A DNA stretch of 64,000 bases from Chamaelirium japonicum (taxonomy: Eukaryota > Streptophyta > Magnoliopsida > Liliales > Melanthiaceae): NCBI GenBank assembly GCA_947650365.1, contig CANTAL010000004.1:1523501-1587500 (forward strand). Reading direction: 5' to 3'. The notes under the pieces are model-generated. The model was not told the DNA's origin, did no database searches, and saw only the letters and a program-made list of their open reading frames with translations. Below are positions 1 to 64,000 of this stretch, piece after piece (position 1 is the stretch's first letter; every line of letters starts with the position of its first letter). The position numbers and the translations under genes were made by a program.

Positions 1-5
1 TATAG

Positions 6-784
6 GTACGCCTGCTGGCTCGACTCAGAAAATAAAGAACTTGGGTGAGGTTGACATCAACCACCCAACTGTTGTGATCCGGAAGCTCTGCAACCTTCCG
101 GAGCTACTCTGGATGAAGCCTTCAATAGGCTTGAAGTAGTGGTAAGTGTCTCTGCTTGGTCGATCATTGGAGTTGTAGTTTCAGAATAATTCTAACTCTT
201 TTGTTTCTTTGCAGAACTCAGCAGTCTTGAAATTTGCGAGCAAGCTTTTCAGGAAAGCAGGAGAAAGGGATGCTTCAGCTGAAGTATCCCGTTTGACTGC
301 TGAATTGGAGGCTGCAATCAAAGAGAGAGATAAGCTGAGGGAACTTCTCTCCTCCAAGAAGGAGGCTTTGAAAGCCAAAATCGAGGCTTTTCGCAAGGAG
401 AAGCTCGAAAGCAAGGGCTGGCAGAACGGCTACGAGGCCCGGGGTCACGAACTCGAGGAGTTGAAGAATCGATTTTTCAAGATCGAGAACTTATCCTTCG
501 ATCGAATGACTCGAATAAAGGAGTTGGAGGCTGAACTTGCTGCAAGGGATGCTGCTCTTGCAGCTAAGGAGACAGCCTCAGCTGCCAGGGAGGAGGCCCT
601 CAAAAAGGAGCTAGAGCATATGCGTGCTGAATGCACGAGTTACAGGGAGACGACGGAGAAGGCGGTGGAAGCACTCAGGGTCCACGCTAGCAGCGTCCGA
701 TCTTCTAAGGCTTTAGTGGCGAGCAAAGCTCGTGGTGGATCCGAGGGAGAGAAGTCGCGCGCGCAAAGTGTGGCCAAGCCTTGA
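6..784 (+). pseudogene. RT1 antisense gene (aORF), exons 2 and 3
   Basis: This is the 3' part of the plus-strand gene carried antisense to gag-pol. By alignment with the RT6 copy, exon 2 is about 6-141 (donor GTAAGT at 142) and exon 3 is 215-784 (acceptor TTTCTTTGCAG). Exon 3 encodes about 189 residues rich in E, K, A, L and R with heptad-like spacing, a predicted long coiled coil ending in a conserved AQSVAKP tail. Exon 2 is one base shorter than in RT6 and RT5 (136 against 137), a deletion near 105 that shifts the frame, so this copy could not make the normal protein. Its role is unknown; the coiled coil suggests self-association. Confidence 0.75.
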
Positions 785-978
785 GATCTTCTATCTTCTT
801 TTTTATCGTTTGAACTTGTAAACTCTTTGATATGTAACAGCTCACTCCTGTACTTAGCAAATTTTTGATAATAGAGATCCTTTTGGTGTTTGAAAATTGA
901 ATGTCTCTGGTATTGAATTCTTTGAATGTTGAGTTCTGGAATGTTATTGGAATGATTGAATATTCATACACTTGAAAA
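785..978. other. 3' flank of RT1 aORF, no gene
   Basis: AT-rich sequence after the aORF stop. The same block follows the aORF in RT6 (59519-59700), so it is probably the 3' UTR of the antisense transcript. No ORF of interest. Confidence 0.4.
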
Positions 979-1320
979 TAAGGGGTCGAGTCGCAACTCG
1001 ATCACCCGAATTTGTTAAGTAACTTGAAAATTGAAGGTTGTTGCAATGCATAACTTGAAATCGATAACATTTATATATGAGGGGTTGAGTCACAACTCAA
1101 GTACCCAAACCTGTTAGACGATATTGAATTTGAAATTGAAGATCATTTAACAATTGTAAGTAAGGGGTAGTGTCGCAACACAAAGCTCCCAAACCTGTTA
1201 AGTAGACGTAGTAATTTGAAGGTTGTGTTGTAGCACAACCCGTAACCGTTTAACATTTGCCTGTAAGGGGTTGAGTCGCAACTCAAACACCCAAACTTGT
1301 TAAACGACCTGGTAATTTGA
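979..1320. repeat. RT1 intergenic hairpin repeats between convergent aORF and pol
   Basis: Four degenerate units of about 90-100 bp share the frame GGGGT - stem - CGCA/CACA loop - complementary stem - CACCCAAAC. Stems: TCGAGT/ACTCGA at 986-1001, TTGAGT/ACTCAA at 1085-1100, GTGT/ACAC at 1170-1181 and TTGAGT/ACTCAA at 1271-1286. A second hairpin type (GGTTGTG/CACAACC) lies near 1221-1240. Equivalent blocks occupy the same position in RT3, RT5 and RT6. Lying between the 3' ends of two convergent genes, they could act in 3' end formation or transcript stability (inference). Confidence 0.75.
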
Positions 1321-1420
1321 ATGTAGACGATTTGAAACTGCTTCAGAACTTGAATTGAAAAGCTGAACATTTGCACACTTGAACATTTGAAAGAGAACTT
1401 TATTCATCATGATATTTACA

Positions 1421-1909
1421 TCATGGATAGAACAATTTAAGGTGCCTAGCATTCCAAGCTCGTGGCAGTCTTTCCCCTTCTGGTGAAATCAGCCGGTAAG
1501 ACCCTTTGCCTCCTACTGATTCGACGATATATGGACCTTCCCAGTTGGGAGCAAGTTTTCCACTGCTGTGTTCTTTAGTATTGTAAAAAACTGCTCTGAG
1601 AACTAGGCTGCCCACTGGGAACTGTCTCTTATAGATTTTCTCATCATAGGCTCGTTTGATCTTCTGTTGATACTTGGCAATACGAAGGGATTCTTGGTCT
1701 CGTAATTCTTCAGAGAAATCCAGATCATCGACGCGAAGCTCTTCATTGATCCCTTCTTCAACTGCCTTGGTCTTCAATGTATTTGATATACTCTCTGTCG
1801 GGAGTACTGCTTCCGATCCATATGTCAGACAGAAAGGTGAGAACCCTGTTGATCTTCTCGGAGTTGTGCGATATCCCCAAAGAACTTCAGGTAGGATTTG
1901 TTCCCACAA
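1421..1909 (-). pseudogene. RT1 integrase C-terminal part
   Basis: Encodes the end of the integrase, from the conserved [17 protein letters not shown] segment through the K/R-rich linker to the terminal GPYIVESVGGKGSY region and the natural end LKLFYP. No chromodomain is visible, as expected for the Tat group. The frame is continuous upstream with the integrase core, separated from it only by a TGA at 2042-2044. Confidence 0.8.
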
Positions 1910-2041
1910 TCCTTTCTTGTCGTTGAGTTTCTTCTTGAGTATACCAAGGATAGCTCTATTGGATGCTTCAGCTTGACCATTGCATTGAGGATATCTTGGA
2001 GTTGAATAAAAAAGCTTGATTCCGTTATTCAGGCAGAACTC

Positions 2042-2260
2042 TCAAAACTTGTTGGAGTCAAATTGAGCCCCATTGTCAGCAACAAGAACTTGGGGCGTGC
2101 CAAACCTTGAGAAGATCTTGTGTCGAATGAACTTGATCACTTCATCATCGGTCTCCCGGAAGAGTGGTACAGCTTCGACCCATTTGGTGAAGTAATCAGT
2201 GGCCAGTAGTAGATATTTCTTCTTGCTCGGAGTTGGAGGGAAAGGACCCAAGAAATCCAA
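2042..2260 (-). pseudogene. RT1 integrase catalytic core
   Basis: Contains the first two catalytic Asp residues of the DDE integrase (in LDFLGPF and VADNGAQF). The frame stops at 2042-2044 where RT6 has CGA (TGA here, a C-to-T change); the third acidic residue (GQAEASNRA) lies just beyond that stop in the same frame, near 1990. The core would insert the cDNA into host DNA; this copy is inactive unless the stop is bypassed. Confidence 0.8.
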
Positions 2261-2278
2261 CCCCCATTGATGGAAAGG

Positions 2279-2761
2279 CTAAGGACTTGATAGTTGGTGA
2301 AGCTCATCTGCAGGAAGGTGGATATCACGAGCGTGTTGTTGGCACGGCTCGCACCTTTGAACCACTTGGCGAGCATCCTTTGCCATTGTAGGCCAGTAGT
2401 AGCCTTGCAATTTCGTCTTGGCTTCAAGTGATCTTCCTCCCGAATGATTCCCACAGGCCCCAGAGTGGATATCAATCAAGATTGCCTTGGCTTGTTTAGG
2501 GCCAATGCATTTGAGCAACATCCCATTGTGAGTTTTGAAGTATAGATCTTCTCCTTGAATAATATAGCACGGAAGCTTTCTTTGAAGTTTTTGGGCTTGA
2601 TTTGGATCTTCTGGCATTTTGCCATGTTTGAAGAAGTCGAAAATTGACCGTCTCCAGTCTCCAAGCTCGCTTGTCATGGTAAGGTTCAATACCAGTTGAT
2701 CTCCACCCCCAGATTCCTTTATAGTAGCCAGGATCTGTTGTTCGGGGGTGGTCTTGGGCAC
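2279..2761 (-). pseudogene. RT1 linker and HHCC zinc-binding domain
   Basis: Covers the segment between the second RNase H and the integrase core. The N-terminal integrase zinc finger is visible as HSGACGNH followed by CEPC. It ends at TAG 2279-2281 in place of the Trp codon found in RT6 (TGG to TAG) and begins after another stop at 2765-2767. Confidence 0.75.
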
Positions 2762-2764
2762 TTC

Positions 2765-3130
2765 TTAATAATCAATTTGTATTTGCCTTCCTCCGAGTGA
2801 GTCTCCATGAACTGAGGCAGCATTGGCTAAGGCATCTGCTTCTCGGTTCTCTGCTCTTGGGATTTGAACGAATTCAATATTAGTGAAACATTGTTGAAGA
2901 CGTCGTACTAAGGCCAAATAGAGTTGCATTCTTTCTTCACGTGCTGTGTACTCTCCATTGATTTGCCTTATGATCAGCTGGGAATTGCTGTAGACGATGA
3001 TTTGATCTACCCCCAGGGATTCAGCCATTTCGAGTCCGAAAATGAGTGCTTCGTATTCGGCTTCGTTGTTGGTGGCATTGAACCCTAGAAGAGTGGCCTT
3101 CTGGAGATGATCAAGTTCGGGGGATACCAA
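2765..3130 (-). pseudogene. RT1 second (archaeal-type) RNase H, mutated
   Basis: Second RNase H of the Tat lineage: the NNEAEYEAL helix with the catalytic Glu and the terminal EADALANAA with the last catalytic Asp are present. The third catalytic position reads YSNSQL where RT5 and RT6 have YSDSQL, so a metal-binding Asp is replaced by Asn. It ends in TAA (CAA in RT6). It would help degrade the RNA template during reverse transcription. Confidence 0.8.
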
Positions 3131-3184
3131 GACTATCCCAGTTCCCGAACCGATCGCACTTGAAGCTTCATCAGTATAAAGCTT

Positions 3185-4624
3185 TCACGGAGGAGTTGTG
3201 GCAATAGCCTTGAGGCTCGGATCGATTTTTATTGTAATATTGATCGGAGGATCGGCTTCGTCTTCTAGGCGCATATCGACGTCTTCTTCCCAAGTGATGG
3301 GGTCTTCGACCAGAAAGTCAGCTAGGAAATCAGCAATGGCTTGACCTTTGATGGAAGTGCGAGATTCGAATTGAATCCCCAGAGCACTTATTTCGATCAC
3401 CCATTTGGTCATTCGACCAGCTCGACCAGCTTTGTCAACAATATCTTTGAGTGGGTGTTCTGAAATGACAGTGATCTGATGAGAGACGAAGTAGGGTTGG
3501 AGGCGACGTGATGCAGTGAGCAAGGCCAGGATGACCTTCTCAGTTTTTGAGTAGCGAGTTTTAGCCGGAAGAAGAGTATAGCTGATGTAGTAGACTGGAT
3601 GCTCGATGCCTTCTCTTCTGCTGACTAGGACCGCACTGATTGCTTGATCGGTCACGGCGAGATAGAGCCATAAATCTTCTTTGGGAAGAGGAGCCGTCAG
3701 GATAGGAGCTTGCACCAGATATTTCTTGATGCCTTGAAAAGCTTCTTCGCAAGTTGAACTCCACCCTGAAGTATCAGCCTTTTGTAGTTTGTCGAAAAGA
3801 GGCTTACATTTGTCGGAAGACTTTGAGATGAATCTATTGAGGGCAGCAAGTCTTCCAGTGAGACGTTGAAATTCTTTTCGATTAGTAGGTGATGGCATGT
3901 CAAGGATGGCTCGAATTTGGTCGGGATTGGCTTCAATGCCCCTCCTGGTCACAAGATGACCCAGGAATTTGCCCGATTGAACTCCGAAAGCACACTTGGC
4001 CGGATTGAGCTTCATACGATACTTTCGAAGGACTTGAAAAGTTTCCGCCAGATCGGATAGATGCTTTCCTCGAATGGAGCTCTTTGTGAGGAGATCATCG
4101 ACGTAAACTTCGACGTTGCGACCGATTTGATCTTCGAACATCTTTGTGACTAACCTTTGATAAGTGGAACCAGCATTTTTAAGGCCGAACGGCATCACAT
4201 TGTAACAGTAGAGACCTATGCTAGTCACAAAGCATGTCTTCTCTTGATCATTAGCGTGAAGAGGAATTTGATTGTACCCAGAGTATCCATCCATAAAAGA
4301 CAATAGCTCGTGGCCAGCAGTGGCATCAACGAGTCTATCTATCCTTGGCATGGGGAATGGATCTTTGGGACAAGCTTTGTTGAGATTGGTGAAGTCGATG
4401 CACACTCTGACCTTCCCGTTCTTTTTTAGGACAGCAACTATATTAGAGATCCAAGTAGGATACTCTACTTCACGGATGAATCCTGCTGCGAGTAACTTAC
4501 TGATCTCCTCTTGAACAGCAACTTGTAGCTCTGGTCGGATGGTGCGTGGCTTTTGCTTGATGGGTTTTACTTCTTCTTTGATAGCGAGTCGGTGGCAGGC
4601 ATTATCTGGATTGATCCCTGGCAT
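3185..4624 (-). pseudogene. RT1 reverse transcriptase and first RNase H
   Basis: A 479-residue open stretch. RT motifs are readable in order: VRVCIDFTNLNKACPKDPFP, SFMDGYSGYNQI, MPFGLKNAGSTYQRLV and an intact YVDD catalytic box, followed by the connection and a degenerate first RNase H (AISAVLVSRREG, YFVSHQITVISEH). It ends at TGA 3185-3187 where RT6 has TGG. The listed first Met is internal: the frame continues upstream without its own start to the UAG at 4832-4834, interrupted by one further stop near 4663. The product copies element RNA into DNA in cytoplasmic particles (family knowledge). Confidence 0.85.
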
Positions 4625-4820
4625 GTCTTCAAAACACCAGGCGAAGACGTTGATGTTGGATTAAAGGAAGAATACCATGTCTTGCGCTTCTGTGTCGCTA
4701 AGACCGGTACCAATAAATATTTGTCGAGAGAGATTTCCACTGCCAATATTGATAGGGATGATTTCTTCAATTGAAGGCGAGGCTTCCCATTCGATTGGTG
4801 GAGGCTCGGTCAGTGGAATC

Positions 4821-4840
4821 TCCTTTAACTGCTATTTGGA
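4821..4840 (-). promoter_or_regulatory. RT1 in-frame UAG between protease and RT, readthrough-type context
   Basis: Protease and RT share one frame separated by TAG at 4834-4832, followed by CAG TTA. This fits UAG-CAR-YYA, the tobamovirus-type leaky stop context. The same TAG occurs at the same place in RT2, RT3, RT5 and RT6. Confidence 0.65.
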
Positions 4841-5700
4841 AGAGGGACCAGCTTCGTCTCGTGGCCGCTTCGGAGGAGCAATATTGATCTTTCGATCTGT
4901 TTTAGCCGCAGCAGCCTCACAAGACCTCCCAGCTTGCTGATCGCCTCGAATACAGACAATGCCTTCTCCCGTTGCAAATTTGAGGAGTTGGTGGTAAGAA
5001 GAGGAGATGGCATTGATCTGGTGGAGGAATGGTCGCCCGAGAATGGCGTTGTAGCTGGACACTCCTTCGACAATTGCAAACCTGACCGAGACTCGAGTCT
5101 CTCGGCTAAGGTCGAGAGTGAATCTCGATTCGCCCACCGTAATGCTTTGTTCGCCGTTGAATCCAGTGATCACAGTTGGGACGACGTCGAGACTTGAGTA
5201 TCTATGCCCCAGACGTTTGAAACAATCTGAGAACATAATATCGATGGAGCTCCCGGTGTCGATGAGGATTCGATTGACGGTGCTCCCGTCGATGAGGAGT
5301 TTCAAGACCAGGGGGTCTCGATGGGGAGTATGAACTCCTTGAAGATCGGAGTCGTTGAAAACAATGGATGGCCAAGCTAAACCTTCGATAGGCTTCTCGA
5401 TCCCGGTATCCTCCTTGTTCGCAGCAGAACGAACGTGGAAGATGCGTCGAACTTGCCGATCCACTTCCTTCCCAGTCAAGGTTTGATTGTGCAATGTTCC
5501 ATGAATGCCAAAGACGTTGGCATTCACAGAGATTGGTTGCCGGTTGGAGGAGACTTGATGGATCCAACATGCTTCTTTCCCCTTTGCAGAGGTTCGACGT
5601 TGATCTTGTCCACCCTTGACGTAATCTTGAAGGTGGCCTTCCCGCAATAAGTTTTCGAGATGAAATTTCAGCCGATGGCATCGATCGGTGGAGTGGCCGT
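4832..5700 (-). pseudogene. RT1 gag knuckle and aspartic protease
   Basis: Begins with the gag zinc-knuckle-like motif CEFHRSHGHSTDRC (Cys-x2-His-x4-His-x4-Cys), then a linker and a retropepsin domain with the active-site triad DTGSS, the flap-like ITGFNGEQS segment and ILGRPFLHQ. The product would cleave the polyprotein. The frame is open to the UAG at 4832 and ends DEAGPSSK. Confidence 0.8.
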
Positions 5701-5959
5701 GACTTCGGTGGAATTCGCAGTAGACCGTTTTGTCCGCCGTGAATTTAGTGTTTGGCTGAAGCGGATTGGGCCTTCGAAGGAATTCTTCGTGTTGAATACG
5801 GTCGAGGATCTGTTCGACCGGTAAATTCCACTCAGTGAAAGTGGTCTTCGTTGGAGATCGACGTCCGTCATTTTTTGCTCGCTTGTTGGCCGGAGGGGCT
5901 GCTGCCTCAGCATTGTGGGCTTTGGCAGCATACTTGGGAGCTTCTCTTTCAGCTGGTCT

Positions 5960-6406
5960 TCACTTCGTTTCTCGCCCTTTTTGAGCGACTTGATCATCTT
6001 CAACCTCAATCTCTCTCTGGATCCGATCAAACATAGAACCCAGAGAAGGAGGGGGATTGCGGATGAAGTCATTGTAGATATGTTGGTCGAAGCGGAGTGC
6101 ATTCTGGAAAGCTAACATTATATCTTCATCATCCAGATGTCTCCTAGAGAGGGCAGTGTGCTCGTTGCGGAATCGCCTTGTGAAGCTGCGGAGACTTTCG
6201 TCGGTGCCCATCCTCAATCTATAGAGAGAGTCGAGCTTCTTTTCCGGCTTCATGTTCAGCTGGTAGTGCTGTACGAAGAGGTTGGACAAAATTCCGAACT
6301 GAGTGATGGACCCAGCTCGAAGATTATGGTACCAATTGAGGGATGGCTCGTCGAGGCTTCCTACGAAGGTGCGGCAGAGCATGTTGTTCTCCTCTTCGTG
6401 CGGCAT
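5960..6406 (-). pseudogene. RT1 gag core (retrotransposon gag domain)
   Basis: Carries the retrotransposon gag domain: FVGSLDEPSLNWYHNL, the FVQHYQLN segment, SLRSFTRRFRNEHTAL and a basic end. It assembles the particle and packages RNA. It ends in TGA where RT5 continues, and is out of frame with the N-terminal piece upstream. Confidence 0.8.
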
Positions 6407-6637
6407 TAAGGCTTGCTTGAATGCGAGTATGTGGAGAGTCGGATCTCCTTTGACGCAATTGAATTTGGGGAGAGTGGGAGTTCTCTATTCCCTGGGAAAT
6501 GTTGATTCGAACAAGCTTCGATGGAGTGGCCCGGTGGAGGAGTATCCATCTCTACGACCATGCCCTCGACTAGGATGTGGATCGAAAGGCAAAATCGAGA
6601 GGTCTTGTTCAAGCCTTGGAATATCAGCAGGTTGGAG

Positions 6638-7297
6638 TCAGTGACGAAGATCCGATCCAAGTCTACGCTGAAATGGAATAGATGGGGAGATTCTACTCTT
6701 TGAAGGAGCGCCTTTCATCTGGTGCTTCCTTGGTATGTCGAGCTTTGAAGGTGTCTTCCTGTCGCAGTTGTGATCAGAAGAGGATTGGGAGGACTCATCG
6801 TCAAGGCGATCCCAAACACTCTGCTTCCATGGGGTAGCAGAGGGAGTTGGGTCGCGATGAATCCTCCCGGGGGCAGCAGTGCCCATTGACCTCCGTTGCT
6901 CGGAGTGGATTGATGGTCGTGGCCGATTGACCCTCTCATTAGTCGAGGGGATGGGAAGAGCAATTCTAGCCTCGGAGGCTGCCTTCTTGAATGCGTCCCT
7001 CTCAGCAGTGAGGGTGGCATTCTGCTTTGCCAATTGAAGTAGTTGGGAATCGACTGCCAAGATTTGATAGGTTGAGGGAAGGTCTTCGACGGGAGCAGGG
7101 GTTGTATGCCCTATTGATGGATAAGGAGGTGGGGCAATCGGTCGATCAACCGATCTCCCACTACCTGATCGAGTATCCATATTGGAGGCAGCAAGGGGCT
7201 GCCCGAAATTGAGCCTTTGACTCATTGATCGAGTCTCAGGTCGAGGTTGACGTGTGTTACTTCCTTCTGGTTGACCCTGGTGCTTCGTCCTCGCCAT
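6638..7297 (-). pseudogene. RT1 gag N-terminal region
   Basis: Starts at MARTKHQGQPEGSN, conserved at the same distance from the PBS in RT2, RT3 and RT5 (MAKTRHQ or MARTKHQ), which supports this start. It is low-complexity and rich in S, P, R and Q, with a short predicted coiled coil (QLLQLAKQNATLTAERDAF). A frameshift near 6640 separates it from the gag core. Confidence 0.75.
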
Positions 7298-7443
7298 TCA
7301 GTAAGCGAAGGGTGCAACGAGAGTGCCGGCGTCCGAGCGGTTGTTTGCTTAACCGAGGGGGCGAGGAAGTTTGACTATCGGTCAGTTGTCTACTCGACTG
7401 ATATGATAGTAGTTGTGGAACAGACACAGCTTCTCGTTCGATC

Positions 7444-7461
7444 CCACAGACGGCACCAAAC
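7444..7461 (-). other. RT1 primer binding site
   Basis: On the minus strand TTTGGTGCCGTCTGTGGG lies one base after the LTR end. The other copies read TTTGGCGCC..., the type seen in Tat and Athila elements and resembling a tRNA-Asp 3' end (family knowledge; tRNA assignment tentative). RT1 has one change in the core. Confidence 0.65.
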
Positions 7462-8208
7462 TGTGGGGGAAAATCTTCTTGCAGACCCGAAGACTTCTCC
7501 TCACCAGTCAGTTGAAGTTTTGAGTCAAAGATCGTTGTTCGATCTGTCGATTGGAGTTAGAACTCTCAATATGCAAGCAGAGAAAGTTGGACATGAGAGA
7601 TGTGATCTCGGAGTTCAGCCGAAGCCTACGTCTCCGTACTATAGGGAGCAACCCGAATTCACTAACACTTATATCGAAGTGATCTCGACAGGCCGAGTAT
7701 CACTGAAAACACTCTGATCTCTTCAAAGGAGAGAAGAAAAAGATCAAAGAGAGGTGGAAAATGGAAAGCTGAGAAATTCCAGAGCTCTGGGTTCTGAAAA
7801 TCAGATCTTAGAGTGGAAATCAGAATTTTCGGATCCATTTACATTCGAAGGCTCTGCTATTTATAGGATTCTCTGGTGGTAAATGGCGGTTTCTGCTGTC
7901 GTATCTGGGGATCCTCCAGGTAAAGCTGGTGGGCCCCGCTACCGTCTCCTGGGGGATTCTGCAGGCTCTTGGGCCCACCAGGCAGGGCCGGTGGGTTCCG
8001 CGATAGTCTTTGTAGGCCCACCAGGCGGGGCCAATGGGTCCCGTTGTAGTCTTTGGGGTCCCACCAGGCAGGGCCGGTGGGTCCCGCTGTAGTCTCCGGG
8101 GGCCCACCAGGCAGGGCCGGTGGGTCCCGTTGTAGTCTCCGGGGGCCCACCAGGCAAGGCCGGTGGGTCCCGCTGTTTGCAGACTTCTTGCCAAAATTTG
8201 CACCCACA
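7462..8208 (-). repeat. RT1 5' LTR (747 bp)
   Basis: Minus orientation, TGTGGGTGCAAATTTTGG ... CCCCCACA, with TG/CA ends. From the 5' end: about five units of a 43-bp GC-rich minisatellite (about 7985-8175), a TATA box CTATAAATAG at 7866-7857, an invariant 28-nt hairpin at 7609-7636, then the U5-like end next to the PBS. Proline/tryptophan-rich ORFs in this region are translations of the minisatellite and are not genes. Confidence 0.88.
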
Positions 8209-9514
8209 GGGGCCAGAGGGAGGCAACGGTTTTGGCTTGTATGACCAAGCAAATGGGGGCGACTAGGGTTTTGATAAAGCCGAAATCCCTATAAGGGATT
8301 TCCTATTATGAAGGGATTGAGATCCCTTGGATCTTTCCCTTCATAACCTCCTATAGATCTCTCATATGGGGATTTTGGTTAGGGTTTATCCCTTGGCTGG
8401 AATCCTCATGGGGAGGATCTATATGGGGCATCTAATGAGTCCTCTGGTAGAGGATCTAAGAAAGGAACCGCTTAGGTAAACCTAAGCTATATCTCATAAT
8501 CCACATGCCACTAGTTTTTTGGTCACTGTGACGTCAACCACTATCAGTAAACCCTAACGACATTGGGTTAGATACTCTTGGCTGTTAAAGTTGGCTAGGA
8601 ATTGGAATCTTCAGGACCCTAATAGTCTTAACTTCCACTGGTTACATAACCGAGGCCATACCAGTGAATAGTATCTATAATCACTACTAAGACATTGTTG
8701 CACTCTGAAGCTATTAGTAATTATGTGAGTATCCTTTACCCTACTATACTTCACTTGAACCCTTTTAATCTGGTGTCTATAAAACTAACTGAGATCAGTA
8801 TCGACTGTCCCTCTCAGATTAGTTCACCCACTTGAATCCTGACTTCCCAAAGCCTTGTGATCACCACCTTATGTACGTGTACGACTGACCAGTCTTTATG
8901 ATCAACCTTTCATGAGAGTCACTCAATGAGATACCTAGTCCTCCTCAGGGGATATGGATTTCCAATGACTGCTTGCGTTCCCATTGTGCTCAATGCAAAT
9001 TACCCAATCTACCCAGTATTGGTCTATTAATAGACTTAGTTGATTGGCAGGTCAAAGTAGAGAACACCAAACCTATCGTTCATAACACATACTAGAATTA
9101 TGCTTCTAGTCAACTAGTAGTAGAGGTCCTATGGTCTTGGATGACAGTTGATAAGGACAGTTTTCTCTCTTGATTTTGTTCGATGCATTCTAGTTACATC
9201 AACACTACTTGACTTGGTATCTGATACGGATGGTCGAGATAGTCCATCTCTCCAATTGGAGAAGGTCAGTATGTTACAGTCTTATATGTTAGGTGTCTAG
9301 TATATCAATTGACTGTGAACATATACGAGTGTGTATAGTGACTCATATCTCATGTATATAGATCTTATCCATATACCTGAGTCACCTTAAAGACACTATT
9401 GTGGACTAGTGGATTTATGCATCTCATGTACAATGGTGTATGGGTTATAGTGTTGTGATCCTAATTAGTATTGTCATCGCTGAAATTGGCATGTAGGCCA
9501 CACCAATTCCAACA
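8209..9514 (-). repeat. Non-coding LTR-like sequence
   Basis: No ORF. Read on the minus strand from 9514 it starts TGTTGGAATTGGTGTGGCC, a typical plant LTR beginning (often Ty1/copia), and continues for about 1.3 kb without coding sequence until RT1 interrupts it at 8208/8209. I cannot see its other end or a primer binding site, so it could be a truncated solo LTR. Confidence 0.4.
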
Positions 9515-10329
9515 ACAACACCTCCCCTTCCCACCTTCGACCCCTTCTTCTAAGGGGGTAGGTCCCCTTTATAGATGCTGAAGATGATCGTTAAAGCGCT
9601 CTAAGCAGGGCATAATTGATGGAGGGACTATGTGATTTGCGTGATCGCCTCGACGTGTTGCCTTACGATTGCTTGTTCGTGGTCGGTAGTTATTGCTGGA
9701 AATCTGGCTTGATCTGTTGGGCGGCCTAATATCCTGGGACATGGGCTATCATTCCGTAACTGTCGTTTGTGTAAGATTTTCGGTCGAGACATCCAAGCAA
9801 GATTTTCGGGCGAGGATCGCGGAGCTTCCCCTTCGAGTCTCCTCCTTGCTCTATAGTACCGGTCGACCAGTCGACCCATGGCTCATCGGTCGACCGGTTG
9901 GTCAGATCGTTTGATCATGGTAGATAGTTGCCATTGGGAGCCGTTGCTTGTGCTAGAAGGGCAACTGCTTTTATAACTTTTATAGGGGTAAGAGAATCAT
10001 GGAGCCATTAAGGTGGTGTTTGGCATGAGGAACAACTGTTTTGCTTAGGTCTCATCTAGTAGGGAGTATTTTCATCGATTACTATTTCTAGTGTATTCCA
10101 TGGTTCAGCCATCCAATTGGCATAGAAACTCACGGAATGATAAAGTATCGTTACCGACTCCTTCATTCCAGTGGAGCAAAACTATCCATTAGTTTTAAAA
10201 TATGGAGCCCAAAATAGAAACCACTGGTTCTGGAACGATACCGAACACCCTTTAAATTGCTTCTGTCATAACCAGTCGATCGGGCCGAAGCTATGTTTTT
10301 GCTGTGGGTTTCGGTCAATCGGTCTAATA
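9515..10329. other. Unrecognised intergenic DNA
   Basis: No convincing ORF, RNA gene or terminal repeat. Several GACCGGT/GGTCGACC-type palindromes near 9860-9905 recall the GATCGG-rich arrays elsewhere in the window, but no unit structure is visible. Confidence 0.3.
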
Positions 10330-10735
10330 TCTCAATAACACCTTTCAGAGCCTGTTGATACCTTCACTTGAGGGCTACTTGATTTGGACAATCGGTTGAT
10401 ACCTTCACTTGAGGGCCACTTGATTTGGCTGACCGGTTAATACCTCACGAGAGCACTTGATTTGGGCTGATTGATTAATAGCACCTATAATCGAGAGCCA
10501 TTGATTGTCTGACCGGGTTAATACCACCTCCAATTGAGAGCGTCCAACTAGTTAATATCGATAGGTTAATCAAGAACCATTGGTTGTCCGACTGGTTAAT
10601 ACCACCTCCAATTGAGAGCCATTGGTTGTCGACCGGTTAGTACAACCCCCAATCGAGAGCCCTTGATTGTCCAACTGGTTAATACCTTCACTTGAGAGCC
10701 ATGGATTGTCCGACCGGGGTATAGGTTGTTGCACT
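10330..10735. repeat. Degenerate tandem repeats, about 60 bp
   Basis: Six to eight diverged copies of a unit containing GGTTAATACC(A/T)C...TTGAGAGCCA(T)TGGTTGTC. ORFs across it repeat the same words and look like by-products. Downstream, 10736-11020 shows no recognisable feature. Confidence 0.55.
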
Positions 10736-11018
10736 TCATTTATGCCCGATGAAGAAATAATGGGGGTTCTCCCACACCCTTTTTTTTGCAATGACTAGTG
10801 CATTGGGCATGTCCGTTGCACGTGCAACAATTGCTGATCTATGAACCTTTTCACATGTACATAAATTAAAAAGTCAATTTAGTCTCGGGTATGGACACAT
10901 GAAATAATGATAGGGACAGAAGGGCATATTAGTAATTTTGATAGGATTACAATGAGAAATGGAGGAATGCAACACTTCATCCTTGCTTTTGTTTTAATGA
11001 CATAGGAGTCAAATATGG

Positions 11019-11532
<514 letters not shown>

Positions 11533-11535
11533 ATC

Positions 11536-11538
<3 letters not shown>

Positions 11539-11596
<58 letters not shown>
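11539..11596. repeat. (TA)29 microsatellite
   Basis: TA repeat separating foldback elements 1 and 2. Confidence 0.95.
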
Positions 11597-11599
<3 letters not shown>

Positions 11600-11994
11600 G
11601 GGTCAGGATCGGATAACCCAGCAAATTTTGACCTAGCAATAACCCAGCACCCTTTGATGCACCTAGAGGTTTTAGAATGAGCTGATTTTTTGTAGACATG
11701 TTATTTATGGTATGTTGATCATCCTAAAAAAAAATCAGCCCATTCTAAAACCTTTATGTGCATCAAATGCGCTCTTCAAATCAACGGTTAAAATTGACAA
11801 TAAAAAACTATTGATTTAAAGAGCGCATTTGATGCACCTAGAGGTTTTAGAATGGGCTGATTTTTTGTGAGGATGATTAACTTACCATAGACAACATGTC
11901 TACAAAAATTCAGCCCATTCTAAAACCTCTAGGTGCATCAAAGGGTGTTGGGTTATTGCTGGTCAAAATTTGTTGGGTCAGCCGATCCCGACCC
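11600..11994. mobile_element. Foldback element 2, (TA)n-flanked
   Basis: Same family as element 1 but with fuller ends: GGGTCAGGATCGGATAACCC on the left and the near-complement ending GCCGATCCCGACCC on the right. The body again carries the GATGCACCTAGAGGTTTTAG words in inverted pairs. It is flanked by the (TA)29 tract on the left and a short TATATATA on the right. Confidence 0.65.
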
Positions 11995-12003
11995 ATATAT
12001 ATA

Positions 12004-12162
12004 GGAATGTTACAGTGAGCTGTGAGCTGCCATTTCAGAAAGTGAGCTGCGGGTATTTTGACCCCCCTAGAAGTTTTGGAATTTGATAAAATTTGGTGAG
12101 GGTGTTGTCTAGGGTACTAGGGTAAGATGAGCATCCTCACCAATTTTCATCAAATTCCAAAA

Positions 12163-12164
<2 letters not shown>
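12004..12164. mobile_element. Foldback element 3, second family, half copy
   Basis: Starts with CAGTGAGCTGTGAGCTGCC-type sequence and contains CCCCCCTAGAAGTTTTGGAATTTG followed by its inverted copy, then runs straight into a TA tract. It resembles the left half of element 4, so it is probably truncated. Confidence 0.5.

Positions 12165-12230
<66 letters not shown>
12165..12230. repeat. (TA)33 microsatellite
   Basis: Pure TA tract between foldback elements 3 and 4. Confidence 0.95.
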
Positions 12231-12233
<3 letters not shown>

Positions 12234-12545
12234 CTGTTACGTTAAGTTGTGAGTTGCTGGGGGAGAAAATGAGCTGCGCTTAATTTGACCCCCCTAGAAG
12301 TTTTGGAATTTGATGAAATTTTATGAGGATGTTTTCTAGGGTAAAATGATCATCCTCACCAATTTTCATCAAATTCCAAAACTTCTAGGGTCATCAAATG
12401 GTAGAAGAAAAATATACAGATTTAACGGTGACTGCGGACGACTGATTTTGCATCTACCATTTAATGACCCTAGAAGTTTTAGAATTTGATGAAAATTACT
12501 GAGGATGTTCATCTTACCCTAGAAAACACCCTTACCAAATTTCAG
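12231..12545. mobile_element. Foldback element 4, second family
   Basis: Contains several inverted copies of CTAGAAGTTTTGGAATTTGATGAAA with CATCCTCA spacers, giving nested hairpins. The left end abuts (TA)33; no TA tract is present on the right, so that end is probably lost or decayed. 12546-12690 shows nothing recognisable. Confidence 0.5.
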
Positions 12546-12691
12546 TACTTGTATTATGAACTTGGTTTACAAATCATAAGTTTTCAAAGAACATGACAAT
12601 TATGCTGAGCTCAAAGAATATGGCAATTGTACCTGTGTTAATTTTAGTAAGATGCATAATTTATATTAATATTATAAAGATTAGTAAGTAC

Positions 12692-14341
12692 CTGATCATG
12701 AGGCATTGTAAGACCGGCTCATGAAGTCATCAAGCCGACGCTCCAGTACCCTGCAAGCTTCTCTTTCCTCCTTAACCCATCGGTCGAGGGCCTACCTCTC
12801 CTTGCGCTCCGCCTCAACCCGGTGCTCGAGGGCCTGCCTTTGCTCGCGCTCCATGTCTAGCGTAGACTGCAACTATGTGATCACCGTGGTCTGGGTGTCC
12901 CGGGCTCTCGAGCGCATACCCTATCGTCCAAAGTAGAAGGAAGGCGTGACTCCAAGGCTCATACAAAGGACGCAACCGTACGTGGCTAGTCTGAGTACAG
13001 TATCCATCGTCGAGTTGATAGATACTTAGTTGGAGGAGGAGCCCTCACACAACGAGGTCATCATAAGTCTTATCCTCTCCTATATAAAAACATCCAATAA
13101 TGTTTAATTATATTGAAGGCATACGTACATCATTATTAAAAGTAACTTAATTACTTACGAATTACGAGATAACCATATCATCCATAAATGCCCCATCTGT
13201 ACACTGCCTCCTAGAGGCCTCAAAAAGGTCAATCCAATTAGGCTCATTGCCCAAGAACTATGTCTGTTTTTTAACATATAAGAAAAAGATAAGTGAACAC
13301 ATATTTATTATGTTTTAATGAATAAAATATTTGTATTATTTACCAGCTGGTGGGCAAGCTGGGGGATAGAAGTCCTCCCCCTCACTGGAACAGGTGTTGT
13401 CGAGGCATTTATATTATGTTTGCCTCTAGAAGAACTAGCCAGCATCAACCGATTAATTTTTCAAACACCAATATGTACTTTTAGTATAACATTAAAATAA
13501 GTACGAATCAATAAAATAAAAATCATACCTTAAATTGAGGAGTGACCAGTGAGCGACCAAAAACTGAAGAACGTATAGCGGAGGCGCATCTCTCGTCTCA
13601 GTCGCAGTCTGTAACACCTTAGCCGGCTTGCCGACCAAGTAATCGTAGAGCTCGTGAAGCTCGTGACAATAATCCCTGTACCACTCATTCATTATCTTCC
13701 AAAAGTCCTCCCAGTGGATGTCGGTTGTTATGTTCTCCCATTCAAACTTCTCCTGTAAAATCAATTTAGAAATAAGTGATTTTATCAATTCAATTTAGAA
13801 AGAAGTTATATTATTCTGAAATGCTTTAATATAATAATGTACCAAAAAGACCTGATACATCCTCTCCTTATAGGATGCATCGATGTCCTTCCATCCCCTC
13901 ATCCCCACAATAGGGGTAGTCCTCTCTCCCGTAATATCATGCCGACCCACGTGGCGGCGTCCGAAGTGTGCTCGCCCACAAAGTTCCTACCGCTCACCAC
14001 TGTAAAGGAAGCTTACTGTGTAAGCTCGCCAAGTACCGGGCCGTCGTCACGCCATGGTCACCTACGTGCCTGGCGATTGACCCTGCTGAAAAAGTATACA
14101 TTATTACTGATAATTGTTACAATATGTTTAAAACTTTAGATCTAAGCATTACCTGTAGACGCAGGCACTGTAGCTAGGTACTGAACGCTCGAAGCTCCAG
14201 AGGCTGCAACCTCGGGAGCTGGTGTAGAGAGAGGAACCACACTCACAGATCTGAAGGGTAGGCCTCACACCCTGGGGTGGCAGCCGGAGCGCTCCGAGCT
14301 GATCCACCCCTACCTCTATGAGCCCTCGACCGTGATGCCAT
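12692..14341 (-). pseudogene. CACTA-1 TNP1-like gene remnant (plant transposase Ptta/En/Spm type)
   Basis: Exons found by alignment with CACTA-2 and by GT/AG borders: 14341-14153 (start MASRSRAHRGRGG), 14082-13843, 13752-13529 (IHWEDFWKIMNEWYRDYCHEL ... APPLYVLQFLVAHWS), about 13438-13344, about 13270-13150 (NEPNWIDLFEASRR) and 13080-12692. The sequence DLF-A-RRR--DGAF with the preceding exon is typical of TNP1-type proteins of CACTA elements. Several exons contain stops, for example after EAYPSDL in exon 1, so it is a pseudogene. The family binds subterminal repeats during transposition (family knowledge). Confidence 0.6.
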
Positions 14342-14734
14342 CTGAAAGCAGCAATATTTTTCCCATACGAAACAATATGATATGAATTTTGAAGTATTCA
14401 GATATGTACATATGACAGCAATAATATTTTTTTTAAAAAGATATACTTATAAAATAATTTGATTTACATATGAAATAATTTTATTTACATATGAAATAGT
14501 TTAATTTATATATGAAATAGTTTGATTTACATATGAAACAGTAAGATATACATTTTCAAATAGTCCAATTATACATGAAACAATCCAATTTCGTGGTAAG
14601 TCTATAAGGTCTTAAACGATATTAGGATTTCATGGTAAGTCCACACATAGAGAATTAGGATTTTGTGGTAAATTTAAACCTAAATTTAACCCTAACCAGT
14701 CCCAAAGGTCTCCGAATTTCTCAAAAAATCTTCG

Positions 14735-15186
14735 AATATTCACCTAAACCCTAAACCTAAGCCCTAACCCTAATCCTAACCTAAACCCTAAAACTAACCC
14801 TAAGCCTAATCTAAACCTTAAACCTAACTCTATCCCTAACCCTAACCACTCCACTATTTTGAGGAATAAACTACATAAATAAATGACAGGCAAAGTTTGT
14901 CTTTTAATAAACGACGGTCAATACATATTTTTTAGTGGTAAAAAACGACGGACAATGAAGAACGATAGACTGAAAAACGACATACTGAAAAATGACGGTC
15001 ATTGCCCGTCCTTTTTTAACAATATTGGTGTAGTGAACCTAAACCCTAAACCCTAACCCTAACCTAAACCTAAACACTAAACCTAACCCTAACCCTAATC
15101 TTAAACCTAAACCATACACCTAATCCTAAACTTAAACCCTAAACCCTAACCTAAACCTAAACACTAAACCTAACCTAAACCCTAAC
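14735..15186. repeat. Interstitial telomere-like repeats (CCCTAAA type), degenerate
   Basis: Two blocks, about 14735-14846 and 15036-15186, of CCCTAAACCTAAACCCTAACC-like words, i.e. degenerate Arabidopsis-type telomere repeats. They are split by a 189-bp CACTA MITE and lie within CACTA-1. Confidence 0.75.
14847..15035. mobile_element. CACTA-type MITE in telomere-like repeats
   Basis: Begins CACTCCACTATTTTG and ends in the complement of CACTACACCAATATTG, giving CACTM-type inverted ends. It is flanked by the 3-bp repeat AAC (14844-14846 and 15036-15038), the duplication size of CACTA elements. The interior has AACGACGG words and no ORF. Confidence 0.65.
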
Positions 15187-15491
15187 GAATATAAACACTT
15201 TCTGAAGACGAATGTATACTATTTCTAAAACGAATGTATATACTTTTGAAGACGAATATATACTAAATCTGAAGACGAATGTATATTTGTATGGACCTTA
15301 GCTAATATAGCAAATTATAGTGACTTGAGGCTAATATAGAAAATTATTGTGTCCTGAGGCTAATATACCAAATTTTTGCATAGCCACAGAGACGTAACTA
15401 CATAGAGACCAAGGGGAGTCATGGTCCCTCCTAAATTTTTGATTGGGCAAATAGCACTTTGCCCCCCTGGTGTTTAGCTCAAAAACACAAC

Positions 15492-15962
15492 TAAGGCTGC
15501 AAATGAGCCGAGCCGAGCTTTGGACTGTTTGAGCTTGGCTTGGTTAAAAGCTTGCAAGGTTGTTCAAGCTTGGGCTTGGCATTTTTAGTTATCGAGCCGA
15601 GCTGAGCTTTGGTCTATTCGAGCTTGGCTCGTTTAATAAACGAGCCTACTTGAACGAGCTATTACCGAGCTTGTTCATGAACTTTATCTTAAGCCAAATC
15701 TTAGACTATATATATTTGGTCTATTCATGCCTTTTATGAACTTATTCACAAGCATATTCAAGAGCTTGCTCACGATCCTAAACGAACATGTTCACGAGCC
15801 CAACCGAGCCAAGCTTTAGTATGTTTGAGCTTGGCTTGTTTATTAAACAAGCCTAAATGTACTCTAGGCTTGGGCTTGGCTCAAGTAGTAATCGAATAAG
15901 CTCGAATGAGCTCGAACGAGCCTTTACCAAGCTTGTTCGCGAGCTACTCATGAACGGCCCTA
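15492..15962. mobile_element. hAT-type MITE with GAGC-rich interior (471 bp)
   Basis: Flanked by a perfect 8-bp duplication AACACAAC (15484-15491 and 15963-15970). Ends TAAGGCTGCAAATGAG and complement TAGGGCCGTTCATGAG match partly (TA-GGC-G---ATGAG). Eight-bp duplications are typical of hAT elements. The interior is built of CGAGCTTGGCTCGTTTAATAA-like words in both orientations, with no ORF. Confidence 0.7.
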
Positions 15963-16079
15963 AACACAACCCCTCTATAAATTTTAAAAACTATATTTTG
16001 CCCACTGCAATTCAGTTTTAATCAAATAAAAATGATCAAATGAGGAAATTAAGTAGTTGACAAAAGGGGTATTGTGCTA

Positions 16080-16445
16080 ACATTTTAAACTTTAGGGTGC
16101 GATTTGGAACAAAATTAACTAAAGGTTACCAGAGAAGGAGGGGACGAGAACTCACCGGAGAGGGAGAGGGAGGCCTCAGCTGGAGGAGGATAATGAAGAG
16201 GAGGGGATGGGAACTCACTGGAGAGGGAGAGGGAGGCCTCAACCGGAGAAGGATAATGAGGAGGAGGAGGAGAAGAGGAGGAGAAGGAGAGAAGGAGGAG
16301 GATTCACCAGAGGAGGAGGAGCAGGAGCAGGCTGCACCGGTGGGAGGGGAGGGGAGGCAGCCGAGAGGTGCATGGAGTCGTCGCCGGTCTGGATCGAGGT
16401 GCACGGAGGAGTCATTGCCAGATCGAATCGATAACAGTTAGGGCT
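16080..16445. other. Purine-rich 5' region of CACTA-1
   Basis: GGA/GAG-rich stretch. Read on the minus strand it is the counterpart of the CT-rich block at 20390-20740 in CACTA-2, and both are followed by the same sequence with TTTGAAATGTTAGCACAATA. It is probably a 5' UTR of the CACTA gene. ORFs across it are low complexity and not credible. Confidence 0.5.
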
Positions 16446-16499
16446 GGGGGTTGAGTTTTCTGAAATTAATAATAGGCTTTTTATCGATGGATATCCTAT

Positions 16500-16874
16500 C
16501 ATGCTTCAATAAATATTAATTAAATACCGATGACCCATTTATACTTCCAAAATAATTCACTCTTTCCTAATGGTATTATTATTTCTATCGATAATTAATA
16601 TTAAATATTTATAATATGTAAAAATTTATAATACCGATAGGTATGTCTCTTTTCATCGGTAATATATATCTTTTACCGACGGATATTATATACACCGTCG
16701 ACAAAAATATTATACCAATATATATTTATTATCTGTCGATAATTAAAAAGGGGAAAAATATTAAAAAATAAAAGTTATTATACCGATGAATATTACAATT
16801 ACCGTCGGTAAATAGACATATTATACCAACGAAAATAAAATATTCCGTTGGCAAAAAACCTCTCTTTTGTAGTG
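16500..16874 (-). repeat. CACTA-1 terminal and subterminal repeats
   Basis: About ten degenerate TACCGACGG/CCGTCGGTA words in both orientations leading to the terminus at 16874. The three flanking bases are TCT (16875-16877). These are the expected binding sites of the element's own TNP1-like protein (family knowledge). Confidence 0.7.
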
Positions 16875-18124
16875 TCTACTCCCACTATATTTTTGGATGT
16901 GTACTCTCTACCAGTACCCAGCAGTTCATCCAGACCTTACTTATAAACTTGTGGTCTATAATATAATCATGATCTAGGTAGATGATTTTTATAGAAATGA
17001 TTAGCTTCTATTCCTCAAGATTATATCCGGGACTTCATCTCCATCTCATCCCTTTTGTCCTTCTGCACAAGTACTAGACATCCCCATATTTTGAGACACT
17101 ATAGTGTTTGTTTTCGCTTTGACTATAGGTTTGAGGCACTGATTAAGATGAGAGACAGTTCTAGATATAAGCTACTATTTTAAGATACAATCCCATCAGA
17201 AGGTGGCTGGTACACTTGGTAATATTTATCATACTACAGACCATATCAAATAGGGGCCAATTTATTTTCTCAGAGATTTTATTCTAGCATGTTATCCTTG
17301 GAGCATTTAACTGAGACATAATCTCATGCTTCCTCAAGACCCTATGGAACCCGTCTGATAGGTACTCATTCACTCGATTAAATCGATGAGTCTCCTACCA
17401 TCTAAACGCTCTTGGAACCACATATGTCAGAATTAACTAATACCAATACCTTTGTGGCCTTTTTAATTACTCTGCCTTCCAGATAACACTCATAGTTTAG
17501 AAGGATCTCCGAAAAATCTGTGAATAGAAACTTGGTCTCCTGTAACCTTTGAATTTGTTTAAGGAAAAATACATAATCAGAGGAGACACAAATAGGTTAG
17601 CTTCTCCGAAGGATTTAGATGAATTTAAACCAAAGATATCTATTCAGTTCAAGAGACACACTAATGGTCCGTTTAAAACTGAAATATTCATTTAGCGAGG
17701 AGGAAATAGAACTAAATCTCTAAAGATTAAAATCTGAATATTGGGAAAACTAAGATAATAAGTCTAACAGCTTCCGCAGTGGCTTATGACATTAGTACTT
17801 AAGTTAGGATCACTTCACCATAAAGTAGCATTCTAATTTCCTTGAATCCCTATAGATATGAAGTCCATATTTCAAGAAGCAAAAGAAATGCTACTAAATA
17901 GTGACTCAACCCCTAATACCCTGAGGCCAGACACTATCTTCTAGTACCCTCTCTACTCATCACAACAGAAATACATCCGTCCTTGGTGTCACCAGAGTTA
18001 GGAGTTCATACCAGTTTCTGCACTGATATAGTTTTCAATTTTTGATAAGTTACTCCCTTAGGCTCTTCTAGAGAAGACCTAGGTTAAGCACTAAATGCTT
18101 TGTCTTTAATCTTAATCCTATCCT
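16875..18124. other. No recognisable gene
   Basis: AT-rich DNA between the CACTA-1 terminus and the RTx fragment. I see no ORF longer than background, terminal repeat or RNA gene. It may be the eroded continuation of RTx or the older target site. Confidence 0.3.
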
Positions 18125-18434
18125 TTGTCTCTTGGAAAGCTCTTTGCCCTCTTCACGTCGGTGATCTTCTTGCCGATGCCATACTCGAAGACAGATTCCT
18201 TGGACAACGGCTTCAACGGCCCCAAAACAAATCCGGCTTTGGGGATGTGCTCCGGCTTGGAGGGCACAGAGGCAAATCCCACACGAAGATGCCACTTCCC
18301 AAGGACACCAGGCTGCCTTTGTTCTTGCCTTTGCCTGCAATCTTAGGCGATGACGGCTCAGTAGTGGCCTTGTCCTTCTTCGACTGCCTCATCTTCAGAG
18401 GAACGATATTCTTGGTGCAACTTGTAGATGCCAT
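18125..18434 (-). pseudogene. RTx: orphan N-terminus of a Tat antisense gene
   Basis: Read from ATG 18434-18432 it begins MASTSCTKN and, after a frameshift near 18295, gives VGFASVPSKPEHIPKAGFVLGPL, close to residues 53-75 of the RT6 aORF (VGFASAPSRPEHIPKVQFVPGPL). Homology ends near 18125. Together with the array to its right this is a remnant of a plus-strand Tat element whose gag-pol is gone. The homologous MAST start supports the ATG chosen in RT6. Confidence 0.65.
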
Positions 18435-18639
18435 CACAATCGAACAGAAGAACAAAAGAAGCAGAAAGTAAGGATTCAGGAGCAAAAACATAGAACTCTG
18501 AAAAAAAATTGACAGCACTAGTGAAAAATGAACTCTGGGATGTGATTTATAAGACCTGAAAATTTTTAGCGGGAAAGCCTATGTGACACGTGGCGCCACC
18601 AGAATGAATAACAGGTGAAGCGTCAGACCAGGCAAAGCG

Positions 18640-19906
18640 TCGGGCCAGGCGAAGCATCGAGCCAGACAAAACATCGAACCAGACAAAAACTCCATCAAAG
18701 GACTTAGCCCAATCGACAAACAAATGATCGAACGATTTTCCAAAGGATCAGGTAAAAAACATGGTTTTTTGTCCAATTGCCCAAAGTTCCACCGGTTGAA
18801 ATTGATCGATCGGATAATTTTGACCGATCGGACAATTTTGACCAATGGCCTAAAAGATTTCTCCCAATCGATAGGCAGACGATCGGGTGATTTTCCAAAT
18901 GATCGGGCAAAAAACATGGTTTTTTACCTAATCGTCCAAAGTTCCATCGGTTGAAATTGACCGATCGAACGATTTTGATCGATCAGACAATTTTGACCGA
19001 TGACCCAAAAGACTCTGCCCAATCGACAGGCAGACGATCGGGTGATTTTCCAAAGGATCGGGCAAAAAATATGGTTTTTTACCCGATCGCCCAAAGTTCC
19101 ACCGGTTGAAATTGATCGATCGGACAATTTTGACTGATCGAACAATTTTGATCGATGGCCCAAAAGACTTTGCCCAATCGATAGGCAGACGATCGGATGA
19201 TTTTCCAAAGGATCGAGCAAGAAACGTATTTTTTTGCCCGATCGCCCAAAGTTCCACTGGTTAAAATTGACCGATCGGACAATTTTAATCGATTGGACAA
19301 TTTTAACTGATGACTTAAAAGACTTTGCCCAAACAGGCAGACGATTAGGCAATTTTCCAAATGATCGGGCAGAAAACATGGTTTTTTGCCCGATCGCCCA
19401 AAGTTCCACCGATTGATATTGACCGATCGGACAAATTTGACCGATGGCCCAAAAGACTTCGCCCAATGATCGGGTGATTTTCCAAAGGATTGAGCAAAAA
19501 ATATGGTTTTTTTTGCTCGATCACCTAAAGTTCCACCAGCTAAAATTGACCAATCGGGCGATTTTGACCGATCGGACAATTTTGATCGATCGGATATTTT
19601 TGACTGATCGGACAATTTTGACCGATGGCCCAAAAGACTTTTCCCAATCGACAGGCAGATGATCGGATGATTTTCCAAATGATCGAGCAAAAAACATAGT
19701 TCTTTACCCGATCGCCCAAAGTTCCACCAGTTGAAATTGACCGATCGGGCGATTTTGACCGATCAGATAATTTTGACCGATCGGATAATTTTGACCGATG
19801 GCCCAAAAGACTTCGCCCGATCGACAGGTAGACGATCGGACAATTGTTTGAATGATCGGGCAAAAAACGTGGTTTTTTGCTCGATCGCCCAAAGTTTCAC
19901 CGGTTG
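18640..19906. repeat. RTx tandem array, unit about 155 bp
   Basis: About eight copies (spacing 127-191 bp, mostly 152-156) of a unit with GACCGATCGGACAATTTTG words, GCCCAAAGTTCCACCGG and a hairpin with arms GATCGGGCAAAAAAC and GTTTTTTGCCCGATC. Spacing varies through gain or loss of an 18-bp GACCGATCGGACAATTTT subunit. It occupies the position of the RT6 array, upstream of the aORF start. Long ORFs here (SIGQSLLGHRSKLSDRSK...) are repeat artefacts. CACTA-2 cuts the right end. Confidence 0.85.
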
Positions 19907-19909
19907 ATC

Positions 19910-20335
19910 CACTACAAAAAGGAGGTTTATTGCCGACGGTAATATTATATACCATCGGTATAAATAACTTAAAGCCGACAGATAACTTTTAGTTCGTCGG
20001 TATAATATACTTTTTATTTTACTAATTTTTGTTTATTTTTACCGACGGTAAATATATATCCGTCAGCATAATTAATATACCGACGGTAATATATGTAGCC
20101 GTCGGTAAAATATTATTTTACCGACAGTACGTATTTCATTCCGTTGGTAATATTAATATATAAATTTTTAATATTTTTTACCGTTTTAATTACCGACAAA
20201 AGTAAATATCCATCGGTATAAATATTTATACCAACGAAAGATAATTAGCCGTTGGTAAAAAAGTACGTTTTACCGATGAAATAAATAAATCCCATTGGTA
20301 TAAATATTAAACCGATGGAGGTATATTCCATCGGG
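19910..20335 (+). repeat. CACTA-2 terminal and subterminal repeats
   Basis: Terminus followed by roughly a dozen ACCGACGG/CCGTCGGT words in both orientations and AT-rich spacers. Confidence 0.75.
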
Positions 20336-20389
20336 AAAAAACCTATGATTATAACGAAAACTAGTCCCAATCCCCTTTCTGTTTCGATC

Positions 20390-20740
20390 CGCTCTCTCTC
20401 TCTCTCTCAATCTAATTCCCCCCCTCCCTCCCTGGCCTTTCTCCCCTCCCTCGCGCGCCTCCGGCCGGCCACCCCTTCCCTCCCTCGCACCTCCGGCCAC
20501 CCTCCCCTCCCCTCTCTCACACCTCCGGCCACCCTCCCCTCCCCTTTCTCGCACCTCCGGCCACCGTCCCCTCCCTCGCACCTCCTGCCACCCTCCCTTC
20601 CCCTTCTGCGTGCCACCGACCGACGACGCTGCTCGACCTCCCCTTCGCGGGCGCCGCTGCTCCTCCTCCTCCTTGAGGCCTCCCTCTCCCTCTTCGGTGA
20701 GCTCCTCCTCCTCCTCCCTCTCCCCCTTAGTTTATTTTGT
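20390..20740 (+). other. CT-rich probable 5' UTR of CACTA-2
   Basis: CTCTCT/CCTCC-rich stretch matching the position and flanks of the purine-rich block of CACTA-1 read on the other strand. ORFs on either strand (R/E/G-rich or S/P-rich) are low complexity and not supported. Confidence 0.45.
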
Positions 20741-20837
20741 TCCAAATCGCATCTTAAAGTTTGAAATGTTAGCACAATACCCCTTTTGTCATCTACTTAT
20801 ACTCTTGAGTTCATACTAGTAATTAGTGGGCTCAAGC

Positions 20838-21296
20838 TAGGGCTGGCAATTTCAGACCCGACACGAAGTTAGCGGGTCTGGGTCAGGGCTAAACGGGTTC
20901 GGGTCGTAAACGGGTCGACACGATAGACCCGTTTAATAAACAGGTCGGGTCCGGGTTTAGGGTCTGGACATGGGACCCGGGAAGACCCGTTTAGTATTCA
21001 ATGGGTCGTGTTGGGTCTACCCGCAATCTGATACTATAATATATAATACCAGAGGGTCTTTCGGGTTAGGTCGGGTCGAGTCGGATTGGGTCGGATTGGG
21101 TCAACTGAATAGACCCGGGTGGTAAACGGGTCTTACCGGGTCTTATCGGGTCTACCTGTTTATTAGCGGGTCGGGTACGGGTTTAGGATCTAGACATGAT
21201 TAGTTAAACGGGTAGGGTCCGGGTCTAGGGTTTTGGACATGACACGACCCCAGACACGACACGAACCCGACATGACACGACCCATTGCCACACCTA
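20838..21296. mobile_element. hAT-type MITE with GGGTC/GACCC interior (459 bp)
   Basis: Perfect 8-bp target duplication GCTCAAGC (20830-20837 and 21297-21304). Inverted ends TAGGGCTGGCAAT and ATTGCCACACCTA match at 11 of 13 positions. The interior is made of degenerate GGGTCGGGTCCGGGTTTA words and their complements, with no ORF. Confidence 0.8.
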
Positions 21297-21879
21297 GCTC
21301 AAGCGCACATACCGATCGAGACTATTATAATCATCTGAACTCAAATTATAACATGTCTTTTTAAGAAATTTTCTATAAAATAGATATTAATTAATTAACC
21401 CCTCGCAATTGTGTTGCATTCGAGTATGGTCGATCCAACGGCTCAATTGATGCAAATGGTTCATGTCAATCGAGCACATTGTCCATGTTCGGCTGCTGCA
21501 CTGTGTGCACATTGCGCACGCACACTGAGCCAAGCCTTGATCTGTAAATTCGCACCCTAAAATTTGAAATGTCAGTACAATACCCCCTTTGTCAACTATT
21601 TTGTTCCAAAACGCACCCTAAAGTTTGAAATGCTAGCACAATACCCATTTGTTCAACTACTTAATTTTTGATTTTATCATTTTATCTAGGGCTGACTTTC
21701 GGATGGATCAGATCGGAATAGAGGTGTTTGGAAAATTGCCAAAAAATTTTGGAATCCCAAATGTTATTTTGATTCCGATTCCGAAATTTTAGAATTTCAA
21801 AATCCAATTCCGATTCGGAATTATGGGAATTTTTTGGAATGTTACATTTTCAGAAATTAGGTTTAGGATTTAGGTATGG

Positions 21880-22650
21880 TTACAAACGAACCAAGCTGTT
21901 CGTGAGCGGATCGCGGCATGGCTCAATGAAAGCTCGTTCGACTTCGTTCGGTTACTAGTCAAGCCAAGCCCAAGCCTAGAGTTTAGGCTCGTTTAATAAA
22001 CGAGCCAAGCTCAAGCAGACCAAATCTCGGCCCGTTTGGGCTCGCGAACATGCTTATTTAGGGCTTGTTAGCAAAGCTCGTGAACAGGCTTGATAGGCTC
22101 ATAAAAGGCTTCTGAATAGGCTTATAAATGGCTTAAATAAGCCTAACATACAGTATAGTATGAAGTTTAGGCTCGTGAACAAGCTCAATAAGGGACTGTT
22201 CAATCACTAATTGAGCATAGCCTTGTCTGAAGTTTAGTCTTGTGAATAGGCTCGTGAACAAGCTCGAGCCGACCAAAGATCGGTTTAGGCTCGTTTAATA
22301 AACGAGCCAAGCTCAAGCAAACCAAATATCGGCTCGTTTGGGCTCGCGAACATGCCTGTTTAGGGCTTGTGAGCAAAGCTCGTGAACAAGCTCGATAGGC
22401 TTATAAAAGGCTCGTGAATAGGCTCATAAATGGCTTGAATAAGCCTAACATATAGCCAAGTATGGAGTTTAGACTCGTGAACAAACTCGATAAGGGACTA
22501 TTCAATCACTAATTGAGCATAGCCTAGTCTAAAGTTTAGGCTTGTGAACAAGCTCAAGCCGACCAAAGCTCGGTTTAGGCTCGTTTAAAAAATGAGCCAA
22601 GCTTAAGCAGACCAAAGCTCGGTTTAGGCTCGTTTAATAAACCGTTTCAT
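21880..22650. repeat. GAGCC/GGCTC-rich repeat, ends unclear
   Basis: At least three rounds of TTTAGGCTCGTTTAATAAAC and GAGCCAAGCTCAAGC words with AACATGCC..TTTAGGGCTTG. It is related to the interior of the MITE at 15492-15962 but longer, and I cannot find matching ends. A separate hAT-like start (TAGGGCTGACTTTCGG) lies near 21687 without an identified partner. Confidence 0.5.
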
Positions 22651-22737
22651 ATGTAAATCATATTGTTTCATATGTAAATCAAACTATTTCATATTTATAT
22701 CATATTATTTCGTATAGAAAAATATTACTGTTTTTAG

Positions 22738-23934
22738 ATGGCATCACGATCGAGGGTTCGTAGAGGCATGGGTGGGCTAGCTTGGAGCGCTCTGACTATC
22801 ACCCTAGGATCCGAGGCTGAGCCCTCCGGATCTGCGAGTGTTGTTCCTCTCTCTACACCAGCTCCTGAGGTTGCAGCCTCTGGAGCTTCGAGCAACGCTC
22901 AGTACTCGGCTATAGTGTCTATGCCCACAGGTAATATTTAGATCTAAAGTTATAAATATATTGTAAATACTTATTCAGTACTAATGTATATTTTATTTAC
23001 AGGGTCGAGGATCACCAGGCACGTAGGCGACCGGGGTGTGACGACGGCCCGGCACTTGTCAAGCTTACACGAGCCGCTTTCCCTACAGTGGAGCAGTAGG
23101 TCCTTTGTGAGCGAGCACGCTTCTGACGCCGCCACGTGGGTCGGCATGATAGTACGGGAAGAGAGGAATGCCCCTATTGTGGGGATAAAGGGGTGGAAGA
23201 ACATCGATGCATCCTATAAGGAGAGGATGTATCAGGTCTTTTTGGTACGTTAGTTTCATTAAAATATTTTAGAATAATATCGTACTTTATAATTTGAATT
23301 GATAAAATTATTTGTTTCTAAATTGATTTTACCGGAGAAATTTAAATGAGAGAACATGGAAACTGACACCCACCGGGAGGACTTATGGAAGACAATGAGT
23401 GAGCGGTACAGGGATTACCACCACGAGCTCTACCAGCTCTACGGTTACTTGGTCGGTGAACCGGCTGAGGAGTTACAGGCTGCGACCGAGATGAGAGACG
23501 CGCCTCCGCTATATGTTCTACAGTTTTTGGTCGCTCATTGGGCTACCCCTTAGTTTCAGGTATAATTATTATTTTGTTGATTCGTACTTGTTTTAACGTT
23601 ATACTAGAAATTTGTATTGATGTTTGAAAATTTAATTGATTGACACAGGCGAGTTCTGCTGAAGGCAAGCATAATAGAAATGCCTCGACGACACCTACTC
23701 CAGTGAGGGGGAGGACCTCCAGCCCTAGCTTGCCCAACAGTTGGTAAATGATATAAATATTTCATTCTTAAATATTTATAAATTTTATATTAACTCATTT
23801 ATTTATTTTATATACAAAAAAATAGATACAGTCCTTGGGCCACGAGCCTAATCGGATTGACCTTTTTTAGGCCTTTAGGAGGCGACGTACCGATGGGGCA
23901 TTTCTGGACGATAGGGTTGCCTCGCAAGTTGTAG
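22738..23934 (+). pseudogene. CACTA-2 TNP1-like gene remnant
   Basis: Exons by GT/AG borders and alignment with CACTA-1: 22738-22930 (MASRSRVRRGMGG), 23003-23244 (TRHVGDRGVTTARHLSS..AATWVGMIVRE), 23335-23559 (HREDLWKTMSERYRDYHHEL..APPLYVLQFLVAHWATP), 23649-23743 (EGKHNRNASTTPTPVRGRTS) and 23826-23934 (GHEPNRIDLF then TAG, AFRRRRTDGAFLDDRVASQ). The pattern H.R...S followed by DLF.A.RRR..GAFLDD is that of plant CACTA TNP1-type transposases (Ptta/En/Spm). The exon 3 acceptor reads ACCG instead of ACAG, and TAGs interrupt exons 3 and 5. The C-terminal exon present in CACTA-1 is missing because RT2 sequence begins. Confidence 0.65.
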
Positions 23935-23947
23935 GTAATTAAATTAT

Positions 23948-25840
23948 GGATTCGATGATGTAGGGTCCTTCCCAGTTGGGAGCAAGCTTCCCGCTGCCTC
24001 ATTCCCTTGTGTTAGAAAAGACTGCTCTAAGGACTAGATCTCTAATGTGGAACTATCTTCTTTTAACTTTTCGATCGTAGGCTTGCTTGATTTTCTATTG
24101 ATAGCTGGCGACATGTACAGCTGTATGGTTATGTAGTTCTTCTGAGAAGTCGTGATCATCGATACGGAGCTCACTGTTCATTTCTTCTTCGATCGCCTTA
24201 GTCTTCATAGTTAGGGAGAGAGTCTCGATTGGAAGAATTACTTCTGACCAGTAAGTTAGGCGAAAAGGTAAAAATCCTGTCGATCATGGTGGAGTGGTCC
24301 GATATCCCCATAGGACCTCTGGTAGGACTTTCTTCCATAACCCCTTCTTGTCTTCTAATTTTTTCTTGAGCAAACCAAGGATTGCTCTGTTGGAGGCTTC
24401 AACTTGTCCGTTGCATTGCGGATACCTCAGAGTAAGTAGAAAAGCTTGATTCCGTAGTTCAGGCAGAACTTTCGAAATTTATTTGAATCGAATTGAGCTC
24501 CATTGTTGGTGATCAGAACTTGAGGTATGCCAAATCTAGAGAAGATGTTGTGCCTAATGAATTTGATAACCTCATCGTTTGTTTCTCGAAAGAGTGGAAC
24601 AACCTCAACCCATTTAGTGAAGTAGTCTGTGGCCAATAATAAATACTTCTTCTTGCTTGGAGATGGAGGGAATGGACCCAGGAAGTCCAACACCCACTGA
24701 TGGAAAGGCCAGGGACTTGTTAAGGGGTGTAGTTTGTCCGCCGGGAGATGAATCATGTCTTTGGCAAGGATCGCATCCTTGAACAAATCACTTTGCATCT
24801 TTCGCCATAGTTAGCCAGTAATAGCCTTGAAGTTTGACTTTAGCTTTGAGGAATCTTCTGCCAGAGTGATTGCCATAAGCTCCGGAATGGATTTCTGCTA
24901 GTACCTCTTCTGTTTGCCTAGGACCAATACATTTGAGATATGTCCCTCTATGCGATTTGAAGTAGAGATCTTCCTCTTGGAGGCTATAGAATGGAAGCTT
25001 TTTTAGAAGCATTTTGGCTTGAGTCAGATCTTTCGGCAATTTTCCTAGTCTGAAGAAGTCGAAGAGTGACTGTTTCCAATCTGTCGGTACATCTACCATG
25101 GCAAGAGGGAAAGCTGGCTATCTCCAACCCCCAGAGTCTTTAGTCATGGCAATGATTTATTGTTCGATAGTAGTTTTAGATGACTCTTAATAGTTGATTT
25201 GAATTCACTTTTCTCCGAGGGAGTCTCCAAGTACTGAAGCTGCGTTGGCTAAAGCATCAGCTTCTCGATTTTCGGCTTTTGGAATTTGCACCAATTCAAT
25301 ATCAAGGAATCATTGCTTGAGTTGTTGCACCAGAGTTAGATAGAGTTGCATTATCTCTCCTCGTGCTTCGTAGACTCTATTGATCTGCCTGATTATTAGC
25401 TGAGAGTTGCTATAGACTGTGAGACGGTCGACCCCCAGAGTTTCGGCCATCTCTAGTACAGAAATAAGTGCTTCGTACTCAGCTTCGTTGTTGGTAGCAT
25501 TGAATCCGAGAAGGGTAGCCTTTTAGAGATGATTGAGTTTGGGGGATATCAGGACTATCCCAATTCCCAAACCAATTATGCTTAAGGCCCCGTCAGTATA
25601 GAGCTTCCATCTAGCTGACAATGTTGTGGGAACCTCAGGGTTCGGATTGATGGTCTCAGGACCAGAATTGAAGAGAGGTTCTTCGCCATCGTCGAGGTGC
25701 ATCTCGACGTCATTTTCTAGAATGATCGGATCCTCAAAGGGGAAGTAGGCAAGAAAATCTGCAATTGCTTGCCCTTTGACGGAAGCTCGATATTTGAACT
25801 GGATACCGAGGGAGCTCATCTCGATCACCCATTTAGTCAT
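23948..25840 (-). pseudogene. RT2 integrase, zinc finger and second RNase H remnants
   Basis: 24427-24798 encodes the integrase core (VLDFLGPFPPSPSKKKYLLL); the second catalytic Asp is lost (ITNNGAQF for VADNGAQF). 24788-25099 carries the linker and HSGAYGNH half of the zinc finger. 25190-25840 carries the second RNase H (DGALSIIGLGIG, ATNNEAEYEAL), with YSNSQL replacing the catalytic YSDSQL. Frames are broken by many stops. Confidence 0.75.
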
Positions 25841-27180
25841 TCGACCAGTTCATCCTGCCTTGTCAAGGATGTCTTTGAGTGGATGCATAGAGACGACCGT
25901 AATCGAATGTGAGACGAAGTAAGGTTGGAGTCTTCTCGATGCCGTAAGCAAGGCCAATATGACTTTCTCTATTTTTAAGTAGCGAGTTTCTTACGGGAGA
26001 AGGGTATGGCTGATGTAGTAGACGAGGCGCTCAATGCCTTCTCTTCTGCTGACCAGAACTGTGCTAATGGCTTGATCAGTGACAGCGAAATAGAGCCAGA
26101 GGTCTTCTTTCGGTAATGGAGCTGTTAGGATAGGAGCCTGTGCGAGATAATACTTGATGTTCTGGAAGGCTTGCTTGCAAGTTGGATTCCACCCGGAGGT
26201 GTCTGCCTTTCGTAACTTGTCGAAGGGTGGCTTGCACTTATCGGACGACTTCGATATAAATCGGTTGAGAGCAGCTAATCTTCCCGTGAGGCGTTGCACT
26301 TCTTTTCGATTGGAGGGTAAAGGCATTTCCAGAATTGCTCGAATCTAATCGGGCTTTGCTTCAATGCCTTTCCTAGTTACTAGGTGACCTATGAATTTCC
26401 CTGATTAAACTCCGAAGGAACAGTTGACTGGATTGAGCTTTATACGGTACTTTCGGAAGACTTGGAATGTCTCTGCCAGATCGGAGAGATGATTCTAACG
26501 ACTGAGGGTCTTGGTAAGAAGATCATCGTTGTAGACTTCAACGTTTCGACCGATTTGCTCTTCGAACACCTTTGTGACTAACCTTTGATAAGTAGATCCA
26601 GCATTCTTGAGGCCAAAAGGCATAACGTTGTAGTAGATGCCTCTGTCTGTCATGAAGTATGTCTTCTCTTGATCATCCAGATGTAGAGGAATTTGATTGT
26701 ACCTAGAGTATCCATCCATGAATGATAGAAGCTCGTGCCCAGTAGTGGCGTCGACGAGTCTGTCTATTTTTGGCATGGGGAATGGGTCTTTGGGAAAGCT
26801 TGGTTGAGATTGGTGAAGTCGATGCAGACTCTGATCTTCTCATTCTTCTTTGGTACTACGACAATATTGGAGATCTAAGTTGGGTACTCTACTTCACATA
26901 TGAAGCCTGCTGCGAGTAACTTGGTGATCTTCTCTTGAACAGCTGTCGAGCGCTCTGGGCGAATCATCCGAAGCTTTTGTTTGATAGGTTTTGCTCCTTC
27001 TTTGATGGCGAGTCGATGGTATGCATCATCCGGATTGATCCCAGGCATATCTTCAAAACACTAAGCAAAGACATCAATGTTGGACTAAAGGAAGGATACC
27101 ATGTCTCGTACTTCTGCGTCGCTGAGACTGGTACCAATGAATGTCTCTCGAAGGGGATCGTCGTTCCCAATGTTTACTAG
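25841..27180 (-). pseudogene. RT2 reverse transcriptase and first RNase H remnants
   Basis: 26495-26776 has SFMDGYSRYNQI, MPFGLKNAGSTYQRLV and the catalytic box as YNDD, keeping both Asp but changing the Val. 25991-26326 covers the connection and first RNase H. Stops separate these pieces. Confidence 0.75.
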
Positions 27181-27244
27181 GGTGATCTCTTCGATTGAAG
27201 GGGAAGACTCCCACTCGACAGCCGGATGTTCTGCTAGTGGGGGC

Positions 27245-27265
27245 ATCTTTGGTTGCTAGCTCGAT
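27245..27265 (-). promoter_or_regulatory. RT2 in-frame UAG between protease and RT
   Basis: TAG at 27258-27256 followed by CAA CCA, fitting UAG-CAR-YYA. Preceding residues GTSSS and following QPKMPPL align with the site in the other copies although the adjoining codons differ. Confidence 0.6.
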
Positions 27266-28086
27266 GAAGTGCCAATTTCTTCTTTTGTACGCTTCAGCAG
27301 AGCGAGATCTGCTCGGCGATCTGTCTTTGCTGAAGTGGCTTCATAAGATCATCCAGCTTGTTGATCACCTCGGATGCATATTATGCCCTCTCCTGTTGCG
27401 AATTTGAAAAGTTGATGGTAGGAGGAAGATATGACATTGATTTGATGAAAGAAGGGTTGCCCCAAGATGATATTGTAGTTGGAAGTACCTTCAACAACGG
27501 CGAATCGCACGGAGACTCAAGTCTCTCTGCTGAGATCGAGGGTGAATCGAGATTCACCCATTGTCATGCTTTGCTCCCCATTGAAGCCGGTAATCACCGT
27601 GGGGACGACGTCCAGATTGCAATATTTATATCCTAGACGCTTGAAGCAATCTGAGAACATAATATCGATTGAGGTGCCGGTGTCGATTAGGATGCGGTAA
27701 TTTGTACTCCCGTTGATGATGAGCCGCAAGACTAGGGGATCCCGATACGTAGTATGCACTCCTTGGAGATTGGAGTCGTTGAAGATAATTAATGGCCATG
27801 CCAAGCCCTTGATTGGCTTCTCGATCAAGGTATCTTCCTTGCTTGCCACAGAGCGCACGTTGAAGATGTGTCGAACCTGCTGATCGACTTCTTTCCTAGT
27901 CAGAGTTTGATTATGTAACGCTCCATGAATACCGAAGACGTTAGCTTGTACAATAACTGGCAACGAGTTGGTCGAGATGCAATGGACCACACAAGGTTCC
28001 TTCCCTTTTGATAAGGAAGGTGGGCGTTGGTCACGCCCGCTCTTGACGAACTCTCGGAGGTGGCATTCGCACAGCAGATCTTCCAA
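27259..28086 (-). pseudogene. RT2 aspartic protease
   Basis: The retropepsin active site reads DTGTS, with FNGEQSMTMGESRFTLDLSRET downstream, then a stop at 27517 in place of Arg. The continuation to the UAG is readable. The upstream linker (QANVFGIHGALHNQTLTRKEVDQQVRHIF) matches the other copies. Confidence 0.75.
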
Positions 28087-28089
28087 GTA

Positions 28090-30241
28090 ATACTTTAATC
28101 AGAAGCACCGACTTATTGGATGACCGTGGCTGTGATGGAAATCGCAGTAGACGGATTTGTCAGCGGTGAGTTTAGTATCGGGTTGAAGAGTATTCGGCCG
28201 TCAAAGAAATTCCTCATGCTGGATCTGATCAAGAATTTACTCGATAGGGAGAGTCCAATTAGTAAACACTGTTTTCTTCGGCGACAATCTACGACCATCT
28301 TTTCTGTGTCGCTTGGATGGTGGAGGTGCTGGTGCTTCTGTATTGTGAGCTTTGGCGGTATTGGGTGCTTCCCTATTGGCAGGTCGCCTTCTGGTCTCAC
28401 GTCCTTTCCGAGTGATCTGATCGTCTTCGACCTCAATCTTCCTCTGGATGCGATCGAACATTGAGCCTAGAGAGGAAGGAGGGTTACGGATGAAGTCATT
28501 GTAGATATGCAGATCGAATCAGAGGATATTCTGGAATGCCATCAAAATCACCTCATCGTCGAGATGTCGTCTAGAGAGGGCTGCATGCTCATTGCAAAAT
28601 CTTTGTGTGAAGTTGCGAAGGCTCTCATTGGCTCCCATCCTTAGACGATACAGAGAATCCAGTTTCTTCTCTGGTTTGAGGTTGAGTTGGTAGTGCTGCA
28701 CAAAGTGGTTCGCAGGACTCCGAACTAGGTGATCGATCCAGCTCGAATATTGTGATACCAATCGAGGAAGGGCTAGTTTAGGCTTCTAGCGAAGGTTTGA
28801 TTGATTATTCTCTTCCTCATACGGTGTTAACTCCTGTTTGAATGAAAGGATGTGGAGTGTCGGATCTCCCTTCAAGTAACGGTGGCAATCCTTGACCCGA
28901 CCCGCCAACCCAACCCGAACCTGACCCGAAGTTAGCGGGTTTGGGTTTGGTCTAAACGGGTTCGGGTCATAAACGGGTCGACCCGATTGACCCATTTATT
29001 TAATGGGTCGGGTTCGAGTTTGTACTTATAACTCGATTGACCCGACTTGACCTGTTTACCAAATAGGTCGTGTCAACTCGATCCAACCCGACCCGAGCCA
29101 ACCTGAACCAACCCGACCCAACCCGGCCCAATCCGACCCATCTTGACCCAACCCGACATATTTACATGGGTTCTGTTGACCCAACCTGACCCGACACGAC
29201 CCGACCTATTTAGTAAATGGGTTAAACGGGTCGGTTCGGGTCAACCCGTTTATTAGGCGGGTCGGGTTTGGGTTTAAGTTTTTGACCTGTTTATTAAACG
29301 GGTCGGGTTCGGGTTGGGTGTTTTGCTCTTATACCTATGTCTCAACCCGACCTGACCCGACCCATTGCCACCCCTACCTTCAAGCAATTGAATTTTGGTA
29401 GTGTTAGAGTCCTCCAACCCTTGGGGAAGGGCGCTTGAAATAGACATCGGTGGAGAGGTCCTGCCTAAGAATATCCTTCTCTACGACCTAACCCCAATCC
29501 CTACTACTGGACTTGGGGTAAGATTAAGAGGTCTTGGTCTGCATCTTGAATAGTCACTGGGTGAACTCAATGATGGAGATCGAGTTTAGCATCTCGATGA
29601 AGGGGAAGGGACGGAAAGAAATGCCCTTTCGACGCGGTCTCTTTCGTCCGATGTCTCACTCACAGATTTTGTTTGGACTGTGCCTGCCTAACACAGTCTC
29701 GACCCGATGATGATTGTGAGGATTGATCATCGATCCGATCTCAAACACTCTGCTTTTGCAGTGCTGCAGAGGGGGTGGGCTCGTGTCTATTCCTCTCCCG
29801 TGCATGATCGACTGCTTGGCTCATGGATTCCTGTTGCTTGGAGTGAATAGATTACCGAGGTAGATCGACTCCTTCATTGAGAGAAGGAGCAGAAAGAAAC
29901 ACCCCAGCATCGGAGGCTGCCTTCTTTATAGCGTCTCTCTCAGCAGTGAGAGTGGTGTTCTACTTTGCCAGCTATAGCAGTTGGAAGTCGATTGCCGAGA
30001 TCTGATAAGACGGCGAAGGACCTTCCGTTGGCGTGGAAGTAGTTTGCCCGATCGATTGTCGAAGTGGCGGGGGAATCAGTCGATCGACCGATCTCCTATT
30101 TTCTGAATGAGCTGTTATGTTAGGATGAGTAAGAGGAAGTCCGAAGTTGAGTCGCTGACTTATCGATCAAGTTTCCGAATGTGGTTGGTTCTGTTGAGTG
30201 TTACTTCCCTTTGGATGATCCTGATGTCTTGTCTTTGCCAT
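28090..30241 (-). pseudogene. RT2 gag, split by a MITE
   Basis: The start MAKTRHQDHPKGSN is at 30241-30239, matching the gag starts of RT1, RT3 and RT5. The gag core is readable at 28519-28761 (HFVQHYQLNLKPEKKLDSLYRL). Frames are broken repeatedly, and a hAT MITE lies at 28877-29376. Confidence 0.7.
28877..29376. mobile_element. hAT-type MITE in RT2 gag (500 bp)
   Basis: Perfect 8-bp duplication CCTTCAAG (28869-28876 and 29377-29384); the uninterrupted site CCTTCAAGCAATTGAA is seen in RT3 near 36610. Ends TAACGGTGGCAAT and ATTGCCACCCCTA are inverted with two mismatches in 13. The interior is made of AACCCGACCCGA words and their complement, as in the MITE at 20838. Confidence 0.88.
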
Positions 30242-30390
30242 TAGTGAAGCGAAGGAAACAACCAGATTGTTGGAGTTTGATCAGTTGTCTGCTCAACCGA
30301 TGGGGCTGGGAAGTATGATTATCAAGGTCGATTGTCTGCTTAACCAATATGATATTTGTCGTAGAGCAAAAAGAGTTTGTTGATTTGATC

Positions 30391-30408
30391 CCATAGAAGG
30401 CGCCAAAC
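30391..30408 (-). other. RT2 primer binding site
   Basis: Minus strand TTTGGCGCCTTCTATGGG directly after the LTR, the same type as in the other copies. Confidence 0.65.
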
Positions 30409-30991
30409 TGTGGGGGATGATCTTTGTGCCGACCCGAAGTCTCCGTCCAACCAGTCAATCGAGTCAAGTCGAATATCTGATCGAACATTTGTCTAGTCTG
30501 CAGGTTCATAGGTTGATATCTTCGAATACTAACTTTGAATCAGTAGAGGGAGAGAGAGATCAGATTGACACAAGGTATTATCTCGGAGTTCAGCCGAAGC
30601 CTACGTCTCCGTGCTATAAGGTGCAACCTGAATTCACTAACACTTTACTCAAAGTGATATCGATAGGCCGAGTATCACTGATCTCTTCGAAAAGCAGATC
30701 GAGGGGTTAAGATGTCAGAGCTCTGGGTTTTTTGAAGTTCTGATTCTGCAATCAGAGATTCGATCCTGTTACAGTTGTAGGGTCTGCTATTTATAGAGTT
30801 TTTGGAACAGAAACCGGGGTAGAAGGCGGTTTCTATAGTTATCGTCTGGACCCAGATAATGGTTGGTGGGTCCCGTTGTTGTCTTCGTGGACCCCCAGAC
30901 AAGGCTGATGGGTCCCATTGTCGTCTAGTGGATCCCCAAGCAGGGATGGTGGGTCCCGCAACTAGATGTTGGTCAAAAATTTGCACCCACA
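30409..30991 (-). repeat. RT2 5' LTR (583 bp)
   Basis: TG/CA ends, TATA box at 30796-30787, invariant hairpin at 30584-30611 and only two to three copies of the GC-rich minisatellite, making it the shortest LTR in the window. Confidence 0.85.
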
Positions 30992-31000
30992 CTAGCTCAC

Positions 31001-31099
31001 AGCAGCAGCGCTCATTCTTCGAAGGCTTCCATGGCCATCAAGGCCCGAGGAGGTTCTGATGGAGATAGATCACACGCGCAAAGTGTAGCTAAGCCTTGA
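31001..31099 (+). pseudogene. RT3 antisense gene, end of exon 3
   Basis: The last about 30 codons (SSKASMAIKARGG... AQSVAKP, stop TGA 31097-31099) match the aORF end in RT1 and RT6. The rest is removed by the RT2 insertion at 30991/30992. Confidence 0.7.
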
Positions 31100-31224
31100 T
31101 GTACTTCCCTTCTTGTACCTGTACTTTTGAATGATAGAAAATGCTTGGTTATTTTGAATGAACTCTCTTTTATATTGAATATTCTGAATAGAAAGGTTGA
31201 TGTCTTGTGTTGAATGATTGAATG

Positions 31225-31530
31225 AGTATCTGCCAGCTAGGAGTTGTGTCACAGCACAAATACCCAAGCCATTTATAGATTAGTCAGTCAGAAGTTGTAC
31301 CGTGTCGCAACTTCTAAACCATTTGTTTCTGCCTGTAAGGGGTCATGTCACAACATGAATACCCAAACTGTTAGTTGATCTGCTAGTTAAAAGTTGTGAT
31401 GTCTCACAACATTAAAACTATTTGTTTCTTCCTTTAAGGGATCGTGTCATAATACAAATACCCAAACTATTAGTTGGTCTGTCAGTTAAGAGTTGTGCTG
31501 TCTCACAACATCAATACTATTTGTGATTAT
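31225..31530. repeat. RT3 intergenic hairpin repeats
   Basis: Three to four units. The clearest hairpin is TCATGT-CACA-ACATGA at 31343-31358, whose stem differs at several base pairs from the TTGAGT/ACTCAA of RT1 yet stays fully paired. Others (TTGTG..CACAA near 31240) also pair; the one near 31440 is broken. Confidence 0.65.
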
Positions 31531-31599
31531 ATGAGCATTTAGAATTGGAATGGGCAAGATTGAATTTGAAACAAATATTCATTTAGTACAGGGTTTACA

Positions 31600-33340
31600 T
31601 CAGGGATAGAACATTTTGAGATGTATGACATTCCAAGCCCTTGGTAGCCTATCTCCTTCAAGTGAGATTAGGCGATAAGATCCTTTGCATCTGGCTGATT
31701 CGATGATATAGGGTCCTTCCCAATTGGGAGCTAGTTTTTTGCTGTCGTGCTCCCTTGTGTTAAAGAAGATTGCTCAGAGGACTAGATCTCCGTTGTGGAA
31801 CTGCCTTCTGCTAACTTTTCAATCATAGGCCTGCTTGATCTTCTGTTGATAGTTGGCGACACGGATAGTTGCTTGGTCATGTAGCTCTTTTGAGAAGTTG
31901 AGATCATTTATCCGAAGTTCATCGTTGATTCCTTCTTCAATCATGTTAGCCTTCAAAGTTGGAGAGATAGCCTCGGTTGGAAGAACTGCTTCTGACCCGT
32001 AGGTTAGGTGGAAGGGTGAAAATCCAGTCGATCTTCGAGGACTGGTCCGATAGCCCCATAGGACCTCTAGCAGGACTTTCTTCCATAACCCTTTTTTGTC
32101 CCCCAACTTCGTTTTGAGTAGACCGAGGATTATTCTATTTGAAGCTTCGGCTTGACTGTTGCATTGCGGGTACCTTGGAGTGGAGTAGAAGAGTTTGATT
32201 CCGTAGTTTAGATAGAACTCCCAAAATTTATCTGAGTCAAATTGAGCTCCGTTGTCAGCGATAAGTACTTGAGGTGTACTAAATCTGGAGAAAATATTGT
32301 GTCTGATGAATTTTATAACCTCATCGTCTGTTTCTCAGAAGAGTGGCACAGCCTCAACCCACTTAGTGAAGTAGTCGGTGGCCAATAGGAAGTACTTCTT
32401 CTTGCTTGGTGATGGAGGGAACAGACTCAGGAAGTCCAACCCCCACTGATGGAAAGGTCAAGGACTTGTCAAGGGATGAAGTCCATCTATCGGGAGATGG
32501 ATCGCTCGAGCATGTCTTTGGCAGGGATTGCATCTTTGAACGAACCGACTAGCATCTTTCACCATGGTTGGCCAGTAGTAGCCTTGATGTTTTGCTTTGG
32601 CTTCGAGGGATCTTCCGCCAGAATGATTATCGCAAGTTCCAGAATGGATCTCGGATAGAATTCCTTCTGTTTGCCTGGGACCAATACATTTGAGAAGCGT
32701 TCTGCCATATGATTTAATATAAAGATCTTCCTCTCGGAGACTATAGAACGGAAGCTTCGTTTAAAGTTTTCTAGCTTGGGTAAGATCGTCTGGCATTTTT
32801 CCTTGTTTGAAGAAGCCGAAGATTGACCGTCTCCAATCTGTAGGTACGTCTGCCAAGGTAAGAGTGAAAGTTAGCTATTTCCAACCCCCAGAGGTTTTCA
32901 TCGTGGCAACAAGTTATTCAATGGTAGTTTTAGGTAACTCTTGATAGTCAATCTGAATTTGACTTTCTTCGAGAGAGTCTCCAAGCACTGAAGCAACGTT
33001 GGCAAGGGCATCGTCTTTTCAATTTTCTGCTCACGAAATTTGCACGAATTCAATGTCCAAGAATTATTGTTTGTGTTGCTACACCAGAGCCAGATAGTGC
33101 TGCATCATCTCTCCTCGTGCTTTATAAACTCCGTTGATCTACCTGATTATTAGCTGGGAATCGCTATAGACGGTGAGATGGTCTATCCCCAGGGTTTCGG
33201 CAATCTCCAACCCAAAAATTAGTGCTTCGTACTTGGCTTCGTTGTTGGTAGTGTTGAATCAGAGAAGAATTGCCTTTTGAAGATGATCGAACTCGGGGGA
33301 TATCAGGACTATTCCAATTCCCGAACCGATCATGCTTGAA
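31600..33340 (-). pseudogene. RT3 integrase, zinc finger and second RNase H remnants
   Basis: The integrase end is at 31600 (KMFYP-type terminus). 31819-32106 carries VLWGYRTSPRRSTGFSP; the second integrase Asp is kept (IADNGAQFD near 32250). The linker follows. The second RNase H near 33000-33340 keeps YSDSQL. Many stops. Confidence 0.7.
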
Positions 33341-34760
33341 GCTCTGTTAATATTGAGCTTCCATCGAGTTGGTAAAGTAGTAGGAGCCTCAGGGCTCGGA
33401 TTGGAGGTCTCAAGACCGGGATTGAGTGGAGGTTCGTCACCATCATCGAGGTGCATCTCAACATCATCCTTCAAAGTAAAGGGATCTTCATGGGGAAGTC
33501 AGCAAGAAAGTCTGCAACAGCTTGCCCTTTGATGGAGCCATGAGATTCGACTTGGATACCGAGGGAGCTCATCTCGATCACCCACTTAGTCATTTGACCA
33601 GCTTATCTTGCCTTGTTAAGGATGTCTTTGAGTGGATGTTCTGAGACGACCGTAATCGGGTGAGAAACGAAGTAGGGTCGGAGCCATCGCGATGCGGTAA
33701 GCAATGCCAATGTGACTTTCTCGATCTTCGAATAGCAAGTTTCTACAAGAAGAAGGGTATGGCTGATGTAGTAGACGAGGCACTCAACGCCTTCTCTTCT
33801 GCTGACTAGAACTGTGCTGATGGCTTGATCAGTGATGGAAAGATAATGCTAGAGGTCTTCTTTCGGCAGTGGAGCCGTCAGGATAGGAGCCTGGGTGAGA
33901 TAGTATTTGACACTTTGGAAAGCTTGCGCGCAAGTTGGGTTCCATCCTAAGGTGCCTGCTTTCCATAGTTTATCGAAAAGAGGCTTGCATTTGTCTGAAG
34001 ATTTAGAGATGAATCGGTTGAGGGCCGCTAGCCTTTCTGTGAGGCGCTGCACTTCTTTCCGATTGGAGGGTGAGGGTATTTCGAGAATTGCTCAAATCTG
34101 ATCGGGATTCTCTTCAATGCCTCTCCTAGTCACCAGATGATCTAGGAATTTACTCGATTGAACTCCGAAGGCACACTTGGTTGGATTTAGTTTCATGCGG
34201 TACTTTTGGAGGACTTGGAATATTTCTGCAAGATCGAAAATATGATTCTCATGACTGAGGCTCTTGGTAATGGGATCATCGACATAGACTTTGACATTGC
34301 GGCCGATTTGCTCGTCGAACATCTTCGTGACTAACCTCTGATAAGTAGATCCAGTGTTCTTGAGGCCGTAAGGCATAACATTGTAGCAGTAGTCACAAAG
34401 CATGTCTTCTCTTGGTCGACAGGATATAGAGGAATCTGGTTATACCCCGAGTATCTATCTATAAAGGACAGAAGCTTGTGCCAAGCAGTGGCATCGACGA
34501 GCCTGTCTATTCTTGGCATGGGGAATGGGTTTTTTGGGCAAGCCTGGTTGAGGTTGGTGAAGTCGATGCAGACCCTCATCTTTCCGTTTTTCTTAGGAAC
34601 CACGACGATGTTGGAGATCCAAGTTGGGTACTCTACTTTATGGATGAATCCTGCCATAATTAAGCAACTTGTTGATCTCTTCTTGAACAACAGTCAAGCA
34701 CTTTAGGCAAATCGTCTAGAGCTTTTGTTTAACAGGCTTTGCTCCTTCTTTGATGGCGAG
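33259..34760 (-). pseudogene. RT3 reverse transcriptase and first RNase H remnants
   Basis: 34331-34690 (VRVCIDFTNLNQACPKNPFP, SFIDRYSGYNQIPL) and 34092-34403 (MPYGLKNTGSTYQRLV, YVDDP) give the RT; 33849-34052 the connection. The pieces lie in different frames. Confidence 0.75.
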
Positions 34761-34991
34761 TCGATGGCATGCGTTATCTGCGTTTATCCTAGGCATGTCT
34801 TTGAAACACCATGCGGAATGTTAATACTGGATCAGAGGAAGGATACCATGTCTCACGCTTCTGCGTCACTGAGACTGGTACCTATGAACGTCTCTCGAAG
34901 AAGATCACCATCGCCAATATTTTCTCGGGTGATCTCTTCAATTGAAGGTAAAGCCTCTCACTCAACAGATGAAGGTTCTGATAGTGGGGGC

Positions 34992-35012
34992 TCCTTTTGT
35001 TGCTAGCTCATA
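34992..35012 (-). promoter_or_regulatory. RT3 in-frame UAG between protease and RT
   Basis: TAG at 35005-35003 followed by CAA CAA. The UAG-CAR part is kept; the third codon departs from YYA at one base. Confidence 0.5.
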
Positions 35013-35640
35013 GAAGGACCTACTTTATCTCTTGGATGCTTTGGTGGCACGAGATCCACTTTTTAATCCGTCTCTGCGGTGGCTTCGCAAGTTCGTCCAG
35101 CTTGTTGATCACCTCGAATGCGGATAATGCCCTCCCCCGTTGCAAATTTGAGGAGTTGATGGTATGAGGAGGATATGACATTGATCTGGTGAAGAAAGGG
35201 TCGCTTAAGAATAATGTTGTAGTTGGAAGTACCTTCGACGACAGCGAATAGCACAGAGACTCGAGTCTTTCTGTTGAGGTCTAGGGTAAATCTGGATTCG
35301 CCCTTGGTCATGTTCTGCTTGCCGGTGAAGCTGGTAATGACGATGGGGATGACGTCCAGGCTTGAATACTTATGTCCCAGACACTTGAAGCAATCTAAGA
35401 ACATAATATTGATTGATCTGCCGGTATCGATGAGGATCCGATTGACGGTACTCCCATCGATGATAAGCCATAGGACCAGGGGATCCCGGTATGGAGTATG
35501 CACTCCTTGAAAGTCTAAGTCATTGAATACGATAGATGGCCAAGCTAAGCCCTTGACACGTTTCTCAACCCACATGTCTTATTTGTTTGCTGCAGAGTGA
35601 ACATTGAAGATGCGGCGAACTTATCGGTCGACTTCCTTCT
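35006..35640 (-). pseudogene. RT3 aspartic protease
   Basis: Retropepsin with DTGRS at the active site (DTGSS in RT1 and RT5), then TSFTGKQNMTKGESRFTLDL and ILKRPFLHQ. The Ser-to-Arg change next to the catalytic motif suggests decay. Confidence 0.75.
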
Positions 35641-35643
35641 CGA

Positions 35644-37466
35644 TCAGCATTTGATGGTGCAATGCCCCGTCGATGCCGAAGACGTTAGCTCGCATAATGA
35701 CTGGCGATGAGCTGGTCGAGATACGGTGGACCCAACAGGCTTCCTTCCCTTTTGCTGAGGAGTCCCATCCATTTTTGATAAATCTTGAAGATGGCCTTCA
35801 CGCAATAGGTCTTCCAAGTGATACTTTAGTCGGAAGCATCGACTGGTTGGATGACCATGGCTGCGATGAAAGTCATAGTAAACAGATCTGTCAGCAATGA
35901 ATTTGGTGTCTGGTTGTAGAGGGTTCGGCCATCGAAGAAAACCTTCATGTTGAATTTGATCAAGAATTTGCTCGATAGGAAGGGTCCAATTGGTGAATGT
36001 TGTTTTCTTCGGAGGTGATTTGTGATCGTCTTCTCTTGGTCGCTTGACTGGTGGAGGTGCTAGTGCTTCTGCGTTATGGGCTTTGGCCATATGCTTAGGC
36101 ATTTCCCTCTCGGCAGGTCGCCGTCTAGACTCGCATCCCTTCCGGGCGATTTGGTTGTCTTTGACCTCTATCTCTCACTGGATTTGATCGAACATTGCAC
36201 CGAGGAAAGGTGGAGGATTGCGGATAAAGTCATTGTAGATGTGCAGATCGAATGTGAGAGCATTTTGGAAGGCCAACATAATGGCTTCATCGTCAAGGTG
36301 TCGGCCAGAGAGAGCGACATGCTTGTTGCAGAATCTTCGCATAAAATTACAAAGATTCTCATCAGCTCCCATCCTCAGTCGATATAGACAATCAAGCTTC
36401 TTCTCTAGTTTAAGGTTTAGTTGATAGTGCTGGACGAAATGATTCGCAAGGACTCCAAACTAGGTGATCGATCCAGCTCAAAGGTTGTGATACCAATCGA
36501 GAGAAGGTTCGTCGAGGCTACCGGCAAAGGTTCGGCTGAGTACATTGTTCTCCTCCTCGTGTGGCGTCAATGCTTGCTTGAATGGCGGGATATGAAGGGT
36601 TGGATCTCCCTTCAAGCAATTGAACTTTGGTAGAATCAGAGTTCTCCAACTTTTCAGGAATGGTAATTGAAATAGACTTCGATAGAGAGGCCTGGCTGAA
36701 GAGTATCCTTCCCTACGACTGAGTCCCTGACCTTGTCATTGGTCTAGGGGCAAGATCGAGAGGTCTTGGTCTCCACCTTGAATTATCGCCGGGTGGCCCT
36801 GGTGCCGAAGATTGATTTGAGAGTCTCGACAGAGTGGGAGAGATGGAGAGAAATTTTCTTTTGACACGGTCTCTTTCGTCTGATGCCTCACATGCAGGTT
36901 GGCTTTCAATTGTGTCTGCCTAACACAGTGGCGGCCCGAAGATGATTGCGACGATTGGTCATCGATACGATCCCAAATGCTCTGCTTCCGTGGAGCTACA
37001 GAGGGGGTGGGCTCGTGGTGACTTATCCCTTGGGTTGCTTTGCCTATTGATCTCCGCTGTTCAGAGGGGATGGATCGCTGAGGCGTATCGGCCCCTTCAT
37101 TGATAGAAAGGATAGAAAGAACAACCCAAGCATCGGAGGCTGCTTTCTTGATAGCGTCCCTCTCAGCAGTGACAGTGGTGTTCTATTTCACCAACTGCAG
37201 CAGCTGGAAGTCAAGCACCAAAAAATCTGATAGGCTGGCGGAGGATTTTCCATTGGTACAGGAGTAGTTTGCCCGACTGATTATCGAAGTGGCGGAGGGA
37301 TCGATCGGTCGGTCGATCTTCTATTTCCAGAATGTACTGCTGTATTGAGACGAGTAGGAGGCAACCCGAAGTTGAGTCGCTGGCTCATCGATCGAGTTTT
37401 CGGAACATGTTGGTTCTGTTGAGTATTACTTCCCTCTGGATGATCCTGATGCCTTGTTTTTGCCAT
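35644..37466 (-). pseudogene. RT3 gag
   Basis: Starts at 37466 with MAKTRHQDHPEGSN. The core is readable at 36175-36372 (NLCNFMRRFCNKHVALSGRHLDDEAIML) and the basic/knuckle region at 35644-36102, where the first Cys of the knuckle is Tyr (YYDFHRSHGHPTSRC). Several frameshifts. Confidence 0.7.
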
Positions 37467-37619
37467 TTAGAGAAAGCAGAGGAAGCATCTAGATCGCCGG
37501 TGTCCGATCGGTTGTCGATCTGCTCAACTGAGGGAGCTGGGAAGTATGGTTATCAAGATCAGTTGTTTGCTCAACCGATCCGATATTGTCGTAGAGCGAA
37601 ATGAGTTTCTTAATCGATC

Positions 37620-37637
37620 CCATAGACGGTGCCAAAC
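37620..37637 (-). other. RT3 primer binding site
   Basis: Minus strand TTTGGCACCGTCTATGGG after the LTR, one difference in the GGCGCC core. Confidence 0.6.
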
Positions 37638-38282
37638 TGTAGGGGATGATCTCCGTGTCGACTCAAAGACTCCGCCCAACCAATCAATCGAGTCAAGTTG
37701 AAGGTATAATAGAATGTTAGTCTAGTTTGTTGGTTCGAGTACTGATGTCTTTGAGTTAAACTTCTGAATAGTCAAAAGATTATTGACACGAGATATGATC
37801 TCGGAGTTCAGCCGAAGCCTACGTCTCCGTGCTATAAGGAGCAGCCTGAATTCACTAACACTTGAACTAAAGTGACCCCACTGGTTTCTCTTCGAAAAGA
37901 AGATCGATTGGTTAGGGAGTTTGAGCTCTGGATTTTTGAAAGTCTGATTCAGAAATCAGATATTTGATCCTATTACACTTGTCGGGTCTACTATTTATAG
38001 AATTTTTGGACGAGAACCGGGTTAAAAGGCTGTTTTTCTATAGCTATCATCTGGATTCTAATGGGGGGCCGGTGGGTCCCGTTATCGTCTCTATAAACCC
38101 TCCAGATAGGGCTGGTGGGTCCTGCTGTCGTCTCTGTGGACCCCCAGGCAGGGCTGATAGGTCCCGTTGTCGTCTCTGTGGATCCCTAAGCAGGGCTGGT
38201 GGGTTCCGCTGGCATCTCTGTGGACCCCCAGGCAGGGCTGGTGAGTCCCATCATGGGGCGTTGGCCAAAATTTGCACCCACA
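37638..38282 (-). repeat. RT3 5' LTR (645 bp)
   Basis: TG/CA ends; TATA box 38000-37991; invariant hairpin 37802-37829; four to five units of a 42-bp version of the GC-rich minisatellite (38060-38260). Confidence 0.85.
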
Positions 38283-38430
38283 CAAAGCTCTAGGAAGAAA
38301 CACGTTCAAAGTGCCGTCAGTAAATCCAGACGATCTCCTCTAACAGAGCTCTCCGGAATCGACAACGCTGTAAGAATTCTTCCCCGATCATTTCCCCCCA
38401 GCTGATCAATACATCAGGATCTCCTGTTGC

Positions 38431-39470
38431 ATGGTCGAGGTTCACGAGATGTCAGGAGAGAAAGGCGAGATCGAGTCTTCTGAACAAAGCGACTCCGACG
38501 ACAAGGGGGGTAGCTCCGACAAGGAAGGCACTGCCTCCTACGATGAGGCAATATTGCACTTGCCGCTCATTGAAGCATTGAACCTTTCAAAAAAAGCTCG
38601 CTTAGCGATGGCCGCGGCCTTGGCAGATCCTGACTATAAGAGAAAGAGGAAGTATGGTTAGAAGAGCAGAATGGTTGCCTCTTGCGATGTAGCAATAACC
38701 TTCTCAGATGAAGATCTGCAACTCGGAGCATGACTGCACAACTGGCCTGTTTGCGTCTCGGGGTACATCAAGGAGAAGCCGGTAAATCGAATCCTGCTAA
38801 ACTAGGGCTCCGCTGTCAATATCATACCCACCCAAACAATGAGACAGCTCGGCATCACCACCGACAGCTCTCACAAAGCCAGCTGGTCATTCAAGGGTTT
38901 AACCAAGGCAGACCATCCACCATTGGGATCATTCATTTGAAGCTTTCCATTAGTCAGCTCGACACGATGGTCCTCTTCCACGTCATTGACTACCAGACAT
39001 CATACCGCCTCTTGCTAGGAAGATCCTAGCTACACAAAAATTGTGTCGTGGTGTCCAACTGGCACCAGTGCCGCAAGTTCTACGAGGAAGGCATGGAGAA
39101 GTGCATCATTGCAGATGACAAGCCATTCAACGGGGCCGAAGCACATCTTACTGACGCCAAATTTTACCAAGCAAAAGATCTTGTTGCAGAAGTCCATCCA
39201 ACTAAAGCTCTTCTAACCCAAAAAGCTGAAGAGGTGAGGTGAGACAAAACACCTCCATCTGCAAATACAGTGCAACCTTCCAACAAGGCGATACTTGAAG
39301 TCAAGGAAGCACCAAGGCCAAGACAAAGGATGCGCATTAACTTCAAGCTGAAATCAACACAACATACTCCATTGCCCGTCCAAGCTATGCCGGTCCTACG
39401 CCTCACTCCTCAATGGCTTCGCAAACACGAACGACAAACTCTTGCTTCAATGAAAAAAACGGCTCCATAA
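38431..39470 (+). pseudogene. RT4 protease region
   Basis: Contains an acidic leader (EIESSEQSDSDDKGG) and a retropepsin region with the familiar order GSAVN(I)IP..MRQLG, VIQGFNQG, LFHVIDYQTSYRLLLGR and WHQCRKFYEEG in shifting frames. The catalytic Asp-Gly is replaced by Asn-stop (AAC TAG at 38800-38805 before GGC TCC), so it is dead. Confidence 0.65.
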
Positions 39471-40530
39471 TTGTCAGAGGCCAACGTCGTCACCTTGAAA
39501 GAAATGGCATTGCCACTACCCGGTCTGATGCCAGCTTCGAATCTGACAAACCCCACTGGCTCCTTTGACTCTAGTCAATTCGAATTCAAGCCAAAAGGGA
39601 GTTGGGGGTCAAACGTCGCCAAGTTGCTATTTAAATCTAGCTACAACAAAGAGATCACCGTGCATATGGGCGCACTTCCTCCAGATGCGACACCAAATGG
39701 GATGACCAAGACTCAAGCTCATCTTTTTCAAAATGGTAAGCAAATTCTCCCGAATCGACGAGGCATTGGCTCCAGTCAAACCCCGATGGTCGTCAAGATT
39801 GCAACGAAGAAGATCATCACCTCCAACTACATTGAGGTGAAGATGGTAGATAAAGCAGCTGAAGGATCATCAGTCTCCGATGCACACTCTACCAACATCG
39901 TCTGTCCCAATATCAAGGCAGTCAAAAGAAGATGGTGATGAGCTCAATATCGGGCCATACCCCAAAAGAGAAAGAAAAGTAGTCAAAGCTGATCAAATTT
40001 AAAGTATACATCCATATTCGAAAGACTCAGGCCAATCAAGCAAGCAAAGAGGAAGTCGGTGTTCAATTGTTTGGGAATGCTAGTTAGGGAAGCCGTTTTG
40101 ATGCCCACCCACCGACCTAAGTCGATGTATTCGATAAGGTTTCCGAATAAAATCTTCCATGATCAATACATGTGACCGTCAATCATATCTCCATTATCAA
40201 AACTAAAAACGGTGATTTTTCTACTTCGGAAGACGAGTTGCAAGATGCCCCACCAGTCCTCGAAGAACGGGGGCAGTCCACCATTGATGATTTGAAAGAA
40301 ATCAACCTGGGCACAGAAAAGGAGCCTCGGCCTATATTCGTCAGCACACTCTTGACTCCCGAAGAAGAAGCTGCATACATCAAGCTACTCCACGAATACA
40401 GAGGCATCTTTGTATGGTCCTACAAGGAGATGTCAGGTCTCGATTCTAAGATCGTAATACACTAGCTCGGTGTCAAACACGGAGCTAGTTCCATCAAGTA
40501 AGGACAAAGACGCTATCGGTCGAGACTGGT
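39471..40530 (+). pseudogene. RT4 linker between protease and RT
   Basis: Open pieces 39471-39938 and 40172-40465. The second includes EINLGTEKEPRPIFVSTLLTPEEE and YRGIFVWSYKEMSGLD, the segment that precedes RT in this group. A stop follows at 40463. Confidence 0.55.
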
Positions 40531-41409
40531 ACCCTAGATAGAAAGCGAAATAAAGAAGCTTATCGAAGCCGGCTTCATCCGAGAGGTCAAGTACCTGACT
40601 TGGATCTCCAGCGTCGTTCCAGTCAAGAAGAAGAAGGTCAAATCAGGGTGTGCGTGGACTTCAGAGACCTGAATAATGCATGCCCAAGGACGATTCTCTG
40701 TTGCCAATCACGAAACTAATGGTGGATGAGACGACAGGCCACGAAGTGCTAACCTTCATGGACGGATCTTCAGGCTACAACCAGATCCGAATGGCACCCA
40801 AAGACAAGGAGCTCATAACATTTCGCATACCAAAGGGGATCTACGTTACAAAGTCATGCCCTTCAGCTTGAAAAATACATGAGCCACCTATCAACAAGCC
40901 ATGCAGACAATCTTTGACGACATTCTTCATCAAAACATGGAGTGCTACGTCGACCACCTCGTTGTAAAGTCCAAGAATAAGTCAACACATCTTAAAGACC
41001 TCGAGCTGAATTTTAAACGACTTCGAAGGTACTAACTTCATATGAACCCACTCAAATGCACATTCGAAGTCTCCTCAGGCAAATTCCTCAGCTTTGTCTT
41101 GCGGCATCGAGGCATTGAGATAGATCAATCCAAAATTGATGCTATCCTCAACATGCCTGCACTAAGGAAGGTGCGAAATCTCAGAGGTCTCTAAGGGCAT
41201 CTGGCGTATATCAGAAGATTTATCGTCAACCTAGCTGGAAAGTATCACCTCTTCAGTCGCCTCATGAATAAAGGAGTGCCATTCAAGTGGGACGAAGCTT
41301 ATCAGGAAACCCTTCAAAGCATCATGGATTATCTACTAAAGTCGCTAGTTTTATTAGCACCAGTTGAAGGAAAGCCACTGATCCTTTACATTAGCGCACA
41401 GGAGCAATC
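40531..41409 (+). pseudogene. RT4 reverse transcriptase
   Basis: Readable motifs: PWISSVVPVKKK-like start, VDFRDLNNACPKDD, TFMDGSSGYNQIRMAPKDKE, then YVDHL at 40946-40960 in place of YVDDL, so one catalytic Asp is His. RGIEIDQSKIDAIL and GHLAYIRRFI follow. Frameshifts near 40860 and stops. Confidence 0.7.
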
Positions 41410-42096
41410 TTGGAGGCACTCTTGGCTCAAGACAATGAGCTAGGCAAGGAGACAACATGCTACTACTTAAGTCGTACCCTTGTTGGCATAGAGCTAAACT
41501 ACTCCCTGATCGAGAAAGTTTGTTTGGCACTCATCTTTGCTACAAAGAAGCTGTGGCACTACATGCTAGCTCACATCATCAAGCTCATTTCGAAGACCGA
41601 CCCTCTTAATTACTTTATGTCAAGACTAGTGCTCTCCAGACATTTAGCCAAATGGGCACTATTACTTCTCAAGTTCGACATCACCTTCGTGCCACAGAAG
41701 GCAGTCAAGGGGCAAGCTCTCGTAGACTTCCTGGCAGAATATCCTCTCCCAGTAGAATGGGAACTGTCAGAAGACATCCCAGACAAGAAAGTATTCTCCA
41801 TCGACATCGCTCCCTCTTGGAAGATGTTCTTCGATGGCGCAACAAGGCAAGACGTGTCGGGGGCAGGAGTTATTTTCGTTACCTCGAATGACAAGATACT
41901 TCCATTCTCATTCCTGTTATCAGAACCATGCTCTAACAATGTTGCAGAATATCAAGCGCTACTCATCAGCCTCGAACTCACCAATAACATGAAGCTTCAA
42001 GGACTCAAGATCTTCAACGACTCCCAACTCGTCATCCAACAAGTCTTGGGGGCATACGAAGTTAACAAAGGAGACCTCGTACCGCTGCACATGTGA
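41410..42096 (+). pseudogene. RT4 first and second RNase H
   Basis: A 228-residue open stretch: the first RNase H (YYLSRTLVGIELNYSLIEKVCLAL, FDITFVPQKAVKGQALVDFLAEYP) followed by the second (FFDGATRQDVSGAGVIF, NNVAEYQALLISLEL, NDSQLVIQQ) with Asp, Glu and Asp in place. It ends in TGA at 42094-42096. Confidence 0.75.
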
Positions 42097-42459
42097 GCTC
42101 TAGAACTCCTCAATGCCCTTGAAGCTGCTTCTATTCAGCATGTCTCTATAAATCTTAACTAACAGGTCGACACGCTTGCAAATTTGGAGGTTACACTCTC
42201 GTTTCCAGAAAAAAGTCAGCTCGTCGTCCCCATTTATAAAAGAATGGTGGTCACCAAGGAAGACATCCCTGCTAGGATTCTAGGTCAAGTCAATGTAGTA
42301 CACATCCTCCTGATCAAAGAGCAAGATTAGAGACAACCCTTTGTGGACTATCTTATCCATGGAAGGCTCCCTGACGATCCAAAGTGCAAGGTTGATGCCC
42401 GCCGGCGATCACTGAAGTTCTTCAACTTCAACAACGAGCTCTACCGTTGAATCTATGAT

Positions 42460-43570
42460 GGTATGCTCTTGAGATATCTTGCAAAATAAGAAGCGAAAGC
42501 AGCACACAAGAAGTCCACGCTGGGATTTGCGGCATGCACTAGTCCGGTCTGAAGCTTCACTTTTGCATCAAGAGGATGGGGTACTACTGGCCCACAATGA
42601 TCAATGATTGCTTGGAATTTATCAAGAAGTGCCAAGCTTGTCAGCTCTATGGCAACTACATCCGGCAGCCACCAGAACCCTTGCATCCGATAATTACATC
42701 ATGGCCCTTTGACTAATGGGGACTTGATATCGTTGGTCCATTGCCCAAGTCGTCTAAGCAGCATCTCTACATTTTGGTGGCAACAAATTACTTCTCCAAA
42801 TGGGCTGAAGCAATTCCATTGTGGGAAGTCATGAGGCACTCCGTCATCAGCTTTATCCAGAACAACATCATTTTTTGATACGGCATCCCTCGCTACATCG
42901 TCATGGACAACGGGAAGCAGTTCAAGAATACTTCTGTCAGCCAGTTTTGTGCCAGGTTCGACATCAAGTAAAAATGCTGGACAATATACAATGCCCCAGG
43001 CAATGGTCTAGCAGAAGCCTTCAACAAGAGTCTCTGCAAGCTCTTGGAGAAAATTGTCTTGAAGTCGAAGAAGGACTGGAACGAACATATGGGCGAAGCA
43101 TTATGGGCCTACCGCACTTCCTTTCGTACTCCAACACAAGCAACTCCGTACTCCCTTATCTACGGGGTAGAAGTCATTCTTCCACTCAAGCTCCAGATCC
43201 CATCACTCAGGATAGCAATCCAAGAAGTCCTCGCTACGACGGCAACACCCAACTTCGCCTGGTAAAACTAGAGGCACTGGATGAGAGACGTCTCGAAGCT
43301 CAGCAATGCCTAGAGTGCTATCAGGCCAGGTTGCCTCACGCCTTCAACAAGAAGATTCATTCTCGATCCTTGCAAATAGGAGAGCTGGTGCTAGCAGTCA
43401 GGCGCCCCATTATTCTCTCACACCGAGGAGGAAAGAAGTTCAACACCAAGTGGGATGGACCGTATGCCATCAAAGAAGTCTACTTCAGTGGTGCGTTCTT
43501 CCTCACGATCCCAGAAGGTCTCACACTCGGCCCTATCATCGGTAAGTACCTCAAAAGGTACTATACCTAA
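42460..43570 (+). pseudogene. RT4 integrase
   Basis: Zinc finger HAGICGMH..CQAC; core WGLDIVGPLPKSSKQHLYILV, VMDNGKQFKN and GLAEAFNKSL supply Asp, Asp and Glu; then EALWAYRTSFRTPTQATPYSL and an end KYLKRYYT at 43570. Interrupted by stops and a frameshift near 43263. Confidence 0.7.
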
Positions 43571-44031
43571 GGAAAGCACTTAAAAAAAAAGTAAACAATA
43601 TGCGACTTGATCCCTCTCAGTAAGGTACGTAGGCAACCTGCAAAGATTCAGTCCAGATAAAAAGAAATACCCCAACATCATCCCAAAAGGCCAGTCCAGA
43701 GAAGAACGAGTGCAGAACCACAAGTCCAGTTAGCAGACTGAAGAAGACAAGAAAGTCGAAGTCCTTGAGGGGCTGAAGCAGCGCACCTCCCGCGGCCTAC
43801 ACGCGCTGCAACTCCATAAGTTGAGAAGGCGTTAGCTTTTGATGTGTCATTAACTCTGCACGCTGCTTCACAAGATACACTCCGAAAGCCTTCTCGATTG
43901 CCCCACCAGCTCTCGGATCTTCATCAACTCCTCCTGCTATTTGATGAGCTACGCTCCAGAAGTCCTCTTGGTTGCCTTTGCTCTCTCTCCAAACAAGGCT
44001 GTAACTTCTGCAGTAACGCATGAGCAACCTC
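43571..44031. other. RT4 3' region
   Basis: Non-coding. The TGATCCCTCTCAGTAAGGTACGTAGGCAACC words near 43612-43640 are typical of sequence downstream of integrase in such elements. An 88-codon minus-strand ORF (43797-44063) could be a relic of an antisense gene, but nothing is recognisable. RT5 begins at 44032. Confidence 0.35.
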
Positions 44032-44806
44032 TGTGGGTGCAAATTTTGGCGAGAAGTCTGCAAACAGCGGGACCCACCGGCCCTGCCTGGTGGGCTCCCG
44101 AAAGACTACCATGGGACCCACCGGCCCTGCTTGGTGGGCCCACGAAGACTACCACGGGACCCACCGGCCCTGCCTGGTGGGCCCACGAAGACTACCACGG
44201 GACCTACCGGCCCTACCTGGTGGGCCCACGAGGACTACCACGGGACCCACTGGCCCTGCCTGGTGGGCCCACGGAGACTCCCACGGGACCTACCGGCCCT
44301 GCTTGTGGAATCCCCATAAGACAGCAGTAGGACCCACCAGCCCTGTCTGGAGGAACTTCCAGAAGCAGCCAGAAACCGCCATTTATCCCCAGCATTTCTC
44401 TATAAATAGCAGACCCTTCGAATGTAAATGGGCCCGATTTCTAGTTCTGAGATCTGATTTTCAAAAACCAGAGCTCTTGAATTTTCTAACTTCCCATCCT
44501 TCACCTCTCCCTGATCTTCTTCTTCTTACCTTCGAAGAGATCGGAGAGGCATCAGTGACACTCGGCCTGTCGAGGTCACTTCGAGAAAAGGGTTAGTGAA
44601 TTCGGGTTGCTCCCTACAACACGGAGACGTAGGCTTCGGCTGAACTCCGAGATCACTTCTCGTGCCTATTACCTGATTGCATCTCTCTCTGGTTGTGTAT
44701 TGAGAACGGCAACTCCAATCAATAGATCGAACAACGATCTTCGACTCAAACTTCAATTGACTGGTGCGGTGAAGTCTTCGGGTTGGCACGAAGATTTTCC
44801 CCCACA
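44032..44806 (+). repeat. RT5 5' LTR (775 bp)
   Basis: TGTGGGTGCAAATTTTGG ... CCCCCACA. About six 43-bp minisatellite units at 44070-44310, TATAAATAG at 44401-44409, invariant hairpin at 44622-44649. ORFs through the minisatellite are artefacts. Confidence 0.9.
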
Positions 44807-44807
44807 G

Positions 44808-44825
44808 TTTGGCGCCATATATGGG
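44808..44825 (+). other. RT5 primer binding site
   Basis: TTTGGCGCCATATATGGG one base after the LTR; the GGCGCC core is intact. Confidence 0.65.
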
Positions 44826-44964
44826 ATTGAACGAGAAGCCAAGTTCGCTCTACAACAAGTCAGATTGGTTGAGCAGACAACTGATCAGACTTCCTAGCCC
44901 CTTCGGTTGAGCAGACAACCGTTAGGATGTCGGCACTCTAGTTGCACCTTTCGCTCTCTACGAA

Positions 44965-46440
44965 ATGGCGAGGACAAAGCATCAGGGTCAACCTGAAGGA
45001 AGTAACACTCGTCAACCTCGTTCTGAGACTCGTTCAATGAGTTAAAGGCTCAATTTCAGACATCCCCTTGCTGTCCCCGATATGGGGGTTCACTCAGGAA
45101 GCGGGAGATCAGTCGATCGACCGATCGCCCCTCCTCCTCATCAATCAATTGGGCAGACTGCCCCTGCTCCTGCTGAGGACCCTCCATCGACCTATCAAAT
45201 TTTTGCAATCGACTTTCAACTACTTCAGTTGGCAAAACAAAATGCCACCCTCACTGCTGAGAGGGATGCTCTCAGGAAGGCAGCCTCTGAAGCCGGGATC
45301 GCTCTCCCTATTCCTTCAACCAACGAGAGGGTCGATCTACCACGGCAATCGATCCACTCCGAGCAACGGAGGTCAATGGGCACTGATGCCCCTGAGAGGA
45401 TTCGTCGCGACCCAACTCCCCCTGTTGCCCCATGGAAGCAGTGTTTGGGATCGCATCGACGATGAGTCCTCCCAATCCTCTTCTGGTCGCAACTACGCCA
45501 AGAGGACACCTTCAAAGCCCGACGCACTAAGGAGACACTATATAAAAGGGGCTCCTTCAAAGAGTAGAGTTTCTCCATCCATTCTACTTCAACATGGACT
45601 TGGATCGGACCTTCGTCACCGACTCCAACCGGCAAACACTCAAATGCCCGAGCAGGACCTTGCGATCTTACCTCTTGACCTGCATCCAGATCGAGGGCAT
45701 GGTCGCAGAGAGGGATACTCCTCCGCAGGACCTCTCCATCGGAGCTTGTTCGAGTCAACATTTCCAAGGGGATGGAGAACCCCTACTCTCCCCAAATTCA
45801 ATTGCATCAAAGGAGATCCAACTCTCCACGTACTCGCCTTCAAGCAAGCTCTGATGCTGCACGAAGAAGAAAACAACGTGCTCTGTCGTACCTTCGCTGG
45901 AAGCCTCGACGAGCCATCCCTCGATTGGTACCATAATCTCCGAGCTGGGTCCATCACTCAGTTCAGTGTTTTGGCCAATCTCTTCGTGCAGCATTATCAG
46001 CTGAACTTGAAGCCTAAGAAGAAACTTGACTCCCTTTACCGGCTGAGGATGGGTGCTGACGAGAGTCTCCACAGCTTCACAAGGAGATTCCACAACGAGC
46101 ACGCTGCCCTCTCGGGGAGGCATTTGGATGATGAAGCTATCATGTTAGCTTTCTAGAATGCACTCCGCTTCGACCTGCACATCTACAACGACTTCATTCG
46201 CAATCCTCCTCTTTCTATGGGATCAATGTTCGATCGGATTCAGAGAGAAATCGAAGTTGAAGACGATCAAGTTGCCCGAAAAGGGCGAGAGACGAAGAGG
46301 CGACCCTCCGAGAGGGAAGCTCCGAAGTATGCTACCAAAGCTCACAATGCTGAGGCAGCAGCCCCCCTGCCAACAAACGATCGAGGAACGACGGACGTCG
46401 ATCCCCGATGAAGATCACTTTCACCGAGTGGAATTTACCG
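44965..46440 (+). pseudogene. RT5 gag
   Basis: Start ATG 44965 (MARTKHQGQPEGSN). A stop follows MS (TAA for CAA). The N-terminal part continues at 45082-45465, then shifts frame. The core at 45840-46156 (FAGSLDEPSLDWYHNL, FVQHYQLN, SLHSFTRRFHNEHAAL) ends at TAG where RT1 has CAG, and continues in frame from 46217 (MGSMFDRIQREIEVEDDQ). Confidence 0.8.
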
Positions 46441-47407
46441 ATCGAGCAGATCCTCGACCGCATCCAACACGAAGATTTCCTTCGAAGGCCCAATCCTCTT
46501 CAGCCTGACACTAAAGTCACGGCTGACAAAACAGTCTATTGCGACTTCCATCGAAGTCACGGCCATTCCACCGATCGGTGCTATCGGCTGAGATTTCATT
46601 TCGAAGACCTACTGCGTGAAGGCCACCTTCAAGAGTTCGTCAAGGGCGGACAAGATCAGTGCCGAACCTCTGCAAAGGGGAAAGAAGCTTGCTGGGTCCA
46701 TCAAATCTCCTCCAATCGATCACCTATCACCGTGAAGGCCAATGTCTTTGGCATTCACAGAACATTGCACAATCAAGTGCTGACCGGGAAGGAAGTAGAT
46801 CGGCAAGTTCGACGCATCTTCCACGTTCGTTCTGCGGTGAACAAGGAGGATACCTGGATCGAGAAGCCTATCAAGGGTTTGGCTTGGCCCTCCATCGTTT
46901 TCAATGATACTGATCTGCAAGGAGTTTACACTCCACATCGAGACTCCCTGGTCTTGAAGCTCCTCATCGACGGAAGCACCGTCAATCGAATCCTCATCGA
47001 CACCGGAAGTTCCATCGACATTATGTTCTCAGACTACTTCAAATGTTTGGGATATAAATACTCGAGCCTTGACGTCATCCCAATGGTGATCACAGGCTTC
47101 AACGGGCGAATCAAGATTCACTCTCGATCTCAGCCGAGAAACTCGAGTCTCGGTGAGATTTGCTATCGTCGAAGGAACATCCAGCTACAACGCCATTTTC
47201 GGGCGACCATTTCTACATCAAATTAATGCTATATCCTCCTCCTACCATCAACTCCTCAAATTCGCAACGGAAGAAGGCATTGTTTGTATACGAGGAGATC
47301 AACAAGCCGGGCGATCCTGCGAAGCAGCTGCGGCAAAGACAGATCGCAAGATAAACATTGCTCCTCCAAAGCGACCGCGAGATGAAGCCAGCCCTTCTTC
47401 CAAATAG
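46408..47407 (+). pseudogene. RT5 gag knuckle and aspartic protease
   Basis: 46408-47226 carries the knuckle CDFHRSHGHSTDRC, the linker and the retropepsin DTGSS. A deletion near 47105 shifts the frame, and the domain resumes at 47153-47407 (FAIVEGTSSYNAIFGRPFLHQ) ending DEASPSSK before TAG 47405-47407. Confidence 0.8.
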
Positions 47408-47415
47408 CAATCAAA
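47395..47415 (+). promoter_or_regulatory. RT5 in-frame UAG between protease and RT
   Basis: TAG 47405-47407 followed by CAA TCA, fitting UAG-CAR-YYA. The frame after it (QSKEIPLTEPPPIEWE) leads into RT, although this copy has further stops near 47556 and 47714. Confidence 0.65.
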
Positions 47416-48826
47416 GGAGATTCCGCTGACCGAGCCCCCACCAATCGAGTGGGAGGCTTCACCTTTAATTGAAGAAATTATTCCAATCAATATCAGCAGT
47501 GGAGATCTCCCTCAAGAAACATTCATCGGCACCAGTCTCAGCGACGCAGAAGCGTGAGACATGGTAGCCTTCCTCCAGTCCAACATCGACATCTTCGCTT
47601 GGTGCTTCAAAGATATGCCTGGGATCAATCCAGATGATGCCTGCCACCGGCTCGCGATCAAAGAAGAAGTGAAGCCTGTCAAGCAAAAGCCACGCACAAT
47701 CCGACCAGAACTATAAATTGCAGTTCAAGAAGAAATCAGTAAGCTACTCGCAGCAGGCTTCATCCGTGAAATAGAGTATCCTACTTGGATCTCCAATATA
47801 GTTGCTGTCCCAAAGAAGAACGGGAAGGTCAGAGTGTGCATCGACTTCACCAACCTCAACAAGGCTTATCCCAAAGATCCATTCCCCATGCCAAGGATAG
47901 ATAGGCTCGTCGATGCCACTGCTGGCCACGAGCTATTATCTTTTATGGATGGATACTCTGGGTACAATCAAATTCCGCTTCACTTGGACAATCAAGAGAA
48001 GACATGCTTTGTGACTAACCGGGGACTTGACTGCTACAACGTAATCCCATTCGGCCTCAAGAACGCGAGATCTATCTATCAAAGGTTAGTCACAAAGATG
48101 TTCGAAGATCAGATTGGGCGTAACGTCGAAGTCTACGTCGACGACCTTCTCACCAAGAGCTCTACTCGAAACAGCCATCAATCCGATCTGGCGGAAACCT
48201 TTCAAGTCCTTCGAAAATATCGCATGAAGCTCAATCCAGCCAAATACGCTTTCAGGGTTCAATCGGGCAAATTCCTGGGCCACCTTGTGACCAGGAGGGG
48301 CATCGAAGCCAATCCTGATCAAATTCGAGCAATCCTCGACATGCCGTCACCAACTAATCGAAAGGAAGTGCAACGCCTCACTGGAAGACTTGCTGCCCTC
48401 AATCGATTCATCTCAAAGTCTTCTGACAAGTGCAAACCACTCTTCGACAAGCTACGAAAGGCGGATACGTCTGGCTGGAGTCCAACTTGCGAACAAGCCT
48501 TTCAAGATGTCAAGAGATATCTCGTGCGAGCTCCCATCCTAACAGCTCCACTTCCAAAAGAAGATCTCTGGCTCTATCTCGCCGTCACCGATCAAGCAAT
48601 CAGTACGGTTCTAGTCAGCAAAAGAGAAGGCATCGAACATCCGGTCTACTACATTAGCCATACACTTCTCCCTACTGAGACTCGTTATTCAAAGATGGAG
48701 AAGGTCATACTGGCCTTGCTCACTGCATCGCGTCGTCTCCAACCTTATTTTGTTTCCCATCAGATCACAGTCATCTCAGAACACCCACTCAAAGATATTA
48801 TCGACAAGGCGGGTCGCGCTGGTTGA
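47408..48826 (+). pseudogene. RT5 reverse transcriptase and first RNase H
   Basis: 47834-48826 is open for 330 codons: VCIDFTNLNKAYPKDPFP, SFMDGYSGYNQIPL, an intact YVDD, and the first RNase H to DKAGRAG. It ends at TGA 48824-48826 where RT6 has CGA. A TAG for Trp follows near 48949. Confidence 0.82.
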
Positions 48827-48964
48827 ATGACTAAATGGGTAATCGAGATGAGTGCTCTGGGGATCCAATTCGAATCTCGTATTTCAATCAAGGGGCAAGC
48901 AATTGATGATTTTCTAGTCGACTTTCCAGTTGAAGACCCTATAACTTAGGAAGAAGATGTCGAC

Positions 48965-49942
48965 ATGCGTCTTGAAGACGAAGAAGAACTTCCATCCAAT
49001 ACAACTTCAAAGATCGATCCAAGCCTCAAAGCTCTGACTACAACACCAACTCCATGGAAGCTTTATACTGATGGAGCTTCAAGTACGATCGGTTCGGGAA
49101 TTGGGATAGTCTTAGTATCCCCCGAACTTGATCATCTTCAGAAGGCCACTCTCCTTGGATTCAATGCCACCAACAACGAAGCTGAATACGAAGCACTCAT
49201 CTCCGGGCTCGAGATTGCTAAATTCTCGGGGATAGATCAACTCATCGTCTACAGCGACTCTCAGCTGATTGTGAGGCAGATCAACGGAGAGTATGCGGCG
49301 AGAGAAGAAAGAATGCAAAACTATTTGGCTCTGGTGCGACATCTTCAACAATGTTTTGCTAACATTGAGTTCATTCAAATCCCAAGAGTAGAAAATCGAG
49401 AAGCAGATACTCTAGCCAATGCTGCCTCGGTTCTTGGAGATTCACTCGGAGGAAAACAAATACAAATCGATTATCAAGAATCGCCAAAGATTACCCCCGA
49501 GCAACAGATCTTCACCACTACAGAAAGATCTGGGGGTGGAGAACAATTGGTCTCAAACCCTACCACCTCAAATGAGCTCGATGATTGGAGACAGCCAATC
49601 TTCGACTTCTTCAAACGTGGCAAGGTGCCTGAAGATCCAAATCAAGCCCGAAGACTACAAAGAAAGCTTCCGTGCTATAACTTTCAAGGTGAAGATCTAT
49701 ATTTCAAGTCTCACAATGGGATGTTGCTCAAATGTATTGGCCCTGAACAAGCAAAGGTAATCCTTATTAACATTTACTTCGGAGCATGCGGGAATCATTC
49801 GGGAGGAAGATCTCTTGAAGCCAAGACAAAACTACAAGGTTACTACTGGCCGGCCTACTATGTCAAGAGACGCTCGCCAAGTGGTACAAAGATGCGAGCC
49901 TTGCCAAAGACATGCTCGGGCTATCCATCTCCCAGCAGATGA
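48965..49942 (+). pseudogene. RT5 second RNase H and zinc finger
   Basis: Second RNase H with all acidic residues (YTDGASS, NNEAEYEAL, YSDSQL, READTLANAA), then the linker and the first half of the zinc finger (FGACGNHSGGR). A frameshift near 49855 moves the CxxC half into the next frame. Confidence 0.82.
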
Positions 49943-50825
49943 GCTCCATCAATTGACAAGCCCATGGCCTTTCCATCAATGGGGGTTGGACTTCCTAGGC
50001 CCCTTCCCACCAACTCCAAGCAAAAAGAAGTATCTGCTGCTGGCCACAGATTACTTCACCAAGTGGGTTGAAGCAGTACCACTCTTTCGAGAAACTGACG
50101 ATGAAGTCATCAAATTCATCAGGCACAATATCTTCTCGAGGTTTGGCACACCACAAGTCCTAGTTACTGACAACGGAGCCCAATTCGACTCCGATAAGTT
50201 CCGAGAGTTCTGCCTGAACAACGGAATCAAGCTTTTTTACTCAACTCCAAGGTACCCTCAGTGCAATGGTCAAGCTGAAGCCTCAAACAGAGCTATTCTG
50301 GGTATACTCAAGAAGAAACTTGATAACAAGAAAGGATTGTGGGAGCAAGTCCTACCAGAAGTTCTATGGGGCTATCGAACAACTCCAAGAAGATCAACTG
50401 GGTTCTCACCCTTCCGTCTGACATACGGGTCAGAAGCAGTACTCCCAACAGAGAACATATCGAGTACTTTGAAGACCAGAGCAGTCGAAGAAGGCATCAA
50501 TGAGGAGCTTCGAGTCAATGATCTAGATTTCACTGAAGAACTACGAGATCAAGCATCCCTTCGTGTCACCAAGTATTAACAGAAAATCAAACAAGCCTAC
50601 GATCAAAAGGTCTACAAGCGATAGTTCCCAATTGGCAGCCTGGTCCTCAGAGCAGTTTTCTAAAATACGAAGGAGCACAGCAGTGGAAAACTAGCTCCCA
50701 ACTGGGAAGGTCCTTACATCGTTGAATCAGTAGGAGACAAAGGGTCTTACCGGCTGATTTCGCTAGAAGGAGATAGACTACCACGAGCTTGGAATGCTAG
50801 ACATCTCAAAATGTACTATCCATGA
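49815..50825 (+). pseudogene. RT5 integrase
   Basis: Open 49815-50579: CEPC of the zinc finger, core GLDFLGPFPP, VTDNGAQFDSD and GQAEASNRA giving the three catalytic residues, and GYRTTPRRSTGFSP. Stops at 50577-50579 and later interrupt the C-terminal domain, which ends KMYYP at 50825. Confidence 0.82.
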
Positions 50826-50954
50826 TGTAAATTCCATGATGAATAAAGATCTCTTTCAAATGTTCAAATATTCAAATGATCACTTCTCAATTCAAATTCT
50901 AGAGCAGTTTCAAGTTATCTACGTTCAAGTTCAAAATTATCTGCATTCAAATTA

Positions 50955-51290
50955 CCAGGTCATTTAACAAGTTTGGGTGCTTGAGTTGCGACTCAACCTC
51001 TTACAGGCAGATGTTAAACGGTTTCGGGTTGTGCTACAATACAACCTTCAAGTTACTACGTCTATTTAACATGTTTGGGAGTTTGTGTTGCGACACTACG
51101 CCTTACTTACAAATGTTAAATGACCTTCAATTTCAATTTCAATATCGTCTAACAGGTTTGGGTGCTTGAGTTGCGACTCAAACCCTCACATACAAATGTT
51201 AACGATTTCAAGTTGTGCTATAACACAACCTTCAATTTTCAAGTCACTCAACAAGTTTGGGTGATCAAGTTGCGACTCGACCCCTTACAT
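50955..51290. repeat. RT5 intergenic hairpin repeats
   Basis: Four units read in the opposite sense to RT1: GGGTGCTTGAGTTGCGACTCAA-type blocks near 50972, 51150 and 51255 (the last with TCAAGT/ACTCGA), a GTGTTGCGACAC block near 51082, and the GGTTGTGCTA..CACAACC hairpins near 51025 and 51205. Confidence 0.7.
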
Positions 51291-51509
51291 TCAAGTATTT
51301 ATACACATTCAAACATTCCAATACCATTCAAAACACAACATTCAAAGAAGTCAACACAAGAGAGACACAGTTTCTAACACCAAAGAGACATCTTTATTTA
51401 TCAAAAAGTTGCCAAGTACAGGAGTGAGCTTCTATATGAGAAAAGTTTACAGGTACAACAACAAAGATAGAATGCATGAGGGCTTTGCCACATTAGGTGC
51501 TCGTGACCT

Positions 51510-52773
51510 CTATCCTTCGGATCCACCACGAGCCTTGCTCGCTGCAGATGCCTTAGAAGATTGCACAGCACTGACATGAACCCTGAGTGCCTCCACTGCC
51601 TTCTCTGCTGTCGCCCTGAAGCTCTCGCATTCTGCACGTGTGTGCTCTAGATCCTTCTTGAAGGCCTCATTCTTGGCAGCAAGGGCGGCTTCTTTGGCAG
51701 CAAGAGCAGCATCCCTGGAAGCAAGTTGAGTCTTCAGCTCCTTTATTTCAGTTGCGCGCTCAATGGATAGAGTCTCGATCTTATAGAAACGGTTCTTCAA
51801 CTCTTCGAGCTCGTGTCCTCGAGCAACGTAACCCTCTTGCCAGCCTTTGCTTTCGAGCTTCTCCTTGCGAAGAGCCTCGATCTTGGCCTTCAGGGACTCC
51901 TTCTTGGAAGTCAGAATTTCCCTCAACTTCTCCTTCTCTTCGTTGGCAGCTTCATGTTCAGCCATCAAGCGAGTAACCTCAGCCGAAGCTCCCCGCTCTC
52001 CGGCCTTCTTGAAGAGCTTGCTAGCGAACTTCAGGACTGCTGAGTTCTGCAAGTAAACAAAAAGAGTTAGAAATATTTCTGAAGATACAATTCAAGAACC
52101 GAGTCAAGCTGATGCATTTACCACTACTTCAAGCCTGTCGTAGGCTTCTTCCAGAGTAGCATCCGGAAGGTTGCAGAGCTTCCGGATCACACTCGTTGGG
52201 TGGTTGATATCAACCTCACCCAAGTTTCTCAACTTCTGAGCCGTGCCAGCAGGAGTATCTGCAATCAAGACAGAAGTTCAAAGAGTTAGAATATTTTCAA
52301 ACTTCAAAGACAATACAATCGAGAGAAGAAGTTAGTAAAGTTATCAGTGTGAACCTGTGGCATCAACTCGAGGGGCTTTACCCTTTCCCCGTTTGGAGCT
52401 CTTACCCCTGGGGGTCGACCTCTCCTTGAGGGGGGTTGTCTCTGGCTGAGGTTGGGGAGTCCTATCCTCGATGCGGCTCCCTCCCTCCATGTGTGCGGGG
52501 GAAGGAACACCTCGAAGAGGAGTGATCTCCCCTTCCTCTTGCTGCTCACCAGGCTGTTCGAGCCAGGCCATTATTGCTGCCATCTCCTCATCTAGACGAG
52601 CGGCAGGAGTGGGCTGTTCAACCTCAGCCCCACCACTCGTCGAAGTGCCTTTGAGCTGAGGGGCACTTGGAGGTATCTGGTTGAGGGGTGTGGGGTTGCT
52701 TGCAACCCCATCACTCCCCGAAAATCTGATCCTTATGCGCATGGGGCGCTTCAACTCTTCAAAATGGTATGTG
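51510..52773 (-). pseudogene. RT5 antisense gene (aORF), exons 1 (partial), 2 and 3
   Basis: Exon 1 remnant about 52773-52355 (proline/serine-rich end, GKAPRVDATG), exon 2 52258-52122 (137 bp, frame intact), exon 3 52046-51510 (coiled coil). Borders are GT/AG and match RT6 exactly, which supports a real spliced gene. Exon 3 stops early after GGSEG (TAG), losing the AQSVAKP tail, and the conserved domain of exon 1 is lost through the insertion at 52774. Confidence 0.72.
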
Positions 52774-53660
52774 GGCTGCTGATGCGATCTAAATTAATCC
52801 TAAATTAAGGGCTAATTTGATCTAAATTATAACTCGCAAGTGCACGAATCGCTTTGTAGGAGCGGTACGTATTACGAGGTCGATCCCACAGGGATTGCTA
52901 ATGAGGGGAGCGGTCTAATCTAAGGTTATTAACTATTTACCTAAGTTACTTAATAAGCAAGATTGTTGATTTGGTTTTATAAGATTGTGATGGAAATAGT
53001 AACTAAGCAGTATTAAAGCATGCAATTAACTAAGGTAATGCGGTGTGTGGAGGTTCGGATATAGATGAGATACTAAGGCGGTCGAATCCACCGCTAGATC
53101 CTTATAGATGCTAAGTTTAAATTATGGTGTTCTAAATTTATGCGAGTAGCATGCGGGAAACAAATCCCGTGCTTTCTCGAGATGCGATCGTTAAAGCTTT
53201 AATACGAGATTAATGACATAAGCATGATTTAATTTCAAGCATGGAGTAATAAAGCAGAGCATCGATTGTCTAAATAGAGCACAATGGATCAAAGCTAACA
53301 TAGCAGAGCATCGATTGTCAAGATTAAGCATAATGGATCTAAGCTTTAATTATACAATGAAACTGGGCTTTGATTAACAAGATGACTAACGTTAACTACA
53401 AGGCATGCATGACAATACCATGTGAGAACTATTAAATCATCATAGCAAATCCGAAATTAAATCATATATTATCGATGAAAAGCTCGGCATAGAACACATA
53501 AAATAAACTAACAGCTATTATGATCTAGGGTTTCATCTCGGCCTTAGCATGCAGTTTAGCTAGACATGAGTTTTGTTACATCAAAGGAAAGACTGGAAAT
53601 AAACGAAGTACAGATCATCGTTGAAGATTACTCCGTGGACTTCGCTTGCCTCGACGCGTT
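52774..53660. repeat. Unidentified repeat that interrupts RT5 and hosts RT6
   Basis: Starts TGATGCGATCTAAATTAATCC where homology to the aORF ends. It includes AACTCGCAAGTGCACGAATCG and GTCGATCCCACAGGGATTG, words common in plant dispersed repeats. No ORF. It may be the end of an LTR or non-autonomous retroelement cut by RT6; no matching second end is visible. Confidence 0.4.
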
Positions 53661-54582
53661 TGTGGGGAAAAATCTTCGTGCCGACCCGAAGATTTTCGCA
53701 GCACCAGTCAATTGGAGTTGAAGTTGACGTCGAAGATCGTTGGTCGATCTGTTGATTGAAGTTGAAGCCTTTTGATATGTCAATAGAAAGAGATATGCAA
53801 TCAGAGAGTAGACACGAGAGGTGATCTCGGAGTTCAGCCGAAGCCTACGTCTCCGTGCTATAGGGAGCAACCCGAATTCACCAACACTTATGCTGGAGTG
53901 ATCTCGACAGGCCGAGTATCACTGTAAACACTGATCTCTTCGAGAGAAAAAGAAGATCAAAGAGAGGTGGAAGATGGGAAGCTGGAAATCCCAGAGCTCT
54001 GGTTTTAGAACTGAGAATTCGATCCATTTACATTCGAAGGCTCTGCTATTTATAGGCTTCTCTGGGAGGAATTCCGGGGTGAATGGCGGTTCCTGCTGTC
54101 ATATCTGGGGATCCTCCAGGTAAAGCTGGTGGGCTCCGCTGCCGTCTTCTGGGGGATTCTACAGGCTCGTGGGCCTACTAGGCAGGGCCGGTGGGTCCCA
54201 TGGTAGTCTTCGTGGGCCCACCAGGCAGGGCCGGTGGGTCCCGTGGTAGTCTTCATGGGCCCACCAGGCAGGGCCGGTGGGTCCCATGGTAGTCCTCGTG
54301 GGCCCACCAGGCAGGGCCGGTGGGTCCCATGGTAGTCTTCGTGGGCCCACCAGGCAGGGCTGGTGGGTCCCATGGTAGTCTTCGTGGGCCCACCAGGCAG
54401 GGCCGGTGGGTCCCATGGTAGTCTTCGTGGGCCCACCAGGCAGGGCCGGTGGGTCCCATGGTAGTCTTCGTGGGCCCACCAGGCAGGGCCGGTGGGTCCC
54501 ATGGTAGTCTTCGTGGGCCCACCAGGCAGGGCCGGTGGGTCCCGTGGTAGTTGGTAAACTTCTGCCAAAATTTGCACCCACA
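53661..54582 (-). repeat. RT6 3' LTR (922 bp)
   Basis: Same family as the RT1 and RT5 LTRs but longer, because it has nine copies of the 43-bp unit (54185-54555). TATA box 54055-54046; invariant hairpin 53828-53855. The 145- and 175-codon ORFs repeating GPTGPAWWAHEDYHG are the minisatellite translated in shifting frames. Confidence 0.9.
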
Positions 54583-54594
54583 GTTACCCCCTCC
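54583..54594 (-). other. RT6 polypurine tract
   Basis: Minus strand GGAGGGGGTAAC immediately before the LTR start TGTGGG; the expected plus-strand DNA primer site. Confidence 0.7.
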
Positions 54595-54689
54595 AAGTTA
54601 GCTAGAGATCATCTGGCTGGCTTGGATTTGGTGCAAAAAACAGCAACACCCTGTCTAAAAAAGGTACAAAGAGGCTTGTCGAGTGTTAG

Positions 54690-56330
54690 CACAAAAAAGG
54701 ACTGACCGATCAATTTTGATTGATTGATCGGTCAATTTTGACGGATCGGTCAAATTTTGACCGATCGGTCAAAATTCAACCGGTCAAGAATCGGGTGATC
54801 GATCAAAAAACAGAGTTTTTTGACCGATCCAGTAGGAAATTTGACTGATCGGTTGAAATTTGACCGATCGGTTAATTTTTGACCGATCGGTCATATTTGA
54901 CCGATCGGTCAAATTTTGATCGATCGGTCAAAATTCAACTGGTCAAGAATAGGGTGATCGGTTAAAAAACATGGTTTTTTGACCGATCTAGTAGGAATTT
55001 TGACCGATCGAATGATTTTTGCCGATCGGACAAGTTTGTCCGATCGGTAAAAAATTATCCGGTCAAGGTTCACGTGATCGGCAAAAAACCTTGGTTTTTT
55101 GCCAGATCCAGTAGAAATTTGACCGATCGAATGATTTTTGCCGATCGGACAAGTTTGTCCGATCGGTAAAAAATTATCCGGTCAAGGTTCCAGTGATCGG
55201 CAAAAAACCTTGGTTTTTTGCCAGATCCAGTAGAAATTTGACCGATCGAATGATTTTTGCTGATCGGACAAGTTTGTCCGATCGGTAAAAAATTATCCGG
55301 TCAAGGTTCGAGTGATCGGCAAAAAACCTTGGTTTTTTGCCAGATCCAGTAGAAATTTGACCGATCGAATGATTTTTGCCGATCGGACAAGTTTGTCCGA
55401 TCGGTAAAAAATTATCCAGTCAAGGTTCAAGTGATCGGCAAAAAACCTTGGTTTTTTGCCAGATCCAGTAGAAATTTGACCGATCGAATGATTTTTGCCG
55501 ATCGGACAAGTTTGTCCGATCGGTAAAAAATTATCCGGTCAAGGTTCAAGTGATCGGCAAAAAACCTTGGTTTTTTGCTAGATCCAGTAGAAATTTGACC
55601 GATCGAATGATTTTTGCCGATCGGACAAGTTTGTCCGATCGGTAAAAAATTATCCGGTCAAGGTTCAAGTGATCGGCAAAAAACCTTGGTTTTTTGCCAG
55701 ATCCAGTAGAAATTTGACCGATCGAATGATTTTTGCCGATCGGACAAGTTTGTCCGATCGGTAAAAAATTATCCGGTCAAGGTTCATGTGATCGGCAAAA
55801 AACCTTGGTTTTTTGCCAGATCCAGTAGAAATTTGACCGATCGAATGATTTTTGCCGATCGGACAAGTTTGTCCGATCGATAAAAAATTATCCGGTCAAG
55901 GTTCAAGTGATCGGCAAAAAACCTTGGTTTTTTGCCAGATCCAGTAGAAATTTGACCGATCGAATGATTTTTGCCGATCGGACAAGTTTGTCCGATCGGT
56001 AAAAAATTATCCGGTCAAGGTTCATGTGATCGGCAAAAAACCTTAGTTTTTTGCCAGATCCAGTAGAAATTTGACCGATCGAATGATTTTTGCCGATCGG
56101 ACAAGTTTGTCCGATCGGTAAAAAATTATCCGGTCAAGGTTCAAGTGATCGGCAAAAAACCTTGGTTTTTTGCCAGATCCAGTAGAAATTTGACCGATCG
56201 AATGATTTTTGCCGATCGGACAAGTTTGTCCGATCGGTAAAAAATTATCCGGTCAAGATACGAGTGATCGGCGAAAAACCTTGGTTTTTTGCCAGATCCA
56301 GTAGAAATTTGACAGATTAGTTGAAAGTTT
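54690..56330. repeat. RT6 tandem array: divergent units, then 11 near-identical 119-bp units
   Basis: 54690-55010 has two diverged units with GACCGATCGGTC palindromes and a hairpin with arms GATCGGTCAAAAAAC and complement. From 55010, a 119-bp unit recurs at exactly 119-bp spacing (ACCTTGG at 55088, 55207 and so on to 56278) with very few differences. Each unit has two strong hairpins: arm CCGATCGGACAA with its exact complement after a 2-base gap, and arm GGCAAAAAACC with its exact complement after a 2-base gap. The array lies between the 3' LTR and the start of the antisense gene. Confidence 0.9.
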
Positions 56331-56760
56331 TGAACCTGCCCTTAGAGAGGGTTTCGTAACTGTTCCGTTCTTCGATCTTCTGGCAGAGTTTTGATCATTG
56401 ATGGAGTTTGATCTTTCCTGTGTTGAGTCTTGGGTTGGTTTGAATGAGGCTTTTGACCGGCGATCCGGTTTACTCAGACCGGTGACTCGCTTGGACCGTT
56501 TGGTTCACGTGGACCGGTGGTCCGACGTTTCGTCTGGTCTGACGGTTCGCCTGATTTTGCGCCTGCTACGGATGGATGCCACGTGTTCCTACAAAAACAC
56601 GCAATTTGATATGGTGAAGACACGTGTCTTCTCGATTTGCGTACCTGTTTTACCCTGGGTATATGAGTTTCACTGGCTGTCATTTTTGCCTCACGCTTCA
56701 AATTTTTTTTCGAAGTCCAGACTTTTTGCTCCCGATTTCTGCTTTTGCTCGATCGATCAG

Positions 56761-59518
56761 ATGGCGTCTTCTGGAAGCTCGAAGAAGTCAGGCGGGGTCC
56801 CTTCGAAGAGGAAAGGGAAAGAGATTGTTGAGGTTCCATCCTCTCCGAAGGGCGGCCGCGGCAAGGGCAAGGCTGTGCTTGCCGAACTGGGGCAGCTGGG
56901 AAAAAGACACCAGGGAGTAGGGTTTGCTTCAGCGCCATCGAGGCCAGAGCATATCCCTAAAGTACAGTTCGTTCCGGGCCCGCTTATGTCTCTGTCAGAG
57001 GAAACTGAGTATGTATACAATACTGGTGGCGAGTTCACAGATTCAAAGAGGAAGAAGTGGCAGACATTGCTCTCTTTCTTCACCGAAGGAAGGGTGCAAC
57101 CTTCGCTCCCCAGCATTCAGACTGCATTCGGCATTGACAAGAAGACCGTCTTCACCAGCTTTGCTAGCAATGAGAAGGTCATGGGAACCATCGTAACCAT
57201 CGGCCAACTCAATTGCGGTCTGCGTCTACCGTTGCCACCCTTTGCGGCAAGATTACTGAACACTTCTAGCCTTTGCCCGGGGCAGGTCACTGGAAATGCC
57301 TGGCGAATTATCTACGCATTCTGCCGCGTGGAGTCGGATTTTCAAGAGGACTTGAAGGCGTGCTACTCCAGCATCCCGGAAGGTGAAGACGCTCGGATCG
57401 AGCTTGGATACTTCTTCTTCCACTATCGATGGGCTTACAGAAAGGACAGCCCATTCTACAATTTGACCGGTGTGTCTCCACTGCGCCCGCTAACTGATAC
57501 AGTCCCTTCGGACAAGTTGTATACAGATTGGCTTATCTCTGTTACCGGCGCATGGACACCCATCTCAGTGCCCGATACCCCCCGAGGTGAAGTGCATGAC
57601 GCAGTGAAGATGTACAGCGAGGGAGGCATCTTTGCCTGGACCTCCGAGAGGGCTGGAGCAATCGATAACTTATTTCTGGAGTTGACCTGTGGAACCAGGT
57701 CGTGGAAGCAGTTCTCCAACTGCCCCGTAAGATATGGCAAGGCCAATCTCCTCCACCGATCAAAGGATAGATATGAGGACAATGAAGTCCTATACTTTGA
57801 CTATGAGGAGGACCCCCATTCGGGTAAGATTATTCGGAAGGTTCGGGCCGAGAAGAAAATCTATACTGCAAGGCGCCGATTGCCTACCGTGGATGAGAAG
57901 CTGGTGATCCAAAGAGGCCCAGTGAAGAAGAGAAGAAAGACCCTCATCAAGCAAAAGGAAGATGAAGGCCAAGGGAAGAAAATTGAAGATGAAGAAGAAA
58001 AGGAGAAAAAGGGGAGCGTCGAGGAAGATGAAGAGACTGAAAATGTCAGCCACGACAACAGTGGTAATGACGAGGACGAGGAAGGGAGCGGCGAGGATGA
58101 TCTGTCTTCCACCCCTTCTGGTGGAGATGGTGAGAATGGGGGTGGTGAGGAAGAAATTCCTCCCACCCCCACTGGTGGTGCAACAGGGGAAGACTCGATT
58201 CCTATTCCCATTGACGAGGTTAAAGCCCGTCAAATGGAGGAAATTCTCGACATAGAAGGTGATGGCCCAAAGGCGGTTCCCACCTACAAGTTTGATGAAT
58301 TGAAGAAGCCGCTGCGCTTCAAAATTAAGTTGTCGAGGAGTGGTGGGGTTGGAAGCAACCCCACACCCCTCGATCAAATTCCACCTGAAGTACCCCGCCT
58401 CGAAGGAGCAACCACGAGCGGGGGTATCGAAGTTGAACAACCCCCGCCCCCCTCTCGGTCTTTGGCTGAGGAGGTGGCTGCTATGGTGGCGGGACTCGTC
58501 CAGCCAGGCGGGCCTCAGGAAGAAAGAGTCTCACCTCCCCGGGATGCTCCCTCCCCTATCCATTTGGAGAGGGAAAGTCGCGTGGGCGATGGAGCTACTC
58601 AACCTCAGCCAACGCCGACTCCTACTCAGGAGAAAACGACCCCTCAGGGTGGTTCCGATCGCCGAAAGGGTAAGGAGCCAAGGGTTGAAGTCTCAGGTAA
58701 TTGTACTAACTTGCCTTGATTTTCTTGCCTCTGAAGATTGGAAATAATCTAACACTTTGACCTTTCGTGTTGATTGCAGGTGCGCCTGTTGGCTCGACCC
58801 CGAAGATGAAGAGTTTGGGTGATGTTGACATCAACCACCCCACCTCCGTGATCCGGAAACTCTGCAATCTTCCAGGGGCTACTCTGGATGAAGCTTTCGA
58901 CAGGCTCGAACTGGTGGTAAGTGCATCTGCTCGACCGATTATCTGAATTGCATCTTCAGAATAATTCTAACTCTTTTGTTCTTTTTGCAGAATTCAGTAG
59001 TTTTGAATGTCGCGACCAAGCTTTCCATGAAGGCGGGAGCAAAAGAAGCTTCAGCTGAAGTCTCCCGCTTAGCTGCCGCACTGGAGGTCGTAAGCGAGGA
59101 GAGGGATAAGCTGAGGGAGGCTCTATCCTCAAAGAAGGAGGCATTGAAGGCCAAGACCGAGGCCCTTCGCAAGGAAAAGTTGGAGAGCAAGGGCTGGCAG
59201 AATGGATACGAGGCCCGGGGTCACGAGCTTAAAGATCTGAAGAAACGATTCTTCAGGATCGAGAACTTGGGCTTCGATCGTGCTGCTCGAATAAAGGAGC
59301 TGGAGGCTCAACTTGCTGCTTCAGCAGAGACTCATAAGAAGGAGCTGGAGCATATGCGGAGTGAGTGCCAGAGCTACAGGGAAACAGCTGAAAAGGCGGC
59401 AGAAGCACTCAGGGCCCATGTTGCCAGTGTCCGATCCTCCAAGGCATCAGCGGCGAGCAAAGCTCGTGCTGGATCTGAGGGGGAGAAGTCGCGTGCGCAG
59501 AGTGTGGCCAAGCCTTGA
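56761..59518 (+). CDS. RT6 antisense three-exon gene: gypsy-type transposon domain plus coiled coil
   Basis: Exons 56761-58696, 58780-58916 and 58991-59518 join in frame to about 866 residues; introns of 83 and 74 bp have GT/AG ends. The ATG at 56761 (MASSGSSKKSGG) is chosen because RTx has the homologous start; the frame is also open upstream to 56398. Residues 1-50 are basic. Residues about 110-195 (IQTAFGIDKKTVF..CGLRLPLPPFAARLL..LCPGQVTGNAWRIIYAF) resemble the plant 'putative gypsy type transposon' domain (PF04195) from memory. KKRRKTLIK near 389 is a possible nuclear signal. 398-475 is acidic, 465-645 proline/serine-rich, and exon 3 is a long coiled coil ending AQSVAKP. Additional antisense ORFs are known in Tat elements; function unknown. 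No break seen in this copy. Confidence 0.75.
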
Positions 59519-59689
59519 GACTTTTTCTTCCTTTCAGTTGTTGTGCTTGTAAACTCTTGATATGTAATAGCTCGCTCCTGTACTTGTCACATTTTTGATA
59601 ATAATAGAAATCTCTTTGGTGTTTAAAAATTGGATGTCTCTTGAGTTGAATGTCTTTGAATCTTATGTTCTGGATAGCATTAGCATAGA

Positions 59690-60090
59690 TACAATCTTTT
59701 GAATGTAAGGGATCGAGTCGCAACTTGATTACCCAAACTTGTTTACCTTGAAATTTGAATTTGAATCTATGCAACACTTGTATGTAAGGGGTTGAGTCGC
59801 AACTCAAGCACCCAAACTTATTGCAACTTGAAAATTGAAACTTGAATTCGTGTAACACTTGAATGTGAGGGGTTGAGTCGCAACTCAAGCGATATCGAAA
59901 TTGATTGAATTTGAACATTGAAACTTGAAGGTCAGTTTAACATTTGCTAGTAAGGGGTTGAGTCGCAACTCTAACACCCAAACTTGTTAAAAGACTTGGT
60001 AACTTGAATATGGTCAGTTTTTAACATTTGCTAGTAAGGGGTTGAGTCACAACTCTAACACCCAAACTTGTTAAAAGACCTGGTAACTTG
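59690..60090. repeat. RT6 intergenic hairpin repeats
   Basis: Five units: TCGAGT-CGCA-ACTTGA near 59714 (pairs with one G-U), TTGAGT-CGCA-ACTCAA near 59793 and 59874, and two units (59960, 60045) whose right arm reads ACTCTA. It lies between the aORF 3' flank and the end of pol. Confidence 0.7.
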
Positions 60091-60182
60091 AATTTGAAGC
60101 TGCTTTAGAACTTGTATTGAAAAGCTGAACACTTGCACATTTGGACATCTGAAAGAGAATTTTATTCATCACAGAATTTACA

Positions 60183-60467
60183 TCATGGGTAGAACATCTT
60201 GAGGTGTCTGGAATTCCAAGCTCGAGGCAATCTATCTCCTTCTGGTGTGACCAGTTTGTAAGAACCTTTGCCTCCTACTGATTCAACGATATATGGACCT
60301 TCCCAGTTGGAAGCAAGCTTCCCACTGCTGTGCTCTTTGGTGTTGTAGAAAACTGCTCTGAGAACTAGGCTGCCCACTGGGAACTGTCTCTTGTAGATTT
60401 TCTTGTCGTAGGCTCTTTTGATCTTCTGTTGGTACTTGGCCACACGAAGTGATGCTTGATCTCGTAA
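60183..60467 (-). pseudogene. RT6 integrase C-terminal end, after a nonsense codon
   Basis: Continues the pol frame after TAA 60470-60468 (GAA in RT1 and RT5): LRDQASL, K/R-rich linker, GPYIVESVGGKGSY and the natural end KMFYP. Apart from this codon the integrase is complete. Confidence 0.85.
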
Positions 60468-63400
60468 TTATTCGGAGAAGTCTAGATCATTGATCCGAAG
60501 TTCTTCATTGATTCCTTCTTCAACTGCTTTGGTCTTCAAAGTACTTGATATATTTTCTGTTGGGAGTACTGCTTCCGATCCATATGTTAGACGAAAGGGT
60601 GAGAACCCTGTTGATCTTCTCGGAGTTGTGCGATACCCCCAAAGAACTTCAGGTAGGACTTGCTCCCACAATCCTTTCTTGTCGTTGAGTTTCTTCTTGA
60701 GTATACCAAGTATGGCTCTATTTGAGGCTTCAGCTTGGCCATTGCATTGAGGATATATTGGAGTTGAATAGAATAGCTTGATACCGTTGTTGAGACAGAA
60801 CTCTCGAAACTTGTCGGAGTCAAACTGAGCTCCATTGTCAGCAACAAGAATTTGAGGTGTACCAAACCTTGAGAAGATGTTGCGCCGAATGAATTTGATC
60901 ACTTCGTCGTCAGTCTCTCGGAAGAGGGGCACAGCTTCAACCCATTTGGTGAAATAATCCGTGGCCAGTAGTAGATACTTCTTCTTGCTTGGAGTTGGAG
61001 GGAAAGGGCCCAAGAAATCTAACCCCCATTGATGGAATGGCCAGGGACTTGATAGTTGATGAAGCTCATCTGCAGGGAGATGAATAGCTCGAGCGTGTCT
61101 TTGGCATGGCTCACATCTTTGAACAACTTGTTGAGCATCCCTTGCCATTGTTGGCCAGTAGTACCCTTGTAGTTTCGTCTTGGCTTCAAGAGATCTTTCT
61201 CCCGAATGATTCCCACAAGTTCCAGAGTGGATATCAATTAGGATTGCCAGTGCTTGCTCGGGACCAAGGCTTTTGAGCAACATCCCGTTGTGAGATTTGA
61301 AATATAGATCTTCTCCTTGTAGAATGTAGCATGAGAGCTTCCTTTGAACTCTTTGGGCTTGATTTGGATCTTCCAGCATTTTGCCACGCTTGAAGAAATC
61401 GAAAATTGATCGTCTCCAGTCTTCAAGCTGATCTCCACCCCTAGATTCTTTTGTAGTAGTAAGGATCTGTTGATCGGGGGTGGTCTTGGACACTTCTTGA
61501 TAATCGATCTGTATTTGCCTTCCTCCGAGTGAGTCTCCAAGAACTGAGGCAGCATTGGCTAAGGCATCTGCTTCTTGGTTCTCTGCTCTGGGGATTTGAA
61601 TGAATTCAGCGGCAATAAAACGTTGTTGAAGATGTCGTACTAAGGCCAAGTAGAGTTGCATTCTTTCTTCGCAAGCTGTGTACTCTCTATTGATTTGCCT
61701 TATGATCAATTGGGAGTCACTGTAGACGATAATTCGATCTACCCCCAGGGATTTCGCCATCTCGAGTCCAGAAATGAGTGCTTCGTATTCGGCTTCGTTG
61801 TTAGTGGCAGTGAATCCGAGGAGAGTGGCTTTCTGGAGATGATCAAGTTCGGGGGACACCAAGACTATCCCAGTTCCCGAACCGATCGAACTTGAAGCTC
61901 CATCAGTATAAAGTTTCCATGGAGGAGTTGCAGCAGTAGCTTCGAGATTTGGATCAATTTTTGTTGCAAGGTTGATCGGAGTATTGTCCTCATCTTCCAA
62001 GCGCATATCGACATCTTCTTCCCAAGTAATGGGGTCTTCAACTGGAAAATCAGCTAGAAAATCAGCAATAGCTTGACCTTTGATAGAAGTGCGAGATTCG
62101 AACTGAATCCCCAGGGAACTCATTTCGATCACCCATTTGGTCATTCGACCAGCTCGACCAGCTTTGTCAATGATATCTTTGAGCGAATGTTCTGAAATGA
62201 CAGTGATCTGGTGAGAGACGAAGTATGGTTGAAGGCGACGCGATGCAGTGAGTAAGGCTAGGATGACTTTCTCAGTTTTTGAATAGCGAGTTTCAGCCGG
62301 GAGAAGAGTGTGACTGATATAATAGACTGGATGCTCGAAGCCTTCTCTTCTACTGACTAAGACTGCACTGATTGCTTGATTGGTTACGACGAGATAGAGC
62401 CATAAGTCTTCTTGTGGAAGTGGAGCCGTCAAGATAGGAGCTTGCACCAGATATTTCTTGATGCTTTGAAATGCTTCTTCACAAATTGGACTCCACCCTG
62501 AAGTATCCGCCTTTCGTAGTTTGTCGAAGAGAGGTTTACATTTGTCAGAAGACTTTGAGATGAACCGATTGAGGGCAGCAAGTCTTCCAGTGAGGCGCTG
62601 CACTTCCTTTCGATTGGTAGGTGATGGCATGTCGAGGATAGCTCGAATTTGATCAGGATTGGCTTCAATACCCCTCCTGGTCACAAGATGACCCAGGAAT
62701 TTGCCAGATTGAACTCCGAAAGCGCACTTGGCTGGATTGAGCTTCATACGATATTTTCGAAGAACTTGAAAGGTTTCTGCCAGATCAGAAAGATGCTTGC
62801 TCCGAATGGAACTCTTGGTGAGGAGATCATCGACATAGACTTTGACGTTGCGGCCGATCTGATCTTCGAACATTTTTGTGACTAACCGTTGATAGGTGGA
62901 ACCAGCATTTTTGAGGCCGAATGGCATTACGTTGTAGCAGTAGAGACCTCGGCTAGTCACGAAGCAAGTCTTCTCTTGATCGTTTGTATGAAGTGGAATT
63001 TGATTGTATCCAGAATACCCATCCATGAAAGACAATAGCTCGTGGCCAGCAGTGGCATCGACGAGTCTATCGATTCTTGGCATGGGGAATGGGTCTTTGG
63101 GGCAAGCCTTGTTGAGGTTGGTGAAGTCGATGCAGACTCTGACTTTCCCATTCTTCTTTGGAACAGCAACTATGTTAGAGATCCAGGTAGGATACTCTAC
63201 TTCTCGGATGAAGCCTGCTGCGAGTAGCTTGGTGATTTCTTCTTGAACAGCAACTTGCAGCTCTGGCCGGATGGTGCGTGGCTTTTGCTTGACAGGTTTC
63301 ACTTCTTCTTTGATTGCAAGTCGGTGACAAGCATCATCCGGATTGATACCAGGCATGTCTTCGAAGACGTCGATATTGGACTGGAGGAAGGATACCATGT

Positions 63401-63548
63401 CTTGCGCTTCTGCGTCGCTAAGACCGGTACCAATAAATGTTTGTCGAGGGAGATCTCCACTGCCAATGTTGATAGGGATGATTTCTTCAATTGAAGGTGA
63501 TGTTTCCCATTCGATTGGTGGAGGTTCGGTCAGCGGAATCTCCTTTGA
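60468..63548 (-). CDS. RT6 pol: RT, RNase H, second RNase H, integrase
   Basis: Continuous frame from the UAG (63554-63552) to TAA 60468. Numbering from the first Met (63398): RT 40-240 with YVDD at 188-191; first RNase H about 335-450; second, archaeal-type RNase H 494-625 with Asp499, Glu537, Asp561 and Asp611; zinc finger His724, His731, Cys762, Cys765; integrase Asp794, Asp854, Glu890 (35 residues between the last two). All catalytic residues are present. It lacks its own start and would be made as part of a Gag-Pol fusion if the UAG is read through. The early TAA removes the last about 95 residues of integrase. Confidence 0.88.
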   Translation of the reverse strand, partial: SKEIPLTEPPPIEWETSPSIEEIIPINIGSGDLPRQTFIGTGLSDAEAQDMVSFLQSNIDVFEDMPGINPDDACHRLAIKEEVKPVKQKPRTIRPELQVAVQEEITKLLAAGFIREVEYPTWISNIVAVPKKNGKVRVCIDFTNLNKACPKDPFPMPRIDRLVDATAGHELLSFMDGYSGYNQIPLHTNDQEKTCFVTSRGLYCYNVMPFGLKNAGSTYQRLVTKMFEDQIGRNVKVYVDDLLTKSSIRSKHLSDLAETFQVLRKYRMKLNPAKCAFGVQSGKFLGHLVTRRGIEANPDQIRAILDMPSPTNRKEVQRLTGRLAALNRFISKSSDKCKPLFDKLRKADTSGWSPICEEAFQSIKKYLVQAPILTAPLPQEDLWLYLVVTNQAISAVLVSRREGFEHPVYYISHTLLPAETRYSKTEKVILALLTASRRLQPYFVSHQITVISEHSLKDIIDKAGRAGRMTKWVIEMSSLGIQFESRTSIKGQAIADFLADFPVEDPITWEEDVDMRLEDEDNTPINLATKIDPNLEATAATPPWKLYTDGASSSIGSGTGIVLVSPELDHLQKATLLGFTATNNEAEYEALISGLEMAKSLGVDRIIVYSDSQLIIRQINREYTACEERMQLYLALVRHLQQRFIAAEFIQIPRAENQEADALANAASVLGDSLGGRQIQIDYQEVSKTTPDQQILTTTKESRGGDQLEDWRRSIFDFFKRGKMLEDPNQAQRVQRKLSCYILQGEDLYFKSHNGMLLKSLGPEQALAILIDIHSGTCGNHSGERSLEAKTKLQGYYWPTMARDAQQVVQRCEPCQRHARAIHLPADELHQLSSPWPFHQWGLDFLGPFPPTPSKKKYLLLATDYFTKWVEAVPLFRETDDEVIKFIRRNIFSRFGTPQILVADNGAQFDSDKFREFCLNNGIKLFYSTPIYPQCNGQAEASNRAILGILKKKLNDKKGLWEQVLPEVLWGYRTTPRRSTGFSPFRLTYGSEAVLPTENISSTLKTKAVEEGINEELRINDLDFSE

Positions 63549-63562
63549 TTGCTATTTGGAAG
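63542..63562 (-). promoter_or_regulatory. RT6 in-frame UAG between protease and RT
   Basis: TAG 63554-63552 followed by CAA TCA, fitting UAG-CAR-YYA. In this copy it is the only stop between protease and the end of the RT-integrase frame at 60470, which makes it the clearest example of the five. Confidence 0.7.
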
Positions 63563-64000
63563 AGGGACCAGCTTCATCTCGTGGCCGCTTTGGAGGAGCA
63601 ATGTTGATTTTTCGATCTGTTTTAGCCGCAGCAGCCTCACAAGACCTTCCAGCTTGTTGATCACCTCGAATGCAGACGATGCCTTCTCCTGTTGCAAACT
63701 TGAGAAGTTGGTGATAAGAAGAGGAGATGGCATTGATCTGGTGGAGGAATGGCCGCCCAAGAATGGCATTGTAGCTAGATATTCCTTCGACGATTGCAAA
63801 CCTCACCGAGACTCGAGTCCCTCGGCTGAGGTCGATGGTAAATCTGGACTCGCCCACCGTGATGCTTTGTTCGCCGTTGAAGCCGGTGATCACGGTCGGG
63901 ACGACGTCGAGGCTTTGATACTTATGTCCTAGACGTTTGAAGCAGTCTGAGAACATAATGTCGATGGAGCTTCCGGTGTCAATGAGGATCCGGTTGACAG
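63552..64000 (-). CDS. RT6 aspartic protease, continues beyond window
   Basis: Visible from the window edge through MFSDCFKRLGHKYQSLD, ITGFNGEQSITVGESRF, FAIVEGISSYNAILGRPFLHQ to DEAGPSSK and the UAG. The catalytic DTG lies at about the window edge (complement of GGTGTCAATG near 63976). The frame is intact as far as seen. Confidence 0.85.
   Translation of the reverse strand, partial: VNRILIDTGSSIDIMFSDCFKRLGHKYQSLDVVPTVITGFNGEQSITVGESRFTIDLSRGTRVSVRFAIVEGISSYNAILGRPFLHQINAISSSYHQLLKFATGEGIVCIRGDQQAGRSCEAAAAKTDRKINIAPPKRPRDEAGPSSK

Follow-up and report, generated by a model that had tools for sequence, protein, structure and literature searches.

The in-frame TAG that separates the Gag-protease reading frame from the polymerase (Pol) reading frame in a very abundant retrotransposon family of Chamaelirium japonicum is, judging from sequence, very probably a functional and selectively kept recoding site, from which Gag-Pol would be produced through UAG readthrough of the tobamovirus type. 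Under this model, ribosomes would translate a Gag-protease ORF of approximately 822 codons and mostly terminate at the UAG, and the CARYYA hexamer would let a minority of them insert an amino acid and continue in frame into reverse transcriptase (RT), RNase H, a second RNase H and integrase, so that the readthrough fraction would set the Gag to Gag-Pol ratio. We infer that readthrough takes place at some rate, that a tRNA would decode the UAG, and that this step would be of importance for transposition. Tyrosine has been found inserted in the context of tobacco mosaic virus (TMV), according to the excerpted text of PMC2754532.

The protease/RT junction in the analyzed window

The window (the whole stretch of 64,000 nucleotides that was analyzed, contig positions 1523501-1587500 of a 1,518,659,071-base assembly, which also served as survey genome) contains five copies with this junction, named RT1, RT2, RT3, RT5 and RT6. 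An in-frame TAG was found at the junction in all five, where the initial annotation had placed it and in register with the protease and RT codons of the alignment. These stop codons are located on the minus strand at 4832-4834 (RT1), 27256-27258 (RT2), 35003-35005 (RT3) and 63552-63554 (RT6), and on the plus strand at 47405-47407 (RT5). The hexamers 3' of the TAG were also confirmed on the same strands: CAGTTA in RT1 (4826-4831), CAACCA in RT2 (27250-27255), CAACAA in RT3 (34997-35002), and CAATCA in both RT5 (47408-47413) and RT6 (63546-63551). Four of the five fit UAG-CARYYA, as had been claimed, the exception being RT3, whose hexamer is a minor variant of its own subfamily; fetched relatives of RT1 carry CAATTA (10/10). 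The codons flanking the TAG varied among the five copies, likewise in line with that annotation.

The claim that a single TAG divides the two frames held for RT6, with no other in-frame stop within 140 codons on each side, and did not hold for the remaining copies, for which additional stops were found over the same span (1 in RT1, 5 in RT2, 7 in RT3 and 3 in RT5). Nor were these other stops private to single copies, as had been stated: counting codons from the TAG, the stop at +57 is common to RT1, RT2 and RT3, and those at +50 and +103 to RT3 and RT5. When RT6 was followed beyond the window end (as locus L001), no second stop was observed over 600 codons upstream and 563 downstream. The bare TAGCARYYA 9-mer showed only a mild enrichment in the window (7 observed vs. 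2.97 ± 1.77 expected), and the argument therefore rests on the homologous position of the TAG.

Gag and aspartic protease precede the TAG, and RT, RNase H, second RNase H and integrase follow it. The RT6 aspartic protease domain (63747-64000, minus strand, reaching approximately 16 bases beyond the window end) was located by way of L007, a near-identical copy in which Pfam PF13650 matched residues 447-536 of the 600 preceding the TAG; the C-terminal portion of the RT1 Gag-protease ORF, ending at its TAG, spans 4835-5959 (minus strand). Upstream tracing of three RT6-type copies resulted in a Gag-protease ORF of 822 codons from ATG to TAG in two of them, the third being open over 761 codons. Directly after the TAG, the RT6 Pol ORF extends for 1027 codons (60468-63551, minus strand), with matches to RVT_1 (residues 130-288), RT_RNaseH (380-478), RVT_3/RNase_H (547-668) and integrase (768-933). 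It ends at a TAA (60468-60470, minus strand) close to where the integrase region ends, a point at which the RT1 ORF continues.

A second RNase H (aRH) between RNase H and integrase is described for the Ogre/Retand part of the Tat clade (PMC6317226, in excerpt), and the second RNase H found here in that position, a putative aRH, therefore places the elements in this part of the clade. Retand elements are further described as carrying, between pol and the 3' LTR, an antisense ORF that encodes a TRP28/Transposase_28 domain (PMC11963269, in excerpt). A 774-codon ORF antisense to RT6 (56395-58719, plus strand) showed a weak match to Transposase_28 (E value of 0.00086; 19.9 bits, below the curated cut-off of 26.2), and a 119-base tandem array (54876-56484), with most registers 98% alike, was found downstream of RT6 pol. 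The weak match and the tandem repeats past pol agree with Retand as portrayed in the available text of PMC11963269, an agreement that does not prove the name. The best reading is that of a very abundant Retand-like (Tat) Ty3/gypsy family. Companions of Retand in RT phylogenies are Cinful-1, Tat4-1, RIRE2 and Grande.

Conservation of the stop codon across the genome

The RT6 junction, used as query, yielded 3663 first-look candidates; the best 40 were scored, all of them with 99-100% identity, and 30 loci were fetched. On the coding strand, TAG CAATCA AAG was read in 30/30 of these near-identical RT6-type loci. Young copies carrying a sense codon at this site, the outcome that the initial annotation had put forward as evidence against readthrough, were thus contradicted, and in 10/30 of the near-identical copies the junction TAG was the only stop over 1163 codons (600 upstream and 563 downstream). 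The other subfamilies presented the same stop: TAG was found in 29 of the 30 RT2-type loci (RT2 included, identity down to approximately 86%), in 20/20 RT3-type relatives (one with a small insertion at the hexamer), and in 10/10 relatives each of the RT1 and RT5 types.

A total of 101 distinct copies from five subfamilies, all of them found by similarity to queries containing the site, carried TAG in 100 cases, CARYYA in 97 and both together in 96. These are the 105 rows of the alignment minus L001 and L031 (RT6 and RT2 themselves) and L002 and L032 (contig C285). The sole row without TAG was L054 (TAC), and those outside CARYYA were RT3, L051, L065 and L074; additional bases at the TAG/hexamer disrupt the hexamer of L074, an RT3-type copy. 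By subfamily, the hexamer was CAATCA in those of RT5 and RT6, CAATTA in that of RT1 (with one CAGTTA), and CAACCA in that of RT2, in addition to two CAACTA and one CAACCC. RT3-type rows were more varied, with CAACCA in 16/21 and the others being CAACAA (twice), CAATCA, CAGCCA and CATGCA, so that 18/21 fit CARYYA. A genome-wide search based on exact flanks returned 1444 sites with the stop codon left open and 1437 with TAG fixed; among the matches listed, examined by eye, the stop was always TAG and the second codon was TCA or TTA, with one TTT. A protein search with part of Gag-protease returned one distant protein (P0001, 27% identity), uninformative on the stop, no relative was found in a scan of viral contigs, and a plasmid scan yielded three records with distant RT matches only.

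In order to compare the junction with ordinary decay, stops were counted at 163 aligned codons around it in the 101 distinct copies. At least one copy had a stop at 33 of the 163 codons. Stop frequency was 100/101 at the junction, followed by 12 copies at codon -67, 11 at +50 and 10 at +57, and the nine runner-up stop codons listed were absent from RT6-type copies (0/29). Sense codons at +50 and +57 include CAA, CAG and CGA, which are one C-to-T change away from a stop, and the recurrent stops at these two positions look like repeated C-to-T decay. Ordinary decay stops thus reach at most approximately 12% of copies at hot spots, far below the near-fixation of the junction TAG, a difference that favours suppression of the stop as the source of Pol.

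The TAG could alternatively be a frozen inactivating mutation that was spread by trans-mobilised copies and whose viral-like context arose by chance; many copies are indeed dead, stops recur at decay-prone codons, and one master could pass on a shared stop. Such a mutation would nevertheless have to be common to five subfamilies that differ by 23-76% at synonymous sites upstream of the stop (six subfamily pairs) and in which pol is still constrained. Moreover, the TAG persists in young copies that have no other stops, whereas decay stops do not exceed 12/101 copies, and the common hexamers of the subfamilies vary solely inside CARYYA, all of which makes a frozen mutation extremely unlikely. 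Annotators should not take the conserved TAG as decay.

Molecular evolution around the junction

Divergence between subfamilies was 0.00, 0.00 and 0.01 at the three positions of the TAG, and 0.01, 0.62 and 0.62 at those of the codon before it. At codon +2 the corresponding values were 0.59, 0.46 and 0.01: the encoded amino acid is Ser, Leu or Pro and the third base is A, the codon being TCA, TTA, CCA or CTA in copies conforming to CARYYA. This pattern is the opposite of usual coding change and is the one predicted by a constraint acting at the RNA level on the CARYYA hexamer. Cut-offs for the reversed pattern were passed by 3 of 155 codons (+2, -90 and +35), and since -90 and +35 pass as well, the statistic is by itself suggestive.

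Coding constraint was established on both sides of the stop. The dN/dS ratio over codons +1 to +50 was 0.21, 0.23, 0.21, 0.45, 0.11 and 0.26 in six subfamily pairs, the value of 0.45 corresponding to the RT2-RT3 pair (0.53 over +3 to +30), whose copies are decayed and contain many other stops. A separate set of 24 copy pairs gave ratios of 0.04 for the protease, 0.19 for +1 to +51, 0.09 for +52 to +129, 0.08 for RT and 0.09 for +291 to +460; the stretch from -59 to -1 was saturated in this set and no ratio was obtained. As codons +1 to +50 evolve as protein, the simplest interpretation is that this stretch is translated, in the same frame. The proposal that Gag-protease would be the main product, with Pol made by suppression, is therefore supported by the pattern at codon +2, by the coding constraint after the stop and by the contrast with stops elsewhere.

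Another route to Pol would be independent initiation at the AUG of codon +52, either internally or on a shorter transcript, with the UAG merely ending Gag-protease. Downstream of the TAG, an in-frame ATG is first encountered at codon 52 in 28/29 RT6-type copies (codon 70 in the remaining one) and in at least 14/29 RT2-type copies, one RT2-type copy having it at codon 4 (among the 23/29 listed). Domain content is compatible with such a start, given that the RT match begins only at residue 130, and for Candida Tca2 the isolated junction is described as giving pol expression that was mostly independent of gag translation (PMC2194720, in excerpt). However, the protein-level constraint on codons +1 to +50, a stretch in which none of the 29 RT6-type copies has an in-frame ATG, is not explained by initiation at +52, which also leaves unexplained that pol is in frame with gag and that the hexamer is kept as CARYYA. 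Independent initiation was consequently regarded as highly unlikely.

Splicing could also make readthrough unnecessary, if the stop were removed from part of the transcripts as in Ogre, another Tat element, which shares with the present family a second RNase H between RNase H and integrase and a first ORF ending after the protease (PMC6317226, in excerpt). In Ogre, however, the long spacer is an intron and the ORFs are reported to average 274 bp apart, while here an intron-length region between the Gag-protease and RT ORFs is absent and both ORFs abut at one TAG codon. A scan over 600 bases on each side of the stop, performed with a rough splice-site matrix drawn from general knowledge, did find in-frame GT...AG pairs across it, one of which scored best in 12/29 RT6-type copies. 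This pair was not the best in RT2-type copies, where a different one leads (7/29), and in the two copies tested 74 and 36 of 100 codon shuffles reached at least the top score. The TAG itself scores poorly as splice acceptor (2.00 and 1.44 bits), and the evolution of both sides of the stop as protein also argues against an intron. Within the 600 bases scanned on each side, a conserved in-frame intron across the TAG was not found, so that the stop-removing intron that had been considered in the initial annotation is unsupported by the sequence near the site, and splicing appears very unlikely as the way in which Pol is reached.

Readthrough signals of types II and III involve a conserved 3' RNA structure from approximately 8 nt after the stop. 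A stem starting 8 nt after the stop was obtained here in 11/13 single folds, with z-scores of -3.64, -4.23, -2.51 and -2.41 against dinucleotide shuffles, a test biased towards the stem, since offset +9 had been inserted manually into a 25-base grid once the fold was known. Among 101 windows evaluated under a synonymous-codon null, the stem came 17th, 23rd and 42nd in RT6-type copies and 1st, 9th, 4th, 54th and 68th in RT2-type copies, and few compensatory changes were detected. A 3' stem-loop as second signal is not claimed here, the stem being unexceptional under that null in RT6-type copies and showing little compensatory change.

Relation to known readthrough systems

In the excerpted texts of the sources cited, UAG-CARYYA is given as the consensus context for plant viral stops that are read through efficiently (PMC3542737, PMC2754532) and as the type I signal of tobamoviruses, benyviruses and pomoviruses (PMC3542737, PMC5382211), the context in TMV and BNYVV being CAA UYA (PMC2754532). 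The junction described here resembles that of the tobamovirus replicase in having a UAG followed by CARYYA and a polymerase downstream, and hexamers of the RT1, RT5 and RT6 types match CAA UYA (RT1 itself has CAG). Unlike tobamoviruses, however, the element is a retrotransposon and not an RNA virus, and its stop divides Gag-protease from Pol, the resemblance being one of signal and not of descent.

Among plant retroelements, readthrough candidates of the rice gypsy type are mentioned with reference to the RIRE2 paper (Ohtsubo et al. 1999) in PMC2754532, whose excerpted text states that all plant readthrough verified experimentally to that date was viral. RIRE2 (rice, Ty3/gypsy, Tat) is classified as Retand in PMC6317226 (in excerpt), and its likeness to the present Retand-like family as a readthrough candidate is drawn from the citing description; what is added here is evidence at the level of copies from five subfamilies. 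With those rice candidates already cited (PMC2754532) and two-ORF Retand clusters reported (PMC11963269), the view that such a stop is unexpected for this lineage was too strong. A UAG-CARYYA between protease and RT documented with copy-level evidence was not found described in the passages of the literature covered. The conserved leaky-type stop is a further, well-documented case of a known type of readthrough, and no priority is claimed.

Stop-codon suppression in soybean SIRE1 (Ty1/copia) was reportedly described by Havecker and Voytas in 2003, to go by their title. SIRE1 also appears in a list of retroelements whose reading frames are separated by an in-frame stop (PMC2194720, in excerpt), and the report of its suppression sits uneasily with the statement in the excerpt of PMC2754532 that the verified plant examples were all viral. 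It is likewise a plant LTR retrotransposon with reported suppression of a stop, which by that title serves an envelope-like protein and not Pol. In Moloney murine leukaemia virus (MuLV) the protease lies after the stop, unlike the protease of the present family, which lies before it. MuLV likewise reads through an in-frame UAG to produce Gag-Pol (PMC5009743, PMC2194720, both in excerpt), but is described as requiring a purine-rich spacer and a pseudoknot, whereas the context found here is of type I.

A single gag-pol ORF was reported in 37 Retand clusters (59%) and two ORFs in the remainder, the one-ORF share being 83% in eudicots and 29% in presumed monocots (Liliaceae in the text), according to the excerpt of PMC11963269. 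We tentatively raise the possibility, a rather doubtful one at present, that a whole branch of monocot Retand elements relies on TMV-type UAG readthrough as its standard means of Gag/Gag-Pol control, which would explain why two ORFs are reported for most monocot Retand clusters. If this were true, type I readthrough sites would number in the thousands in plant genomes, many more than are known from genes or viruses, and the translation machinery of the host would have co-evolved with them. To our knowledge, control of the Gag to Pol ratio in plant Ty3/gypsy elements has been little tested, and the present genome alone provides upwards of 1,400 natural copies of the site in this family, with a clear and short candidate signal. 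TMV-type readthrough would here sit in the mobile DNA of the host itself, with a bearing on the tolerance of plant release factors and tRNAs.

Other features of the region

All five junctions recur on contig C285 (113-185 kb) with 98-100% identity and in reversed order, and C285 therefore looks like an alternative haplotype or a duplicate of the window region. A second, badly broken Tat-like element, RT4 (38850-43570, plus strand), contains many stops, and its protease and RT homologies lie approximately 1.1 kb apart; it was dropped as a within-genome control, being too decayed. Tandem repeats of 43 bases (7835-8214 and 54035-54586, with a related stretch at 44102-44305) yield long repetitive ORFs, and repeats with 155-base spacing (18696-19907) give minus-strand ORFs. 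Coiled-coil-like ORFs were noticed by eye at 179-784 (plus strand), 51510-52091 (minus strand) and 58892-59518 (plus strand).
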